A stretch of 64,000 nt of DNA from Thauera terpenica 58Eu (GTDB lineage: Bacteria > Pseudomonadota > Gammaproteobacteria > Burkholderiales > Rhodocyclaceae): the NCBI RefSeq assembly GCF_000443165.1, contig NZ_ATJV01000070.1, positions 1 through 64,000 of the forward strand, in the 5' to 3' direction. Below, piece after piece: positions 1 to 64,000 of this stretch. Below the pieces are notes generated by a model. It was not told the DNA's origin. It did not search any database and saw only the letters and a program-made list of their open reading frames with translations. The position numbers and the translations under genes were made by a program. How positions within the stretch are numbered: the stretch's first letter is position 1; every line of letters starts with the position of its first letter.

Positions 1-1486
1 CCACGGCGCGCTCCACGGTGCTGCGCAAGCCGGGCGACAGGCCCTGCGCGCGCGCCGGTCGCCACGCCGCCGCTGCGGTGGGCAGCGCCTGGGCGGCGCC
101 GGCAAACCAGCCGTCGGCGCGCACGCGGCCAAAGCTGTCGAGCTGGCGCAGTACCGCGGGGCACAGGCTGGCGTCCACCCAGCGCTCGGCCTGCTGGGCG
201 TGGCGCGGCGCGATGGCCAGGCGCTCGGCCAGGTGGCGGCCGGCCGCGCGGGTCTGTTCGGCCAGCGCGTCCAGGTGCGGCCAGGGGGCCTCGGGGTTGA
301 CGTGGTCGGGCGTGACCGGCGACACGCCGCCCCAGTCGTTGACACCGGCCTCGATCAGCGCCGCCAGCTGCCCCTGCTGCAGGTTCGGCGGCGCCTGGAT
401 CGACATCCCGGCGCCGAAGATCAGCCGCGCCGCCGCGATCGTCCACTGGTGGTCTTCCACGCTCGGCTCGGGCGAGTCGGCCATGCGCGTGCCCGGCTTG
501 GCGCGGAAGTTCTGCACGATGATTTCCTGCAGGTGGCCGAACTCGTCGTGCAGCTCGCGCAGCGCGAGCAGCGCCTCGATGCGTTCGCGCCGCGTCTCGC
601 CGATGCCGATCAGCAGGCCGCTGGTGAAGGGCACCGCCCGTTCGCCGGCCGCACGCAGCGTAGCCAGGCGGGCTGCGGGGTGCTTGTCGGGCGAGCCCCA
701 GTGCGGGCCGGACTTCTCGCATAGCCGCGGCGAGGCCGACTCCAGCATGATGCCCATCGACACCGACACCCGGCGCAGCCGGGCCAGGTCCTCGGCGGCC
801 ATCAGGCCGGGGTTCAGGTGCGGCAACAGGCCGGTCTCCTGCCACACGAGGCGAGCCATCGCCTCCAGGTAGCGCAGCGTGCTGTCGTAGCCCATGGCGT
901 CGAGCGCAGCGCGGGCGGCGGGGTAACGCGCCTCGGGCTGGTCGCCCAGCGTGAACAGCGCCTCGCGGCAACCGGCGGCCTGCCCGGCGCGGGCGATGCT
1001 CAGCACCTGCTCGGGGCTCAGGTAGGGCGCGGCAAGGCCGCGCGGCGCCTGGGCGAAGGTACAGTAGTGGCAGACGTCGCGGCACAACTGCGTGAGCGGA
1101 ATGAACACCTTGCGCGAGTAAGTGACGATGCGCCCGTGCCCGGCGAGGGTGAGGTCCTGGGCGCGCTGCAGCAGCCCGGGCAGGTCGGCAGCGCCGCCAT
1201 CGGCCAGGGCCAGGGCCTCATGGACCGACAGGCGCGCGCTCAACGGGTCGCTCACAGCGTCACCGTCGGCTGGTTCGGAGCGGGTGGGGTGGTGTGCCAT
1301 GGCAGACTCCTCGGATGGGGGGGAAGGAAACGGAGCGCCGTGATCGGTCTCGACCTGGAGGTCGATGCGAGGCTCGCCGCGGGTGGCGGCCGGGCGGATC
1401 AACATTGGCAGATCGGCAGGTTCGTCGACGTTGAAGGCCGGGCTGGTGCCGCCGAGCACTCCGATGGTGCGGGCGTCCGGGCTCAT
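1..1486 (-). CDS. fbiC: FO synthase FbiC (CofG domain and start of CofH), partial
   Basis: Radical SAM enzyme making the deazaflavin chromophore FO of coenzyme F420. The cluster LCRDVCHYC (C-x3-C-x2-C; Cys135, 139, 142 from this start) lies just after SYSRKVF-type residues, as in the CofG half of FbiC. The rest of the CofG domain follows, with GESASPRLCEK-like, ENFRAKPGT-like and WGGVSPVTPDHVNP segments. At the window edge the frame still reads through SPGLRSTVERA, like the linker into the CofH half, so a fused FbiC is likely; it is cut by the window edge. The ATG at 1486 overlaps the kinase stop (ATGA). An in-frame ATG at 1300 with a GAGGAG ribosome site is a good alternative start, 62 codons shorter. 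Last visible gene of a six-gene minus-strand operon. The family call is firm, the start is not. Confidence 0.85.
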   Translation of the reverse strand, partial: MSPDARTIGVLGGTSPAFNVDEPADLPMLIRPAATRGEPRIDLQVETDHGAPFPSPPSEESAMAHHPTRSEPADGDAVSDPLSARLSVHEALALADGGAADLPGLLQRAQDLTLAGHGRIVTYSRKVFIPLTQLCRDVCHYCTFAQAPRGLAAPYLSPEQVLSIARAGQAAGCREALFTLGDQPEARYPAARAALDAMGYDSTLRYLEAMARLVWQETGLLPHLNPGLMAAEDLARLRRVSVSMGIMLESASPRLCEKSGPHWGSPDKHPAARLATLRAAGERAVPFTSGLLIGIGETRRERIEALLALRELHDEFGHLQEIIVQNFRAKPGTRMADSPEPSVEDHQWTIAAARLIFGAGMSIQAPPNLQQGQLAALIEAGVNDWGGVSPVTPDHVNPEAPWPHLDALAEQTRAAGRHLAERLAIAPRHAQQAERWVDASLCPAVLRQLDSFGRVRADGWFAGAAQALPTAAAAWRPARAQGLSPGLRSTVERAV

Positions 1487-2547
1487 GCGGGCACCTTGGG
1501 GGCGGGAAGGTCGGGGGTATCGGAGAGTGCGCCGGCGGCCAGGGCCTCCAGCGCAGGCAGCTCGGCGGTGAAGCAGGCGAACTGCTGGTGTGCGAAGCCG
1601 GCGTCGAAGCCGAAACGGCAGCCCTCCAGCATCATCTGCAGGGCGCCGCGGGCCTGGTAGGCGCGGCGGCGCCACAGCGCGTCGGCCGGCAGCGCGGCAT
1701 CGGCCAGGCAGCGGCCGTAGCCGGCCCAGAAAGCGGTGGGCAGGTCCAGGAAGCCGAAGATCCACTCGGCCGACGGATCGCCGAAGAAGGCGCGTTCGGC
1801 GTCCAGCAGCGCACTGATCACCCAGCCGTCCGGGCCCTGACGCACCAGCACATTGCGGGTCCACAGGTCACCATGCACCAGCCGCGGCGCCTCGCCCGGA
1901 CGCAGGGCAGCGTCGAGCCGGCCACGCTCGCGCCGCAGCCGGGCCTGGAAGTCGTCCAGTCCTGGCACCGCCACGCCCTGTTCGGCGAGGTCGGTGGCCA
2001 GACCGTCGACCAGCGCGATGAACCAGGACGACACCGAGCCGTGCGCTGAAGCTGGCGCCGGGAAGCCACAGCGATCCCCGCGCAGCGCGTGCAGGCGGGC
2101 GACGAGTTCGCCGTACTGCCGCCACAGGCGCTGCTGGTCGGTGGCGGGGATGCGCGGCAGGACGCTCTCCCACACCTCGCCTGGCCGGCATTCGAAGACG
2201 GCCCAGTCGCGCGGCACCTGGCGCCGGCCGGTGTCGAGATGCAGCAGCGCCGGGATCACCTCGCCCAGCGTGCGCAGCAGCGGCAGCACGCTGCACTCGC
2301 GCTGCAGCAGCGCGCGCTCGTGGCGCCACAGCCGGGCACCCTCAGGCGGACCCAGGCGCAACACCACCGGGGGGCGCCCGGTCAGATCGAGCCGGTAGCT
2401 GGTGTTGAAGTGGCCGCTGCCCATCAGTGCCGCGCAGCTCAGCTCCACCGGCTGGCCCAGCGCCTCGCGACACAGGGCCTGCAACAGGGCGGGCTCCACC
2501 TCCTGGCGCAGCACGGGTGTCCGGCGATCGACGGCCACGAAGTGCAT
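1483..2547 (-). CDS. APH-fold small-molecule kinase
   Basis: 354-aa aminoglycoside-phosphotransferase-fold protein. It carries the Brenner motif HGDLWTRN (residues 225-232) and the metal-binding DAE (249-251) followed by FFGDPSAEW. The N-lobe has VVLRLG where APH kinases hold the nucleotide. The start is the ATG with AAGGGGAG nine bases upstream. It begins 20 bp after the acyl-CoA ligase and its stop overlaps the FbiC ATG, so it is translationally coupled to fbiC. The family includes antibiotic kinases but also homoserine, choline, fructosamine and acyl-CoA-dehydrogenase-associated kinases. The operon context argues for a metabolic substrate rather than drug resistance. The substrate is unknown. 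Confidence 0.8.
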   Translation of the reverse strand: MHFVAVDRRTPVLRQEVEPALLQALCREALGQPVELSCAALMGSGHFNTSYRLDLTGRPPVVLRLGPPEGARLWRHERALLQRECSVLPLLRTLGEVIPALLHLDTGRRQVPRDWAVFECRPGEVWESVLPRIPATDQQRLWRQYGELVARLHALRGDRCGFPAPASAHGSVSSWFIALVDGLATDLAEQGVAVPGLDDFQARLRRERGRLDAALRPGEAPRLVHGDLWTRNVLVRQGPDGWVISALLDAERAFFGDPSAEWIFGFLDLPTAFWAGYGRCLADAALPADALWRRRAYQARGALQMMLEGCRFGFDAGFAHQQFACFTAELPALEALAAGALSDTPDLPAPKVPA

Positions 2548-2567
2548 GCTCCGGCGCTCCCCTTCGG

Positions 2568-4184
2568 TCACGCGGCGGCCACGAGGTGCGCGCCGCCCGC
2601 GCAGAAGTCCTGCAGCAGGAGGCGCTCCTGCGGTTTCTCGGAGGCGGTCTTCGGAATCTCGGCCAGCACCTGCAGCCAGCTCGGCACCGCGTTGGCCTCC
2701 AGCGCCGCGCGGCAGTGCGCGAACACGGTCGCGGCGTCGAAACGGGCAGCGTCCACCGGCACCACCGCGGCCACCAGGTCGCGCTCGCCGGTGGCGCCCG
2801 AGGCGGCCGGCACGCCGTAGATGTACACGTCGTCGACCTGCGGGTGCTCGGCCACCACGCGCTCGACCACCGCCGGATTGATGAAATCGCCGTTGCGGCG
2901 GATGCCGCCGCCCTTGCGGTAGTCGTAGTACAGCCAGCCCTCGGCGTCGCGGTGGCCCATGTCGCCGCTGCGGTTCCAGCCCGCCACGATCTTGCGCTGC
3001 GAAGCCTCGGGGTTGTTGTGGTACTCCACGCGAGCCGCGCTGCCGTCGCCGGGGCGGCAGCAGATCTCGCCGATCACGCCGGGCGAGCATTCGTTGCCGT
3101 CGTCGTCGAGCACCTTCATCTGCACGCCGAACACCGGCTTGCCGAACGAGCCCACCGGCCCGTGGCCGGGCGGGTTGCAGGCCATGCCGCCGCCGTCGCT
3201 GGCGCCGTAGATCTCGAACAGCTGCACGCCGTAGCGCTGCTCGAAGGCGCGCCACAGCACCGCCGGCATGCCCGAGCAGATGATCAGGCGCACCGGGTTG
3301 TCGCCATCGTCGGCGCGCGCGGGCTCACTGTAGATCGCGGTGGCCATGCCGCCCAGCACCGCGAAGGAAGTGCAGCCATACCGGCGGGCGATGTCCCACA
3401 GCCGCGACTTGGTGAAGCGCCGGCTGATCACCGCCCGGTAGCCGAACTTCAGCGCCGGCAGCAGTGCGGTGGTCTGCGCGTTGTTGTGGGTGAACGACAG
3501 GCCGGTGTAGGGCCGCTCGTCGGCCTGGTAAGCGAAGAGCTGCGCAACGTAGGGCGTGCTCCCCAGGCGCCGGTGGTCGCCGACGATGCCCTTGGGGTCG
3601 CCGGTGGTGCCCGAGGTGTAGATGATCTGGATCGGGTCGTCGAGCTGCACATCGGCGGCCTCGACCTCGGGACCGTCGGTGGCCAGCGCCGTGGCGATGT
3701 CTTCCACGCCCTCGGCGCCTGCTACCGCAGCCAGCCCCGGCTCGCCGCTGTCGATGGCCAGCAGCCACTGCACCGAGGGCGCCGCGGTGCGCGCGGCCAG
3801 CACCTCGGCGAGCGCGTAGTCGGCGGTGATCACGCCGCGGCAGGCCGAGTCGTGCAGCATGAAGGCCAGGCGCGACGCCGGGGTACGCGGGTCGATCGGC
3901 ACGAACACCGCGCCGAGCAGCGACGCGGCGACCATCGCCTCGACGAACTCGGGGTGGTTGCGCATCACCAGCGCGAAGCGCTCGCCGCGGCCCAGGCCCA
4001 GCGCCGCCAGCCGTGTGGCCAGCCGGTTGCCACGGCGCCACAGGTCGGCGTAGGTGCGCACTTCGTCGGGCGTGGCGCCGCCGTCGAGGCTGAAGTGTTC
4101 GAAGGTCAGCACATCGCGGTGGGGCTGTTCGGCCGCCTTCAGCGCGATCAAGTCCGACAGGATCAGTTCATTTCGTGTGCGCAT
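2568..4184 (-). CDS. AMP-forming acyl-CoA ligase (class I adenylate-forming)
   Basis: 538-aa ATP-dependent acid-CoA ligase. The P-loop-like motif IIYTSGTTGDPKG is at residues 187-199, the adenine motif EIYGASDGGG and the GDMGHRDAEGWLYYDYR motif follow, and the C-terminal catalytic lysine region reads IPKTASEKPQ. Overall it resembles CaiC/long-chain type ligases. It would activate a carboxylic acid to its CoA thioester for the thiolase and dehydrogenase in the same operon. It starts 11 bp after the thiolase stop. The exact substrate cannot be read from the sequence. Confidence 0.88.
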   Translation of the reverse strand: MRTRNELILSDLIALKAAEQPHRDVLTFEHFSLDGGATPDEVRTYADLWRRGNRLATRLAALGLGRGERFALVMRNHPEFVEAMVAASLLGAVFVPIDPRTPASRLAFMLHDSACRGVITADYALAEVLAARTAAPSVQWLLAIDSGEPGLAAVAGAEGVEDIATALATDGPEVEAADVQLDDPIQIIYTSGTTGDPKGIVGDHRRLGSTPYVAQLFAYQADERPYTGLSFTHNNAQTTALLPALKFGYRAVISRRFTKSRLWDIARRYGCTSFAVLGGMATAIYSEPARADDGDNPVRLIICSGMPAVLWRAFEQRYGVQLFEIYGASDGGGMACNPPGHGPVGSFGKPVFGVQMKVLDDDGNECSPGVIGEICCRPGDGSAARVEYHNNPEASQRKIVAGWNRSGDMGHRDAEGWLYYDYRKGGGIRRNGDFINPAVVERVVAEHPQVDDVYIYGVPAASGATGERDLVAAVVPVDAARFDAATVFAHCRAALEANAVPSWLQVLAEIPKTASEKPQERLLLQDFCAGGAHLVAAA

Positions 4185-4195
4185 GAGCAGCCTTC

Positions 4196-5395
4196 TCAGC
4201 GCACCAGCACTGCGATGTTCATTGCAGCCACTTCGCCGCGGATGCTGCCGCCGCCGTTGTGGGTCAGGCCCACCTTGGCGCCGTTTACCTGGCGCTCGCC
4301 GGCACGGCCCTGCAGCTGGCGGGTGATCTCGAAGACCTGCGCCAAGCCGGTGGCGCCCACCGGATGGCCCTTGCGCAGCAGCCCGCCGGAGGTGTTGACC
4401 GGGACGCGCCCGCCCAGCCGGGTGTGGCCGTCCCGCAGCAGGGCCACGCAGTCTTCGGGCCGGGCCAGACCGAGGTGATCGTAAGTCAGCAGCTCCGTGA
4501 TGACCGAGCTGTCGTGCAGCTCCACCACGTTCAGGTCCTCGGGGCCCACGCCGGCGTCGGCGTAGGCTTGGGCGATGGCGAGCGTGGTCACGGTCTCCTC
4601 GGCCTGGGGCGGGTGCTCGAAGTACGAGTACACCACGCTGGAGACCAGCCGCACCGGCTTGCGCAGGCCCAGCTGGCGCGCCTTGCGCTCGCTGACCACC
4701 ACCGCCGCTGCGCCGCCGTCGCCCAGCGGGCAGATCATCGGCCGCGTCAGCGGGGCCGAGACCACCGGCGCGGCCAGCACCTCGTCCACGCTCATCACCT
4801 TGCGGAACTGCGCGTTCGGATTCAGGCTGCCGTGCAGCGAGTTCTTGACCGTGACCAGGGCGAAGTCCTCCAGCGTCGAGCCGTAGGTGGCCATGTGCTC
4901 GCGCGCCAGCTCGCCGTAGAAGTCGACGAACATCGAGCGGTTCTGACCCGAGCCCTCGGTGTGGTCGGCCATGAAGCGGTCGCGCTCCTCCACATCCACC
5001 GCGCCGCCCAGCGCCGCGTAGCTCACCGCCTTGTTCTCGTGGTAGAGCTTCTCGAAGCCCATCGCCACCACCACGTCGTAGTAGCCGGCCGAGACCATCA
5101 TCGCCGCCTGGTTCAGCGCGGTGGAGCCACTGCCGCAAGCGTTCTCGATGTTGATGATGGGCACCCGGCCCAGGCCGATGTCGAGGAGCGCGACCTGGCC
5201 ACGGATCGACTCCTGGCCGGTGACCAGGCCGGCCGCGCAGTTGCCGCTGTAGACGGCCTCCACGTCGCCCAGGCCCAGCCCGGCGTCTGCCAGCGCGGCC
5301 AGCACCGGCTGGCCGGCCAGCCATTTCAGGCTCTTGTCCAGGTGCTTGCCGAAGGGCGTCATGCCGACGCCGGCGATCACTGCGTTGAGTCGCAT
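4196..5395 (-). CDS. Thiolase-family protein (SCP-x type)
   Basis: 399-aa thiolase-superfamily protein. The nucleophile is Cys87 in NIENACGSGS, a His sits in LLRKGHPVGATGLAQ, and the protein ends with THNGGGSIRGE instead of the classic C-terminal CxGGG cysteine, as in SCP2/lipid-transfer thiolases. These cleave or condense branched or cyclic acyl-CoAs such as sterol side chains. It lies 20 bp downstream of the nitroreductase and 11 bp upstream of the ligase. Whether it is a thiolase or a retro-aldolase partner cannot be told; no DUF35 partner is seen nearby. Confidence 0.85.
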   Translation of the reverse strand: MRLNAVIAGVGMTPFGKHLDKSLKWLAGQPVLAALADAGLGLGDVEAVYSGNCAAGLVTGQESIRGQVALLDIGLGRVPIINIENACGSGSTALNQAAMMVSAGYYDVVVAMGFEKLYHENKAVSYAALGGAVDVEERDRFMADHTEGSGQNRSMFVDFYGELAREHMATYGSTLEDFALVTVKNSLHGSLNPNAQFRKVMSVDEVLAAPVVSAPLTRPMICPLGDGGAAAVVVSERKARQLGLRKPVRLVSSVVYSYFEHPPQAEETVTTLAIAQAYADAGVGPEDLNVVELHDSSVITELLTYDHLGLARPEDCVALLRDGHTRLGGRVPVNTSGGLLRKGHPVGATGLAQVFEITRQLQGRAGERQVNGAKVGLTHNGGGSIRGEVAAMNIAVLVR

Positions 5396-5415
5396 CTCGA
5401 TTTTCCTCCGCTCAG

Positions 5416-6204
5416 TCAGAGCATGCCGCTGCGCGGCAGGTTGTAGCGCGCGCGGATGGCCTCGACCTCCGCCTCGCGGCCCGGCAGCGGCGCGGCGACC
5501 TGGATCATGCCGCTGGCCTGCAGCTCGGCCGTGACCGCAGGGTCTCGCGGGAAGGGCTGATCATAGCTGTTGAGCTGGAACAGCTGCTCGAACGGCAGGC
5601 GCGGGCGCTGGCCGCCGCCGTCGGCGCTTTCCACCGGATAGCCCAGCGTTTGCGCGGCGGCGATGCGGCAGGTGTCGGGCAGCTTGAAGGCCTTGCGGGT
5701 GCGCTCCCAGTTGGGCGAGCCCTGCAGGCACATGCCCAAGCCCAGCTCGATGCCCACCAGCGTGGCCTGCGCGATCGCCTGGCCGAGATCCATGTCCACC
5801 AGGCCGGGGGCCTTCAACGCATCGGCGCCCTTGGTGAACATCGGCACCAGCGTGCGCTCCAACTCGTCGTGGCGGTCGGGGCCGTAGCCCAGGGCGCCGA
5901 CGGAGACCAGCTCGCGCAGACGCTGGCCGGCGTCGTTCATCGCCAGCGTCTCGATGTACCAGAGGATCACAACCGGCGCCTGCTGGATCTGGAAGCCGCC
6001 CACCGGCGAGGGCAGGCACTCGAGCTGCTCGGCGCTGGCGGTGGCGCGGTTCACCACCAGAGCGCGGGCGGCGTTGTTGTTGCCGAAGTGCGAGGCCAGA
6101 CGGGCGGCTTCGAGCATCTTCTGGATCTTCCACATCTCCACCGGGCGGTCCGGGTCGAGGTAGCGTAAGGAGCGGCGGGCGCCGATGGCTTGCTGGAGTT
6201 CCAT
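5416..6204 (-). CDS. Nitroreductase-family flavoprotein
   Basis: 262-aa FMN-dependent nitroreductase-fold protein. The N-terminus ARRSLRYLDPDRPVE is the family's RRSxRxF-like FMN-binding start, followed by a NNNAARALVV segment and a C-terminal GYPVE motif after the GLGMCLQG helix. Family members reduce nitro groups, quinones, enones or flavin-like cofactors with NAD(P)H. It sits between an acyl-CoA dehydrogenase and a thiolase in an operon that ends in fbiC. A reductase of an enoyl/dienyl intermediate fits, and a role in reducing a dehydro-F420 precursor (as in the FbiB C-terminal domain) is conceivable but unproven. Confidence 0.75.
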   Translation of the reverse strand: MELQQAIGARRSLRYLDPDRPVEMWKIQKMLEAARLASHFGNNNAARALVVNRATASAEQLECLPSPVGGFQIQQAPVVILWYIETLAMNDAGQRLRELVSVGALGYGPDRHDELERTLVPMFTKGADALKAPGLVDMDLGQAIAQATLVGIELGLGMCLQGSPNWERTRKAFKLPDTCRIAAAQTLGYPVESADGGGQRPRLPFEQLFQLNSYDQPFPRDPAVTAELQASGMIQVAAPLPGREAEVEAIRARYNLPRSGML

Positions 6205-6286
6205 GCGTGTCTCCGTGGAGCTAGGGTGAGGGGGAAAGCTGGGCGTCGACCAGGAGCGACGACGCCGGTCGTGAAAAAACGGGGGA

Positions 6287-7501
6287 TCAGAGCCGCGCAG
6301 CGGCCATCAGGCTGAGGACGTAGTTCTCGCCGTCCTCGATCATCGAGGTGCGGGCATCGCGGAACAGCTTCTCGACCGGGTACTCGTAGGTGAGGCCGTT
6401 GCCACCGAGCATCTGCAGCGCCTCGCTGGCCACCTCGAAGGCGGTCTGGGTGGCGTAGACCTTCACGGTCGCCGCCTTGGCATAGGGCAGCATGCCGCCG
6501 GGCGCGGTGGCCGCGGCGATGGACATGCGGCGCACGTGCGAGCGCATCACCTCCACCTTCTGGAACATGCCGAACAGCCGCAGCTTGACCGCCTGGTGTT
6601 CGATGATCGGGCGTCCGCCCTGCACCCACTGCCTGGCGTAGTCGCGCGCGCACTCGTAGGCGGCGCGCGCCACACCGACGAGCTGTGCGCCCATGTGCAC
6701 GTTGGCGCCGGTGAAGAGGGCCTCCCAGATCATCGGGTAGGCCTGCGGGCCCTCGGCGATCAGGAAGCGGCGCGGCACGCGCACGTTGTCGAAGAAGATC
6801 TCGCCCTGGTTGAGCGCGCGCTGCCCCAGCTTCTCCAGTGGCTTGCCGCGACTGATGCCGGGCAGGTCCAGCGGCATCATGAAGGCCGCCCCGTCCGCCA
6901 GGCCGACCGGCGAATCCTGGAAGCTGGCGAACACCGCACCTGAGCCGGCGATCGTGCCGCAGGACACCCAGGCCGACTTCTGGCCGTCGAGCACATAGTC
7001 GTCGCCGTCGCGCCGCACCTTCAAGGTGGGCTTGATGCGGGGGTCGCGGTAAGCCGGTTCGGTGAAGGCGACGTGGTCGCTGCCGTGCGAGGGCTCCGTG
7101 ACGGCCAGGCAGCCCAGTTCGTCGCGGGCGGCGAAGAACTCCGCCAAGTCCTGGCGGCCGAACGACGCGGCGAAGGTCGGCATCATCTGGTGCAGTGCAC
7201 AGGTGACGAACAGGCCCACGTCGCCGGCGGTCAGCTCCTCCAGCACGATACAGTGCAGCAGCGCGTGCTGCGCCGGACTCAGATCCGGCGCGGCGATGCT
7301 GGCGCCACCGCCGAAGCCCAGCGCCTTGTACCGGGCCAGCACGTCCCACAGCTCGGAACCGGGGGCGATCGCCTGCTCGGCCGACAGCCGGTCCAGTCGG
7401 GCGCCAGCGGGTCGCAGCACCTCCGTGGCAAAGCGCCGGCAGGTGTCACGGATGGTGCGCATTTCGTCGGTGACGCCGACATCGTTGTCCAGATCGTCCA
7501 T
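6287..7501 (-). CDS. Acyl-CoA dehydrogenase
   Basis: 404-aa flavin acyl-CoA dehydrogenase, first gene of the operon. It has the FAD/substrate motif LAVTEPSHGSDH, the central WVSCGTIAGSG segment and the QMLGGNGLTYEYPVE helix. The C-terminus reads IEDGEN where TYEGTxx normally supplies the catalytic Glu. Electrons would go to ETF. The ATG at 7501 follows an AT-rich region with two tandem repeats that are probably the operator. Substrate unknown. Confidence 0.85.
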   Translation of the reverse strand: MDDLDNDVGVTDEMRTIRDTCRRFATEVLRPAGARLDRLSAEQAIAPGSELWDVLARYKALGFGGGASIAAPDLSPAQHALLHCIVLEELTAGDVGLFVTCALHQMMPTFAASFGRQDLAEFFAARDELGCLAVTEPSHGSDHVAFTEPAYRDPRIKPTLKVRRDGDDYVLDGQKSAWVSCGTIAGSGAVFASFQDSPVGLADGAAFMMPLDLPGISRGKPLEKLGQRALNQGEIFFDNVRVPRRFLIAEGPQAYPMIWEALFTGANVHMGAQLVGVARAAYECARDYARQWVQGGRPIIEHQAVKLRLFGMFQKVEVMRSHVRRMSIAAATAPGGMLPYAKAATVKVYATQTAFEVASEALQMLGGNGLTYEYPVEKLFRDARTSMIEDGENYVLSLMAAARL

Positions 7502-7550
7502 GGTCTCAACGGGCCCCGGTAAACGTGATGAAGGAGAAGTGACTTGATTT

Positions 7551-7613
7551 CAGCATCAATTGATCAGCAAGTCAATTAACTTCCAGCATAAATTGATCAG
7601 TGGGTTAATTAAC
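7551..7613. promoter_or_regulatory. Two tandem 30-bp repeats, probable operator
   Basis: CAGCATcAATTGATCAG-N6-AATTAAC at 7551-7580 recurs at 7584-7613 with 25 of 30 bases identical (period 33 bp, about three helical turns). The tract is strikingly AT-rich for this genome. It lies between the TetR gene's stop and the acyl-CoA dehydrogenase start, so it is a likely TetR operator and promoter region for the operon. Confidence 0.6.
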
Positions 7614-7656
7614 GACGAACCTCGGACATTCCCGTATCCGAACGGACGATGCAGCG

Positions 7657-8337
7657 TCAGGTCACCGAGGGCGGCACGCGCATCAGGCCGCCGCGCAGCA
7701 TGCGCTCGAAGGTGCGCATGCTGCGCGCGAACTCCTCATGCGACGCTACCTCGCCGTGCATGCCGGCGAGCCGGGTCATGCAGGCCGAGAGCACCCTCAC
7801 ACCGGCATCGATGTCGACGTCCGGGTCGAGCTCACCGCGGCGATGAGCGCGTTCGAGCAGCTCGCGGAACAGCATCGGGAAGGCTTCGCTGCCTTCGTCG
7901 CGGCTGATCCTGAGTTCCGGGTGTCGCAGGATCTCGCCTACGGCCAAGCCGGCAAAGCGCATCACTTCGGGCCGCTGCCCGGCGAATTCGATGGCCCGCT
8001 CCACCCCCAGGCTCAGCTGCTGCATGCTGGGGGCGTCGGGCGCCTCCAGGGCGCTGGCTCGGTAGAGATCGAGCAGCTTGAGGTTGACATCCATGACCGC
8101 CGCGCGGAACAGCGCTGCCTTGTCATCGAAGTAGTGGTACAGCAGGCTGCTGGTCACCCCGGCGAAAGCGGCGATCTCGCGGTTCGTCGTGGTGGCGTAG
8201 CCACGCGCCGCGAAGCAGTGGATCGCGGCATCCACGATGGCCTGGCGCATGTCGCCGAGCTGTTCATCGGCCGGAGGTCGGCCAGGCCCGCGCTGCCTGC
8301 GCGGTTTGACGGCGTTCGTTCTTGATGCGGTGAGCAT
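7657..8337 (-). CDS. TetR/AcrR-family transcriptional regulator
   Basis: 226-aa one-component repressor. The N-terminal helix-turn-helix reads AARGYATTTNREIAAFAGV then SLLYHYFDDKAALF (about residues 42-78), the TetR signature. The C-terminal ligand domain has no specific match I recognise. It precedes the acyl-CoA dehydrogenase operon on the same strand, with the tandem repeats in between, so it probably controls that operon in response to an acyl-CoA or free acid. Confidence 0.85.
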   Translation of the reverse strand: MLTASRTNAVKPRRQRGPGRPPADEQLGDMRQAIVDAAIHCFAARGYATTTNREIAAFAGVTSSLLYHYFDDKAALFRAAVMDVNLKLLDLYRASALEAPDAPSMQQLSLGVERAIEFAGQRPEVMRFAGLAVGEILRHPELRISRDEGSEAFPMLFRELLERAHRRGELDPDVDIDAGVRVLSACMTRLAGMHGEVASHEEFARSMRTFERMLRGGLMRVPPSVT

Positions 8338-8417
8338 GGTGCGCTGAGCCTCGCGTTGGGGGGCTGCGGGATGGTTTGGACGAGTATGGATTGCAAGCCG
8401 GAACCCCAGGCTGCAGC

Positions 8418-8540
8418 TTAGCGGATCGTGGCCGGGCGTGCCTTGATGACTACCTCCAGGCGATCCGCGCGCGCCCCGGTCAGCTGCCGCACCAGGGAGA
8501 TCCTGCCGTGATCCACATGGCCGGCGGTGGCGACGATCAT
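8418..8540 (-). pseudogene. selB: Remnant of selB (N-terminal 40 codons)
   Basis: The ATG overlaps the selA stop (ATGA), the normal selA-selB arrangement. The peptide starts MIVATAGHVDHGRISLVRQL, plainly the G1 region of the selenocysteine elongation factor, but GHVDHGKT has become GHVDHGRI, losing the P-loop Lys and Thr. After DRLEVVIKARPATIR the frame stops. The other 600 or so residues (GTPase, winged helices) are absent and the next gene is an unrelated TetR gene. So the gene is truncated and inactivated here. Confidence 0.75.
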
Positions 8541-9946
8541 GTCAATGCCTCCGGCAAGGCGATCCACTGCACGAGAAAATCGCCTTCGCTTTCCAGGCAG
8601 CGGCAATCCAGCAGCAGGCGGCCACTCGAGAGGCGCCCGATGATGGGTAGCGGCAGGCCACGCAGCGCTGCTGCCAGGCTGCGCAGCTCGCCGTCATCGC
8701 CCGACAAGGGCGCGATCTCGAGGGCGGCGCTGGGCAGGGTCTCCACTGGCAAGGCGCCGCTGCCGATCAGGCTGTGACAGGGCACCACCGTGAGCCGGAA
8801 GCGCGCGCCCAGCGCCGCAGCGATGGCTGGCTGCACACGCCTGGCCTGAGCCTCGATGTCAGCCAGCGGCCGGGTCAGCAGGCGCAGGGTGGGCAGACGC
8901 TCCTTGAGCGTGGCGGGATTGCGGTAGAGCTTGAGGACTTCGGCCAGGGCCGCGAGATTGAGTTTGTCGAGGCGCAGCACCCGCTTCAAGGGATTCTTGC
9001 GGATGCGCTCGATCAGCTCCCTGCGCCCGGCGACGATGCCGCACTGCGGCCCACCCAGCAGCTTGTCGCCGCTGAAGGTGATCACGTCCGCGCCCTGGGC
9101 CACGGTGGCGGCCACGGTGGGCTCGGCGGGCAGGCCGAGGGCGGCGAAATCCACCAGGCTGCCGCTGCCCATGTCCACCACGAAGGGTAGCCTGCGCTCA
9201 TGCGCCAGGGTGGCCAGGGCTTTTTCATCCACGCTGTGGGTGAAGCCCTCGACGCGATAGTTGCTGGTGTGCACCTTCATCAGCAAGGCCGTGTGCTCGC
9301 CGATGGCACCCGCGTAGTCCTTCAGATGGGTGCGATTGGTGGTGCCCACCTCCACCAGGTGACAGCCGGCGCGGGCCATGATCTCGGGCACCCTGAAGGA
9401 GCCGCCGATCTCCACCAGCTCCCCGCGAGAGGTGGGCACTTCGCGCCCCAGAGCCAGGGTATTGAGGACGAGGAAGATCGCCGCCGCGTTGTTGTTGACC
9501 ACGGTGGCCGCTTCGGTGCCGGAGAGCTCGCAGATCAGGGCTTCGACGTGCTTGTCGCGCTCTCCGCGCTTGCCCTGGGCCAGATCGAATTCCAGGGTGG
9601 ATGGAGCCGTGGCCACCGCCACCATGGCCGCCACCGCCTCAGCGGGCAGCAGGGCACGGCCGAGGTTGGTGTGGAGCACGGTGCCGGTGAGGTTGAACAC
9701 CGAGCGCAAAGTGGGCTGGTGACGAGCCTGCAGTTCAGCCTCCACGCGCTGGCTGAAAACCTCGTCGGCGACCAGCGCCGGACGGCCGTGATCGAGTTGC
9801 TGCCGCAGTTGCGCCTGCACGCCGCGGATTGCCCGACTGACCTCGCCATGACCATAGCGCGCGACAGCGTCACTCATCTGCTGCAGCATGGTTTCGACTG
9901 AGGGTAGGGCTCGACGCGGGTCCGGGGCCGGCATGGGGGCGTTCAT
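8537..9946 (-). CDS. selA: L-seryl-tRNA(Sec) selenium transferase
   Basis: 469-aa PLP enzyme converting Ser-tRNA(Sec) to Sec-tRNA(Sec). It is full length for the family, with the N-terminal ALPSVETML start, NLTGTVLHTNLGRALL, and the PLP lysine Lys295 in TFSGDKLLGGPQCG. ATG at 9946 with GGAGAT upstream; an in-frame ATG at 9934 is possible. It appears intact, yet the coupled selB is only a stub, and no selD or tRNA-Sec gene is visible in the window. It is either a leftover or works with a selB elsewhere. Confidence 0.93.
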   Translation of the reverse strand: MNAPMPAPDPRRALPSVETMLQQMSDAVARYGHGEVSRAIRGVQAQLRQQLDHGRPALVADEVFSQRVEAELQARHQPTLRSVFNLTGTVLHTNLGRALLPAEAVAAMVAVATAPSTLEFDLAQGKRGERDKHVEALICELSGTEAATVVNNNAAAIFLVLNTLALGREVPTSRGELVEIGGSFRVPEIMARAGCHLVEVGTTNRTHLKDYAGAIGEHTALLMKVHTSNYRVEGFTHSVDEKALATLAHERRLPFVVDMGSGSLVDFAALGLPAEPTVAATVAQGADVITFSGDKLLGGPQCGIVAGRRELIERIRKNPLKRVLRLDKLNLAALAEVLKLYRNPATLKERLPTLRLLTRPLADIEAQARRVQPAIAAALGARFRLTVVPCHSLIGSGALPVETLPSAALEIAPLSGDDGELRSLAAALRGLPLPIIGRLSSGRLLLDCRCLESEGDFLVQWIALPEALT

Positions 9947-10260
9947 GGCTGTGCGGTATCTCCGTCCCTGATCGGCGCGCCTGTTGCGGCCACCTTTTTT
10001 CTGGCCAAACCGCGGAGGCACTTGCTGGAGGTGCTCGGCCAGAATCTGCTCTGCAGCGAGTATATCGCCCACAAGCTCAAGTTCGAAGCCCAACTGAATG
10101 AGGATGTGGACAGGCCTTGCCGCCACCGCAAGCCATAGCCACAACTGCCGCCCCCGACGCGTTACGATCTGCAACGAGCTTGGCTCTCCACTGAACAAGC
10201 TGCAGCCCTCCCTGGATCAGGAACGCAGCGCTGAAATACGCATTGCTGAAGGAGATGATG
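9947..10260. other. Intergenic region between selA and the DUF1214 gene
   Basis: About 310 bp carrying the divergent promoters of selA and the DUF1214 gene. The plus strand is open in one frame from about 9972 to a stop near 10140 without a start codon. I do not recognise the peptide. I saw no tRNA-Sec cloverleaf, hairpin terminator or insertion sequence end here. Confidence 0.4.
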
Positions 10261-11415
10261 ATGACCGCGAAATCGCCACAAGGCGCCTTGGATATTGAGG
10301 ATGGCCTTGTTTCAGGACGCCTCTGGGACGAGTACTGCGACGCGATCAAGCGCGTTGGCCGCCACCTGTTGAGGCCGGAGGCCCCCCGTGACGCTTTCAA
10401 CCAGGCCGAGGGCGTGCGCTATCTGACAAGGATGGTGCGCGCCGGGCTCGAATTGATGGTGGAAGCGGGCACACCCGAATTCCCACGCTTTTCCGACCCT
10501 GCCGGCGGTTTCATCAAGATCGGCGGCGACAACCCCGACAACCTTTACCTCAGCACCCCGATCAGCGGCGAGCTGGAATACCGCATTCACGGCCAGCGCG
10601 GCGACGCACCGACGATCAACTTCGCGACCAAGAACGGGGGCTACCAGAAGCCGGGGGCCAAAATGCTGGGCACGGGCTTTCTCGACGGACGTGAGCTGGA
10701 AGTCGATGAAGGCGGGAATTTCGAGATCCTGGTCTCGGCCAGGCGCCCGCCATCAGGAAACTGGTTGCCGATGGAGCCCGACAGCAATCTGCTCCTCATC
10801 CGTCAGACCTTCCACGACCGGCGCAGCGAGCACGCCGCACAGCTGCACATCGAGCGCCTCGGCAGCACCGACGCCCCGCCAGCGCTGGACCCCCAGGCCT
10901 TCGTGGGCCAGCTCATGGCCGCAGCCCGCTACACCGAAAACACGGTGAAGCTGTTCACCGACTGGGCAGCGCACTTCAAGCGTGAACATCACAACACGCT
11001 GCCCCTGGGCGAGCAGAGCATGTTCCAGGCTGCGGGCGGCGACCCCAACATCACCTACTACCACGGCTACTGGGAGCTCGCCGACGACGAGGCCATGGTG
11101 ATCGAGGCCAGCCTGCCACCCTGCGAGTTCTGGAACTTCCAGGTCGATAACTTCTGGATGGAGTCGCTCGACTACCATTGCCAGCGCATTCACCTGAATT
11201 GCCATGGCGCCCGCCTCAACCCGGACGGCAGCGTCACGATCGTGGTCGCGCACCGCGATCCGGGACATCCGAACTGGCTCACCACCGCTGGCCACGCGCT
11301 GGGCACCAGCCTGTTCCGTCTGATCGGGGCGCAAGACAGGCCTGCGCAGATCAAGGTCCGGATCGTCAACTTCGATACGCTGACGGGAGGGCGCGAGCAT
11401 GGATCTCAAGCTTGA
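10261..11415 (+). CDS. DUF1214-domain protein
   Basis: 384-aa protein of unknown biochemical role. The C-terminal part (SLPPCEFWNFQVDNFW, then NPDGSVTIVVAHRDPG and PNWLTTAGHALGTSLFRLIG) is the DUF1214 domain. There is no signal peptide. Three consecutive ATGs (10255, 10258, 10261) follow a GAAGGAG site; the last has the best spacing. It overlaps the downstream sulfotransferase gene by 17 bases, and an SDR follows, so the three are one transcriptional unit. Such trios occur near steroid- or terpenoid-type catabolic genes, which fits the surroundings. Confidence 0.75.
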   Translation: MTAKSPQGALDIEDGLVSGRLWDEYCDAIKRVGRHLLRPEAPRDAFNQAEGVRYLTRMVRAGLELMVEAGTPEFPRFSDPAGGFIKIGGDNPDNLYLSTPISGELEYRIHGQRGDAPTINFATKNGGYQKPGAKMLGTGFLDGRELEVDEGGNFEILVSARRPPSGNWLPMEPDSNLLLIRQTFHDRRSEHAAQLHIERLGSTDAPPALDPQAFVGQLMAAARYTENTVKLFTDWAAHFKREHHNTLPLGEQSMFQAAGGDPNITYYHGYWELADDEAMVIEASLPPCEFWNFQVDNFWMESLDYHCQRIHLNCHGARLNPDGSVTIVVAHRDPGHPNWLTTAGHALGTSLFRLIGAQDRPAQIKVRIVNFDTLTGGREHGSQA

Positions 11416-12565
11416 CGCCCTGCTGAACGAAGCGAGCCGTCGCGCTGACGGACTGAGCGATTTCGGCGATGAGCGCTTCCGCGCGCCGGCGCAGGTACTG
11501 CTCGACGCCATGAACCGCGAGGGCGGACTATCTGCGGCCGGACGCCAGATCTGGCATTCACGCCTGGTCGAGCTGCTCAGGAATCGCCTGCTGATGGAGC
11601 AGTTCTTCAAGCTTCATCCCGAGATCGAAGACGAAGAAATCGGCGGCCCCATCGTCATCGTCGGCCTGCCGCGGACGGGCACCACCTTGCTGCAGCGCAT
11701 CCTCGGCTGCGACCCCCGCTTTCATTCCATGTTCTATTGGGAAACGCGCTTTCCCGCGCCCCTGACCGAACCCGGCACGCCCGGCCCAGACCCCCGCATC
11801 GCCCTGGCCGAAGCGGAAACACAGGCCATGATCGCGGCCAACCCTGCGCTGCTCTCCATTCATCCGCTCGACGCGCGCGAGGCCGACGAGGAGGGCATGC
11901 TGCTTGAGCATTCCTTCCAGAGCTTCTTTGATTGCTATGCCGACATCCCGAGCTACACGCAGTGGATGTGGAGTCACGATCAGCAAGCCGCCTACGAGCA
12001 TCTCCAGCGCATGCTGCGCTTCATTCAGTGGCAAAAACGTCTGCGCGGAGAGGTGGGCCGTGACTGGGTGCTCAAGACCCCTCATCACCTGCGCCAGCTC
12101 GACGTCCTGCTCAAGGTCTTTCCCAAGGCGCGCGTGATCCAGACCCATCGCGATCCACTGCAGACCATCCCCTCCATCGCCAGCTTCATCTACAACCTGT
12201 GGAAAATTCACATGTCGCAGCCGGACCCGTTACGGGCCGGTCGCCAGTGGTCTGCAATCTGGGCGCGCGGAATCGAACACAGCATGGCCGTGCGCAATGA
12301 AATGCCGGCGGAGCGCTTCTTCGATGTCTGGTTCTCCGACACCCTGGACAAGCCGCTCGAGGTCGTCAGAAGCATCTACGACTATCTGAACATCAGCTTT
12401 CCTGCGGACACCCGGGAGCGCATGCAGACCTATCTCGACGCGCACAGCCGTGAGAAACGCCCGGTGCACGAGTACGGCCTCGGGCACTATGGCCTGTCCG
12501 AGGAGCAGATCAAGGCCGACTTCGCAAGTTACCGGGAACGTTACGTCCTGCACCGCAGCCGCTGA
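11399..12565 (+). CDS. Sulfotransferase-family protein
   Basis: 388-aa protein with the PAPS-binding loop GLPRTGTTLLQR (residues 89-100) and a 3'-phosphate segment, ARVIQTHRDPLQTIPS. This is the Sulfotransfer_3 type found in bacteria near lipid and sterol genes. If active it would sulfonate a hydroxyl group of a hydrophobic substrate. It is translationally coupled to the DUF1214 gene and lies 33 bp before the SDR. Acceptor unknown. Confidence 0.8.
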   Translation: MDLKLDALLNEASRRADGLSDFGDERFRAPAQVLLDAMNREGGLSAAGRQIWHSRLVELLRNRLLMEQFFKLHPEIEDEEIGGPIVIVGLPRTGTTLLQRILGCDPRFHSMFYWETRFPAPLTEPGTPGPDPRIALAEAETQAMIAANPALLSIHPLDAREADEEGMLLEHSFQSFFDCYADIPSYTQWMWSHDQQAAYEHLQRMLRFIQWQKRLRGEVGRDWVLKTPHHLRQLDVLLKVFPKARVIQTHRDPLQTIPSIASFIYNLWKIHMSQPDPLRAGRQWSAIWARGIEHSMAVRNEMPAERFFDVWFSDTLDKPLEVVRSIYDYLNISFPADTRERMQTYLDAHSREKRPVHEYGLGHYGLSEEQIKADFASYRERYVLHRSR

Positions 12566-12598
12566 AACCCGAACACGACAATGAGAGGTACTACATCC

Positions 12599-13387
12599 AT
12601 GTTGCTCAAGAACAAAGTCATCATCATCTCCGGCATTGGTCCGGGCCTGGGCGTCAAACTGGCCATCGAGGCGGCGCGCGAGGGCGCGCGCGTCGTCATC
12701 GCCGCGCGCACCCAGGCCAGTCTCGACGACGCCGAAGCACGCATGCTCGAAGTCGCACCGCAATGCACCGTGCTCAAGCAGACCACCGACATCACCGTCC
12801 CCGACCAGTGCCGACGCCTCGCACAGCGCGCGCTGGAGCGCTTCGGGCGTATCGACGGCCTGGTCAACAGCGCCTTTCTGCACGGCGGCCCCGCGCGGCT
12901 GGGCGAGGGCAGCCTGGACGAGCTGCGCGCAGTCTTCGAGACCAATGTGCTGGGCACATTGAACATGACGCAGGCGGTGGTTCCGGCGCTGAAACAAGGC
13001 GGCGGGGGCGCCATCGTCATGGTCAACACCATGGCCACGCGCCTGGCGAACGACTTCGAAGCGGGCTACGCCGCATCCAAGGGCAGCTTGAGCACAGCGG
13101 CCAAGTACCTGGCCCTTGAGCTCGGCCCGCACAACATTCGCGTCAACAGCCTGCTGCCCGGCTGGATGTGGGGCGTCCCCGTGCAGGGCTATGTGAAGCA
13201 CGCGGCCAGAACCGAAGGCGTGACCGAGAAGGCGGTCATCGCACGCATCGCCGCGAACATCCCGCTCGGCCGCATCATCAGGGATGAGGAGTGTGCCCGT
13301 GCCGCGCTCTTCCTCGTCTCCGACCATGCAAGCGCGATCACCGGCGCTCAGCTCGACGCCAATGGTGGCCAGTTCATGGCGGGTTGA
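12599..13387 (+). CDS. Short-chain dehydrogenase/reductase
   Basis: 262-aa SDR oxidoreductase. The nucleotide-binding loop is GIGPGLG (about 13-19), the VNSAF strand and the catalytic YAASKG follow, with MVNTMATRLAN preceding. The ATG at 12599 has a GAGAGG site nine bases upstream and is preferred over the ATG at 12581, which overlaps that site. Third gene of the DUF1214 unit; it likely oxidises or reduces a secondary alcohol/ketone of the same substrate. Confidence 0.87.
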   Translation: MLLKNKVIIISGIGPGLGVKLAIEAAREGARVVIAARTQASLDDAEARMLEVAPQCTVLKQTTDITVPDQCRRLAQRALERFGRIDGLVNSAFLHGGPARLGEGSLDELRAVFETNVLGTLNMTQAVVPALKQGGGGAIVMVNTMATRLANDFEAGYAASKGSLSTAAKYLALELGPHNIRVNSLLPGWMWGVPVQGYVKHAARTEGVTEKAVIARIAANIPLGRIIRDEECARAALFLVSDHASAITGAQLDANGGQFMAG

Positions 13388-13431
13388 AATCGGGCAGACA
13401 GACTCGATGTGAGAGCTCGAGAACGCAATTG

Positions 13432-13466
13432 AAAAGGCCCGCAGTGCGTAACACACTGCGGGCCTT
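13432..13466. terminator. Bidirectional rho-independent terminator
   Basis: AAAGGCCCGCAGTG, a 7-nt loop, then CACTGCGGGCCTTT: a perfect 14-bp stem with A/T flanks on both sides. It lies between the convergent SDR (+) and DUF1302 (-) genes. Confidence 0.85.
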
Positions 13467-13489
13467 TGGCTTCCATGGGCGAGAAAGCC

Positions 13490-15118
13490 TCAGAAGGTGT
13501 ACTTCACCACCATGGACAGCTGATCACGGTCGGTCAGCTGACGATTCTTGACTGAATCGAGGCTGGCATCGCCAAAATAGCCCAGGTAGGTCAGGCCGAT
13601 CTGCAGGTTGCGCCGGTAAGTCATCGTCGCGCCCACGCTCAGGCGGTGATCACCCTCACCCATGCCCAGGTTGCCCTGCAGCGTACGGCCCTTGAGCTGA
13701 CGCGAGTAGCTGATCGGCACACCCAGTTCCCAGTTCTCGATGATGCCCGGGTAGGTCAGACTGAGCGTCGAGGCAAAGGCCAGGCCATAGCTGCCGAAGC
13801 TGAGCGAGTCAGACGCAAGCGTAGGAACGAGACCCAACGAAGTATCACCAGTGGCACCCGGCACGCGTCGTGCGTCGGGGTTACGCACGTCCGTATAAGC
13901 CAGCTCCGCAAGGAAATTGGCCTGCGGTGCGAGGAAAGTCCGTCCGAGGTTGATGAAAGTGTTGACGTTAGTCTGAAGTACGTCGGCCTTGGTAGCCGTA
14001 GGAATAGGAGTTGCGCCTGCAGGTCCCAAACGTGTCTTCACCAGCGCTGGCGCATCCTTGCGGTAGGAAACTTCCGCTCCGAGCGTCGCAATCCCCAAGC
14101 TGGTGCTGAAGGTCGCACCGAGCATCTTGATGTCTTCAAAGTAGCGATGGCGGAAGTTTGGGGCCCTGGGATTAGAGACATAGTCGATATCGACCATCGG
14201 CGCGCGATCATGGTAGTTCAGGTAGATCAGGCCGACTTCGGTTTCATCGGTCACCCGATACTTCGCACCCACACCCCACTGCCCAGTCTTGCCCGGAGCT
14301 TCATCCTGGGCACGGGGCGTCGTGCACACACGCTGACCGCCGATCATGGCATATCCGAGGCAGCTTGCCCCCGGGCCGACAATGTCCGAGGTGCTCATGA
14401 ACGAGCCGGGCGCGTTGACGATCGTCTTGTGCCAGTTGTATTGAACGTGCGCCATCAGCGACAGCTTGTCGGTGGCTTCGTACAGCATCGAGATCTGGTC
14501 TTCCGGCAGCAACTGATCCTTCACCTCGGTACCGGGCACACCCGCCTTGGTGCCGTCGGCAGGCCCTTGCGCACCTGAGATACCCGGAATGAAGAGGGTC
14601 TCGCCCCAGGAAACCACGTGCTTGCCCAGGCGCAGGGTCGCACGCCCCTGATCACCGACGTCAAATGAAGTGTAGCCATAGACGTCCAGCAAGCGACTGT
14701 AGCCCCCGTGGTAACGCTTGGTGTCGCTCGAGAAGCGATTTGCCGGGCCACTCTTGTTCGGGTAGGTGGCGACGCTGTTGTCGTTGCTGCTGTGATACAC
14801 ATCATCGTAGAAGGTACTGGCCGACACGATGAAGCCGGAGGCCCCCTTCTTGAAATGCGTGTCAAGCAACAGGCTGACGCGGTTCGATGTGAGCGCGCCC
14901 TTGTCGAAGTTGTTGTTGCCGTCGTTGCCCGAAGCATTGCCAGCCAGCAGCTTGTCTCGGCCTTCCAGGCGGGTGGACAAGGTGTAGGTGGAGGTCAGGC
15001 GTGACTCGAACACCGCGCCATTGGCAAACTCGACCGCCTCGAAGGCCATCGCCGGCGCCATCGCGCCCATCCCGATCACGGCCAGCGCGATGGGCTTGAT
15101 CTTCTTGTGCAGCTTCAT
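13490..15118 (-). CDS. DUF1302 outer-membrane protein
   Basis: 542 aa. A signal peptide (MKLHKKIKPIALAVIG... ending AMAFEA) is followed by many short amphipathic, aromatic-rich strands and a C-terminal MVVKYTF. The terminal Phe is typical of beta-barrel outer-membrane proteins, and the DUF1302 family is predicted to be such a barrel. It starts 25 bp after the DUF1329 gene. The DUF1329-DUF1302 pair is repeatedly found with hydrophobic-compound (steroid, terpene, alkane-like) degradation genes, so uptake across the outer membrane is the likely job. This role is inferred. Confidence 0.82.
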   Translation of the reverse strand: MKLHKKIKPIALAVIGMGAMAPAMAFEAVEFANGAVFESRLTSTYTLSTRLEGRDKLLAGNASGNDGNNNFDKGALTSNRVSLLLDTHFKKGASGFIVSASTFYDDVYHSSNDNSVATYPNKSGPANRFSSDTKRYHGGYSRLLDVYGYTSFDVGDQGRATLRLGKHVVSWGETLFIPGISGAQGPADGTKAGVPGTEVKDQLLPEDQISMLYEATDKLSLMAHVQYNWHKTIVNAPGSFMSTSDIVGPGASCLGYAMIGGQRVCTTPRAQDEAPGKTGQWGVGAKYRVTDETEVGLIYLNYHDRAPMVDIDYVSNPRAPNFRHRYFEDIKMLGATFSTSLGIATLGAEVSYRKDAPALVKTRLGPAGATPIPTATKADVLQTNVNTFINLGRTFLAPQANFLAELAYTDVRNPDARRVPGATGDTSLGLVPTLASDSLSFGSYGLAFASTLSLTYPGIIENWELGVPISYSRQLKGRTLQGNLGMGEGDHRLSVGATMTYRRNLQIGLTYLGYFGDASLDSVKNRQLTDRDQLSMVVKYTF

Positions 15119-15143
15119 GATTACTTCCTCAAAGTCGATGTGA

Positions 15144-16526
15144 TCACTGGCCCATGGCGCGCAGCGCGGCGGGGGTATACATGTCCGGGGTCAGACCACC
15201 GGCATTGAGAACGTAGGCCTTTTCGCGCTCCTGGATGAGGTTGAAACCGACATAGGTGCCCGAGTTGAGGTCGTGATAGAACGAGGTGCCCGCCTGCCAG
15301 GCATTGAGGTCGAATGCGTAGTAGTGGTTGATGAAGGCGTGCTGCCACAGCTCACCGCGGGTGTCGTAGTAGTCACCCACCGAGGCATGCCAGTTGTCTT
15401 CGTCAATGAACATCACGCGCTTGCCGTAGGCGTGGCGATAGCCTTCCTTGAGCGAACCTTCGAGCACCCACACGCGGTGCAGCTCGTAGCGCAGCAGGTC
15501 GGGGTTGGCGTGACCCTTTTGCAGCATGTCGGCGTACTTCACGTTCTTGCTGTGCAGGCGATAGGAACTGGCCGGGATGTACATTTCCTTCTTGCCCAGC
15601 AGCTTCCACTCATAGCGACTCGGGTCGCCGTTCATCAGACGGTCCTGATCGATCGTCATCTTGCCCGAGGTGGCGCCCATGGGCGAGTCGAAGCCGTAGG
15701 TGGGCAGCTGGCGCACGCGGCGGGTGCCCGGATCATACTGCCAGGCCAGGCGCTTGTTCCGGGCAAAGTTGACCGGCTCCTGCGACCCAGTGAAGCTGCC
15801 GCGGTCGCGCTCGGGCAGCAAGGTGCCCGACAGCGAATAGGCCATCAGCCCTTCCATCGGCTTGCCGATTTGATCCGGCGAAGTGACGACGTTGAGGTTC
15901 TTGTTGATCTGGCGACCCCAGGTGATGGCGCCGTCCGAGCCGATGTCGGCGATGTCGCGCACGATTTCCTCGGTATAGGCGCGGTAGGGGAAGTTCATGT
16001 TGGCCAGGACTTCCATCGGTGCCTTCGGAATCGGGAAGCCGATCGAGCCCTTGTAGCCGGTATACCCCAGCCCGTCATCGATCAATTCAGCTTCAAGAGC
16101 GTTCTTCTTGGCAATCTCGCAGATCTGATCCGGGTAACGGAAGTCCCGGTGGGTCTGATAGACCGGGATACGGAAGGTATCCGGGAAGCGCTTGAACATG
16201 GCCTGCTGACCCGGGCTCAGCTTGTCGGCGTACTGAGCCATGTTGGCCGCGGTGATCTGAAACAGCGGCTTTTCTTCCGGATAGACATCGACCGGATGCT
16301 GGCCGACGTGCAAGGTGTATTCAACGTGGGGGGGCTTGCCCAGCCACTTGCCGGAGAAGGCGGGAATGCTGCCATCGGCGTTGCCAGCGACTTCGGCGCC
16401 GACGCAGGTCAGCTCCTTGCCCAGTTTGGCCGCTTCAGCTTCGCTCACCTTGGCCATCACGGTGCTCGTCATCAGTGACAACGCAATCGTCGTCATGACC
16501 GGTACCCAGACGCGGGTTTTAATCAT
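15144..16526 (-). CDS. DUF1329 periplasmic/outer-membrane-associated protein
   Basis: 460 aa with a signal peptide (hydrophobic residues 8-25, ending VMAKVSE). The body is the DUF1329 family: LGKELTCVGAEVAGN and the C-terminal half with YKMYIPASSYR-like and VGDYYDTRGELWQ segments. The fold resembles lipoprotein-carrier (LolA/B-like) shells that handle hydrophobic ligands. First gene of the operon with the DUF1302 barrel. A candidate operator lies 130 bp upstream. Confidence 0.82.
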   Translation of the reverse strand: MIKTRVWVPVMTTIALSLMTSTVMAKVSEAEAAKLGKELTCVGAEVAGNADGSIPAFSGKWLGKPPHVEYTLHVGQHPVDVYPEEKPLFQITAANMAQYADKLSPGQQAMFKRFPDTFRIPVYQTHRDFRYPDQICEIAKKNALEAELIDDGLGYTGYKGSIGFPIPKAPMEVLANMNFPYRAYTEEIVRDIADIGSDGAITWGRQINKNLNVVTSPDQIGKPMEGLMAYSLSGTLLPERDRGSFTGSQEPVNFARNKRLAWQYDPGTRRVRQLPTYGFDSPMGATSGKMTIDQDRLMNGDPSRYEWKLLGKKEMYIPASSYRLHSKNVKYADMLQKGHANPDLLRYELHRVWVLEGSLKEGYRHAYGKRVMFIDEDNWHASVGDYYDTRGELWQHAFINHYYAFDLNAWQAGTSFYHDLNSGTYVGFNLIQEREKAYVLNAGGLTPDMYTPAALRAMGQ

Positions 16527-16655
16527 TTAAATCTCCTTATTGGCGGGCATTGGTCTCCCCCGATTTATGCAGCAAACTCGACATCGAGAGCGTGTGATCT
16601 CCCTCCATCACCCCTCGATATCGGCTTGCATTATTTTGTTACCGTTGCAAGCGGC

Positions 16656-16673
16656 ACATCGTCCGATAGGACT
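16656..16673. promoter_or_regulatory. Shared operator motif, copy 1
   Basis: ACATCGTCCGATAGGACT. On the minus strand it reads AGTCC-TATC-GGACGATGT, an inverted repeat GTCC-N4-GGAC with a conserved GATGT tail. It lies upstream of DUF1329. The same motif occurs at 19944-19962. Confidence 0.5.
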
Positions 16674-16712
16674 AAGTCGGCGATCGACTCAGGCACTTCT
16701 ACCCCACCGCGC

Positions 16713-17045
16713 TCATTCACACCCGGGGTGAAGCTCATCCACGCGAGCCGCGCAGATGAAATCCTTGCGCGACAGCCCCGCGCAGTCATGGGTCGTATAC
16801 TCGACGCGGCAGCTACCGTAGCGCACGACCAGCACCGGGTGGTGGTCGCAGCCGTGGGCAACCCCGGCCACCGCATTCACAAAGGCCATCGTGTGGTGGT
16901 AGTCGGCAAACGCAAAGTCGCGCACCAGCCGCCCACCCTCCCGCCGCCACGCCGGCACCTGATCCAGCAGCGCGCCGATTTCGGTCTCGCTCAGCGCGGC
17001 CGCAAGCTGCCCACGACCGCAAGGCTCTTGTGCCAGTGTCACCAT
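16713..17045 (-). CDS. Pterin-4a-carbinolamine dehydratase-like protein
   Basis: 110-aa DCoH/PCD-family protein. The signature is clear: GCDHHPVLVVRY, then VEYTTHDCAGLSRKDF. ATG at 17045 with AGGAGG eight bases upstream. In phenylalanine hydroxylase systems this enzyme recycles the pterin cofactor, but no pterin hydroxylase is visible in this window. It lies 46 bp after the acyl-CoA ligase on the same strand. It may be a housekeeping protein or a recruited dehydratase. Confidence 0.85.
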   Translation of the reverse strand: MVTLAQEPCGRGQLAAALSETEIGALLDQVPAWRREGGRLVRDFAFADYHHTMAFVNAVAGVAHGCDHHPVLVVRYGSCRVEYTTHDCAGLSRKDFICAARVDELHPGCE

Positions 17046-17091
17046 GGCATTGCCCTCCTGACGACAATGGCCACGAGTGGCCATGGGGGGA

Positions 17092-18792
17092 TCAGCTCAG
17101 CTGCCCATCGACAAAGGCACTGCGCAGCTGGCGCTTGAGCAGCTTGCCCGCCGGATTGCGCGGCAGCGCCTGGGTGACGACCTGCACCACCGCCGGCACC
17201 TTGTAAGCTGCCAGATGCGCGGCGACATGCGCGCGCACCGCTTCGGCATCGAGCGTGCAGCCCTCGCCCACCGACACCACGGCTGCCACCATCTCGCCCA
17301 TGTCCTCGTCCGGCACGGCGAACACCGCTGCCTCGAGCACATCGGACAATTGCAGCAGGCAGGATTCGACCTCGGCGGCAGCGATTTTCTCGCCACTGCG
17401 GTTGATGACGTCCTTGATGCGATCGACGATGAAGAGGAAGCCTTCGTCATCCAGGTAGCCCACGTCGCCGCTGCGGAACCAGCCCTCGCACATGGCCGCC
17501 GCCGTGGCGTCCGGATCGCGCCAGTAGCCCTGCATGATGGTCACCCCGCGCAGCCACACCTCGCCCTGCTCCCCGATGGGCAAGGACTGACCCATGGCGT
17601 CTGCGATGCGCACATCGATGATGGGCGAGAGCACGCCGGCGCTATGCGGTTTGTAGGCAAACAGGGTGCCGGAAGCGGCAGCGCCGACACCGTTGGTCTC
17701 GGTCAGGCCGAAGCCGACGCCTGACAGCGAATTCGGACGCCGGCGCTGCAATTCGTCGATCACGCGCTGGAACAATCCCGCCCCGCCAAAGCCCAGGCCC
17801 GACAGGGTGCCGGTCAGCGCCGGGTCATCGAAGCCGGGCTGCGCAAGCAACTGCATGACCATGGACGGCGCGCCGTTGAACTGCGTGATGCGCTCGGCCT
17901 GAATGACCTCGATCGCCTGCACAGGATCCCAGCGGCTGACAAACACCAGACGGCGGCCGTTGCGCAGCGCGCTGAGCAATTGCGCATGCAGGCCGCTGAC
18001 ATGGAACAGCGGCACCGCGGTCAGCGTGGTCGGCGGCAAGCCGCGTGCCATCAGCGCCGCGACGGCCTCGGGCGAAGTCAAGGCCGACAGCGCGCCGATG
18101 AAGTCGATGTTGAACAGCGCCTGACACACACTGCGCTGCGATGAGAGCGCGCCCTTGGCGCGGCTGGTGGCGCCAGAGGTGAACAGGATCAGGGCGGGGT
18201 CATCGGGTCCGAGTTCGGGCAGCACCGGCGGCTCGGCAGCCTGACTGACCACGGCCTGGTAGTCGGCAGCGCCTGCCGGCAGCTCGGTCGCGCCCACGCA
18301 CAGAATGCGGCAACCCGCGACCCGGGTGTCGCCGCCGATACGCGTAAGACGGTCGCTGTCGCAGGCGAACACGCAAGGCTCGACATCGGCCAGCGCCGCA
18401 TGCAGCTCCTCGCCCAGCCCGAAGCTGTTGAGCGGGGCCGGCACCGCGCCGATGAGGCCGGTCGCGACCAGCACCACCGCCCACTCGGGGCGGTTGCGCA
18501 TGGCGATGGCGACACGATCACCGGGTTTCACGTCCCAGGCACGCAGCTGCGCGGCTACCGCATCGACCTCGGCGAAGAAGCGATCGAAGGTCCAGGTCTC
18601 GCCCAGATAGCTGATGAAGGGCTTGTCACCGTGCGTGCGCGCGCTCGACAGCAACTCGGGCAAGGTGCGAAAGGCATTGCGATACACCCGCAGCGCGCGC
18701 CCATCCACGACCTCCTCGGCGAGCTCGAACGGCGCGCCGGGGGCTGTGAGCTGGGCGCGAATCTTGTGGGCAAGTTCAGAAAGCTGGGACAT
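17092..18792 (-). CDS. AMP-forming acyl-CoA ligase
   Basis: 566-aa adenylate-forming ligase. LILFTSGATSRAKGAL is the P-loop motif, with an unusual Ala-Thr-Ser-Arg core in place of GTTG. GFGLTETNG, WFRSGDVGYLDDEGF and the C-terminal LPRNPAGKLLKR with the catalytic Lys follow. The ATG at 18792 is preceded by AGGAG; an upstream in-frame TTG is less likely. It would activate a carboxylic acid to CoA. It follows the MBL hydrolase gene by 16 bp and precedes the pterin dehydratase-like gene. Confidence 0.88.
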   Translation of the reverse strand: MSQLSELAHKIRAQLTAPGAPFELAEEVVDGRALRVYRNAFRTLPELLSSARTHGDKPFISYLGETWTFDRFFAEVDAVAAQLRAWDVKPGDRVAIAMRNRPEWAVVLVATGLIGAVPAPLNSFGLGEELHAALADVEPCVFACDSDRLTRIGGDTRVAGCRILCVGATELPAGAADYQAVVSQAAEPPVLPELGPDDPALILFTSGATSRAKGALSSQRSVCQALFNIDFIGALSALTSPEAVAALMARGLPPTTLTAVPLFHVSGLHAQLLSALRNGRRLVFVSRWDPVQAIEVIQAERITQFNGAPSMVMQLLAQPGFDDPALTGTLSGLGFGGAGLFQRVIDELQRRRPNSLSGVGFGLTETNGVGAAASGTLFAYKPHSAGVLSPIIDVRIADAMGQSLPIGEQGEVWLRGVTIMQGYWRDPDATAAAMCEGWFRSGDVGYLDDEGFLFIVDRIKDVINRSGEKIAAAEVESCLLQLSDVLEAAVFAVPDEDMGEMVAAVVSVGEGCTLDAEAVRAHVAAHLAAYKVPAVVQVVTQALPRNPAGKLLKRQLRSAFVDGQLS

Positions 18793-18808
18793 CAATCACT
18801 CCTAAGAA

Positions 18809-19882
18809 TCAGTTTGCAAGGCTGAAGCGATACAGCCCGTCATCATCCAGCACACGCCTCACCTCGCCCGCATAACGCAACCAGGACAGATGAGCAATGG
18901 TCTCGCCCAGCGCCATCATGTCTTCGACAGCACTGCGCACCTTGGGAAATTGCCTGATTTTGGTCTCGAACGCGGTGGCCGAGCCCACCTCGCGCAGATA
19001 GCTGCGCACGATCTCGAACTGCTGCGCGTGATGCGCATGCAACTCGGTCACGCGCGGGAGAAGACCACGAAATACGCGTTCATGCGAGGGCAGCACCAGC
19101 GTATCCGGCGCCAGGGCGGCGAGTCGATCGAGCGACTCGAGCCACAGCTGCAGCGGATTGGCCTCGGGCTCCATGTCGGTCACCAGCACGTTCGAGGTGA
19201 TGCGTGGCAACAACTGGTCGCCGGCAATGAGCAGACGATCGTTCTCGCAATACAGGCAGGCGTGCTCGGGGGAATGCCCCTCGCCGATCACCACTCGCCA
19301 GTCGCGCCCGCCGATGTTGAGCACCTGGTCTTCGCGCAGCCGGTTGAAGGCGTTCGGTTGCGGCGGCATGAAAGGGTCGCGGCGCAACTTGGCGAACATC
19401 TCCTCGATACGGGCAAGTGGCATGCCCGCGCGCAGATAGAACTGTATCAAGGACTCGGGCAAGGGCTCGGGCAGGGGTCCGCCCAGGGTGCGCATGGTGA
19501 AGTACTCACCATAGGTCATGTACAAGGGCACATTGAAGCGTTCGGTGAACCATGCTGCCAGCCCGGCATGATCATAGTGAAAATGGGTGCAGATCAACCC
19601 CTTCAGCGGCAAGCCCTCGAAGTGGCGGTCGACGATGGTTTCCCACAGCGCGCGCGAGTTCGCCAGATTGAGCCCGGTGTCGACGACAAACCAGCCATCG
19701 GTGTCGCGCAGCAGATAGACGTTGATGTGGTCGAGCTGCATCGGCATCGGCTGGCGTGCCCACAGCACGCCAGCCGCCAGGGTGACGACTTCGCCATCGG
19801 GCTGGGGCGGGACGAAGGGAAACTCGATCTGGCGCCCGGCGTCAGGCACTGCCGCTGCGGCGGGCAGACTGGTTGCGGCCAT
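18809..19882 (-). CDS. Metallo-beta-lactamase-fold hydrolase
   Basis: 357 aa. The Zn motif THFHYDHAG (His100, His102, Asp104, His105) is intact, with later metal ligands in GHSPEHAC, AGDQLLP and LPSHERVF. The C-terminal helical extension is of the LACTB2/glyoxalase-II-like type. Likely a thioester or lactone hydrolase. First gene of the hydrolase-ligase-PCD unit, divergent from the Rieske oxygenase, with a shared candidate operator between them. Confidence 0.83.
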   Translation of the reverse strand: MAATSLPAAAAVPDAGRQIEFPFVPPQPDGEVVTLAAGVLWARQPMPMQLDHINVYLLRDTDGWFVVDTGLNLANSRALWETIVDRHFEGLPLKGLICTHFHYDHAGLAAWFTERFNVPLYMTYGEYFTMRTLGGPLPEPLPESLIQFYLRAGMPLARIEEMFAKLRRDPFMPPQPNAFNRLREDQVLNIGGRDWRVVIGEGHSPEHACLYCENDRLLIAGDQLLPRITSNVLVTDMEPEANPLQLWLESLDRLAALAPDTLVLPSHERVFRGLLPRVTELHAHHAQQFEIVRSYLREVGSATAFETKIRQFPKVRSAVEDMMALGETIAHLSWLRYAGEVRRVLDDDGLYRFSLAN

Positions 19883-19943
19883 GGGGTCTCCGTCATTATG
19901 TATTGTTAGAGCCTTACCTTATGCGGGGCCGTTTCGTCCGGAC

Positions 19944-19962
19944 ACGTCCAAAAGGACGATGT
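19944..19962. promoter_or_regulatory. Shared operator motif, copy 2
   Basis: ACGTCCAAAAGGACGATGT: GTCC-N4-GGAC inverted repeat with the GATGT tail, 14 of 18 bases identical to the site at 16656-16673 with all but one difference in the spacer. It lies in the 246-bp divergent gap between the MBL hydrolase and Rieske genes. A weaker half site (CCATCGTCCGAATAAGG) follows near 19994. Confidence 0.5.
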
Positions 19963-20128
19963 CTGCAAAGGACACCGCACCGACGATGCAAGGCCATCGT
20001 CCGAATAAGGGATGTGGATCAACGCAGCACTCGACAAAATCGGTAAGAATCAGGGTCATTGCCGTCGTTTTTGCTGTTCCTGGCCCGATGAATCGCATAC
20101 AGACTCATTACGAAGAGGAGGCCCCCCC

Positions 20129-21238
20129 ATGGCCACAACAAAAGACTATCGCCTTGGTGAATTCACCTTTCCGCGCGGCTGGTTCATGATCGCGGAAGCG
20201 TCCGAGCTCGACACTCACAAGCCCCTTTCGGTGCGCTTCTTCGGCCAGGATTTCGCACTCTACCGTGGCCGCGAAACCGGCAAGGTGGTGTTGCTCGACG
20301 CCTACTGTCCGCACATGAAGACGCACCTTGCCGCACCCAACACCACCTCCTACGTCGTCATCGACGGCGGTGGCTCCAACGTCGAGGGGGACGACATCCG
20401 CTGCCCCTACCACGGCTGGCGCTTTGGCGCCGACGGCAAGTGCAACGACATCCCCTATCACGAGGGTCAGATCCCGGCCGCCGCGAAGGTCAAGTCGTGG
20501 ACGGTGGTCGAGAGCCTGGGCGCGATCTGGGTGTGGTACGACCCCGAAGGCGGCGAGCCGGAATGGGAGCACCCCAGCCTCAAGGAATGGGACGATCCGT
20601 CCTGGGTGCGCTGGAAGTTCGATCACCTCGGCATCCTCAACCAGCACCCGCAGGAAGTCATCGACAACATCTGTGACTACGGCCACCTGAGCCCGATCCA
20701 TGGCTCGACCGTGCAGAAGTATGAGAACGAGTTCCAGGGCCACCACGCCATTCAGCGCCAGTGCGGCCCGCACCGCACCCTGGTGGGCGAAAACGGCGTC
20801 AGCCCGGTGCTATCCACGGTCACCGTCTATCACGGTCCGGGCGTGCTGATTTCGCACCTTGGTGGCCTGTACGAAGCCGTGCTGTTCATCACCCACACCC
20901 CGGTCGAGGACGGATCGATCAAGGTCTGGCATGCCCTGCTCGTCAAGTCACCCAGCGGCAGCGCAGTGACCACCCGCACCGACATGATCGCCGCCCGTCA
21001 ATTCCAGGAGTCCAGCCGCCTCGCCTTTGCGCAGGACTTCGAGGTGTGGACCAACAAGGGCCCGTGCCTGAACGGTCTGTTCATTCCCAGCGACGGCCCC
21101 TTCATGAAGGCGCGCATCTGGTACAAGCAGTTCTTCAACCCGCGCGCCAAGAAGCACGAATACCTCGAGCAGTGCGAAGGCTTCTACGTGCCCAAGGGCA
21201 TCGCGCCCTTCACTGACGACGCGCCCGCAGCAGCCTGA
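20129..21238 (+). CDS. Rieske non-heme iron oxygenase, KshA-like
   Basis: 369-aa terminal oxygenase subunit. The Rieske cluster is Cys60-x-His62 (YCPHMKTHL) and Cys92-x2-His95 (RCPYHGW); the spacing between pairs (29 residues) is longer than usual because of an NTTSYVVIDGGGSN-type insert. The mononuclear iron site is DYGHLSPIH (Asp183 bridge, His186, His191). The family includes 3-ketosteroid 9-alpha-hydroxylase and related ring hydroxylases. ATG at 20129 with AAGAGGAGG. It needs an external reductase, and none is encoded nearby. The substrate is inferred to be a cyclic hydrophobic compound. Confidence 0.87.
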   Translation: MATTKDYRLGEFTFPRGWFMIAEASELDTHKPLSVRFFGQDFALYRGRETGKVVLLDAYCPHMKTHLAAPNTTSYVVIDGGGSNVEGDDIRCPYHGWRFGADGKCNDIPYHEGQIPAAAKVKSWTVVESLGAIWVWYDPEGGEPEWEHPSLKEWDDPSWVRWKFDHLGILNQHPQEVIDNICDYGHLSPIHGSTVQKYENEFQGHHAIQRQCGPHRTLVGENGVSPVLSTVTVYHGPGVLISHLGGLYEAVLFITHTPVEDGSIKVWHALLVKSPSGSAVTTRTDMIAARQFQESSRLAFAQDFEVWTNKGPCLNGLFIPSDGPFMKARIWYKQFFNPRAKKHEYLEQCEGFYVPKGIAPFTDDAPAAA

Positions 21239-21266
21239 ATCTGCCGCGCGCCACCCGGTGTGAATG

Positions 21267-21298
21267 CGGTCTGTCCTTGCGGACAGGCCGTATTTTTT
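21267..21298 (+). terminator. Rho-independent terminator after the Rieske gene
   Basis: CGGTCTGTCC-TTGC-GGACAGGCCG stem-loop followed by TATTTTTT, 28 bp after the Rieske stop codon. Confidence 0.85.
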
Positions 21299-21376
21299 CT
21301 GTCAGCGCCCCCTTCCAACGCTCGCGCTCACGCATGGCGTCGGTCGTCGACGCCATGCAGCAACCCGGAGCAGACA

Positions 21377-21670
21377 ATGAACTTTGCACAAATCGCACCC
21401 TGGGTCGGACTCATCGGTCTGATCGGACTTGCCGGACTGGCGGGCATCCGCAAGCCCGCGCTCAAGACCCAGCCCGGCGCCCTCATTCGCCTGCTGGGCA
21501 TCGCCGGTCTGGCCGGCATCAGCGGCTTCTGGATCGAGGGCGCAGGCGCAATGGGCGCTTTCGGCGCGCTCGGCCTGTGGAACCATCAATCCCCCACGCT
21601 CGCGCTATGGGGCAAGCTGGGCTGGGCGGGCGTGGTCGGCGTGCCTTTCGCCATCGCCGCCCTCATGTGA
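21377..21670 (+). CDS. Small hydrophobic membrane protein, unknown
   Basis: 97 aa, with three or four hydrophobic Gly/Ala/Leu-rich segments (WVGLIGLIGLAGLAGI, LLGIAGLAGISGFWI, GWAGVVGVPFAIAAL) and few charges. It looks like a small integral membrane protein. Start ATG at 21377 after CCCGGAGCAGACA (GGAG seven bases away). No family recognised. It sits alone between the Rieske terminator and a convergent ALDH gene. Confidence 0.55.
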   Translation: MNFAQIAPWVGLIGLIGLAGLAGIRKPALKTQPGALIRLLGIAGLAGISGFWIEGAGAMGAFGALGLWNHQSPTLALWGKLGWAGVVGVPFAIAALM

Positions 21671-21678
21671 ACAGGCAG

Positions 21679-21699
21679 GCCGTGGGCTCGGCCCACGGC
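21679..21699. terminator. Hairpin between convergent genes
   Basis: GCCGTGGGC-TCG-GCCCACGGC, a perfect 9-bp stem with a 3-nt loop between the small membrane protein (+) and ALDH (-). No T-run, so termination is probable but not certain. Confidence 0.5.
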
Positions 21700-21717
21700 A
21701 CCGGCACGCGCTGCGCC

Positions 21718-23139
21718 CTACACACGCAAGGTCTTGAGCAAGCGCGCATGGAGCTGCTTGGGGTAAGGCCGCGCCAGGCCCAGCGCCTTGCGCGGATCCC
21801 ACCAGCCGCTGCGATACAGCGTGCGCGCATGGCTGAACTCGGCAAAGCCCTCACGACCGTGGTAGGCGCCCATGCCCGAAGCACCAATGCCGCCAAACGG
21901 CGCATCGTGCGCGGCCACGTGCATGATCACGTCATTGATTGCGACTCCGCCCGAGACCGTGCTGCGCAACACGCGCTGCTCCTCGTCACGATCGCTGCCG
22001 AAGTAGTACAGCGCCAGCGGCCGCGGCCCCGCATTGATGCGATCGATCGCTTCGCTCACATCTGCGTAGCACTCCACCTGCAGCACGGGACCAAAGATCT
22101 CCTCCTGCGCCAGCATGCTGTCCGCAGGCGCATCGACCACCAATCGCAGCGGCAAGCGCGCATCGGCAGCCGGCAGGCCCGCGCCGCAATCGACGATGCG
22201 CCCACCACGCGCGCGCGCATCGTCCACATACGACTCGATGCGCATTTGATGGCGCTCATTGATGATGGCGGTCAGCGCCGCCACGCCATCAGCGGGCGGA
22301 AACATCTGACGGTGAGCCTCCTGGCAGGCGGCCACGAACGGTTCGAGCAGCTCTTGCGCGACATACACGGTGTCGGGGCTGACGCAGATCTGGCCACCGT
22401 TCATCGCCTTGCCTTCGACGATGCGCTGCGCCGCCAGGCGAATATCCGCGCTACGACCAATGATCACCGGCGACTTGCCGCCCAACTCCAGCGTCACCGG
22501 CACCAGGTGCTCGGCTGCTGCCCGCATCACACGCACGCCAGTGGCCGAGCTGCCGGTAAGCACCATGTGATCGAAGGCCAGCGCACTGAAGTCACTCGCC
22601 AGGCCGGCATCGCCAGTAAACACCGCCACCTCGTCCGCAGCAAAATAGGCCGCGATCGTCTGCTGCAGCAGCGCCGATGTACGCGGCACCAGCTCGGACG
22701 GCTTGATCATCGCGCGATTGCCTGCCGCCAGCACGAAGCCCAGTGGCGCCAGCGTGGTGAATAGGGGTACGTTCCAGGTGCCGAGCACACCGACCACACC
22801 CTTGGGGATATGACTCACCTCAACGCGCGCGCCGAACAGATTGAACGGAAACACCCCCTTGCGGCGCTCGGGCTTCATCCAGCCGCGCAACTGAGCACGC
22901 GCATACTTGACCGAGTTGAAGCTGGACATGACATCGTTCATCAAGGACGCATCACGCGGCCGACCGCCAAAGTCCGCGTCGAGCGCGGTACAGAAATCGT
23001 CGGCACGCTCGCGCAGAAGGTGCAGCAGGCGCGTGAGGCGGTCGATGCGCAGTGCGGCATCGGGCGCACCGCCTTGGGCTTGCGCCAGCTTCATCGCCGC
23101 CAGGGTGGCCTGCAAGGCGGCCTCATCGCTGTGCTTCAT
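21718..23139 (-). CDS. Aldehyde dehydrogenase (coniferyl-aldehyde-dehydrogenase-like)
   Basis: 473-aa NAD(P)-dependent aldehyde dehydrogenase. Glu218 in VTLELGGKSP and the nucleophile Cys252 in MNGGQICVSPD are in place, with the EEIFGPVLQV motif. Shortness and the C-terminal NDVIMHVAAHDAPFGGIGASGMGAYHG resemble the coniferyl/fatty aldehyde dehydrogenase branch. The ATG at 23139 suits the GAGGA site; ATG 23148 is an alternative. Last gene of an ECH-nitroreductase-GMC-ALDH operon, and would oxidise the aldehyde made by the GMC enzyme. Confidence 0.88.
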   Translation of the reverse strand: MKHSDEAALQATLAAMKLAQAQGGAPDAALRIDRLTRLLHLLRERADDFCTALDADFGGRPRDASLMNDVMSSFNSVKYARAQLRGWMKPERRKGVFPFNLFGARVEVSHIPKGVVGVLGTWNVPLFTTLAPLGFVLAAGNRAMIKPSELVPRTSALLQQTIAAYFAADEVAVFTGDAGLASDFSALAFDHMVLTGSSATGVRVMRAAAEHLVPVTLELGGKSPVIIGRSADIRLAAQRIVEGKAMNGGQICVSPDTVYVAQELLEPFVAACQEAHRQMFPPADGVAALTAIINERHQMRIESYVDDARARGGRIVDCGAGLPAADARLPLRLVVDAPADSMLAQEEIFGPVLQVECYADVSEAIDRINAGPRPLALYYFGSDRDEEQRVLRSTVSGGVAINDVIMHVAAHDAPFGGIGASGMGAYHGREGFAEFSHARTLYRSGWWDPRKALGLARPYPKQLHARLLKTLRV

Positions 23140-23185
23140 GTTTGTCATCCTCGCGCTGCCAGCGCGGCAAAAACCTTGAGCACGA

Positions 23186-24790
23186 TCAGGCACGCGCCGC
23201 GCGCACGAACTCGGCCACACGCTCGCCGATCATGATCGCGGTGGCATTGGTGTTGCCGGAGATCAGCCGCGGCATCACCGAGGCATCGGCCACGCGCAGA
23301 CCATCGACGCCGCGCACCGCCAGCCGGGTATCGACCACCGCGGCCTCGTCCTCGCCCATCCTGCAGGTGCCCACCGGATGGTGGCCGGTGGAGCCGGCAC
23401 GGCGCGCATAGTCGATGAGCTGCTCGCGCGTGCTCGCCGAACTACCCGGATAGACCTCACTGGCCGTGATCGCGGCCAGTGCTGGCGCGGCTGCGATGCG
23501 GCGCGCCCACGCCATGCCCGCCAGGGTGGTGTCGATGTCGTCGGCGGTGGTGAGGTAATTCATCTGCAACAAAGGCCGCGCCGCCGCATCCGCCGACGCC
23601 AGCGCCAGCCGGCCGCGCGAACTGGGCCGGCACACATTGGGTGCCAGGGTGTAACCGGGGAAGGGGTGCAGCGCCTTTTTCACGCCTTCGAGCTCACCCG
23701 ACAGCGGCAGCAGGTGAAACTGCAGGTCGGGGCGCAGCAGCTCGGGCCGGCTGCGCAGGAAGATGCCGACCTCGGCCGCCGGCATGGTCATCGCGCCGCG
23801 CTTGCGCAGCAGGTAGTTCAGCACCTCGAGCACCACCCGCATGCCGCCCAGACGCTGGTTCATCGACGCCTGGCCGTCCTTGAGCCGCCACATCAAGGGC
23901 ACCACCAGATGGTCCTGCAGGTTGGCACCCACCTGGGGCGCATCCACCTTCAGCGCAATGCCGTGACGGGCGAGCTCGGCGGCAGGGCCGATCCCCGACA
24001 GCATCAATATCTGCGGCGAGCCGATCGCCCCCGCGCACAGCAGGACCTCGGCACGCGCACGCGCGACGCGCTCCTGCCCATCCACCCGATAGCGCACGCC
24101 GAGCGCACGCCCGCCCTCGATCAGCACCTCGGCGACCACGGCCCCGGTCTGGATCAGCAGATTGCTCCGCCCGCGCGCCGGCTTCAGATAGCCGTGCGCC
24201 GCCGAACAACGGCGCGCGCCCGTGAGTGTGGCCTGATAGAACCCCACCCCTTCCTGGGTGGCGCCATTGAAATCCCGGGTGCGCGGAACACCTGCCTGTT
24301 CGGCGGCCTGAATCATCAGCTCGGCCAATGGCGTGGGGTCCACCAGATCGGACACCGCGATCGGGCCGTCCTGGCCGTGATGCGCATCGGCGATACCCAG
24401 ATTGCGCTCCATGCGCCGGAAGTAAGGCGCCACCTCGGCCCAGCCCCAGCCCGGCGCTCCTGCGTCCACCCAGTCGTCGTAGTCCTGATGCTGGCCGCGA
24501 ATGTAGATCAGGCCATTGATGGCCGAGCTGCCGCCGAGCACCTTGCCGCGCGGCAAGGGCACGCGCCGGCCACCCAGACCGGGTTCGGGCTCGGTCTCGA
24601 AGGCCCAGTTGAAGGCGCTGCCGGGGTCCTGGGTCTTGCCCCAGCCCGCCGGCATGTCGATCATCAGATTGTCGTCACCCGCACCGGCCTCGAGCAACAG
24701 CACGCGGCAAGCGGGGTCTTCGGACAGGCGCGCCGCCGCCGCGCTGCCCGCGCTGCCCGCGCCGACGACGATGTAGTCGAAGCGGTCCAT
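23186..24790 (-). CDS. GMC-family alcohol dehydrogenase/oxidase
   Basis: 534-aa FAD-dependent glucose-methanol-choline oxidoreductase. The FAD-binding N-terminus is DYIVVGAGSAGSAAAARL, then the GMC signatures PRGKVLGGSSAING and GAIGSPQILMLSGIGP, and the C-terminal GHHPVGTCRMG with the active-site His followed by SGNTNATAIMIGE. It would oxidise an alcohol to an aldehyde for the downstream ALDH. It starts 1 bp after the nitroreductase stop. Confidence 0.9.
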   Translation of the reverse strand: MDRFDYIVVGAGSAGSAAAARLSEDPACRVLLLEAGAGDDNLMIDMPAGWGKTQDPGSAFNWAFETEPEPGLGGRRVPLPRGKVLGGSSAINGLIYIRGQHQDYDDWVDAGAPGWGWAEVAPYFRRMERNLGIADAHHGQDGPIAVSDLVDPTPLAELMIQAAEQAGVPRTRDFNGATQEGVGFYQATLTGARRCSAAHGYLKPARGRSNLLIQTGAVVAEVLIEGGRALGVRYRVDGQERVARARAEVLLCAGAIGSPQILMLSGIGPAAELARHGIALKVDAPQVGANLQDHLVVPLMWRLKDGQASMNQRLGGMRVVLEVLNYLLRKRGAMTMPAAEVGIFLRSRPELLRPDLQFHLLPLSGELEGVKKALHPFPGYTLAPNVCRPSSRGRLALASADAAARPLLQMNYLTTADDIDTTLAGMAWARRIAAAPALAAITASEVYPGSSASTREQLIDYARRAGSTGHHPVGTCRMGEDEAAVVDTRLAVRGVDGLRVADASVMPRLISGNTNATAIMIGERVAEFVRAARA

Positions 24791-24791
24791 C

Positions 24792-25478
24792 TCAGTCCTC
24801 CCGGATCTGCGTGCAGCGCGCGAGATCACGTGGCACGCGCACGCGGTTGACCGCCGCCGTCGTGTCGATACGGCCGAAGGACACCCCGAACAGCAATTGC
24901 GACTCCGGCGCCAGATCGAACTCGGCGCGCACCAGATCGGGATGGAAGCTGAGTGAAGTCTGCGGGCAGCTACCGTAGCCCATGCTGGCGAGCGCGAGCA
25001 TGAAGCTCTGCGCGCACATGCCCAGATCCGCCGCTTCGCGCGCGCCACAACCGGCCGGCAAGAAGAAGAAGGCGACATGGGGCGCGCCAAAGAAAGCGTA
25101 GTTCTCCATGAACTGAGCCTGGCGCCCGGCCTTGTCCTCGCGCGCGATGCCCAGCGTGGCGTACAAGGTCTCAGCCGCGGCAATCTGGCGCTCGCGGTGC
25201 AGCCCTTGATAGCGGCCGTCATAGGGCAGGTCGGGCTTCATTCGGCCCGCCATCATCTGCGCGCTGATGCCGGCGGCGAGGCGGTCGCGCACCGCAGCCG
25301 AGGCCACCGCGATCATCCACGGCTGGGTGTTGCAATTGGACGGCGCACGGCAGGCCAGGGCGAGCGCACGCTCGATGTCCGCACGTGGCAGCGGGTCGGG
25401 GAGAAACGCACGGGTGGAAACGCGTCGGTCGACGATGTCGGCAAAAGCGGTGGCGTGGTCGATGTCAGGCAGTTGCAT
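24792..25478 (-). CDS. Nitroreductase-family protein
   Basis: 228-aa FMN-binding nitroreductase: DRRVSTRAFLPDPLP (family RRSxRxF region), RAPSNCNTQPW, and AADLGMCAQSFMLALASMGYGSCPQT near the C-terminus. Probably reduces a quinone, nitro or enone substrate with NAD(P)H. Directly abuts the GMC gene and lies 71 bp after the enoyl-CoA hydratase gene. Different subgroup from the nitroreductase at 5416. Confidence 0.85.
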   Translation of the reverse strand: MQLPDIDHATAFADIVDRRVSTRAFLPDPLPRADIERALALACRAPSNCNTQPWMIAVASAAVRDRLAAGISAQMMAGRMKPDLPYDGRYQGLHRERQIAAAETLYATLGIAREDKAGRQAQFMENYAFFGAPHVAFFFLPAGCGAREAADLGMCAQSFMLALASMGYGSCPQTSLSFHPDLVRAEFDLAPESQLLFGVSFGRIDTTAAVNRVRVPRDLARCTQIRED

Positions 25479-25549
25479 GGTGATTCCTGTGCGGCGTGTG
25501 CCGGAAAAGGGGTTCGAAAGCCCGTGAGCACGGGCGTCGCGCAGCGGCG

Positions 25550-26341
25550 TCAGCGCCCTTCCCAGACCGGGGCGCGCTTCTCGTTGAAGGCCATCACGCC
25601 CTCGATCACGTCGCGGCTGCTGCGCATCGCCTCGATGCCGGGGTAGCCGCCTTCATCCTGGCGGCGAATGGCCTCGTACAATGGCAGCGCCAGGCCATCG
25701 CGCACCGCGGCCTTGGTCGCCCGCAGCGCGAGCGGGGCGTTGGCGCACAGCAGCGCGCACCAGCGCGCAAGCGCCGCGTCCATGCCGCCCTCTTCCACCA
25801 CCTCGTTGATCAGCCCCCACTCGGCAGCCTGCTCGGCGCCGATGCTGCGCGCGCTCAGCAGCAACTCCATCGCGCGCTTCATGCCCACCTGACGCGGCAG
25901 CCTATGCATGCCGCCGGCGTAAGCCACGGCACCGATGCGCGGCTCGGGCAGGGCAAAGGACGAAGCCCGCGTCGCCAGCACCAGGTCGCAGGCCATCGCC
26001 ACCTCGAAGCCGCCGCCCATGGCGATGCCTTCCACCGCGGCGATGACGGGCTTGTCCAGATCGAAGCGGCTGGTGAGGCCGCCGTAGCCGGTGGGCGGAG
26101 TCGTGTACGGCGCGCCGCCTTCAAGCGCGGCGCGCATGGCGCGGATGTCGCCACCGGCAGAAAACGCCCGCCCGCCGGCACCGCGCACGATGGCCACCCA
26201 CAGCGCATCATCGGCGGCGTAGGCGTCGAAGGCCGCAGACATCAAGGTCTGGGTCTCCGGGTCGAGGGCGTTCATGGCCTCGGGACGGTTGATGGTGACG
26301 GTCAGCACGTGACCGTCGATGTGGGTCAAAACCTTGCTCAT
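25550..26341 (-). CDS. Enoyl-CoA hydratase/isomerase family protein
   Basis: 263-aa crotonase-fold protein. The oxyanion-hole strands are AFSAGGDIRAM and EGIAMGGGFEVAMACDLV, followed by LPEPRIGAVAYAGG. The usual catalytic Glu of the second motif corresponds to the PEPRIG region, and this protein has Ala-Val-Ala after it, so hydratase activity is likely but not certain. First gene of the operon. The 298 bp before it separate it from the upstream TetR gene. Confidence 0.87.
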   Translation of the reverse strand: MSKVLTHIDGHVLTVTINRPEAMNALDPETQTLMSAAFDAYAADDALWVAIVRGAGGRAFSAGGDIRAMRAALEGGAPYTTPPTGYGGLTSRFDLDKPVIAAVEGIAMGGGFEVAMACDLVLATRASSFALPEPRIGAVAYAGGMHRLPRQVGMKRAMELLLSARSIGAEQAAEWGLINEVVEEGGMDAALARWCALLCANAPLALRATKAAVRDGLALPLYEAIRRQDEGGYPGIEAMRSSRDVIEGVMAFNEKRAPVWEGR

Positions 26342-26639
26342 GGGATCGGGCTCCTTGGTGGTCCGGGTGAGGCGAGGCCGCCACGACGAACTCAGCACCA
26401 GGCGCCCCGCGCAGCAGCGCTCTGTGCTGTATCCGCCCGCAGTGCAGGGGGCTCGTGATTGATGTCTGGATCCGGCAACCAGCCATGTGCCGGGACGCAA
26501 CCAGTATAAAGAGCCCGAAGCGGCACCGTGATTCGCATTGAACGGTTCCGAACAACGGCGCCAAGGCATTGTTTATGAACGACAAGATAATCAACGCGCG
26601 CACCCCGACAGGGCGTTGTCACGTTTGCAGCTTGCGCAC
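26342..26639. other. Promoter region of the ECH operon
   Basis: 298-bp region between the TetR stop and the enoyl-CoA hydratase start. It contains a GAACGGTTC palindrome followed by CGAAC near 26538-26551, which could be an operator. I see no gene in it. Confidence 0.35.
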
Positions 26640-27350
26640 TCAGCGCACCCGGGCGGGCAGATCGGGGTCGAGCACACCCAGCGCCATGGCTCGCAGGCAG
26701 TCCACAAAGACGGGCTGTTCAACCCGCTCCGGCGCGTCTTCCAGCGCAGTGCGAATGGCGGAACGCATCGCCATGCACAACATGTAGGCCGCCATCTCAC
26801 GGCGCTCGGGCGCGAGCTCGGGCACGTAGAGGGCGACGAAGGGCAGCCAGGCGTCGTCGACGTATTCGCGTGAATTGGCGTAAGGGCCGATGCGCATGCC
26901 CATCTGCAGTGCCGGGTGGTATTTGAGGTGAAACTCGCGATGCAGCCGGTGCAGGCGCAGCTCCATTCTCACCATGTTGCGCAGGATCGCGTCCAGCGCC
27001 GCGCCCAGCGGCAAGCCGGTGATAGACGCTCGCAGGGCGGGCACATGAACCGTCGCCTCTTCATGCAGGACGTGATCGAAGGCCAGCCCGACCACCGCTT
27101 CGATGTTGGGGAAGTACTGGTAGAAGGACCCCACGCCGACGCCGGCCACCTCCGCCAGGCGGTTCACGGTCAAGGCCTCCACGCCTTCCTGCTCAAGAAG
27201 CTGAATGCAGGCTTCACGCAACGCAGTGACGAGCGAACGCGAGCGCGACTGCGACGGCTGCTTGCGCAAGGCGGGCAGGCGAGCGTCGCGCTCGGCGCGC
27301 TCGGGAACAGGCGCAGGCGGAGAGACTGGAACGTGCTTTCTATGGCTCAT
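26640..27350 (-). CDS. TetR-family transcriptional regulator
   Basis: 236-aa regulator. After a basic, Pro-rich N-terminal tail (about 40 aa), the helix-turn-helix reads VEALTVNRLAEVAGVGVGSFYQYFPN (broken here as LAEVAGVGVGSFYQYF, about 64-80). Its C-terminus is a TetR ligand domain. It could control the ECH-nitroreductase-GMC-ALDH operon downstream on the same strand, or the divergent sulfatase operon. Confidence 0.83.
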   Translation of the reverse strand: MSHRKHVPVSPPAPVPERAERDARLPALRKQPSQSRSRSLVTALREACIQLLEQEGVEALTVNRLAEVAGVGVGSFYQYFPNIEAVVGLAFDHVLHEEATVHVPALRASITGLPLGAALDAILRNMVRMELRLHRLHREFHLKYHPALQMGMRIGPYANSREYVDDAWLPFVALYVPELAPERREMAAYMLCMAMRSAIRTALEDAPERVEQPVFVDCLRAMALGVLDPDLPARVR

Positions 27351-27450
27351 GCAGAACGTGAGGCGAGGGCAGAAAAGCGCCCACTACAGCCTTTTTTCCC
27401 TTTTAAATGAATGACGTGAACGACATGCACAGCGCCCGTCAATGCGAATA

Positions 27451-27477
27451 CCGGGTGTACACCGGGCTCCCTATACT
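27451..27477 (+). promoter_or_regulatory. Palindrome and -10-like box before the sulfatase operon
   Basis: CCGGGTGTACACCGGG at 27451-27466 is palindromic apart from one extra G, and a TATACT box follows at 27472-27477. The palindrome sits where a -35 region would be, so it may be a repressor site, possibly for the divergent TetR protein. Confidence 0.4.
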
Positions 27478-27554
27478 CTCATGGTCGCAATCCTTCAGCG
27501 CTTCGGCACAGACCGCGCCCCCAGGACCAAGGCCAACGAGGAGACAAACGAGAC

Positions 27555-28832
27555 GTGAGCCCGCCTGCCATCCACACCGAGGACCTGCACGGCGCACCGA
27601 GTTGCAGCCTGCCACCGCTGCCCCCGGGCCGTCTTTACCGCTACCACGTCATGGTCAAGCCCGCCGGCGCGCTGTGCAATCTGGACTGCCCCTACTGCTT
27701 TTACCTGCACAAGACCGATCTGCTGGCGCACGAGCGCAACGCGCGCATCGACGACCGCCTGCTCGAGACCCACATCCGCCAGTACATCGAAGCCCAGACC
27801 GGCGACGAGGTCATCTTCTCCTGGCAGGGGGGCGAACCGACGGTGATGGGGCTGGGCTTCTTTCGCCGCGTGGTCGAGCTCCAGGCGCGTCATCGCAAAC
27901 CGGGCCAGCGCATCGAGAACGACCTGCAGACCAATGGTCTGCTGCTCGACGATGAGTGGGTGGCCTTCCTCAAGACACACGGCTTCGTGGTCGGTCTCAG
28001 CGTGGACGGCACGCGCGAACTGCACGACCGCTACCGCCCCACCAAGGGCGGCGAGCCCAGCTTCGACCGCACCCTCGCCGCCGCCGCCAGGCTGGCCGCA
28101 GCCGAAGTGCCGTTCTCCTTGCTGTGCGTGGTCAATCGCGACGTGGCGCGCGCCCCGCTCGAGGTGTATCGCAGCCTGCGTGCCATCCCGGGCAGCTTTC
28201 GCATCCAGTTCACGCCTTGCGTGGAAACGCGCGACTTCAAGCTGCGCGCACCCGGCCTGGCGCGCAGCGCCGACATGCCATTGCTGGGTACGCCGCGCAG
28301 CCGCCCCGGCCATCCCCTGGCTATCGTCACCGAGTGGTCGGTGGATGCGCGCGACTACGGCGAATTCCTGTGCACGCTGTGGCGCGAATGGCTGACGCAG
28401 GACTTCGGCCGCCTGCACATCAACGTGTTCGAGACCGCGGTGGCGCAGGCGCTCGATCTGCCGGCGCAGATGTGCACCAGCGCGCCGGTGTGCGGCAAGG
28501 CGATGGCGCTCGAGCATGACGGTGAGCTGTATTCCTGCGACCACTTCGTCTACCCCGAATTCCGCCTTGGCAACATCCGCGATGTACACCAGGGCGATCT
28601 GGCCTTCTCGCAGCAACAGACGCGCTTCGGCCTCGCCAAGCACGACAGCCTGCCCGGCTGCTGCAAGCGCTGCCCACAGCTGAAGCTGTGCTGGGGCGAG
28701 TGCCCCAAGAACCGTCTGCTGCGCAGCGCCGAGGGCGAACCCGGTCTGAACTACCTGTGCGAAGGCCTGAAGCGCTTCTACGCCCAGGTGCAGCGCGACA
28801 TGCCTGACATCCGGCAACGCCTGGGGCGCTGA
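27555..28832 (+). CDS. Anaerobic sulfatase-maturating enzyme (radical SAM, SPASM)
   Basis: 425-aa radical SAM enzyme. The S-adenosylmethionine cluster CNLDCPYC (Cys41, 45, 48) is followed by SWQGGEPTVMGLGFF and QTNGLLLDDEW, typical of anSME. The C-terminal half holds the SPASM auxiliary clusters, with cysteines in PVCGKAMALEHDGELYSCDHF and CCKRCPQLKLCWGECPKNR. It oxidises an active-site Ser or Cys of a sulfatase to formylglycine. GTG start at 27555. The next gene is a sulfatase with a Ser-type motif, its probable partner. Confidence 0.92.
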   Translation: MSPPAIHTEDLHGAPSCSLPPLPPGRLYRYHVMVKPAGALCNLDCPYCFYLHKTDLLAHERNARIDDRLLETHIRQYIEAQTGDEVIFSWQGGEPTVMGLGFFRRVVELQARHRKPGQRIENDLQTNGLLLDDEWVAFLKTHGFVVGLSVDGTRELHDRYRPTKGGEPSFDRTLAAAARLAAAEVPFSLLCVVNRDVARAPLEVYRSLRAIPGSFRIQFTPCVETRDFKLRAPGLARSADMPLLGTPRSRPGHPLAIVTEWSVDARDYGEFLCTLWREWLTQDFGRLHINVFETAVAQALDLPAQMCTSAPVCGKAMALEHDGELYSCDHFVYPEFRLGNIRDVHQGDLAFSQQQTRFGLAKHDSLPGCCKRCPQLKLCWGECPKNRLLRSAEGEPGLNYLCEGLKRFYAQVQRDMPDIRQRLGR

Positions 28833-28919
28833 GCACTGAGCCCCGCGCCACCCACAACTCAAACCCCTGCCAGCCCCTGAGCCGGCACCCCCACCAAAAA
28901 ATACAAAGGAGACGCCACC

Positions 28920-30479
28920 ATGACTCAATCCACCCTGCACCCATCGCCGCCGCGCTGGCGCCGCCTCGCGCTCGCCGCCGCCCTCTCCAGCCTGGGTGCT
29001 GGCGCGGCCAGCGCTGATGCAAGCCCTAAGCAGCCCGGCGCGCGGCCCAACATCCTGGTCATCATGGGTGACGACATCGGCTACGCCAACGTCGGCCTCT
29101 ACAGCCACGGCATGATGGTGCCCACGCCCAACATCGATCGCATCGGCCGTGAAGGCATCCTGTTCACCGATCATTACGCCCACCCCAGCTCCACCGCCGG
29201 GCGCGCCGCCTTCATCACCGGCCAGCTTCCGATCCGCACCGGCATGACCACCGTCGGCCTGCCCGGCTCGCCGATCGGCATCGACGAGCGCGACCCCACC
29301 CTGGCGCAAGTGCTCAAGGAGCAGGGCTATCGCACCGGCCTGTTCGGCAAGAACCACCTCGGCGATCGCAACAACCACCTGCCCACGGTGCATGGCTTCG
29401 ACGAGTTCTACGGCAACCTCTACCACCTCAACGCCGAAGAAGAGCCCGAGTTGCGCATGTGGGGCAAGGACGCCGGCTTCAACGCGCGCTACCGCCCACG
29501 CGGCGTCATCGACAGCGTCGCCACCCAGGAGGACGACGCCAGCGTGGATCCGCGCTTCGGCAAGGTGGGCAAGCAAAAGGTGCGCGACACCGGCGCGCTC
29601 ACCCGGGAGCGCATGGAAACCGTGGACGAGGAATTCCTCGACCGCACGAAGCGCTTCATCACCCAGTCGACAAAGGCGAGCACGCCCTTCTTTGCCTACT
29701 TCAGCCCCACCCGCATGCACATCTACACCCACCTCAAGCCGGCCTCGCGCCACCTCGCCAGCGACATCTCGAGCGAGTTCGACGTCTACGGCAGCGGCCT
29801 GATGGAACACGATGGCCACGTCGGCCAGCTGCTCAAGCTGCTCGACGAGCTGAAGATCGCCGACAACACCATCGTCGTGTACACCACCGACAATGGCGCC
29901 CAGGTGGCGTGGTGGCCGGACGCAGGCACCACGCCCTTCCGCGGCGAAAAGGCCACCACCTGGGAAGGCGGGGTGCGCGTGCCCATGCTGGTGCGCTGGC
30001 CGGCAAGGATCCCGGCGGGCAAGACCTCCAACGGCATCCAGACCCACGAGGACATGTTCACCACCCTGGCCGCAGCCGCCGGCTATGCCGACGCCCCCGC
30101 CAAGCTCAAGGAGCGCAACAAGGTGTGCATCGACGGCGTGGACAACCTCGCGCACTGGACCGGCAGCGCGCCTTCGGCGCGCAATGTCGTGTACTACTAC
30201 AACGAGAGCGAACTCAGCGCGGTTCGCATCGGCCCGTGGAAGTCGCACTTCAAGACCCGCGAAGGCTTCTTCGACAGCCAGAAACAGAGCTCGCTGGTAT
30301 TCAACCTGCGCATGGATCCATATGAGCGCCAGGACGGCCAGAAGAGCAATGATCTGGCGATGAAGATGGGCGTGGGCTTCGGCGGCCAGGTCGCGGATGC
30401 CGTGGGCGCCCATATCGCCTCTTTCCGCGAATGCGCACCCCGCCAGAAGGGAGGTTCGCTGCGGATGGGAGACCAGTGA
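28920..30479 (+). CDS. Exported sulfatase, Ser-type
   Basis: 519-aa arylsulfatase-superfamily enzyme with an N-terminal signal sequence (about 13-33, RRLALAAALSSLGAGAASAD). Asp51 and Asp52 in MGDDIGYAN bind metal. The formylglycine motif is S91-TAGR, i.e. S-x-A-x-R instead of C-x-P-x-R, so it should be matured by the adjacent anSME. FGKNHLGDRNNHLPTVHGFDEFYGNLYH and TTDNGAQVAWWPD are sulfatase motifs. It probably hydrolyses a sulfate ester in the periplasm. It has an AAAGGAGACGCC ribosome site and is coupled to MoxR by overlap. Confidence 0.9.
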   Translation: MTQSTLHPSPPRWRRLALAAALSSLGAGAASADASPKQPGARPNILVIMGDDIGYANVGLYSHGMMVPTPNIDRIGREGILFTDHYAHPSSTAGRAAFITGQLPIRTGMTTVGLPGSPIGIDERDPTLAQVLKEQGYRTGLFGKNHLGDRNNHLPTVHGFDEFYGNLYHLNAEEEPELRMWGKDAGFNARYRPRGVIDSVATQEDDASVDPRFGKVGKQKVRDTGALTRERMETVDEEFLDRTKRFITQSTKASTPFFAYFSPTRMHIYTHLKPASRHLASDISSEFDVYGSGLMEHDGHVGQLLKLLDELKIADNTIVVYTTDNGAQVAWWPDAGTTPFRGEKATTWEGGVRVPMLVRWPARIPAGKTSNGIQTHEDMFTTLAAAAGYADAPAKLKERNKVCIDGVDNLAHWTGSAPSARNVVYYYNESELSAVRIGPWKSHFKTREGFFDSQKQSSLVFNLRMDPYERQDGQKSNDLAMKMGVGFGGQVADAVGAHIASFRECAPRQKGGSLRMGDQ

Positions 30480-31528
30480 GCGCCAGCGCGCTGCAAGCCT
30501 TCGCCGCGCTGCGCACGCGCCTGGGCGCGGCCGTGATCGGCCAGCCCGCGGTGGTCGAGGCGCTGCTGATCGCGCTGCTGGCCGACGGCCACCTGCTGCT
30601 CGAAGGCCTGCCCGGTCTGGCCAAGACGCGCGCCATCAAGGCCCTGGGGCGTGAGCTGGGCCTGAGCCTCGCGCGCATCCAGTTCACCCCCGACTTGCTG
30701 CCCTCCGACCTGCTGGGCGCCGAGATCTATCGCCACGATGGCCAGGGCAAGGGCCACTTCGTATTCCAGCCCGGACCGCTGTTTGCGCCCCTGGTGCTGG
30801 CCGACGAGATCAACCGTGCGCCGGCAAAAGTGCAGTCGGCCTTGCTCGAGGCGATGGAAGAGCGCCAGGTGACGGTGGCAGGCCAGACCCATGCGCTGCC
30901 CCAGCCTTTTCTGGTGATGGCCACGCAGAACCCGATCGAGCACGAAGGCACCTACGCCCTGCCCGAGGCCCAGACCGACCGCTTCCTGATGAAGGTGGTG
31001 ATCGGCTACACCGAGCGCCACCTCGAAGGCGAGATCCTGCGCCTGGTGCGTGCAGAAGAAGTGCGCAAGCAGGCTGGCCTCGAGAACTCGCAGAACCCGG
31101 CGCCAGGCACAAGCGCTGTGCCCGATGAGCCGAACATGGCCGCGGGCGGCGCCCCGCAGTGGGGCAGCGCGGCGCTGCAGGCGCTGGGTGTCGCCCGCCA
31201 GGCAGTCAGCAGCGTTTATGTGTCGCCCGCGCTCGAGGATTACCTGGTGGATCTGGTGCACGCGACCCGTAGCGCACGCGAGCTCGACGCCGAGCTGGGA
31301 CGCTGGATCGAGGTCGGCGCCAGCCCGCGCGGCACCATCGCACTCGATCGCTGTGCACGCGCCCACGCCTGGCTGCAGGGCCAGGATTTCGTCAGCCCCA
31401 GCGATGTGCACGCGGTGCTGCACGCCTGCCTGCGCCACCGCCTGATGCTGAGCCACGAAGCACTCGCGGCCGGGGTGAGCGCAGACCAGGTGATCGATCG
31501 CGTGAAGGCGCTGGTCGCCGCACCATGA
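30476..31528 (+). CDS. MoxR-family AAA+ ATPase
   Basis: 350 aa. Walker A is GLPGLAKTRA, Walker B LVLADEINRAPAKVQSALLEAMEE, and the sensor region MATQNPIEHEGTYALPEAQTDRF; all are MoxR hallmarks. The GTG start at 30476 overlaps the sulfatase stop (GTGA) and has GGGAG upstream; a longer ORF would start at 30431 inside the sulfatase. MoxR ATPases work with VWA proteins as chaperone-like maturation or stress systems. The following five genes are such partners. Confidence 0.92.
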   Translation: MSASALQAFAALRTRLGAAVIGQPAVVEALLIALLADGHLLLEGLPGLAKTRAIKALGRELGLSLARIQFTPDLLPSDLLGAEIYRHDGQGKGHFVFQPGPLFAPLVLADEINRAPAKVQSALLEAMEERQVTVAGQTHALPQPFLVMATQNPIEHEGTYALPEAQTDRFLMKVVIGYTERHLEGEILRLVRAEEVRKQAGLENSQNPAPGTSAVPDEPNMAAGGAPQWGSAALQALGVARQAVSSVYVSPALEDYLVDLVHATRSARELDAELGRWIEVGASPRGTIALDRCARAHAWLQGQDFVSPSDVHAVLHACLRHRLMLSHEALAAGVSADQVIDRVKALVAAP

Positions 31529-32601
31529 TCTCCAGCCTGCTCCACTCTCGTCCTTCGTGGTGGCCGTGGGCAGGGGGCAGCGAACGCAGCTTGAATTCAG
31601 GCCAGGCTCCCGGCCCTGACCGCCTGCCGGGCGCAGTACCCGGTGTATACATCGACTTGCCGCAGCTGCTGGCGCTGGAGCACCCGGCGCGCCAGCTGCG
31701 TTGGCCACCGGACATGGCTCCGGCCCACAGCCTGTTGGGCGGACGGCATCGTTCACGCGTGCGCGGCCGCGGCCTGGACTTTGTCGAACTGCGGCCCTAC
31801 CTGCCCGGCGACGACACCCGCAACATCGACTGGCGCGCCAGCGCCCGCAGCGGCAAACCCCAGCTCAGGGTGTATGCCGAAGAGCGCGAACGCCCCACCT
31901 GGCTCATTGTTGATCAGCGCATCGCGATGTTCTTCGCCCGCCGCGGCGCACTGCGCTCGGTCGTTGCCGCCGAAGCCGCGGCGATCTGGGGCTGGCGAGC
32001 CCTGGCCGGCGGCGATCGCGTCGGTGGCATCGTGTTTGGCGACGACGGCATCGATCAGGTGACCCCGCGCCGTGGGCGACGTGCCCTGCTCCACTTGCTG
32101 AGCCGGCTGGTGGCGCGCAATCAGGCGCTGCGCGCGGACTCCGCCCCACCCGGCGCGCCCACACAACTCGACGCCGCGCTGGCGCTGCTGGCAAAGCAGG
32201 CGCCGCGCGAGGCCATCGTGGCCATCTTCTCCGCCTTCGACGGTCTTGGCCCCGCCACGCGCAGCCGCCTGCTGGCCTTGTCGCGCCACAACGACCTGGT
32301 GCTGCTACCGGTGTGGGAAGACCCCGCCACCCTGCGCCCGGCGCGGATCGTGGTCAGCGATGGCCAGCTGCAAGTGCCGGTCGACCACGCTTATGCCGAG
32401 GTGCGCGCGCGCCTGGCCACCGCGGCACAGACCCGAATGCAGGACGTGCTGGATCTGCGCGCCGAACTCGGCTGCGCCGTCCTGCCCCTGCTCACGTCCG
32501 CGCCCACGCTGGTGCAGCTCGCACGCGGGCTGGACGGCCGCGCCACTGTGCCCAGGTTTCCCGATGTGCCCGGCGAGCACAGCACCGACCATGATCGATA
32601 G
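31525..32601 (+). CDS. DUF58-domain protein
   Basis: 358 aa. The DUF58 signature is present: ELRPYLPGDDTRNIDWRASAR followed by VYAEERERPTWLIVDQ (VWA-like). The ATG at 31525 overlaps the MoxR stop (ATGA). The first 60 residues are low-complexity and may not be conserved. DUF58 proteins accompany MoxR and Bat proteins in most such operons. Confidence 0.88.
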   Translation: MISSLLHSRPSWWPWAGGSERSLNSGQAPGPDRLPGAVPGVYIDLPQLLALEHPARQLRWPPDMAPAHSLLGGRHRSRVRGRGLDFVELRPYLPGDDTRNIDWRASARSGKPQLRVYAEERERPTWLIVDQRIAMFFARRGALRSVVAAEAAAIWGWRALAGGDRVGGIVFGDDGIDQVTPRRGRRALLHLLSRLVARNQALRADSAPPGAPTQLDAALALLAKQAPREAIVAIFSAFDGLGPATRSRLLALSRHNDLVLLPVWEDPATLRPARIVVSDGQLQVPVDHAYAEVRARLATAAQTRMQDVLDLRAELGCAVLPLLTSAPTLVQLARGLDGRATVPRFPDVPGEHSTDHDR

Positions 32602-33220
32602 CGCCACGCCGTTGCTGCCGCCAGCGCAAGCCTCGATTCAGGCATCGACCCCGGCATCAGCTCAGGCTGTGCTCGAGCAGCTGCACCCGCTGCTGCTGCC
32701 CCCGCCTCCAGCATGGACACCGCAGACACCCGCCTGGGGCGTGCTGACCGTGCTCGGGCTGATGGCGCTGCTGTGGGCAGCATGGCGGAGTGGACAGCGC
32801 TGGCGGGCGGCACGCTTCCGCCGCCTGGCCCTGGCTGAACTCGAGCGCCTGCGCGCTGAACTGCACTCGTCCCAGCCCGCTGCCACCCGCGTGGCGGCCG
32901 CGCGCCAGCTGCCCGCGCTGGTGCGCCGCCTCGCCCTGGCGCACGCAGCACGCCAGGAGGTGGCGAGCCTGCAAGGGCCAGCGTGGTGCATCTGGCTTGA
33001 CCAGACTCTGGAGCGCAACCCGGATCACAAACCCGCTCTCAGCGCCAGCGCGCCGCCGCAGGCTTTCACCCAGGGCGTCGGTCAGCACCTCGGCGCCTGG
33101 GCTTATCTGCCGCCCGCGCAGCTGCCGTGGGACACGCTGCCGGCGCTGTTCGATCTGCTCGAACACTGGATTCGTCAGCATCGCGTGCCTGGCACCGCTC
33201 CCGTGCAGAAGCTCAAGTGA
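32591..33220 (+). CDS. DUF4381-like membrane protein
   Basis: 209 aa. A proline-rich N-terminal part is followed by one membrane segment (about 48-66, WGVLTVLGLMALLWAAW) and a cytoplasmic helical region with RRLALAELERL. In MoxR-Bat operons the gene between DUF58 and BatA encodes DUF4381; placement and topology fit. It overlaps DUF58 by 11 bases and touches the next gene by one base (TGATG). Confidence 0.75.
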   Translation: MIDSATPLLPPAQASIQASTPASAQAVLEQLHPLLLPPPPAWTPQTPAWGVLTVLGLMALLWAAWRSGQRWRAARFRRLALAELERLRAELHSSQPAATRVAAARQLPALVRRLALAHAARQEVASLQGPAWCIWLDQTLERNPDHKPALSASAPPQAFTQGVGQHLGAWAYLPPAQLPWDTLPALFDLLEHWIRQHRVPGTAPVQKLK

Positions 33221-34293
33221 TGAACCCATGGCTTGATTGGGCGAAGCTGGACGCGCTGAGCGCGCTCGCCCACATCGAATGGGCGCAGCCCTGGGTCGCC
33301 CTGCTATGGCCGCTGGCCTTGCTGATGCCGCTGTTGCCACCCCACCGCCACACGCACACGGCCTTGCGCATTCCCTTCTTCGCGCTCGCCGTCGCTGCCA
33401 CTGGCGAACGCCCGCGCCCGGGTGCGACGGTGCTGAGGCGCGGCATCACGGGCTGGATCGTGCTCGGCCTGGTCTGGAGCGCGGGAATCCTCGCCGCGAT
33501 GCAGCCGCAGTGGCTGGAGGCCCCACTGCCGCGCACTCAGCCCACGCGCGACTGGCTATTGGCGATCGATCTGTCACCATCGATGCAGGTGCGCGACTTT
33601 CGCGATGCGCAGGGCAAGGCGGTGGACCGCCTGACGGTGGTGCGCGAGTTGGTGGACGAATTTCTCGAGCGCCGGCCCGAAGACCGCATCGGGCTGCTGC
33701 TGTTTGCCGAACAAGCCCATGTGCAAGCGCCCTTCACCCTGGACCATGGCGCGCTGCGTGTGCTGCTGGCCGAAGCGCGCATCGGCATGGCCGGCTCACG
33801 CACCCTGATCGGCGACGCCATCGGCCTCGCAGTGCGCGTGTTCGAGGCCTCACCCGCCCCCCAGCGCACCCTGGTGTTGCTCACCGACGGCGCCGACACC
33901 GCTAGCCGCGTGCCGCCGGCGAAAGCAGCCGAAATCGCCGCGCAGCGCGGCGTGCGCATGCACACCGTCGCCATCGGCAGCGCCGACTCCGCCGCCGGCG
34001 AACGCCCTGACCTGGAAGGCCTGCGCGCCTGGGCCAAGCTCACCGGCGGGCGCGCCTTCAGCGCGGTCGATCGCAGCAGCCTGGAAAATATCTATCACGA
34101 GCTGGATGCGCTGGAAACACAGGAGCACGAGACGCGCTCGGAGCGCCCGCGCCGGCCGCTGTTTCACTGGCCGCTCGCAGCGGCAGTGGCGCTGCTCGGG
34201 CTCTACCTGCTCAGTGGCGTACTGGGTGCAAGGCTGAAACCCGGGCTGGCGACGCGGCGCGAACGCGCTGCAGGGGAAAGCGAGCATGGCTGA
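33220..34293 (+). CDS. VWA-domain membrane protein, BatA-like
   Basis: 357 aa. Two N-terminal membrane segments (around 18-40 and 80-98) are followed by a VWA domain with an intact MIDAS Asp-x-Ser-x-Ser (AIDLSPSMQVRDF) and LLTDGADTA, and a C-terminal membrane helix near 315-335. This is the BatA arrangement, with the VWA domain predicted on the periplasmic face or bound to MoxR. One-base overlap with DUF4381. Confidence 0.87.
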   Translation: MNPWLDWAKLDALSALAHIEWAQPWVALLWPLALLMPLLPPHRHTHTALRIPFFALAVAATGERPRPGATVLRRGITGWIVLGLVWSAGILAAMQPQWLEAPLPRTQPTRDWLLAIDLSPSMQVRDFRDAQGKAVDRLTVVRELVDEFLERRPEDRIGLLLFAEQAHVQAPFTLDHGALRVLLAEARIGMAGSRTLIGDAIGLAVRVFEASPAPQRTLVLLTDGADTASRVPPAKAAEIAAQRGVRMHTVAIGSADSAAGERPDLEGLRAWAKLTGGRAFSAVDRSSLENIYHELDALETQEHETRSERPRRPLFHWPLAAAVALLGLYLLSGVLGARLKPGLATRRERAAGESEHG

Positions 34294-35992
34294 CTGGCTG
34301 AGCACGCTCTTGCCACTGCACTGGCTGCGCCCCTGGGCGCTGCTGCTCCTGCCAGTGGCCGTGCTGCTCGCGGTATTCGGGCGTCGCGCGCACGGCGAGG
34401 CGTCCTTGCGCGGACTGATTGATGCCCACCTGTTGCCCCACCTGCTGGTGGGTGGCAACAAACGCAAATGGATCACACCCGCCGACACCCTCGCCTTGGC
34501 CCTGGCCTGCTTCAGCGTGGCACTGGCCGGGCCCGCGTGGGAGCGCGAAGCGCCGCCGCTGGCGCGCGAACAGGCGGCGCTGATGCTGGTGCTGGATCTG
34601 TCCGCGGCGATGGACGCGGTGGACCTGGCGCCCAGCCGGCTGGAACGTGCTCGTCTGAAGCTGCAGCAGTTGCTGGAACGGCGCGGCGACGCCCCGACCG
34701 GGCTCATCGTCTACGCCGGCAGCGCGCATCTGGTGCTGCCGCCCGCGCAAGACCGTCAGCTGCTGCTCACTTACCTGGACGCCTTATCCACCGCCCTCAT
34801 GCCCGAGGCCGGCAGCAGCCGTCCGGCCAGCGCGCTGAAGCTGGCGCACAGCTGGCTGGATCGCGCGGCCGTGCCCGGCACCGTGCTGTTCCTGAGCGCA
34901 GACTGGCCCGCCAGCGAGCTCGCCGCCAGCGTGCGCGCCCAGGCCGGATCCCGCCACCGCCTGGTGGTGTGGGCAATCGGCACGGTGGAAGGTGGGCTGA
35001 TCCGTGCCCCAGCCGCAGGCGCTGCGGACGATGAGCCCGATCAGCCCGGCCCGGCACGCCTGGCGCGCCTGGACGTGGCCGGCCTGAGCGCGCTGCGCGA
35101 TCAAAGCGCTGCCGAGCTGGTCGCGGTGAGCCAGGACGACAGCGATGTAGCGCGCGTACAGACCTTGATCGCGCAGCATCACGCTGCCGCCAGCGCGCAG
35201 GACCCCAGCCTGCGCTGGCGCGATCAGGGCGTGGGCTGGGTATGGCCGGGCCTGCTCGCCCTGCTGCTGTCCTTTCGCCGTGGCTGGGTGCTGCGCTGGC
35301 CGACTGCCTGCGCGCCGCTGCTGATGGCCGGCCTGGTGTTGGCGATGCTCGTGGAGCCTGCGCCCGCGCTCGCCCAGGACAGCGCACCTGCGCCCTCACC
35401 CTCGCTGCGTCAGCGCTTCATCGACTACTGGCTGACCCCCGACCAGCAGGGACGCTGGTGGCTGGAACGCAATGCGCCCGAGCGCGCCGCCGCCCATTTC
35501 GACGATGCGCTGTGGCGTGGCGCAGCGCACGCACGCGCACAACAGTGGCAGGCCGCGGCCGACGCCTTTGCACAGCTCGACTCCGCCGCTGGCTGGTTCA
35601 ATCAGGCGCAGATGCTGGCCCGGCTCGGTCGTTACGCCGACGCCGTCGCCGCCTATGAGGAAGCGCTCACCCGCGCACCGGGCTGGCCCGCCGCGCTCGC
35701 TGACCAGGCGCGCGTGCGCAGCCTGATCCCGGCCGAGCTCGAGCCCACTCCGGGCGAAGTTTCTGCCACCCCCGGGGAGCGTGCGGGCAAGCCCGCGCCC
35801 CGTCAGCCTCGCTCCCTGTCCGAGCACGAAGTCGCCGAACTCTGGCTACAGCGCCTGGACACCAGCCCGGCCGCCTTCCTGCGCCGCAAGTTCGCACTTG
35901 AAGCCCAGGCCCTGTCCGCCTCTGCGCCACCCGCGCCCGACTCGCCGCTTACACCCACCCCCGCTTCGGCTCGGGCCCCAGCTGCACAATGA
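34286..35992 (+). CDS. VWA plus TPR protein (BatB-BatC-like fusion)
   Basis: 568 aa. N-terminal membrane segments are followed by a VWA-like domain whose MIDAS reads DLSAAMD, so the second Ser of D-x-S-x-S is Ala and metal binding may be weak. A middle pair of membrane helices (around 310-355) precedes a C-terminal TPR-like region with AAHFDDALWRG, AQQWQAAADAF and GRYADAVAAYEEAL (about 395-480). BatB and BatC are separate in many species and look fused here. It overlaps BatA by 8 bases. Confidence 0.83.
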   Translation: MADWLSTLLPLHWLRPWALLLLPVAVLLAVFGRRAHGEASLRGLIDAHLLPHLLVGGNKRKWITPADTLALALACFSVALAGPAWEREAPPLAREQAALMLVLDLSAAMDAVDLAPSRLERARLKLQQLLERRGDAPTGLIVYAGSAHLVLPPAQDRQLLLTYLDALSTALMPEAGSSRPASALKLAHSWLDRAAVPGTVLFLSADWPASELAASVRAQAGSRHRLVVWAIGTVEGGLIRAPAAGAADDEPDQPGPARLARLDVAGLSALRDQSAAELVAVSQDDSDVARVQTLIAQHHAAASAQDPSLRWRDQGVGWVWPGLLALLLSFRRGWVLRWPTACAPLLMAGLVLAMLVEPAPALAQDSAPAPSPSLRQRFIDYWLTPDQQGRWWLERNAPERAAAHFDDALWRGAAHARAQQWQAAADAFAQLDSAAGWFNQAQMLARLGRYADAVAAYEEALTRAPGWPAALADQARVRSLIPAELEPTPGEVSATPGERAGKPAPRQPRSLSEHEVAELWLQRLDTSPAAFLRRKFALEAQALSASAPPAPDSPLTPTPASARAPAAQ

Positions 35993-37455
35993 CGCCCGCC
36001 CGCCCCACCGCGATCAATCTTCACCGGCGCAGAACGCTGCGCCTTGCCGCCGCCGGACTGGCTCCGCTCGGCCTGCTTGCCGGGCTGCAGCGCGTATGTC
36101 TGGCACAGGCCGATGCGGCAAACGCAGAACCCAAGCTGCGCGTGCGCTGGGGCGTCGATGGCAGCAGCAGCGACGACAACCCCGCCAGCGCCAGCCACCC
36201 GCTGCAGTTGAGCGACACTCTCATCGTGCGTCTGGAGGTGTGGGTGTCGACCTGGTTTCTGGCGCCGATCGACTTCCCCGCCACCCTGGCCAGCACCACC
36301 GCGCTGAGCGAAGCGGTCGAGGGCTCGCCCGAATCGGCCTTCGAGGAACACGCTGGCCAGCGCTGGACCGGCCTGATCCGGCGCTACCGGGTGCAGCCGC
36401 TGCAGCCCGGCGAGCTGCTGCTCGAGCTTGCGAGCGCGCTGGAGATACTGCCCGGGCGCGGCGAGGGCCAGACCCAACACGTGCGCCCGCCCGCCGCCTT
36501 GAGACTGCAGGTGCAGGTGCCGGCTGGTGCCGAAGGCCTGCAGCCCTTTGTCGCCGCGCGCCGGCTCGAACTGCATCAGCAATGGCAGCCCGAATTGCAG
36601 CCAGAGGCACGCTGGCAGGTCGGCGACGCGATCCGGCGCGACCTCGAGTTGATCACCGACAGCCGCTCGCCGCTGCTGCCGACGCCGGATTTCGGCCGGC
36701 CTGCGGGCGTGGAGCTGCGGATTCATGATGGCATCCGCAAGCAACAGCAGGACCCGACTCAAAGCGCGCTTCAGCGCTTTCAGTACGGCGCCACCCATGT
36801 CCTGCATGACGCCGGCACGGTGGAGCTACCCGCGATCGAGCTCGCCTGGTGGGATCTGGAACAACAGCGTGTGCGCATCAGCCGCCTGCCCGGCATCACC
36901 CTGGAGGTGGCAGCCGCTGCCGCCCGCCCCGATCCCTTCCTGTCCGCCGCGCCGCCGTCCGCCCTGCCCACGCTTGGGGCGGACAGTCCATCGCCCTCCT
37001 CGCCCTTCAGTTCGACAGCGAGCGCCCGCCCCGCATCATGGGCTCTTGCGGCCCTGCTCGGCCTGGTTCTCGCACGCTGGGGCTGGCACCGACGCAAGCC
37101 AGCCATGCAAGCCCTGCAGCAGCGCTTGCAGAAGACCGGTGTGGATGAAGTGCGGGCACGCTGGCAGCTGCGCCGCGCCTGCTTGCGCGACGACCCCGTG
37201 GCCGCGCAAGGTGCCCTGTCCGTCTGGCTGGAGCGGCTGCCTGGCGCAAGGCGGGAGGCGATTCATGCCGATCCCGCCTGCGCCGTGGCCATGCGCGCGC
37301 TGGCGCGCCAGCGCCATGGTCCTGCCACGCCCGGCAGCGCTGACGGGTGGACGGGGCGCGCGCTGTGGCAAGCGGTGCGCAAGGCCTTGCCTACCCGTGC
37401 ACAGAGCGCACGAAAGCGCGCTCACAACACCCAACTCCCGACCCTGAACCCCTGA
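35989..37455 (+). CDS. BatD-like membrane protein
   Basis: 488 aa. A twin-Arg-like N-terminus (HRRRTLRLAAAGLAPLGLLAG) is followed by a long beta-rich periplasmic region, one membrane helix near 345-365 (ASWALAALLGLVLARWGW) and a basic cytoplasmic tail. This is the BatD (aerotolerance) layout. The ATG at 35989 overlaps the previous stop (ATGA). Last gene of the operon. Confidence 0.8.
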   Translation: MTPARPTAINLHRRRTLRLAAAGLAPLGLLAGLQRVCLAQADAANAEPKLRVRWGVDGSSSDDNPASASHPLQLSDTLIVRLEVWVSTWFLAPIDFPATLASTTALSEAVEGSPESAFEEHAGQRWTGLIRRYRVQPLQPGELLLELASALEILPGRGEGQTQHVRPPAALRLQVQVPAGAEGLQPFVAARRLELHQQWQPELQPEARWQVGDAIRRDLELITDSRSPLLPTPDFGRPAGVELRIHDGIRKQQQDPTQSALQRFQYGATHVLHDAGTVELPAIELAWWDLEQQRVRISRLPGITLEVAAAAARPDPFLSAAPPSALPTLGADSPSPSSPFSSTASARPASWALAALLGLVLARWGWHRRKPAMQALQQRLQKTGVDEVRARWQLRRACLRDDPVAAQGALSVWLERLPGARREAIHADPACAVAMRALARQRHGPATPGSADGWTGRALWQAVRKALPTRAQSARKRAHNTQLPTLNP

Positions 37456-37644
37456 GTCCACCGAATGCCCTGAAGGTGAGCGCTGCGGCCACGTTGCTGC
37501 GACGCGCACCCGGGTCGCAGCCGTGGGCGAGCGCTGCACTCGCTAGTCGGCGATTTCAGAGCCGGATTGCCCATGCGTGCGGGAAACTTTTCCGGGACAA
37601 TCTCGCTTCTTTCCAGCCACCCATTCAGCCTGGCCCCGCCCCGC

Positions 37645-38325
37645 ATGAGCGACCCCGCCACCCCGCGTCCTGTTGTCCAGCGTCCCGCCATCCCGCGTCA
37701 ACACCCAGCCTCGCCGCTGGCGCTCTTCATCGCTTTCAGCCTGCTCGCGCTGCAAGGCTTCGGTGGCGTGCTCGCGGTCGCGCAGCGCGAGCTCGTGGAC
37801 CGGCGCGCCTGGCTCACCCGCACCGAGTTCGTCGAGTTGTATGCGATCGCGCAGATGCTGCCCGGACCCAATGTGGTGAACCTGTCGCTGATGATCGGCG
37901 ATCGCTACTTCGGCTGGCGCGGCGCGCTGGCGGCGATCGCGGGCATGCTGCTGGCACCCTTCCTGATCGTGATCGCGCTCGCCGCCAGCTATGAGCGTCT
38001 GGCCGAATTCCCTGCGGTTGCGGGCGCGCTGCGCGGCATGGGCGCGGTGGCGGCGGGACTGATTCTGGCGATGGCCTTCAAGATGCTCGCCACCCTGCGC
38101 GGCAACCTGCTCGGGCCCTGGCTGTGTGCGCTGCTCGGGCTGACGGCCCTGGTCGCGATAGCGGTGCTGCGTCTGCCACTGGCCTGGATCGTGATCGGCC
38201 TCGGCCTCAGCGGCTGGGGCCTCGCGCGCTGGCGGGTGGCGGTGCTCGACGCACAGGCCAGGCTCTGCCCGGCTTCAGCCGATACCCCCACGCCCTCAGA
38301 CCCGGCACCGGGCGCACAGCCCTGA
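37645..38325 (+). CDS. chrA: Chromate transporter, N-terminal-type half
   Basis: 226-aa CHR-family membrane protein: ALFIAFSLLALQGFGGVLAVAQRELVDRRAW and QMLPGPNVVNLSLMIGDR are the CHR motif, with several later hydrophobic segments. Only one CHR domain is present, so it belongs to the short-chain class that works as a pair with the next gene. Start ATG at 37645. Confidence 0.85.
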   Translation: MSDPATPRPVVQRPAIPRQHPASPLALFIAFSLLALQGFGGVLAVAQRELVDRRAWLTRTEFVELYAIAQMLPGPNVVNLSLMIGDRYFGWRGALAAIAGMLLAPFLIVIALAASYERLAEFPAVAGALRGMGAVAAGLILAMAFKMLATLRGNLLGPWLCALLGLTALVAIAVLRLPLAWIVIGLGLSGWGLARWRVAVLDAQARLCPASADTPTPSDPAPGAQP

Positions 38326-38358
38326 CAGGCGGAATATGGACGCGGAGTCGGTCTCGTG

Positions 38359-38907
38359 ATGAACACCCTGCCGGTGGGCGATGTGCTCGATCTCTTCGTG
38401 CACTTCCTGACGCTGTCGCTGCTGTCGATCGGCGGCGCGATGTCGACCGCGCCCGAGATGCAGCGCTACTTCGTCGTCGAGCGCGGCTGGATAGGCGAGA
38501 CCGACTTCAGCACCGCGATCGCGCTCGCTCAGGCCGCACCCGGACCCAACGTGTTGTTCGTGCCGGTGCTCGGCTTTCAGGCCGCGGGCCTGCCCGGGGC
38601 GGCGGCGGCGCTGGTGGGCATTCTGCTGCCGTCCACGCTGCTGTCGCTCGGCGTCAGTCGCTGGGGCGCGCGCCGGCGCGACACCGCGCTGGTGCGTGCC
38701 TTCACCGCCGGGCTCGCACCGGTCACTGTGGGCCTGGTGTTCGCCACCAGCTGGCTGCTCGCGCTGCCCTTTGTCAGCGCTGCGGCGCACCGCAACGGCG
38801 CGCTGCTGCTGATCGCGCTCACCGTCCTGGTGACGCTGCGCACCAGGCTGGCGCCGATCTGGATGATCCTGGTCGGCGCCGCACTGGGCGCGGCAGGGCT
38901 CGCCTGA
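38359..38907 (+). CDS. chrA: Chromate transporter, second half
   Basis: 182 aa, CHR domain with LLSIGGAMSTAPEMQRYFV and ALAQAAPGPNVLFVPVLGF. It forms a tandem pair with the preceding gene (33-bp gap), the usual organisation of short-chain CHR transporters, which export chromate or a related anion. A GTG at 38356 is an alternative start. Confidence 0.85.
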   Translation: MNTLPVGDVLDLFVHFLTLSLLSIGGAMSTAPEMQRYFVVERGWIGETDFSTAIALAQAAPGPNVLFVPVLGFQAAGLPGAAAALVGILLPSTLLSLGVSRWGARRRDTALVRAFTAGLAPVTVGLVFATSWLLALPFVSAAAHRNGALLLIALTVLVTLRTRLAPIWMILVGAALGAAGLA

Positions 38908-38927
38908 ACCAGCTTGTCTGAACCACA

Positions 38928-38947
38928 GGGCGCAGGCTCAGGGCGCC
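38928..38947. terminator. Weak hairpin between convergent genes
   Basis: GGGCGC, a 8-nt loop, then GCGCCC between the chromate transporter (+) and DctD (-). Short stem and no T-run. Confidence 0.25.
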
Positions 38948-40278
38948 CGGTAGGCGCCGATGGCGATGCCAAAGCGGGCGATCTTGTCGTACAGGGTCTT
39001 GCGCGGTAGCTGCAGGCGCTCGGCCGCCACGCCGACATCGCCGCCACACTCACGCAAGGCGTTGTCGATCAGCACCTGCTCGAAGGCCGCCACGCGCTGC
39101 GCCATGCCGGTTCCGGGCTCGACCGCGACTTCCGCGCCCGGCCGCCACACACCGAGAACGAAACGATCTGCGGCATGTTGCAGCTCGCGCACATTGCCCG
39201 GCCACTCCTGCGCCATCAGCCACTCGAACAGCGCCGGGGAGCGCTCCGGCAGCGCACGGCGGAAGCGCTCTGCGGCCTGCAGACAGAAGGCGTTGAACAG
39301 CAGCGGGATGTCCTCGCGGCGCGCGCGCAAGGGCGCGAGCGGGATCGACACCACGTTGAGCCGCCAGTAGAGGTCTGCGCGGAAACGTCCGGCTGCCGCC
39401 TCGGCCTTGAGGTCGAGCTTGGTCGCGGCCACAACGCGGCAGTCCACCGCCACCAGCCGGTTGGAACCCAGGCGCTCGAGCACGCGCTCCTGCAGCACGC
39501 GCAGCAGCTTGGCCTGCAGCGGCAGCGCCATGCCTTCGATCTCGTCGAGGAACAACGTGCCCCCATCGGCGTGCTCGATCTTGCCTGCGCGGCTGCGGGA
39601 GGCCCCGGTGTAGGCGCCCGGTTCGACGCCGAACATCTCGCTCTCGAACACGCTCTCGGGCAGCGCGGCACAGTTGATCGCGACGAAGTTGCCGCCCCGC
39701 CGCCGACCGCCGGCGTGCAGCGCCCGCGCCACACACTCCTTCCCGGTACCGGTCTCGCCCTCGATCAGCACATCGACATCGGTGTCGGCGAGCTCGGCGA
39801 TCAGCCGGCGCACCCCGGCCATCGCAGCGCTGTTGCCGATCAGTCCGTCACCGCCGTCGGCGCGCTCCAGTTGCGCCCGCAAGGCGCGGTTCTCGAGCAC
39901 CAGACGACGCTTGTCGATGGCGCGCCCGACCACCTCCAGCAGATGCTCGGGGGCGAAGGGCTTCTCGATGAAATCGTAGGCGCCGGCGCGCATCGCCTCG
40001 ACCGCCATCGTCACGTCACCATGGCCGGTGACCAGGATCACCGGCAGGTCGGGGTCGATCTCCTGCGCCCGGCGCAGCAGGCCGATGCCGTCCAGCCCGG
40101 GCAGGCGCACATCGGTGACCAGCACCACTGGCCGATCCATGCCGAGCTCAGCGATCGCGGCCTCGGCGCGGGCGAAGTCGCGCACCTCGATGTCGGCGAG
40201 CGCAAAGGTCTGGCGGCCTGCGGCGCGCACTGCGTCGTCGTCCTCGACGTAGATGATATGGATCGAATCGTGGCTCAC
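38938..40278 (-). CDS. dctD: DctD-like sigma-54-dependent response regulator
   Basis: 446 aa. The receiver domain has phospho-acceptor Asp56 (VTDVRLPG). The AAA+ domain has GETGTGKE (Walker A), GAYTGA (the sigma-54 contact loop, GAFTGA in most) and GGTLFLDEIEGM. The C-terminal Fis-type HTH reads VAAERLQLPRKTLYDKIARF. The GTG start at 40278 overlaps the kinase stop (GTGA). It should activate the sigma-54 promoter found upstream of the TAXI gene in the same operon. Confidence 0.9.
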   Translation of the reverse strand: MSHDSIHIIYVEDDDAVRAAGRQTFALADIEVRDFARAEAAIAELGMDRPVVLVTDVRLPGLDGIGLLRRAQEIDPDLPVILVTGHGDVTMAVEAMRAGAYDFIEKPFAPEHLLEVVGRAIDKRRLVLENRALRAQLERADGGDGLIGNSAAMAGVRRLIAELADTDVDVLIEGETGTGKECVARALHAGGRRRGGNFVAINCAALPESVFESEMFGVEPGAYTGASRSRAGKIEHADGGTLFLDEIEGMALPLQAKLLRVLQERVLERLGSNRLVAVDCRVVAATKLDLKAEAAAGRFRADLYWRLNVVSIPLAPLRARREDIPLLFNAFCLQAAERFRRALPERSPALFEWLMAQEWPGNVRELQHAADRFVLGVWRPGAEVAVEPGTGMAQRVAAFEQVLIDNALRECGGDVGVAAERLQLPRKTLYDKIARFGIAIGAYRAP

Positions 40279-42074
40279 CTGTCGTGCGCCTCCTCGGACT
40301 GCGCTGGCCAGCAAGCGCGCACCAGCGCACCGCCGCGCGGGGATTGGGCGATTTCCAGCCGTCCGCCGGAGGACTCGACGAGATCCGCCACGATAGACAG
40401 ACCGAGTCCCAGGCCCTGGCCGAGCGGCTTGGTGGAATAGAAGGGCTGCAGGATACGCTCGCGCAGCTCGGAGGAGATGCCCGGTCCGTCATCCGCGACT
40501 TCGAGGCAGCGCTGTCCGGCACGTTCGCAGGTGCGCAGCTCGATGCGCCCGGCACCTCTGCCGGCGAGCGCATCGAGCGCATTGCCGATCAGGTTGGACA
40601 GCAGCTGCTCGAGCGCCTCAGCCTGCAAGGGCAGACTGAGCCCTGCGTCGTCGAGCTCCAGCTCCACCCCGGCGGCGGCCAGACGTTCGCGAAACCAGCC
40701 CGCGACCACCTGCATCGACTGCGCCGCCGGCGTGTGTCCGCCCGCACCCCGGCGGCGGGAGGCGAACACCTTGAGCTGGGCGGTGAGCCTTGCCATGCGT
40801 TCGACCAGGCCGATGATGTGCGCGAGGTTGTCCTTCAGCGGCTCCAGCTGGCCGCGCTCGAGAAAGGTGAGCGCATTGCCGGCGAAGCTGCGCATCGCCG
40901 CCAGCGGCTGGTTGATCTCGTGCGCCACACCGGCCGCCATCTGTCCGAGCGCGGCCAGCCGGTTGGCCTCGATCAGCGCGCGCTGGGCGCCGCGCAGCTT
41001 GTGCTCCGCAGCCACGCGCTCGGCGACCTCACGCTGCAGACGCCGGTTGCTCGCGGCGAGGTCGGCGGTGCGCTCGGTGACGGTGCGTTCGAGCACCGCC
41101 TGCGCACCCAGGCGCTCACGCAGGCGGCGCGCACGCTGCACCCAGTACAGCGCCACCGCCACCATCACGCACAGCAGCAGGCCGGCGACGGTGGCCGTCC
41201 ACGCCGCGTCGGCGTGCGCCGGCGCGGTATCGAGCAGCATCAGCATGCGCCAGTCCAGCCAGTCGAGCTCGCGGCTGCCGACCACGAACTCGCCGCCGCC
41301 AATGCGCGCCCGCGCCTCGTCCTGCCAGAGCAGCGGCAGGGGGTCCAGGGTCTCGGTGTAGTACTGCCGCGTCTGCGCCAGCTCGGCGCGCGACTCCAGC
41401 GACAGGGACGACAGCACGCCGAATTTCCACGCCGGCTCCGACGACAGCGCCACCACGCCGTGGCGGTCCACCACCATCACCGATTCGCCGCTCTCGGCCC
41501 AGGTATGTTCGAGCTGGGTCAACTCGATCTTGACTGCGAGCACGCCCGCCACGCCTGCTGCGTCGCGCACCGGATGGGCAATGAACATGCCGGGAACGCG
41601 GGTGGTGGCGCCGACAGCGAAGAACTTGCCGGTGCCGCCTGCGAGCGCGGCGCGAAAATAAGGCCGGAAGGCGTAGTTCTCACCGACGAAGGAATCGGGC
41701 CGTCGCCAATTGCTCGCTGCCAGCGTGTTGCCGTCGGCGGCGATCAGATACAGCATGGCCGCGCCGGTGCGCGCATTGACATCCTCGAGCAAGGCGTTGG
41801 CCTGCGCGCGCAACTGCGCATCGTCCGGGTTCGCGAGCAGCGCCGGCAGCACCGGATGACGGGCGAGCACCGAGGGCAGGCTCTCGAAACGCAGCAACTC
41901 AGCATCCAGGCTGGCCGACAACAGCGCCAGGCGCTGGCCGGCATGACCGCTGAGCTCATCGAGACTACCCGCAAGCCGCCAGGCATGGCTCGCCCACAAC
42001 AGCAGGCTGGCGAGCACGAGCAGCGCCAGCACGCGCACATCACGCACGAACAGGCGACGCGGCCCGACGCTCAT
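40275..42074 (-). CDS. dctB: DctB-like sensor histidine kinase
   Basis: 599 aa. Membrane helix at about 13-29, a periplasmic double-PAS sensor of the DctB type up to about 290 (FVGENYAFRPYFRAALAG is the characteristic ligand loop), a second helix near 295-313, a coiled coil, the phospho-acceptor His385 in AAGVAHEINQPLAAM and an HATPase domain with LGLGLSIVADLVE. It begins 10 bp after the DUF1850 gene. It probably senses the transported carboxylate. Confidence 0.9.
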   Translation of the reverse strand: MSVGPRRLFVRDVRVLALLVLASLLLWASHAWRLAGSLDELSGHAGQRLALLSASLDAELLRFESLPSVLARHPVLPALLANPDDAQLRAQANALLEDVNARTGAAMLYLIAADGNTLAASNWRRPDSFVGENYAFRPYFRAALAGGTGKFFAVGATTRVPGMFIAHPVRDAAGVAGVLAVKIELTQLEHTWAESGESVMVVDRHGVVALSSEPAWKFGVLSSLSLESRAELAQTRQYYTETLDPLPLLWQDEARARIGGGEFVVGSRELDWLDWRMLMLLDTAPAHADAAWTATVAGLLLCVMVAVALYWVQRARRLRERLGAQAVLERTVTERTADLAASNRRLQREVAERVAAEHKLRGAQRALIEANRLAALGQMAAGVAHEINQPLAAMRSFAGNALTFLERGQLEPLKDNLAHIIGLVERMARLTAQLKVFASRRRGAGGHTPAAQSMQVVAGWFRERLAAAGVELELDDAGLSLPLQAEALEQLLSNLIGNALDALAGRGAGRIELRTCERAGQRCLEVADDGPGISSELRERILQPFYSTKPLGQGLGLGLSIVADLVESSGGRLEIAQSPRGGALVRACWPAQSEEAHDR

Positions 42075-42084
42075 CCTGCGCTGC

Positions 42085-42468
42085 TCAGCGCGGGTCTGCC
42101 GCGGGGCAGACGCGCAGCTCGGTGACGCCGCCGTCAGAGGCGATCAGCGCCGACATCGGCACGCACGGCGCCTCACCCTCGCACCACTCGTAGTCGGCGG
42201 TATAGGGCGAGCGCGTCAGCCGCAGCAGCGCGTGCCGCGTGTGCGGATGCCACTCCCACACCCCGTCACGCAGCACCGCAGCGGCGGCCGGCTCCATGCC
42301 CGCCGCGTGACCGCGCACACGCACGGTGTCAAGTACCAGTTCGCCCCCATCCACCCGCCAAACCTCCTCCCAGCGCACGCGTTCGATCGAGTGCATCCAC
42401 GCGAGCGTGAAATCGCCAGCGGCGAGTGTCACCGCCGCCAGCGTGTTGACCAGGCAAAGCGCCATCAT
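42085..42468 (-). CDS. DUF1850 protein
   Basis: 127 aa. A short N-terminal hydrophobic stretch precedes WMHSIERVRWEEVWRV, a conserved DUF1850 feature, and a C-terminal LRLTRSPYTADYEWCE. DUF1850 proteins are frequent companions of TAXI-type TRAP transporters. Here the ATG overlaps the permease stop (ATGA). Exact function unknown. Confidence 0.75.
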   Translation of the reverse strand: MMALCLVNTLAAVTLAAGDFTLAWMHSIERVRWEEVWRVDGGELVLDTVRVRGHAAGMEPAAAAVLRDGVWEWHPHTRHALLRLTRSPYTADYEWCEGEAPCVPMSALIASDGGVTELRVCPAADPR

Positions 42469-44498
42469 AGGGTAAGCGCTTGCGTGCTGCGCGAACGCCA
42501 GATGTGCCAACCAAGGACCAGCGCGGCGAGGCCGAAGCCGAGCTCGTCGGTGAGCGGCAGCGCCACCACCAGCAGCGCGGCGGCGCCAAAGGCGAGCACG
42601 CGCTCGAGCAGGTTCATGGGCGAACGCAGGTGGCCGACCACCGCCGTGCCCCACAGCGTCACCGCGAGCAGCGCCTTGAACACCACGTAGAGGGTCGCGT
42701 CCATGCCCTTGTCACCCTGCAGCATCAGCTCGGGTGCATACACCGCCATGTAGGGCACGACGAAGCCGGCGATCGCGATCTGCACCGCACGCACGCCGAT
42801 CTTCAGACCGGTCTCCTTGGCGATCGGTGCCGCGGCGAAAGCGGCGAGCGCCACCGGCGGGGTGAGGTCGGCCATGATGCCGAAATAGAACACGAACATG
42901 TGCGAGACGATCAGCGGCACGCCGAGTTCGAGCAGCGCGGGCGCGGCGATGGAGCTGGTGATGATGTAGTTCGGGATGGTCGGGATGCCCATGCCCAGCA
43001 CCAGGCAGGTGAGCATGGTCAGGAACAGGGACACGAACAGGCTGTCGTCGCCGATCTGGATGATGTAGCCGGCAAAGGCAGTGGCGCCGCCGGTCAGCGT
43101 CAGCGAACCGATGATCACGCCGACCAGCGCACACGCCACGCCCACCGGCATCGCATGCAGCGCACCCTCGACCAGCGCCTTCACCGCCAGGCGCAGCGTG
43201 CCGCGACCGTCGGCGCGCGGCGCCAGCAGCACCGCGAGCACGGCCACCACCGCCACCACCGCGACGATGCCGAAGCGGGCGAAGGCCGAGCATGCGAGGC
43301 CGAGCGCGATCCAGAACAGCAGGCGCAGCGAAGTGCCGTTGAGATGGCGCGCGAGCGTGCTACCGAACAGCAGCACCACGGTGAGCGCCAGCCCGACCAT
43401 GCCGGCGAACATCGGCGTGAAGCCGGCGAACAACAGGTACACCAGGCCGGCCAGCGGCAGCAGCAGGTACCAGCGCTCGCGGATCGCCACCCACGGGTCC
43501 GGGCATTCGTCCTTGGGCAGGCCCTTCAGCCCGGCGCGCCCGGCCTCGAGGTGCACCATCCAGAACACGGTGAAGAAATAGAGCATCGCCGGGATCGCCG
43601 CCGCCTTGGCGATCTCGACATAGGGCACGTTGATGGTCTCGGCCATGATGAAAGCCACCGCCCCCATCACCGGCGGCATGATCTGCCCACCCATCGAGCT
43701 GGTGGCCTCGACCGCACCTGCGAAGGCCGGGGTGTAGCCGAAGCGCTTCATGAGCGGGATGGTGAACTGGCCGGTGGTGACCACGTTGGCCACGCCCGAA
43801 CCGTTGATCGTGCCCATCAGGCCGGACGACACCACCGCCACCTTGGCCGGGCCGCCCTTGGTGTGGCCGACGGTGCCGAGCGCGAAGTTGGTGAACAGGT
43901 CGATCATGCCCGCCTGCTCGAGGAAGGCGCCGAACAGGATGAACAGGAAGATGTAGGACGAGGACACATAGGTCGGCGTCCCGTAGATACCTTCAGTGCC
44001 GAAGGCGAGCTGGCCCACCACCTGGTCCAGACCATAGCCACGGTGGGCGAGGCTGCCCGGCAGGTACTCGCCAAACAGCGCGTAGGCGAGAAAGCCCAGG
44101 CAGATCAGCGGCAGCGCCGGCCCCATGACGCGGCGCGCGGCCTCGAACACCAGCACCAGCGTGATCACGCCAACCGCCATGTCGGACTGCGTGAGCTCAC
44201 CGGCGCGTTCCACCAGATCGGCCTCATAGATCCAGTGGTAGCCCGACAGCAGCAAGGCGCCAAAGCCCACCGCCTTGGTCAGCAGGCTGGTACGCCCCTG
44301 CCCGCCCTGCAGGGGGTGGAGCAGGAAGGTCAGCAGCAGCAGGAAGCCGACGTGCAGCGCACGCACGACGGTGCTCGATATCGGGCTGAACGCCGAAGTG
44401 ACGAGCTGGAATACAGAGAACAGGATGGCGCTGTAGAAGACGACGCGCAGCATGCTCTTGCCGGCTTCAGCAGCAGGCGAGTGGAGGGACGAGCTCAT
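42465..44498 (-). CDS. TRAP transporter permease, fused 4TM/12TM
   Basis: 677 aa, about 16-17 membrane segments, combining the small and large TRAP subunits as in TAXI systems. Motifs include SSGLMGTINGSGVANVVTTG, VEATSSMGGQIMPPVMGAVA and LGMGIPTIPNYIITSS. The start at 44498 fits the family N-terminus; upstream residues in the longer frame look unrelated. It imports an organic anion delivered by the TAXI binding protein, driven by an ion gradient. Confidence 0.93.
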   Translation of the reverse strand: MSSSLHSPAAEAGKSMLRVVFYSAILFSVFQLVTSAFSPISSTVVRALHVGFLLLLTFLLHPLQGGQGRTSLLTKAVGFGALLLSGYHWIYEADLVERAGELTQSDMAVGVITLVLVFEAARRVMGPALPLICLGFLAYALFGEYLPGSLAHRGYGLDQVVGQLAFGTEGIYGTPTYVSSSYIFLFILFGAFLEQAGMIDLFTNFALGTVGHTKGGPAKVAVVSSGLMGTINGSGVANVVTTGQFTIPLMKRFGYTPAFAGAVEATSSMGGQIMPPVMGAVAFIMAETINVPYVEIAKAAAIPAMLYFFTVFWMVHLEAGRAGLKGLPKDECPDPWVAIRERWYLLLPLAGLVYLLFAGFTPMFAGMVGLALTVVLLFGSTLARHLNGTSLRLLFWIALGLACSAFARFGIVAVVAVVAVLAVLLAPRADGRGTLRLAVKALVEGALHAMPVGVACALVGVIIGSLTLTGGATAFAGYIIQIGDDSLFVSLFLTMLTCLVLGMGIPTIPNYIITSSIAAPALLELGVPLIVSHMFVFYFGIMADLTPPVALAAFAAAPIAKETGLKIGVRAVQIAIAGFVVPYMAVYAPELMLQGDKGMDATLYVVFKALLAVTLWGTAVVGHLRSPMNLLERVLAFGAAALLVVALPLTDELGFGLAALVLGWHIWRSRSTQALTL

Positions 44499-44572
44499 GG
44501 CGGTTCCAGAGAGGGAGACAAGGAAAACCGCCCGCCACGCTTCGTGCGTGTGCGGGCGAACCGGCACAGGGC

Positions 44573-45523
44573 TTACTTGATCAGGCCCTTCTCGCGGTAG
44601 AACCTCTCTGCGCCCGGATGAAGCGGGATCGGCAGGCCCTCGGTGGCGTGCTCGAGCTTGATCTCGCGGCCCGCAGAGTGCGAATTGCCCAGGCGCTCGA
44701 GGTTGTCGAAGATGCCCTTGGTCATCTGATAGGCCACCTCATCGCTCACCTTTTCGTGAGTCACCAGCAGATTGTTGATCGCCGCCGTCGGCACCTCGTC
44801 GCTCTGGCCCTCGTAGGTATTGGCCGGCAGGCCGACAGCACGGTAGGCCGGGTCACCGACCTTGGCGACCACATCGACCGGGATCGGCACGAAGTTCACC
44901 TTCACCGCTGCCGACAGGTCGCGCAGCGCCGCCACACCCAGGCCGGCCGACTGCAAGGTGACGTCGATCTGGCGGTTCTTCATGAGCTCGACCGACTCGC
45001 CGAAGGGCAGATACTCGACCTTGGAGAAGTCCTCATACGACAGGCCCGCGGCTTTGAGGATGGCACGCGCGTTGATCTCGGTCCCCGAGCGTGGCGCGCC
45101 CACCGAGATGCGCTTGCCCTTGAGATCGGCGAGCGACTTCACATTCGCGTCAGCGAGCGCGACGATCTGGATGTAGTTGGGATACACCGAGGCGATCACC
45201 CGCAATTTGTCGAGCGGCTTGGGGAAACCGGCATCGGCCTTGCCCTTCCAGGCGTCTGACACCGAATCGGCGAGCGAGAAGCCGATTTCGCCGCGACCGG
45301 CCTGGAGCAGATTGAGGTTCTCCGCCGAAGCCTTGGTGGCCTGCACCTGGACCTTGCTGTCGGGAATCATCTCGCCATAGAGCTGCGACAAGGTGACACC
45401 AAGCGGGTAATAGACCCCGCTCGTCCCGCCCGTCAGCACGTTGACGAAGGTGACGGCCGAAGCCGCGGTGGTGATCGCGACAAGCACGGTGCCGAGTGCA
45501 CATTTGCGGATCAAGGATTTCAT
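44573..45523 (-). CDS. TAXI-family TRAP solute-binding protein
   Basis: 316 aa with a signal peptide (LIRKCALGTVLVAITTAASA). The TAXI signature appears early: VLTGGTSGVYYPLGVTLSQLY, then TKASAENLNLLQAGRGEIGFS. ATG at 45523 with GGAGGAG. First gene of the operon, about 50 nt downstream of the predicted transcription start of the sigma-54 promoter. Ligands of this family include glutamate and other carboxylates. The ligand here is unknown. Confidence 0.92.
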   Translation of the reverse strand: MKSLIRKCALGTVLVAITTAASAVTFVNVLTGGTSGVYYPLGVTLSQLYGEMIPDSKVQVQATKASAENLNLLQAGRGEIGFSLADSVSDAWKGKADAGFPKPLDKLRVIASVYPNYIQIVALADANVKSLADLKGKRISVGAPRSGTEINARAILKAAGLSYEDFSKVEYLPFGESVELMKNRQIDVTLQSAGLGVAALRDLSAAVKVNFVPIPVDVVAKVGDPAYRAVGLPANTYEGQSDEVPTAAINNLLVTHEKVSDEVAYQMTKGIFDNLERLGNSHSAGREIKLEHATEGLPIPLHPGAERFYREKGLIK

Positions 45524-45852
45524 TGAGCGCTCCTCCATTTTATAAATCCTGATTATTTGTCCATTAACGGACCGCCAAGCTTTAGCAACTGCCGTGCCAG
45601 CTCCGCAGCGCTCGGGAGATCGACGTTTTCCCTGATATCTCAAGGCTTTCCGCCCATGACGCAATGATCCTGGACGACCGCTACGCGACATCCCGGACTG
45701 TGCGATCCGAGCCCTTCCGGGAATCCGCACGAACGCCGTAGTCACCGTGCAACGGCCGTGGATCGCCCCCTTCCCACGGGCAGCGGCGATCTGGTACAAC
45801 CGCTTCCCCACATTCCAGCCGGCGGTCGCGTCACCACGCGCTGGGCCGGCCC
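45524..45852. other. Divergent regulatory region (TAXI-TRAP / FAD oxidoreductase)
   Basis: 329 bp without a gene. It contains the sigma-54 promoter of the TAXI operon (45584-45599) and, about 110 bp further upstream of it, an imperfect inverted repeat GTGCGATCC...GGAATCCGCAC (45700-45730) that could be an enhancer site for the DctD-like activator. I could not pick a promoter for the plus-strand gene. Confidence 0.5.
45584..45599 (-). promoter_or_regulatory. Sigma-54 (-24/-12) promoter
   Basis: On the minus strand TGGCACGGCAGTTGCT: a full match to TGGCAC-N5-TTGCT. The ATG of the TAXI gene lies about 60 bases downstream of the -12 element. The DctD-type activator in the same operon supports it. 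Confidence 0.82.
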
Positions 45853-46971
45853 ATGACGATGGATACAGTCGACACCGTAGTGATAGGCGCCGGGGTGGTC
45901 GGCCTCGCCTGCGCCCACAGCCTCGCCCGCGCCGGCCGCGAGGTGATCGTGATCGAGCGTGAAACCGCCTTCGGCACCGTCATCAGCGCACGTAACAGCG
46001 AGGTGATCCACGCCGGGCTTTACTATCCGCCGGGCTCGCTGAAGACGCGTCTGTGCGTGGCGGGCCGCGATCTGCTGTACGCGTGGTGCGCAGCGCACGG
46101 GGTGAACCACGCGCGCTGCGGCAAGCTGGTGGTCGCGAGCACCGCGGCGCAGATGCCCGCGCTGCAGGCGATCGCCGAGCGCGCGCGCGCCAACGGCGTG
46201 GACGACCTGCGCTTGGTCGACGCGGCCGAGCTCGCCGCACTCGAGCCGGCGCTGGCCGCTCACGGCGCACTGCTGTCGCCCTCCACCGGCATCGTCGACA
46301 GCCACGGCCTCATGCTGTCCCTGCTCGGCGAGGCCGAGCGCCACGGCGCGATGCTCGCGCTCGGCAGTCCGGTGCTGGAGGGGCGCGCGGAGGCCGACGG
46401 CATCGTGCTGCGCATCGGCGGTGAGGTCGCCACCGAGTTGAAGGCGAAGCGGGTGGTCAATGCCGCGGGGCTGGATGCGCCCGCGCTCGGGCGCGCGATC
46501 GCCGCCCCCGCGGCCGTGCACGCGCCACAGGCGCACTTCGCGCGCGGGGTGTATTTCAGCTACGCCGGCAAGGCGCCATTCTCGCGCCTGATCTACCCGA
46601 TCCCGGAGCCGGGCGGGCTGGGCGTGCACCTGACCCTGGATCTGGGCGGGCAGGCGAAGTTCGGCCCCGACGTGGAGTGGATCGCCGCACCGGACTACAG
46701 CGTGGATCCCGCGCGGGCGGAGCGCTTCGCCAGCGCGATCCGGCGCTGGTGGCCGGACCTGGACGCGCAGCGCCTGCAGCCGGGCTACGCCGGCGTGCGC
46801 CCGAAGATCGTCGGCCCCGGCGCGCCTGACGCCGACTTCCGCATCGACGGCCCGGCGACGCACGGCACGCCGGGGCTGGTGCATCTATACGGCATCGAAT
46901 CGCCCGGCCTCACCGCGGCGCTGGCGATCGGAGAGCACGTCGCGGCGACGCTCGCCGCCGGGGGGCGCTGA
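45853..46971 (+). CDS. FAD-dependent oxidoreductase, LhgO/DAO family
   Basis: 372 aa. The N-terminal dinucleotide fold is [43 protein letters not shown] is the signature of L-2-hydroxyglutarate dehydrogenase-like enzymes, and the C-terminal [16 protein letters not shown] closes the FAD site. It would oxidise L-2-hydroxyglutarate or a similar hydroxy acid. Monocistronic, convergent with gabT-like, with a strong hairpin between them. A second Met six bases downstream is an alternative start. Confidence 0.85.
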
Positions 46972-46990
46972 ATCCGCAGCGCCCCCCGGC
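46957..46990. terminator. Bidirectional hairpin terminator
   Basis: GCCGGGGGGCGCTG-AATCCG-CAGCGCCCCCCGGC, a perfect 14-bp stem overlapping the end of the FAD oxidoreductase and facing the aminotransferase gene. No T-run. Confidence 0.6.
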
Positions 46991-47009
46991 GCGCGCACTG
47001 CGGCCCCGC

Positions 47010-48311
47010 TCAGGCCGCGGCGTCCATCGCCGCGGCGAGGAGGTCGAGGCCTTCGTCGAGCACAGCCTGCTCGATAGTCAGCGGCACCATGAGGCGCAGC
47101 ACGTTGCCGTAGCTGCCGCAGGACAGCAGCAACAGGCCGCGCTGCAGGGCGGCGGCGATCACCGCCTTGGCGATCTCCGGGGCCGGACGCGCAGGGTCGC
47201 CGTCATGGAAGAACTCGACTGCCACCATCGCGCCCAGGCCGCGCACGTCACCGATGCACTTGTGGCTCGTGGCCATTTCGCGCAGGCGGCGCTGCATGTG
47301 CTCGCCGATCGCGAGCGCGCGCTCGCAGAGCTTCTCTTCTTCCACGACATCGAGCACGGCGAGTGCGGCGGCGCAGGCCATCGGCGCGCCGGCGTAGGTG
47401 CTGCCCAGGCCGCCGGGGGCGAGCGCGTCCATCACCTCTGCGCGACCGACCACCGCCGCGACCGGGAAGCCGCCACCCAGGCCCTTGGCGAGCGTGATCA
47501 GATCAGGAGCGACACCCGCATGCTCGACCGCGAACATCTTGCCGCAGCGCCCGATGCCGGTCTGGATCTCGTCGGCGATCAGCAGGATGCCGTACTTGTC
47601 GGCGAGCGCGCGCAGGCGCTGCAGGAACTCGGCCGGAGCGGGGTAGTAGCCGCCCTCGCCCTGCACCGGCTCGACGATGAAGGCGGCGACGCGGCGCGCC
47701 TCGATGTCGTTCTTGAACAGCAGCTCGACGCCGTGGATCGCATCATCCACGCTGATGTCGTGCAGCGCGCAGGGATAGGGGGCGTGGTAGATCTCACCCG
47801 GGAAGGGGCCGACGCCGAGCTTGTAGGGATCGACCTTGCCGGTGAGGCCGAGCGCGAGCAGCGTGCGGCCGTGGAAGGCGCCGTTGAAGGCGATCACGCC
47901 CGGGCGGCCGGTGAAGGCGCGCGCGATCTTGACCGCGTTCTCGACCGCCTCCGCGCCGGTGCTCACCAGCATGGTCTTCTTCGGTGCCTCGCCCGGGGCG
48001 AGCGCGTTGAGGCGCTCGGCCAGGCGCAGGTAACCGTCGTAGGCCACGACCTGGAAGCAGGTGTGGCTGAAGTGGGTGAGCTGGGCCTGCGCCGCGGCGA
48101 TCACGCGCGGGTGGCAGTGGCCGGTGTTGACCACCGCGATGCCGGCAACGAAGTCGATGAAGCGGCGGCCTTCGACGTCCCAGACTTCGGCGTTGAGCGC
48201 CTTGGTGGCGAACAGCGGGTGGGCCTGACCGACGCCGCGCGGCAACGCGGCGGCACGGCGGGCCATGAAATCGGCGTTGTGCAGGCCGGGGGGCAGGGTG
48301 TTGGCGTTCAT
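47010..48311 (-). CDS. gabT: 4-aminobutyrate / 5-aminovalerate aminotransferase
   Basis: 433-aa class III PLP aminotransferase. The PLP lysine is Lys276 in ITLAKGLGGGFPV. Other motifs are NTGHCHPRVIAA, STGAEAVENAVKIAR and FIVEPVQGEGGYYPAP. Family members convert GABA to succinate semialdehyde or 5-aminovalerate to glutarate semialdehyde (DavT). The neighbouring glutarate-CoA genes favour the C5 substrate. Last gene of the operon, 37 bp after the semialdehyde dehydrogenase. Confidence 0.9.
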   Translation of the reverse strand: MNANTLPPGLHNADFMARRAAALPRGVGQAHPLFATKALNAEVWDVEGRRFIDFVAGIAVVNTGHCHPRVIAAAQAQLTHFSHTCFQVVAYDGYLRLAERLNALAPGEAPKKTMLVSTGAEAVENAVKIARAFTGRPGVIAFNGAFHGRTLLALGLTGKVDPYKLGVGPFPGEIYHAPYPCALHDISVDDAIHGVELLFKNDIEARRVAAFIVEPVQGEGGYYPAPAEFLQRLRALADKYGILLIADEIQTGIGRCGKMFAVEHAGVAPDLITLAKGLGGGFPVAAVVGRAEVMDALAPGGLGSTYAGAPMACAAALAVLDVVEEEKLCERALAIGEHMQRRLREMATSHKCIGDVRGLGAMVAVEFFHDGDPARPAPEIAKAVIAAALQRGLLLLSCGSYGNVLRLMVPLTIEQAVLDEGLDLLAAAMDAAA

Positions 48312-48348
48312 GGGTGTCTCCTGTCGATGCGGTTGGGGGGGCGGGGGC

Positions 48349-49809
48349 TCACTGCACGCCGCCCATGCACAGATACTTGACCTCGAGGTAGTCCTCGATG
48401 CCGTACTTGGAACCTTCGCGGCCGAGGCCGGAGGACTTCATGCCGCCGAAGGGCGCGACCTCGGTCGAGATGATTCCGGTGTTGATGCCGACAATGCCGT
48501 ACTCGAGCGCCTCGCCGACGCGCCACACACGGTTCATCGAGCTGGCGAAGAAGTAGGCGGCCAGCCCGAACTCGGTGTCGTTGGCCATGCGGATCGCCTC
48601 AGCCTCGTCCTTGAAGCGGAACAGCGGCGCCACCGGACCGAAGGTCTCCTCGCGCGCCACCTTCATCGCCGGGGTCACGTCGACCAGGATCGTGGGCTCG
48701 AAGAAGCTGCCGCCGAGCGCGTGGCGCTTGCCGCCGGCGAGCACGCGCGCGCCCTTCTCCACCGCGTCGGCGATGTGCTCCTCGACCTTGGCCACCGCGT
48801 TCATGTCGATCAGCGGGCCCTGGGTGCTGCCTTCGGCCAGGCCGTTGCCCACCTTCAGGCCCGCCACCGCGGTGGCGAGCTTGGCGGCGAAGGCGTCGTA
48901 CACGCCGTCCTGCACCAGCAGGCGGTTGGCGCACACGCAGGTCTGCCCGGTGTTGCGGTACTTGGAGGCGAGCGCGCCCTCGACCGCGGCATCGAGGTCG
49001 GCGTCGTCGAAGACGATGAAGGGGGCGTTGCCGCCGAGCTCGAGCGAGAGCTTCTTGATGCTGGGCGCGCACTGCCCCATCAGCTTGACGCCGATCTCGG
49101 TGGAGCCGGTGAAGGTGAGCTTGCGCACCATCGGGTTGGCGGTGAGCTCGCCGCCGATCTCGGCCGCGCCGCCGGTGAGCACGCTGAACACACCCTTCGG
49201 CACCCCGGCGCGCTCGGCGAGCACCGCCAGCGCGAGCGCCGAGTACGGCGTCTGCGTGGCGGGCTTGAGCACCATCGTGCACCCGGCCGCGAGCGCCGGG
49301 CCGGCCTTGCGCGTGATCATCGCCGCCGGGAAGTTCCACGGCGTGATCGCCGCGCACACGCCGATCGGCTCCTTGGTGACGACGATGCGCTTGTCGGGCT
49401 GGTGGCCGGGGATCACATCACCATAGATGCGCTTGCCTTCCTCGGCGAACCACTCGATGAAGGAAGCGGCGTAGAGCACCTCGCCGCGCGCCTCGGCGAG
49501 CGGCTTGCCCTGCTCGCTGGTCATCAGCACGGCGAGGTCCTCCTGGTTGGCGAGGATGAGCTCGAACCAGCGCCGCAGGATCTTCGCGCGCGCGCCGGCG
49601 GTGAGCGCGCGCCACGCCGGCCAGGCCGCGTTGGCGGCCTCGATGGCGCGCCGGGTCTCGGCCGCACCCATGCGCGGGATGGTGCCGAGCACCTCGCCGT
49701 TGGCCGGGTTGCGGATGCTCACGGTGGCGCCGTTGTCGGCGTCGATCCACTGCCCGTCGACGTAGCAGCGGGTGCGGAAGAGGTCGGGATCTTTCAGGTT
49801 CAGGCTCAT
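48349..49809 (-). CDS. gabD: Succinate / glutarate semialdehyde dehydrogenase
   Basis: 486-aa aldehyde dehydrogenase with the nucleophile Cys291 (NTGQTCVCANRLL), LELGGNAPFIVFDDADLD, and the C-terminal FGGMKSSGLGREGSKYGIEDYLEVKYL characteristic of GabD. It oxidises the semialdehyde made by the aminotransferase to succinate or glutarate. Start ATG at 49809 giving MSLNLKDPDLFR. Confidence 0.92.
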   Translation of the reverse strand: MSLNLKDPDLFRTRCYVDGQWIDADNGATVSIRNPANGEVLGTIPRMGAAETRRAIEAANAAWPAWRALTAGARAKILRRWFELILANQEDLAVLMTSEQGKPLAEARGEVLYAASFIEWFAEEGKRIYGDVIPGHQPDKRIVVTKEPIGVCAAITPWNFPAAMITRKAGPALAAGCTMVLKPATQTPYSALALAVLAERAGVPKGVFSVLTGGAAEIGGELTANPMVRKLTFTGSTEIGVKLMGQCAPSIKKLSLELGGNAPFIVFDDADLDAAVEGALASKYRNTGQTCVCANRLLVQDGVYDAFAAKLATAVAGLKVGNGLAEGSTQGPLIDMNAVAKVEEHIADAVEKGARVLAGGKRHALGGSFFEPTILVDVTPAMKVAREETFGPVAPLFRFKDEAEAIRMANDTEFGLAAYFFASSMNRVWRVGEALEYGIVGINTGIISTEVAPFGGMKSSGLGREGSKYGIEDYLEVKYLCMGGVQ

Positions 49810-49885
49810 GGTCGGGTTCCGTAGGGTGTTCGGGGGAAAGCTTCGGTGTCTTCGTGGCAATGCCGGGGTGGTGTGATCGCGTCGC

Positions 49886-50710
49886 TCAGCTGCGCGCGCC
49901 GCGCATGCGCTCGGCGCGCCGGCGCAGCCATTCGAGGGTCATCAGCATCAGCGTCGACAGCACGATGAGGATGGTGGCGACTGCGGCGATGGTCGGGCTG
50001 ATGTTCTCGCGGATGCCAGCGAACATCTGCCGCGGCAGCGTGGCCTGCTCGGGGCTGGCGAGGAAGAGCGTGACCACGACCTCGTCGAAGGAGGTGGCGA
50101 AGGCGAACAGGCCGCCCGAGATGATCCCGGGCGCAACCATCGGCAGGGTGACACGAAAGAAGGTGGTGAGCGGGTTGGCGCCGAGGCTGGAGGCCGCGCG
50201 CACCAGGTTGAAGTCGAAGCCCTGCAGGGTCGCGGTGACCGTGGTGACGACGAAGGGCACGCCGAGGATGGCGTGCGCCAGCACCAGGCCGGTGTAGCTG
50301 CCGGTGAGGCCGAGCGGGGCGAAGAAGATGTACATCGCCACGCCGATCACCACCACTGGGACCACCATCGGCGAGATCAGCACCGCGGTGAGCAGGGCCT
50401 TGCCGGGAAACTCGGCACGCACCAGGCCGATCGAGGCCAGGGTGCCGAGCACCATCGCCAGCAGGGTGGCGAGGGGCGACACGATCAGGCTGTTCATCAG
50501 CGCCTGCCGCCAGGCCGGTGAGGTGGCGAACTCCTCGTACCAGCGCAGCGAGAAGCCCGACATCGGGTACATCAGGAAGCTGTCGGCATTGAAGGACAGC
50601 GGCACGATGACCAGGATGGGCAGGAACAGGAAGGCCAGGATCAGCCCGACCAGCCCGCGCATGCCGTAATACCATGCCCGTTCCACGGGCGAAGCGTAGG
50701 GTTGCAGCAT
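49886..50710 (-). CDS. ABC transporter permease, PotC/YdcV-like
   Basis: 274 aa, six predicted membrane helices, with the EAA loop region VRAASSLGANPLTTFFRVTLPMVAPG facing the ATPase. Inner-membrane subunit of a polyamine/opine-type importer. ATG at 50710, 11 bp after its partner permease. Confidence 0.9.
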   Translation of the reverse strand: MLQPYASPVERAWYYGMRGLVGLILAFLFLPILVIVPLSFNADSFLMYPMSGFSLRWYEEFATSPAWRQALMNSLIVSPLATLLAMVLGTLASIGLVRAEFPGKALLTAVLISPMVVPVVVIGVAMYIFFAPLGLTGSYTGLVLAHAILGVPFVVTTVTATLQGFDFNLVRAASSLGANPLTTFFRVTLPMVAPGIISGGLFAFATSFDEVVVTLFLASPEQATLPRQMFAGIRENISPTIAAVATILIVLSTLMLMTLEWLRRRAERMRGARS

Positions 50711-50721
50711 CGTCGTCGTCC

Positions 50722-51996
50722 TCAGCGTGCCTTCATGTACTTGACCCGGGTCGGCCCGAGGTAGCGGGCATAGACCATGTACAGCAGCAGGGTCGCCGCC
50801 AGCAGCACCGCTGAGAGCGCGGCCGCCATGCCCCAGTTGATCGTCTGGTTGGTGTAGAAGGCGATGAAGTAGCTCAGCATCTGCTCCTTCGGACCGCCGA
50901 GCAGCGCGGGCGTGATGTAGTAGCCCATGCACATGATGAACACCAGCAGGCCACCGGCGCCGATGCCGGGCAGCGTCTGCGGGAAGTAGATCTTCCAGAA
51001 GCTGCGAAAGGGCGGGCAGCCGAGCGAGAGCGCGGCACGCATGTATACCGGCGAGATGCCCTTCATCACCGAGTATAGGGGCAGCACCATGAAGGGCAGC
51101 AGGATGTGGTCCATCGCCACATACACGCCGAAGCGGTTGAAGAGGAGCTGGAGCGGGCTGTCGGTGAGGCCGAGCCACATCAACAGGCGGTTCACCAGGC
51201 CCTCGTTCTGCAGCAGCACGATCCACGCCGCCACGCGTACCAGCACCGAGGTCCAGAACGGCAGCAGGACGAAGATCATCAGCATGTTGCTGTGGCGGGT
51301 GGACAGGCTGGCCATGAGGTAGGCCACCGGGAAGCCGAGCACCAGGCAGCACACGGTGACGATCAGGCTCATCCAGAAAGTGCGCAGCAGCACGTCCACA
51401 TAGATGCGCTCCTCCTCGGGGGCGACGACGATGTTGCCGTCGGCGTCGATCATGCGGTCGATCGAGGCGAGCAGGTAGAAGGGTGTCAGCGCGCCGCCGG
51501 CGCGGTGGATCGCCTGCCAGGTGGCGAGCTCGCCCCACTGCGCATCGATCGCCACCAGCGCCTCGCGCGCCGGCACGGCGGCATCGAGCGGCAGCTTGCG
51601 CGCGGTCTTCATGACCAGGCTGCGGTAGCCCGCGTTCTCGCGGTTCAGGCGCTTGGCGATCGCGGCGATCGCCGGCGAGCCCTTGGCCGCAGTGAGCTCG
51701 TCGGCGAGTGCACGGTAGGCGGTCTCGGCCGGCGGCGCGCTGCCGTTCCAGTCTTCGAGCACGGCGAGCGTGCGCGGCAGGTTGTCGTGGATCTCGGGGT
51801 TATCGACGCCGATCGTCAGCAGCGAGCCGATCGGCCAGATGAAGGCTACCAGCACCACCAGTGCGAGCGGCAGGATGAGGGCGCCGAAGAGCAGGTTGCG
51901 GCGACGCTCGGCGCGGCGCAGGCGCTTCTTCAGCGGCGTGCCGTCGCCCGCGGCGGGCAAGGGTAAGGCAGCGGAGGTGTCGACGGCAGTACTCAT
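50722..51996 (-). CDS. ABC transporter permease, PotB/YdcU-like
   Basis: 424 aa, longer than usual. A helix near 35-57 is followed by a periplasmic insert of about 150 residues before the conserved core (SLIVTVCCLVLGFPVAYLMA onward) with EAA-like ALSLGCPPFRSFWKIYFPQT. The ATG at 51996 is preferred; a GTG at 52008 is also in frame. Operon partner of the permease downstream. Confidence 0.85.
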   Translation of the reverse strand: MSTAVDTSAALPLPAAGDGTPLKKRLRRAERRRNLLFGALILPLALVVLVAFIWPIGSLLTIGVDNPEIHDNLPRTLAVLEDWNGSAPPAETAYRALADELTAAKGSPAIAAIAKRLNRENAGYRSLVMKTARKLPLDAAVPAREALVAIDAQWGELATWQAIHRAGGALTPFYLLASIDRMIDADGNIVVAPEEERIYVDVLLRTFWMSLIVTVCCLVLGFPVAYLMASLSTRHSNMLMIFVLLPFWTSVLVRVAAWIVLLQNEGLVNRLLMWLGLTDSPLQLLFNRFGVYVAMDHILLPFMVLPLYSVMKGISPVYMRAALSLGCPPFRSFWKIYFPQTLPGIGAGGLLVFIMCMGYYITPALLGGPKEQMLSYFIAFYTNQTINWGMAAALSAVLLAATLLLYMVYARYLGPTRVKYMKAR

Positions 51997-52101
51997 GGAC
52001 TGGTCCACTCGGTCAGATAGGGACGGTGGCCGCGCGCCGCGGACCGGACGCCCGTGGCGGCGCAGGCATGCCCGCGCACGGGCATGCGACGAAGGCAGCG
52101 C

Positions 52102-53142
52102 TCAGCGCGCGGCCCAGGCGTTGAAGCGCTGCTCAAGGTTCTCGCCGTGCTCGACCCAGAACTCGGTGTCGGTCTCCATCGCCCCCTTCATGTTCGCGGG
52201 CGCGGTCGGCAGGCCGGTGGCGACCTTGGCGTCGATCGCCGGCACGGCCTTCAGGTTGACCGGGCCGTAGGCGATCTCGCCGGAGAACACCGCCTGGTTT
52301 TCCGGCTGGCTGGCGAAACGGATGAACTTCAGCGCCTCGGCCTTGTTCGGTGAGCCCTTGGGGATGGCCCACGAATCGACGTCGTAGATGCTGCCGTTCC
52401 ACACCACCTTGAGGTTCTTGCCTTCGACCTGGGCGGCGGAGATGCGGCCATTGTAGGCGGCACTCATGACCAGGTCGCCCGAGGCGAGCAGCTGCGGCGG
52501 CTGCGCGCCGGCTTCCCACCACTGGATGTTCGCCTTGAGCTTGTCGAGCTTGGCGAAGGCGCGGTCGACCCCGGCCGGGGTGGCGAGCACCTTGTAAACA
52601 TCGCTGGTCGGCACGCCATCGGCGAGCAGGGCGAATTCGAGGGTGTACTTCGCGCCCTTGCGTAGACCGCGCTTGCCGGGGAATTTGTCCACGTTCCAGA
52701 AGTCTGCCCAGGAGGTCGGCGCCTCCTTGAGGCGGTCGGCGTTGTAGGCGAGCGCGGTCGACCACACGAAGATGCCGACGCCGCATTCGTTCGCCGCCGC
52801 CGGCACGAAATCGGCCTTGTCGCCCACCTGTGCGAAGTCGATCTTCTCGAACAAGCCTTCCTCGCAACCGCGCACCAGCTCGGGCGACTCGACCTCGAGC
52901 ACATCCCAGGTCACGTTGCCTGCCTCGACCATGGCTTTCACCTTGGCCTGCTCGCCGTTGTATTCGCCGGCGACGACCTTGACCCCGGTGGCCTTGGCAA
53001 AGGGCTCGTAGTAGGCCTTGTATTGCGCCTTCTGCGAGGCGCCACCGAAGGAGATGACGGTGATGTCGGCTGATGCGGTACCGACGGCACCGCCGAGGGC
53101 GACGAGGACGGCGGCGCGAAGAAAGGATGCGGCGTGCTTCAT
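52102..53142 (-). CDS. Periplasmic spermidine/putrescine-type binding protein
   Basis: 346 aa with a signal peptide ending about residue 25 (GTASAD). The body shows PotD/PotF-type signatures: TVISFGGASQKAQYKAYYEPF, TWDVLEVESPELVRGCEEGLFEK, GIFVWSTALAYN. Binds the imported amine or amino acid. It lies 105 bp before the permeases and 84 bp after the ATPase gene. Confidence 0.9.
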   Translation of the reverse strand: MKHAASFLRAAVLVALGGAVGTASADITVISFGGASQKAQYKAYYEPFAKATGVKVVAGEYNGEQAKVKAMVEAGNVTWDVLEVESPELVRGCEEGLFEKIDFAQVGDKADFVPAAANECGVGIFVWSTALAYNADRLKEAPTSWADFWNVDKFPGKRGLRKGAKYTLEFALLADGVPTSDVYKVLATPAGVDRAFAKLDKLKANIQWWEAGAQPPQLLASGDLVMSAAYNGRISAAQVEGKNLKVVWNGSIYDVDSWAIPKGSPNKAEALKFIRFASQPENQAVFSGEIAYGPVNLKAVPAIDAKVATGLPTAPANMKGAMETDTEFWVEHGENLEQRFNAWAAR

Positions 53143-53226
53143 GATGTGTCTCCGGTTCTGGTTTTATGGGTGTTGCGAGGAAGGCCGCCGAGCGGCCGGG
53201 ATTGCGGATATGTCGGCGGGGCTGCC

Positions 53227-54333
53227 TCAGTGCGCAGCGGGCACGTCGAGCGCGCGGGTGTGCGCCGGATCGAGCCCGAGGCGAATGGCATCGCCGGGGC
53301 GCAGCGAGCGGTCAAGCTGCGAGACGGGTGCCTTGATGGTGAACTCGTGCTTGCCGGCGAGCTCGACGCGCAGGCGGATCTGGTCGCCAAGGTAGATCAG
53401 CTCACGCACGGTGGCATCGAGCCGGTTGGTGCCCTCCGCCTCGCCGGCGAGCTGCACGCGCTCCGGACGCACCGCGATGCGAGCGCGGCCGCCGGCACCG
53501 ACGTTGCCGGTGCGCGCACGCAGCACCGTGCCGCAGTCGAGGCGCACCTCGCACTCCTCGCCCGCCACCGCCACCACGGTGCCGTCGAGGGCGTTGTTCT
53601 CGCCGATGAAATCGGCGACGAAGGAGTTTGTCGGGTATTCGTACAGCGCCTCGGGAGCATCGATCTGCTGGATCACGCCCTGATTGAACACGGCGATGCG
53701 GTCCGACATGGTCAGCGCCTCGCTCTGGTCGTGGGTGACGAACACCACGGTGATGCCGAGCTTCTGCTGGATGTGCTTGATCTCGAGCTGCATGCGCTCG
53801 CGCAGGTTCTTGTCGAGCGCGCCGAGCGGCTCGTCCATCAACACCAGCTGCGGATCGAACACGAGCGCACGGGCGAGCGCGATGCGCTGCTGCTGGCCGC
53901 CCGAGAGCTGCTGCGGATAGCGGCTGCCGAAGGCCTCGAGCTGCACCATGTCGAGCGCGCGCTTGACCCGCGCCTCGACCTCGCTGGGCGCCAGCTTGCG
54001 CACCCGCAGCGGAAAACGCAGGTTGTCGGCCACCGTCATGTGCGGAAACAGCGCATAGTTCTGGAACACCATGCCGATGTTGCGACGGTAGGGCGGCACC
54101 CGGTTGATGACCTCGCCGTCGAGGCGGATCTCGCCGCCGGTAGGCGTCTCGAAGCCGGCCAGCATCATCAGGCAGGTGGTTTTCCCCGAGCCCGACGGAC
54201 CGAGCAGGGTGAGGAACTCGCCGCGGCGAATGTCGAGATTGAGGTCCCGCACGATCAGGGTTTCGCCGTCGTAGGTCTTCTGGACGTTGCGAAAGCTGAC
54301 GTGGGGCGCCTGCCTGTTATGGACCGCTTCCAT
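53227..54333 (-). CDS. ABC transporter ATPase, PotA-like
   Basis: 368 aa. Walker A LLGPSGSGKTTCLMML, signature LSGGQQQRIALARAL, Walker B LVLMDEPLGALDKNLRE, H-loop VTHDQSEA and a C-terminal TOBE domain. Energises the importer. First gene of the transporter-gabDT operon, 120 bp from the divergent MocR regulator. Confidence 0.94.
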   Translation of the reverse strand: MEAVHNRQAPHVSFRNVQKTYDGETLIVRDLNLDIRRGEFLTLLGPSGSGKTTCLMMLAGFETPTGGEIRLDGEVINRVPPYRRNIGMVFQNYALFPHMTVADNLRFPLRVRKLAPSEVEARVKRALDMVQLEAFGSRYPQQLSGGQQQRIALARALVFDPQLVLMDEPLGALDKNLRERMQLEIKHIQQKLGITVVFVTHDQSEALTMSDRIAVFNQGVIQQIDAPEALYEYPTNSFVADFIGENNALDGTVVAVAGEECEVRLDCGTVLRARTGNVGAGGRARIAVRPERVQLAGEAEGTNRLDATVRELIYLGDQIRLRVELAGKHEFTIKAPVSQLDRSLRPGDAIRLGLDPAHTRALDVPAAH

Positions 54334-54391
54334 CTGTCTCCGTCTCCTGCAAGGGGCGCTGAACGCTCTGGCGAACGAATCCTAGGCCACG

Positions 54392-54439
54392 AATTGGCCC
54401 GGGCTTGATCCAATTACTTATACTTTCATAGAACCAATT
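54392..54439. promoter_or_regulatory. Divergent promoter with three CCAATT elements
   Basis: CCAATT occurs at 54410-54415 and 54434-54439 as a direct repeat 24 bp apart, and inverted (AATTGG) at 54392-54397. The tract between the two direct copies is AT-rich (CTTATACTTTCATA). Direct repeats on one face fit MocR/GabR binding. Confidence 0.5.
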
Positions 54440-54453
54440 TTTGCTGCACTGCA

Positions 54454-55938
54454 ATGGATTGCCGACTCAGCTGCGAGCTCATCGCCCACGCCTACGCGGA
54501 TCAGGCGCCCTCTTCCAGCGCCCGCGCGCGCCTCTATCTCGCCATCCGCGAGGCCATCATCGCGCGCCGGCTCGCGCCCGGTACCGCCCTGCCGCCCACC
54601 CGCACCCTGGCGGCAGAGCTCGCGCTGGGGCGGAACACCGTGGTGCGGGTGTACGACCAGCTCATCGTCGAAGGCTACCTGGACAGCCGGGTGGGCTCGG
54701 GCACCTTCGTCTCCGACGCGGTGACCGCCACTGCACCGCAGCAAAAACCACGGCGCATGGTCGGTGCACGCAGCGAGGGACTGTCCAGAAGGGGGTGCCG
54801 GATCGCCTCCGGTGCGCTGTCGAGCCGGGTACAGGCGGGCGCCTTCATGCCCGGGTTCCCGGACGTCAGCCATTTCCCCTTTGCCACCTGGCGCAAGCTG
54901 GTCGCCAAGCAGATGCGGCTCGAGCAGCGCCACCTCGCGCAATATGGCTACGGTGGCTACGGCCCGCTGAAGCTGGTGCTGGCCGAATACCTGCGCGTGA
55001 CCCGCATGATGTCGTGCAGCCCGCAGCAGATCCTGATCCTGAACGGCTCGCACCAGGCACTCGACCTGTGCGCGCGCATGCTCGCCGACGTCGGCGACGT
55101 GGCGTGGATGGAAGACCCGGGCTACTGGGGGGCACGCAGCGTGCTCGCGGCCTCCGACCTCGCCATCCATCCGGTACCGGTGGACGCCCAGGGCATCAAC
55201 CCGCAGGCGGCCGACTGGGACCACCCGCCACGCCTGATCTTCGTATCGCCCTCCAGCCAGTACCCGACGGGGGCGGTGATGTCGCTCGAACGGCGCCTGC
55301 GCCTGCTCGAATACGCCGAGAAGAACCGCATCTGGATCATCGAGGACGACTACGACAACGAGATCCGCTACCACGGCCACCCGGTGGCCTCGCTGTTCGG
55401 CCTGTCGGCGGCACAGCGGGTGATCTACGTCGGCACCTTCAGCAAGGTGATGTACCCCGGCCTGCGCCTGGCCTATCTGGTGGTACCGGAAGATCTCGTC
55501 GAGGCCTTCACCACCGGCAACGCCGAGCTCTACCGCGAGGGCCGCATGCTGGAGCAGGCGGCACTGGCCGAGTTCATCGACGGCGGCCACTTCACCACCC
55601 ACATCCGCCGCATGCGCGGCATCTACGAGGAGCGCCGCGACCGCCTCATCGAGGTGCTGCAGCGCCACCTCGCTGGCATCGCCACGCCAGCCGGCGGCCT
55701 CGCCGGCCTGCACATCCCGGTGCACTTCGAGCGCCCGCTCGACGACGTGCTGCTGGCCGCCAGGGCGCTGCGCGAGGGCGTGGTGATGCGACCGCTCTCA
55801 CTGTATGCGATCGATCCGGCAAACCGGCGCGCAGGCATGAACCTCGGCTTCGCAGCGGTGCCGGTGGAGCAGATCGAGGCGCCCGCCCTCAAGCTGGTGC
55901 GCCTGATCCACGACCTGCTGCCGGCGGCAAGCCGCTGA
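54454..55938 (+). CDS. MocR/GabR-family transcriptional regulator
   Basis: 494 aa. An N-terminal GntR winged helix (RLAPGTALPPTRTLAAELALGRNTVVRVYDQL) is joined to an aminotransferase-like domain with PLP lysine Lys331 (GTFSKVMYPGLRLAY). GabR-type proteins sense GABA plus PLP and activate gabTD; divergent placement to the transporter-gabDT operon supports the same role here. Start ATG at 54454. Confidence 0.88.
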   Translation: MDCRLSCELIAHAYADQAPSSSARARLYLAIREAIIARRLAPGTALPPTRTLAAELALGRNTVVRVYDQLIVEGYLDSRVGSGTFVSDAVTATAPQQKPRRMVGARSEGLSRRGCRIASGALSSRVQAGAFMPGFPDVSHFPFATWRKLVAKQMRLEQRHLAQYGYGGYGPLKLVLAEYLRVTRMMSCSPQQILILNGSHQALDLCARMLADVGDVAWMEDPGYWGARSVLAASDLAIHPVPVDAQGINPQAADWDHPPRLIFVSPSSQYPTGAVMSLERRLRLLEYAEKNRIWIIEDDYDNEIRYHGHPVASLFGLSAAQRVIYVGTFSKVMYPGLRLAYLVVPEDLVEAFTTGNAELYREGRMLEQAALAEFIDGGHFTTHIRRMRGIYEERRDRLIEVLQRHLAGIATPAGGLAGLHIPVHFERPLDDVLLAARALREGVVMRPLSLYAIDPANRRAGMNLGFAAVPVEQIEAPALKLVRLIHDLLPAASR

Positions 55939-56010
55939 GCACGGGCAAAAAAAAGCGGCCGCCGGTCGATTCGGAGCGGACCCGCCGCGAGGGGGAGAGG
56001 CGGGTAGGAC

Positions 56011-56118
56011 TCAGGTCGCCGCGACGAGGGCAGGGACGGCGTCGAAGAGCTCGGCCACCTGCAAGGTCGGCGCTTGCGGATCCTTGTTGATCGCCACGAT
56101 CACCCTGGAGTCCTTCAT
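56011..56118 (-). pseudogene. etfA: Remnant of etfA (C-terminal end)
   Basis: 35-codon frame with its own ATG and AAGGGAA site. MKDSRVIVAINKDPQAPTLQ and then VAELFDAVPALVAAT match the C-terminus of electron-transfer flavoprotein alpha (K-x-SKxIVAINKDP...), with the usual DYGLVGDL segment deleted. The other roughly 280 residues are absent. It lies 40 bp downstream of the CoA-transferase. A non-functional remnant is most likely. Confidence 0.65.
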
Positions 56119-56158
56119 GGCGTTCCCTTGTGTTCGTCTTGAGGGTTCTTGTGCCGTT

Positions 56159-57382
56159 TCACACCACGCCGTCCGCGCGCAGGCGGGCGATCGCCGCGGC
56201 GTCGAGGCCGAGCGTGGCGGCGAGGATGTCGTCGGTGTGCTCGCCTAGCATGGGCGGCGGCAGGCGGTAATCCACCGGCGTGGCCGACAGCTTCATCGGG
56301 CTGGCCACCAGCGGCAGCTGGCCGGCGATCGGATGCGGCACCGTCACCTTCAGGCCGCGCGCCTGCACCTGCGGGTCGGCAAAGACATCGGCGAGGGTGT
56401 TGATCGGCCCGCAGGGCACGGCGAGCGCCTCCAGGGTCGAGATCCAATCCGCGGTGCTGCGCTCGACGGTGAGCTTCTTCAGCAGCGGGATCAGCACGCT
56501 GCGGTTGCCCACACGCGCGCGATTGGTGGCGAAGCGCACATCGGCGGCGAGTTCGGGCGCAGCGGCGACCTCGCAGAAGCGTGCGAACTGAGCGTCGTTG
56601 CCGATGGCCAGGATCATGTAGCCGTCGGCGGTGGGGAAGTCCTGGTAAGGAACGATGTTGGGGTGGGCGTTGCCCAGCCGCTGCGGACTGTGCCCGGTGG
56701 CGAGATAGTTCGCAGCCTGGTTGGCGAGACAGGCGACCTGCACATCGAGCAAGGCCATGTCGATGTACTGCCCCTCGCCGCTGCGCTCACGCCAGGCGAG
56801 CGCAGCAAGCACCGCGTTGGTGGCGTACAGACCGGTGAGGATGTCGGTGAGCGCGACCCCCACCTTCATCGGCCCACTGCCATCCTCGCCATCAGGGCGA
56901 CCGGTGATGCTCATCAGGCCGCCCAGGCCCTGGATGAGGAAGTCGTAGCCCGCACGTGGCGCGTATGGCCCGTCCTGGCCGAAGCCGGTGATCGAGCAAT
57001 ACACCAGACGCGGATTCACCGCCTTCAGGCTGTCGTAATCGAGGCCGTACTGCGCCAGGCCACCGGCCTTGAAGTTCTCCAGCACCACGTCGGACTGCGC
57101 GGCGAGCTGGCGCACCAGCGCCTGGCCTTCAGCCTGGGTGATGTCGATGGTGATCGAACGCTTGTTGCGGTTGGCGCACAGGTAGTAGGCCGCCACCTCG
57201 GTGTCGGCGCCCTGTTCGTCCTTGAGCCAGGGCGGACCCCAGCCGCGGGTGTCATCACCGACACCGGGACGCTCGACCTTGATTACGTCCGCCCCCAGGT
57301 CGGCGAGCATCTGCCCGGCCCAGGGGCCGGCGAGGATGCGGGAAAGGTCGAGGACACGAAGATGCGACAGGGCGCTGGGCAT
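56159..57382 (-). CDS. Class III (CaiB/BaiF) CoA-transferase, probable glutarate CoA-transferase
   Basis: 407 aa. N-terminal VLDLSRILAGPWAGQMLADLGADVIKVE and the catalytic Asp180 in VGVALTDILTG are family hallmarks. Placed 16 bp after glutaryl-CoA dehydrogenase, it likely transfers CoA from succinyl-CoA to glutarate, as its vertebrate homologue SUGCT does. That assignment is from context. Confidence 0.88.
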   Translation of the reverse strand: MPSALSHLRVLDLSRILAGPWAGQMLADLGADVIKVERPGVGDDTRGWGPPWLKDEQGADTEVAAYYLCANRNKRSITIDITQAEGQALVRQLAAQSDVVLENFKAGGLAQYGLDYDSLKAVNPRLVYCSITGFGQDGPYAPRAGYDFLIQGLGGLMSITGRPDGEDGSGPMKVGVALTDILTGLYATNAVLAALAWRERSGEGQYIDMALLDVQVACLANQAANYLATGHSPQRLGNAHPNIVPYQDFPTADGYMILAIGNDAQFARFCEVAAAPELAADVRFATNRARVGNRSVLIPLLKKLTVERSTADWISTLEALAVPCGPINTLADVFADPQVQARGLKVTVPHPIAGQLPLVASPMKLSATPVDYRLPPPMLGEHTDDILAATLGLDAAAIARLRADGVV

Positions 57383-57398
57383 TACGGATCTCCCTGGA

Positions 57399-58586
57399 TC
57401 AGTTACTGAACGCGGCGATGCCGGTGATGGCGCGGCCGAGGATCAGCGCATGGACGTCGTGCGTGCCCTCATAGGTGTTGACCACCTCGAGGTTCACCAG
57501 GTGGCGCGCCACCGGGTATTCGTCCGAGATGCCGTTGCCGCCGAGCATGTCGCGCGCCATGCGGGCGATGTCGAGCGCCTTGCCGCAGGAGTTGCGTTTG
57601 ACGATGGAGGTGATCTCGACCGGGGCGATGCCCTCGTCCTTCATCCGGCCGACGCGCAGCACCGCCTGCAGGCCGAGGGTGATCTCGGTGAGCATGTCGG
57701 CGAGCTTCTTCTGCACAAGCTGGTTGGCAGCGAGCGGGCGATTGAATTGATTACGTTCCATCGTGTACTGGCGCGCGGTCTCGTAGCAGGACTCGGCAGC
57801 ACCGAGCGCACCCCAGGCGATGCCGAAGCGCGCCGAGTTCAGGCAGGTGAACGGGCCCTTGAGTCCGCGCACGCTGGGGAAGGCGTTCTCTTCCGGCACG
57901 AACACCTCGTCCATCACGATCTCACCGGTGATCGAGGCGCGCAGGCCGACCTTGCCGTGGATGGTCGGGGCGGTGAGGCCCTTCCAGCCCTTCTCGAGGA
58001 TGAAGCCACGGATATCGCCTTCATCGTCCTTGGCCCACACCACGAACACGTCGGCGATCGGGCTGTTGGTGATCCACATCTTGCTGCCCGACAGGCTGAA
58101 GCCACCTGCGACCTTGCGCGCACGGGTGATCATCGAGCCCGGATCGGAGCCGTGGTTGGGCTCGGTGAGGCCGAAGCAGCCGATCCACTCGCCGGTGGCG
58201 AGCTTGGGCAGATATTTCTGCTTCTGTTCTTCGCTCCCGAATTCATTGATCGGCACCATCACCAGCGAGCTCTGCACGCTCATCATCGAGCGGTAACCGG
58301 AGTCGACACGCTCGACCTCACGCGCGATCAGGCCGTAGCACACGTAGTTCAGACCGGAGCCACCGTATTGCTCGGGGATGGTGGCGCCCAGCAGGCCGAG
58401 CTCGCCCATTTCGCGAAAGATGCTCGCATCGGTCCTTTCATGGCGGAAAGCCTCCTGCACACGCGGCATCAGCTTGTCCTGACAGTAGGCGCGCGCGGCA
58501 TCGCGCACCATGCGCTCGGTTTCGCTGAGCTGCAGGTCGAGCAGCAGCGGGTCTTCCCAGTTGAAGCTGGCTTTTGTTGAGGCCAT
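57399..58586 (-). CDS. gcdH: Glutaryl-CoA dehydrogenase
   Basis: 395 aa. [15 protein letters not shown] and the catalytic Glu373 in [22 protein letters not shown], plus [30 protein letters not shown], are diagnostic of GcdH, which oxidatively decarboxylates glutaryl-CoA to crotonyl-CoA with ETF as acceptor. First gene of its operon, divergent from a LysR regulator. Confidence 0.94.
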
Positions 58587-58647
58587 GTCGAGTCTCCTGT
58601 CGCGTTCGGTCTCACAAGCGGCTGCCTGTGCTTGAAAGGCATCCTAA

Positions 58648-58711
58648 GAACTCCGAACCGGCAAAACAACCGACATTTATGCAGTAATCTGTGCGCTTCA
58701 GGAACTCCGAA
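58648..58711. promoter_or_regulatory. Direct repeat GAACTCCGAA in the gcdR-gcdH gap
   Basis: The 10-mer GAACTCCGAA occurs at 58648-58657 and 58702-58711, 54 bp apart, in the 134-bp divergent intergenic region. The second copy lies inside CTTCAGGAACTCCGAAG, a partial inverted repeat. It is a candidate LysR binding site. Confidence 0.4.
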
Positions 58712-58720
58712 GAATCCTCG

Positions 58721-59620
58721 ATGCGCAAAAAGATCCCCAGCACCACCGCCCTGCTCGCCTTCGAGGCCGCCGCACGCCATGAAAGCTTCACGCGCGCGGC
58801 AGAGGAGCGCGCGCTCACCCAGAGCGCCATCTGCCGCCAGATCGCCGCGCTGGAAGATTTTCTCGGTGTGGCGCTGTTCCGCCGCACCCGACGCGGGGTA
58901 CAACTCACCGAGGCGGGGCTGAGCTACAGCCGCCAGATTGCCGCACGGCTCGATGCCCTCGAACACGACACCCTGGCAGTGATGGCACACCACGGCGCGG
59001 GCAGCGTGCTCGAACTGGCGGTGGTGCCGACCTTCGCCACACGCTGGCTGCTGCCGCGCCTGGCCGGATTTCAGGCACAGAATCCCGAGGTCGTGGTGAA
59101 CATGAGCACCCAGACCCGCCCCTTCCTGTTCGGTGAGACCGAGTACGACGCCGCGATCTACTTCGGCGACGCCGGCTGGCCCGGCACCGAGGCGCACTTC
59201 CTGATGCGGGAGTACCCGGTGCCGGTGTGCAGCCCCGAGCTGGCGGGCGTGCGCGCGCACATGAGCGCGCACGAGATCGCCGGCCTGCCCTTGCTGCAAC
59301 AGACCACCCGCCCTTACGCCTGGCGGCAGTGGTTCGCCGCGGCCGACGTGCAGGCTGCGAACGACATGGGTGGAATGCGTCTGGAGTTGTTCTCGATGCT
59401 CGCCCAGGCGGCGATCGAGCGCATGGGCGTTGCGCTGATCCCACCCTTCCTGATTCAGCACGAGCTCACCACCGGCCGCCTGATCAGCCCCTGCCTGCGC
59501 AGCTTCCCGAGCACGCGGGCGTACTACCTGATCGTGCCCGAGGGCAAGGCCGAGCGCCCCGCGCTGACGCGCTTTCGGGCCTGGCTGGTGGAGGAAGCGC
59601 AGGCCACGGCAGCGCCCTGA
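58721..59620 (+). CDS. LysR-family regulator, GcdR-like
   Basis: 299 aa. The N-terminal winged helix reads FEAAARHESFTRAAEERALTQSAICRQIAALEDFLG, followed by the LysR effector domain. GcvA-like group. Divergent from gcdH, which is the usual location of GcdR, so it probably activates gcdH and the CoA-transferase in response to glutarate or glutaryl-CoA. ATG at 58721. Confidence 0.88.
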   Translation: MRKKIPSTTALLAFEAAARHESFTRAAEERALTQSAICRQIAALEDFLGVALFRRTRRGVQLTEAGLSYSRQIAARLDALEHDTLAVMAHHGAGSVLELAVVPTFATRWLLPRLAGFQAQNPEVVVNMSTQTRPFLFGETEYDAAIYFGDAGWPGTEAHFLMREYPVPVCSPELAGVRAHMSAHEIAGLPLLQQTTRPYAWRQWFAAADVQAANDMGGMRLELFSMLAQAAIERMGVALIPPFLIQHELTTGRLISPCLRSFPSTRAYYLIVPEGKAERPALTRFRAWLVEEAQATAAP

Positions 59621-59633
59621 GCGCGCTCAGGGC
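59614..59633. terminator. Palindrome overlapping convergent stop codons
   Basis: GCCCTGAGCGCGCTCAGGGC, a perfect 20-bp palindrome containing both the regulator's stop and the stop of the convergent EthD-like gene. Probably a shared terminator. Confidence 0.5.
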
Positions 59634-60301
59634 CGCCGGTGCGTCACCCGCGTCAGCATGCACACCGAGGTGGCGGCGTCGATGTGCGCGCCCAGTTCCG
59701 CCGGCAGCGCGGCCCACACCGATTGCCCGGCGAAGGCGGCCGCGACCGCATCGACGGACACATACCAGGCCTCCACGATCAGCTCGTATTCGTAACCGCT
59801 CGGCTGCGCCCCGTCGACGCGGTTGCTGACCAGACGCTGCGCCTGCGCCCAGGGGGAGGACGGCGATGGCGCGAGGACGACCTCATCCAGCGCACCTGGC
59901 GCGCGTGGCTTGAGGAACAGGTACACACAGACCTCGGTCTGCGCGCCGTCCTTGATCACGGCCTCGCGCGCGGTGAGGGCGAAGTTGCGCACATAGGTGG
60001 AGAACACGCGCGGCTCGTCGGGGCGCATGATGCGCAGCGTCTCCGCGTCGCTCCAGATGTCATCCGCCGACTGACGGTCACGCAGCGCGAGCAGGTTCAC
60101 GCCGTCGTAATCCGCGCTCGCACCCGGCGGCAAGTCGGGGTGCTCGAGCACGCGCGAGCACTGCGCGACCGACTTCACCCGGTCGGCGACGTTCACACAC
60201 TGGCGCCCCAGCGCCGAATGCTCGCGCCAGGCCTGTGGAAAGTCCTCGGCCGCCAGCGCCGGATTGCGGCGGGCGAGGTAGATCATCTTCCATTGGCTCA
60301 T
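59627..60301 (-). CDS. EthD-domain-like protein
   Basis: 224 aa. KMIYLARRNPALAAEDFPQAWREHSALGR resembles the start of EthD/dimeric alpha-beta-barrel proteins, and a second similar half begins near SGYEYELIVEAWYVS (about 167-182), so two ferredoxin-like domains are likely. Role unknown; such proteins accompany catabolic oxygenases and acyl-CoA genes. Its ATG overlaps the stop of the upstream gene (ATGA). Confidence 0.65.
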   Translation of the reverse strand: MSQWKMIYLARRNPALAAEDFPQAWREHSALGRQCVNVADRVKSVAQCSRVLEHPDLPPGASADYDGVNLLALRDRQSADDIWSDAETLRIMRPDEPRVFSTYVRNFALTAREAVIKDGAQTEVCVYLFLKPRAPGALDEVVLAPSPSSPWAQAQRLVSNRVDGAQPSGYEYELIVEAWYVSVDAVAAAFAGQSVWAALPAELGAHIDAATSVCMLTRVTHRRP

Positions 60302-61296
60302 GGCGCTCCCCCACCGGCTTGAGCACGGGCGAAGGTGGCCGGCACCGCTGCGGCGGCCTCGTACTCCCCTTTCATGCGCTCAACCAGTTCGGCGACGCTG
60401 GGCACATCGCTGATGCTGCCTATGCCCTGACCGGCAGACCACACGTCCTTCCAGGCCTTGGGCTTGTCCTCGGGGGCAGCGAAGAGGTCGATCTTGCCGC
60501 CGTCCTGGCTGCCCGACAGGGCATCGGGGTCGATACCGGCCGCACGCACGCTGTTCTTCAGGTAGTTGGCCCAGATGCCGCTGAACACCGGCGTATACAC
60601 AATATCTGCGGCAGTGTCGGCAACGATCATCGACTTGTGGCGCGGGTCAGCCACGGCTTCGCGGGTGGCGATGAAGCGCGTACCCATGTAGCCGAGATCG
60701 GCGCCCAGCACTTCGGCGGCGCGCAGGCTGCGCCCGTCCGACAAGGCGCCCGCCAGGATCAGCGTGCCGCTCCAGAACTGGCGCACTTCCGCGACCAGGG
60801 CGAAGGGTGACAGCGTGCCGCCATGGCCACCGGCGCCGGCACACACCAGGATCAGTCCATCGACTCCGGCGGCGGCGGCCTTGCGCGCATGCTCGACGCT
60901 GATGACGTCGTGGAACACCAGCCCGCCATAGGCATGCACGCGCTCGACCACCGCATCCGGACGCCCCACCGAGGTGATGACGAAGGGCACACGGTGCGCG
61001 ACCACGCAGTCGAGATCGACATCGCGGCGCGGGTTGGATTTGTGCAGGATGAGGTTGGCACCGAAGGGGGCGGCCGGGCGCTCGGGATGCTGCGCGTCCC
61101 AGTCGGCGAGCTCACCCTCGATGCGCTCGAGCCAGGCCGCGAGCAGCTCGGGGGTGCGCGCGTTGAGCGTGGGGAAACTGCCGGCCACGCCCGCCTTGCA
61201 CTGCGCCAGCACCAGCTCCGGGCCGCTGGCGAGAAACATCGGCGAGCCGATCAGAGGCAGGGCGAGCCGCCCTTTGAACAAAGCTGGAATGGGCAT
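60298..61296 (-). CDS. Nitronate monooxygenase-family flavoprotein
   Basis: 332 aa. FMN-binding TIM-barrel of the 2-nitropropane dioxygenase family: LPLIGSPMFLASGPELVLAQCKAG, the GAGGHGGTLSPFAL loop, and GADLGYMGTRFIAT. Members oxidise nitronates, but many near acyl-CoA genes act as enoyl or oxidoreductase enzymes of unknown substrate. ATG at 61296. Confidence 0.85.
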   Translation of the reverse strand: MPIPALFKGRLALPLIGSPMFLASGPELVLAQCKAGVAGSFPTLNARTPELLAAWLERIEGELADWDAQHPERPAAPFGANLILHKSNPRRDVDLDCVVAHRVPFVITSVGRPDAVVERVHAYGGLVFHDVISVEHARKAAAAGVDGLILVCAGAGGHGGTLSPFALVAEVRQFWSGTLILAGALSDGRSLRAAEVLGADLGYMGTRFIATREAVADPRHKSMIVADTAADIVYTPVFSGIWANYLKNSVRAAGIDPDALSGSQDGGKIDLFAAPEDKPKAWKDVWSAGQGIGSISDVPSVAELVERMKGEYEAAAAVPATFARAQAGGGAP

Positions 61297-61317
61297 ACCC
61301 TCATCTCCACAATCAGA

Positions 61318-61334
61318 TTTCAAACCGTTTGAAA
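61318..61334. promoter_or_regulatory. TTTCAAACCGTTTGAAA palindrome
   Basis: Palindromic except for the central base, 22-38 bp upstream of the nitronate-monooxygenase-family gene. Candidate operator, adjacent to the terminator of the upstream operon. Confidence 0.4.
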
Positions 61335-61366
61335 AACAGCGGCGGACCCACTGGGGTCCGCCGCTG
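61332..61366 (-). terminator. Rho-independent terminator of the acyl-CoA dehydrogenase operon
   Basis: On the minus strand CAGCGGCGGACCC-loop of 4-GGGTCCGCCGCTG is followed by TTTTT. A perfect 13-bp stem 26 bp after the dehydrogenase stop, separating it from the next gene on the same strand. Confidence 0.88.
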
Positions 61367-61392
61367 CACCTGGGGCTTCAACTACGACCGGC

Positions 61393-62550
61393 TCAGCCGC
61401 GCGGCATGCCCAGCCCACGCTCGGAAATGATGTTGAGCTGGATTTCGTTGGTGCCAGCATAGATGGTATCGGAACGCGAGAAGAAGAATACTTGCTGCAG
61501 GCGCCGCACCGCGTCCTCGTCCGAGCGCACGTCGCCCGCCACGCCGATGACATCCATCGCCAGCTGGCCCAGGTCACGGTGCCAGTTCGACCACGCGTAC
61601 TTGTAGATCAAGGCCTCGGGGCGCACCTTGGTCGAGCCGGTGTCGTCCTCCAGCATGCGCAGGCCGTTGTAGCGCAAGCCCTGCAGCCCGATCCAGGCGT
61701 CGGCGATGCGCTGCCGGATCGCCGGGTCCTGCGCTGCCCCATTGGCACGCGCCACCTCCAGCAGCAGCTGCAGCTCATGGCTGAAATGCATCTGCTGGCC
61801 CAGGGTGGACACCCCGCGCTCGAAGCCGAGCAGCGCCATCGCCACCTTCCAGCCCTCACCGGGCTGGCCGACGATGCAGTCGGCTTCCGTCACCGCGCCA
61901 TCGAAGAACACCGAGTTGAACTCGGCCTCGCCGGTCAGCTGGCGGATGGGGTGGATCTCGATGCCGGGCTGATCGAGCGGCACGAGCAGGAAGCTCAGCC
62001 CCTCGCGCCCGACCGAGCCCGGCGTGCTGCGGGCGATGACGAAGATCCAGTCGGACTCGTGCGCGAGCGAGGTCCACACCTTCTGCCCCTGCAAGCGCCA
62101 GCGCCCGTCCTCGTCCTGCCAGCAGCGCGTGCTGATCGCGGCCAGGTCGGAGCCGGCGCCGGGCTCGGAGTAACCCTGGGCCCAGTATTCGCGACCTTCG
62201 CGGATGCCGGGCAGGAAGCGACGCTGCTGCTCGGGCGTGCCCAGCGCGATCAGCGTCGGCGCGGTCAGGGTCTCGCCGATGTGGCCCATGCGCCCCGGCC
62301 CACCGGCGCGCACGTATTCTTCATGGAAGGCGAGCTGCAGCGCCAGCGGCAGGTCGCGCCCGCCGTGTTCCTTGGGCCAGCCCAGGCCGACCCAGCCGCC
62401 GCTGGCCATTTCCTGCTCCCACTCCTTGCGCAGCGCGGGATAGGCCTCCTCGTCACCCGGCCCGCCGCGATGCTTCAGGCAGGCAAAGCGGCCGACGAGG
62501 TGGGTCGCCATCCAGGCGGCGACTTCCTTGCGAAATTCCTGTTCATTCAT
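61393..62550 (-). CDS. Acyl-CoA dehydrogenase
   Basis: 385 aa. AQGYSEPGAGSDLAAI and WTSLAHESDWIF form the flavin/substrate site; the C-terminal RSDTIYAGTNEIQLNIISERGLGMPRG has the glutamate region of the FadE28/29-type, found for sterol and terpenoid side chains. ATG at 62550 giving MNEQEFRKEVAAW. It is paired with the dehydrogenase encoded 25 bp upstream and may form a mixed-subunit enzyme. Confidence 0.87.
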   Translation of the reverse strand: MNEQEFRKEVAAWMATHLVGRFACLKHRGGPGDEEAYPALRKEWEQEMASGGWVGLGWPKEHGGRDLPLALQLAFHEEYVRAGGPGRMGHIGETLTAPTLIALGTPEQQRRFLPGIREGREYWAQGYSEPGAGSDLAAISTRCWQDEDGRWRLQGQKVWTSLAHESDWIFVIARSTPGSVGREGLSFLLVPLDQPGIEIHPIRQLTGEAEFNSVFFDGAVTEADCIVGQPGEGWKVAMALLGFERGVSTLGQQMHFSHELQLLLEVARANGAAQDPAIRQRIADAWIGLQGLRYNGLRMLEDDTGSTKVRPEALIYKYAWSNWHRDLGQLAMDVIGVAGDVRSDEDAVRRLQQVFFFSRSDTIYAGTNEIQLNIISERGLGMPRG

Positions 62551-62575
62551 GCTCTTCCGTCCTCTCAGGCTGCGC

Positions 62576-63712
62576 TCAGGCAACATCGAGCAGCTGTGCT
62601 GCCAGGGTTTCACGCCAGGCGCTGCTCGCGCCCAGCCACTGGCTGGCCCACTGCGCACGCTTGAAGTGCAGCTGCGGATCGTATTCCCAGGTGAAGCCCA
62701 CGCCGCCGTGGAGCTGGATGGCCTCCTGCGCGCAATAGCGGTAGGCCTCGGTGGCCAGCACGCGCGCGGCGCTCACTTCTGCGAACAGCGCCGCGTCGTC
62801 GAGCGCGGCAGCGTCCGACTCAGCGGCGGCTGCGACCCGCGCCATCACGCCACGCACGGTGGAGCGCGCGGTTTCCATGCGCACCATCATCTCGGCAACG
62901 CGATGCTTGACCGCCTGGAAGGTGGCCACCGGACGGCCGAACTGCACCCTCTCCTTGGTGTAATCGACTGCCAGCTGCAGACACTGCGCGGCGCCGCCGA
63001 CCTGCTCGGCCGCCAGTTGCAAGGCCGCCAGCACGCGAGTGCGGACGAGCCCGGCGCATACTTTGTCAGCGTCGTCGACGCGTGCTTCTGCGTCCACCCG
63101 GACCTCATCAAAGCACCAACGCGCCTGCGGCCGGGTCAGGTCCCACACCTCGAGCGGCGTGCGCTCGACGCCGGTGGCGCCGGCCTGGACCTCGAACAGA
63201 CCGATCGCAGCGTCGCCCTCCAGGCGCGCGGCCACATAGGCGACGTCAATCTGGCCGTCATCGAGCACCTGCGCGGCTTCGCCATGCAGGTGCCAGCCCT
63301 CGCCGTCGCGGCGCGCGTGCACCGTCAGCGTCGCCGGGTCGGCATCCAGGCCGGGGCCCAGAATCAGCGTCGCCGCCTGCGCGCCAAAGGCCAGCGCCGG
63401 CAGGCAGCGTTGTTGCGCGTGGGCGCTTCCGGCCTGCAGCAAGGCGGTCTGCGCCAGCACCACGGTGGAGAAGAAAGGCGTGCGCACCAGGCGCCGCCCC
63501 ATCTCCTCCATCAGCAGGCCGAGCTCGACCGCCCCCAGCCCCAGGCCGTCGAGCTCTTCAGGCACCTGCACCGCCGCCCAGCCCAGTTCGACGATGTGGG
63601 CCCACAGCCCGGCATCGTCTTGCACATCCTTACGCGCGTTGCCCTGCTCGGCGAGAAAGTCGGCTGCCGTTTCCTGCAGCGCGCGCTGCTCGTCGGAAAG
63701 CGTCAGATTCAT
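62576..63712 (-). CDS. Acyl-CoA dehydrogenase-like protein (partner subunit)
   Basis: 378 aa. Starts [20 protein letters not shown]. The core is more divergent than its partner; [21 protein letters not shown] and the C-terminal [22 protein letters not shown] are present. Pairs of adjacent divergent subunits form heterotetramers in steroid side-chain oxidation. The ATG overlaps the thiolase stop (ATGA). Confidence 0.84.
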
Positions 63713-64000
63713 CCCAGCACCTCGAACAGGCCCGCGGCGCCCATGCCACCGCCGATGCACATCGACACCACCACGTAACGCACGCCGCGGCGACGACCTT
63801 CGATGAGCGCATGACCGACCATGCGCGCACCCGACATGCCGAAGGGGTGACCGATGGAGATGGCGCCGCCATTGACGTTGAGACGGTCATTGGGGATGCC
63901 CAGCGTGTCGCGGACGTGGAGCACCTGGCAGGCAAAGGCTTCGTTGATTTCCCACAGGCCGATGTCGCTGACCTTGAGGCCGTGCTGCTCGAGCAGCTTG
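63709..64000 (-). CDS. Thiolase (acetyl-CoA acyltransferase), C-terminal part
   Basis: Last 96 codons of a thiolase that runs off the right edge. [13 protein letters not shown], the catalytic His in [18 protein letters not shown] and the Cys in [16 protein letters not shown] are intact. Presumably the thiolytic step for the acyl-CoA products of the paired dehydrogenases. Upstream start lies outside the window. Confidence 0.9.

Follow-up and report, generated by a model that had tools for sequence, protein, structure and literature searches.

The fbiC gene at the left edge of the analysed DNA encodes one of two FO synthases of its genome: the explanation that accounts best for the data, and that we consider quite probable, is that its product, FbiC2, is a probably active second FO synthase, whose gene has been displaced from the standard F420 operon and is co-transcribed with a catabolic operon. 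Both halves of an FO synthase use radical SAM chemistry: the CofH half couples 5-amino-6-ribitylaminouracil with tyrosine, and closure of the deazaflavin ring falls to the CofG half, after which CofC, CofD and CofE make F420. The two domains of FbiC2, the split of its gene over two contigs, the other genes of the pathway and the order of the operon are read directly from the sequence. The displacement would have taken the following course: a break inside cofC would have separated fbiC2 from an npdG-cofE-cofD-cofC-fbiC operon, leaving the tail of cofC in front of fbiC2; the gene would now be transcribed with a TetR-headed, fatty-acid/steroid-type catabolic operon, the induction of which would raise the supply of FO. 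Any benefit of such co-expression is a guess, and fbiC2 may be a passenger. Neither the enzyme nor the kind of host is new, and F420 in proteobacteria has already been published; what makes the case interesting is that the genome has a second fbiC, that this gene has likely been displaced and that the two copies have diverged to unequal degrees.

The window, i.e. the whole stretch of DNA that was analysed, comprises the opening 64,000 bases of a contig of 213,770 bp (C70), and base 1 of the window is therefore an assembly edge. Searched for CofH, the genome has two regions that score over the cut-off: an 802-aa frame on contig C48, and C67:26810-27850, close to where this contig of 27,939 bp ends. 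C67 at its end and C70 at its start have 72 identical bases in common, an exact overlap between draft contigs on which the joining of the two is based; across this overlap the frame stays open to the stop, with 879 residues from base 1489 and about 816 aa from the likely start. The two parts of the gene are the following:

window 2..1300, minus strand: 5' part of fbiC2, CofG domain (TIGR03550, 456 bits)
C67:26717-27939, minus strand: continuation of fbiC2, CofH (TIGR03551, 493 bits), 72-nt overlap, continuous frame

The CofH half that the original prediction had proposed to look for to the left of base 1 is thus present at the end of C67, over its cut-off, and the possibility of a solitary CofG has been rejected.

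The identification of an FbiC-type FO synthase has been confirmed for both halves: the CofG domain scores 456.2 bits against a cut-off of 213.35, covering model positions 1-321 of 322, and the CofH half scores 493 bits against a cut-off of 374.1, its place in the same frame depending on the contig join. The C-x3-C-x2-C cluster that had been reported for the CofG domain is present as C-R-D-V-C-H-Y-C (CRDVCHYC), the same spacing recurs in the CofH half as CGYRCSFC, and the CofG models far outscore those of other radical SAM families, the best model outside CofG/CofGH being MqnC with 60 bits. Against the whole-protein equivalog PRK09234 (cut-off 1018 bits), the two halves, scanned apart, give 578 and 559 bits. 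FbiC2 is therefore predicted to be a full-length bifunctional FO synthase that is probably active; the enzyme itself is ordinary, and it is its placement that is unusual. As for the extent of the gene, which had been given as positions 1 to 1,486, the CofG frame stands (it runs on the minus strand from base 1489 to base 2), but the start does not: the ATG at 1486 is in frame and overlaps the stop of the kinase gene, while the ATG at 1300 is preceded by GAGGAG, six bases upstream, and the homology of FbiC2 to the other copy, FbiC1, does not set in before residue 85 of the translated frame; for these two reasons, we take 1300 as the likely start.

Upstream of fbiC2, from the acyl-CoA dehydrogenase gene to the kinase gene, all genes lie on the minus strand with a spacing of -4 to +82 bp, and the acyl-CoA dehydrogenase, nitroreductase, thiolase, ligase and kinase that had been described together with fbiC have all been identified by Pfam:

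1483..2547, minus strand: APH-family kinase (PF01636, 86 bits)
2568..4184, minus strand: AMP-binding acyl-CoA ligase (PF00501, 227 bits)
4196..5395, minus strand: thiolase of the SCP2/lipid-transfer type (PF22691, 123 bits)
5416..6204, minus strand: nitroreductase-superfamily flavoprotein (PF00881, 49 bits)
6287..7501, minus strand: acyl-CoA dehydrogenase (PF00441, 96.5 bits)
7657..8337, minus strand: TetR-family regulator (PF00440, 57 bits), 155 bp before the acyl-CoA dehydrogenase

The order along the minus strand is TetR, acyl-CoA dehydrogenase, nitroreductase, SCP2-type thiolase, AMP-binding ligase, APH kinase, fbiC2, SDR and a second SDR, with the TetR-family regulator as the probable head of the unit; directly upstream of the TetR gene, at window positions 8537-9889 on the minus strand, lies a gene for SelA, the L-seryl-tRNA(Sec) selenium transferase (TIGR00474, 568 bits). 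The original prediction had fbiC close the polycistron, which does not hold, since the unit continues on C67 with the CofH half and two SDR genes, the first of which has 8 nt in common with the end of fbiC2, an overlap that suggests co-translation.

The other genes of the F420 pathway, which the original prediction had named for checking, are all present in the genome, over their cut-offs: cofE and cofD lie together at about 129.6-131.3 kb of C70, and C48 carries, in a row, npdG (197 bits, cut-off 150), cofC (153 bits, cut-off 105) and fbiC1, so that the genome is predicted to encode the whole pathway. The second complete FbiC is encoded as follows:

C48:280172-282580 (L001:10172-12580): fbiC1, 802-aa frame

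Directly behind fbiC1, at C48:282634-283290 (L001:12634-13290), there is a gene for a MocA-like NTP transferase (TIGR03310, 92 bits, below the cut-off of 186), which may serve either the molybdenum cofactor or F420. With the CofH half and the remaining F420 genes in place, and with the CofG domain grouping with its own family, neither of the two outcomes that had been named as refuting the prediction has occurred. F420-dependent reductases are represented in the genome by five likely candidates: of five bacterial-luciferase proteins, one belongs to the MsnO8 group and the other four score above the cut-off for an F420-type subfamily, two with TIGR03617 and two with TIGR03619, while one FDOR protein passes TIGR00026. 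All of the F420-type LLM proteins and the FDOR protein are located outside the fbiC2 operon; one of the former and the latter lie within about 20 kb of fbiC1. The C-terminal domain of FbiB (TIGR03553) has no match over the cut-off in the genome, the best one reaching 50 bits against 250.

For the comparison with relatives, we have used the best 80 of at least 581 related stretches, many of which carry npdG-cofE-cofD-cofC-fbiC in that order. Among the 61 of these best 80 that extend at least 6 kb upstream of cofG, cofE occurs anywhere in the locus in 51, cofD in 51, npdG in 43 and a recognisable cofC in 36; at least one of cofE, cofD and npdG is found in 53 of the 61 and none of them in eight, so that an orphan fbiC is not unique to the window genome. 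Across the order, 20 of 300 genomes, including that of the window, have a CofG/FbiC match at E<=1e-20 when no more than five candidates per genome are scored, and under the same limit on candidates the 19 other positive genomes have one FbiC match each; the eight other genomes of the same family among those listed in this search have no CofG/FbiC match at that threshold.

Where these relatives carry cofC, fbiC2 is preceded by a leader of 62 codons, which holds a short match to the C-terminus of CofC:

1379..1444, minus strand: probable remnant of the cofC C-terminus, SPAFNVDEPADLPMLIRPAATR, inside the leader at 1301-1486

The raw Smith-Waterman scores of this segment against CofC tails reach 55 with L048 and 47 with L040. 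Compared with the seven CofC tails that precede fbiC in the neighbourhood of FbiC2 in the tree, loci that were chosen with hits in three of them already known, its best score is matched by one of 2000 shuffles and its mean by none; compared with 54 tails (out of 62 CofC-like ORFs), the best is matched by two of 2000 and the mean by one. Profiles speak less clearly: neither of the two that we have built singles out the leader from the other frames of the window, since a profile of 52 tails (the 62 ORFs less ten without a recognised motif) gives it only 3.1 bits, with other window frames at up to 7.4 bits, and an earlier one of 63 sequences, which was spoilt by frames running on into FbiC, gives it -2.0 bits. 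The leader has an Asn at the first Asp of the D-x-D motif, the Asp pair of which, by our mapping, would correspond to two metal ligands of FbiD in the available portion of PMC8764529. Taken together, the leader is likely, though not proven, to be the scar of a standard npdG-cofE-cofD-cofC-fbiC operon.

The two copies of FbiC have diverged unequally. At 220 near-invariant alignment columns, the reference for which left out L036, FbiC2 is changed at one and FbiC1 at 11, whereas the 88 other rows, each left out in turn, average 1.4 changes with a maximum of five; in the tree, the end branch of FbiC1 measures 0.57 against 0.29 for FbiC2. Two of the changes in FbiC1, V to R and R to C, lie right in front of the cysteine cluster of its CofH half, and FbiC1 is a candidate for altered activity; three others (D to N, S to C and P to A) are found in the distant row L036 as well and are therefore not by themselves proof of lost function. 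In the tree of 91 rows (89 of 99 loci had both halves long enough), both copies are members of one set of 18 (SH-aLRT 98), apart from 15 FbiC rows of their own order; the other 16 rows of the set are alpha- and gammaproteobacterial or unplaced proteobacterial, with one record labelled as a planctomycete. Forcing FbiC2 together with the 15 same-order rows is rejected by the AU test (p = 0.0068), while forcing FbiC1 with the same rows is not (p 0.076); this group was drawn up after the tree had been seen, with the same-order L021 and L036, which fell elsewhere, left out and L023 and L037 absent from the tree. The results support an origin of fbiC2 outside the main FbiC clade of its own order. 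In trees of their own, cofED and npdG come out close to the same mixed clade and cofC is left without a starred group; these trees hold no pointer to which fbiC the genes travelled with. Elsewhere in the FbiC tree, the protein of Dictyobacter arantiisoli (Chloroflexota; L072) groups with the 15 same-order rows and one unplaced MAG (SH-aLRT 98), a placement that suggests a transfer between phyla.

These differences bear on the question of which copy is the older: fbiC2 might be the original and main FO synthase gene, and FbiC1 a duplicate that is diverging and whose activity is altered or weaker. We entertain this possibility tentatively and hold it to be somewhat improbable: the 11 changed columns of FbiC1, more than twice the maximum among the other rows, and its long end branch speak in its favour, as does the finding that FbiC1 and FbiC2 as sisters are not rejected (p 0.536, the tree so constrained lying 3.9 log units above the free tree); against it, FbiC1 keeps both C-x3-C-x2-C motifs, shares three of its changes with L036 and has its gene beside npdG and cofC, and the length of its branch makes the sister placement uncertain.

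The original prediction had offered two further accounts of the operon, an F420-dependent step in its pathway and a transfer of the whole unit, and neither is borne out. By the first, the operon would contain an F420-dependent step supplied by its own FO synthase, e.g. a nitroreductase-like protein using F420H2, and in its favour, a nitroreductase-like enzyme carries out the reduction of dehydro-F420, and a domain of this kind is part of FbiB, according to the available portions of PMC8764529 and PMC8498797. The overlap of fbiC2 with an SDR gene of the 3-alpha-HSD type points the same way, and so does G511, which has an fbiC and, alone among the 369 genomes apart from that of the window, a close homologue of the nitroreductase in the operon. 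However, in the scans made (for the first SDR, Pfam and PDB), no gene of the operon has matched an F420-dependent family; the oxidoreductases of F420 type are encoded elsewhere; and the nitroreductase has ordinary nitroreductases as its best PDB matches and is absent from the six TIGR03553 matches of the genome at E<=1, so that its candidacy as a dehydro-F420 reductase has been rejected. Close homologues of this nitroreductase are rare, occurring in two of 369 genomes of the class (E<=1e-40) and one of 398 of the phylum (E<=1e-30), the window genome being counted in both, compared with the 20 of 300 order genomes that have CofG/FbiC. G511 has homologues of the nitroreductase, the acyl-CoA dehydrogenase and the ligase within 7.4 kb (47, 45 and 52% identity), but its fbiC lies on another contig than this catabolic cluster. 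We thus regard an F420-dependent step in the operon as unlikely.

A joint acquisition of the catabolic genes and fbiC2 by horizontal transfer appears to us more doubtful still. It would agree with the exclusion of FbiC2 from the main same-order clade and with a mean GC3 that is 0.912 in nine gene calls of the block (two of them the contig pieces of fbiC2) and 0.841 in the 142 other genes sampled; but the window at about 42-58 kb is equally high in GC3, for which reason we have rejected GC3 as the mark of a transferred island, and the run of eight genes from window base 2 ranks only 7th of 128 runs. Homologues of the operon kinase and nitroreductase are found in none of the best 80 of at least 581 related loci, and the other operon genes are matched there at no more than 33% identity (thiolase in two, acyl-CoA dehydrogenase in eight, ligase in 13); the combined unit is therefore seen in none of these 80. 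A search of the related loci with a floor of 38% identity and 60% length returns no operon gene, and with the same floor finds other genes of the genome, among them the C48 FDOR (44%, in L103) and the window sulfatase (51%, in L047); in L103, the FDOR homologue, at 10433-10837, shares the locus with fbiC, cofC, cofE and cofD. The probable cofC remnant, lying at the junction, further suggests that the junction is secondary. The pairing of fbiC with the kinase and the nitroreductase therefore looks local, and given also the rarity of the nitroreductase homologues and the separate fbiC of G511, its link to this catabolic pathway is so far a single case.

Possible signs of a steroid-type operon are the first SDR, which resembles the 3-alpha-hydroxysteroid dehydrogenases 2dkn (230 bits) and 1fjh (219 bits), and the thiolase, the best PDB matches of which are the SCP2-thiolases 6hsj and 6hrv (207 bits each). 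Further along, the window and its contig hold the following:

window 13490-16472, minus strand: DUF1302 and DUF1329
window 20186-21238, plus strand: KshA_C Rieske protein, outside the operon
C70:133507-136314 (L015:15507-18314): alpha subunit of a type II DMSO-reductase-family molybdoenzyme (TIGR03479, 927 bits; ethylbenzene dehydrogenase alpha, 698; both below the cut-off)

On the strength of the KshA-type Rieske protein, DUF1302, DUF1329 and a ligase in the window that is similar to steroid-24-oyl-CoA synthetase (358 bits, below the cut-off of 750), a steroid-degrading organism is plausible. The molybdoenzyme alpha gene, the product of which presumably resembles steroid C25 dehydrogenases, lies downstream of cofE-cofD at a distance of about 2.2 kb and is separated from them by two genes, one of them for a presumed beta subunit. 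An anaerobic sulfatase maturase (TIGR03942, 442 bits) is encoded at window positions 27555-30479 on the plus strand, adjoining a sulfatase gene.

From this arrangement one might suppose that the supply of F420 is wired into the catabolism of steroids or similar compounds: an operon for side-chain/ring degradation would be transcribed together with a duplicated FO synthase, an ethylbenzene-dehydrogenase-like molybdoenzyme is encoded in the vicinity of cofE-cofD, and one LLM and one FDOR reductase of F420 type lie within about 20 kb of fbiC1. We consider this rather unlikely; if true, the same induction would bring up both F420 and the F420H2-dependent steps of the pathway, and the second FO synthase would be diverging in function. 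Our literature search has returned nothing that links F420 with steroids and, for a duplicate fbiC, no title on fbiC duplication among the papers listed. According to the available portion of PMC8498797, no F420-dependent reductase or F420-reducing dehydrogenase of non-actinobacterial producers had been experimentally investigated by 2021; two FO synthases in one genome, one of them inside a catabolic operon, offer a concrete place to ask what F420 does.

Compared with the FbiC of Actinobacteria and Proteobacteria, as described in that portion of PMC8498797, FbiC2 is alike in having both radical SAM halves in one frame, over the NCBIfam cut-offs and with the C-x3-C-x2-C clusters, and unlike in being a second copy in its genome, split over two contigs and located away from cofC, cofD and cofE. 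The C48 CofC is related to the 3PG-F420 pathway of Mycetohabitans (PMC8764529, available portion) in that its closest PDB entry is the 3-phosphoglycerate enzyme 7p97 (81.5 bits), and it differs in that the PDB alignment places a Gly at the position of Ser162 of the Mycetohabitans CofC, named there as the decisive residue; this replacement suggests that PEP or 2-PL is the more likely substrate and that ordinary F420 is to be expected, rather than 3PG-F420. With the proteobacterial F420 operon of L040, L042 or Cupriavidus numazuensis (L077), FbiC2 shares a close sequence relationship (CofG/CofH identity of 72/72% to L040, 67/70% to L042 and 66/62% to L077), and a cofC-like tail stands in front of fbiC2; it departs from that operon in its company, since of the F420 genes only the probable tail of cofC stands beside fbiC2.
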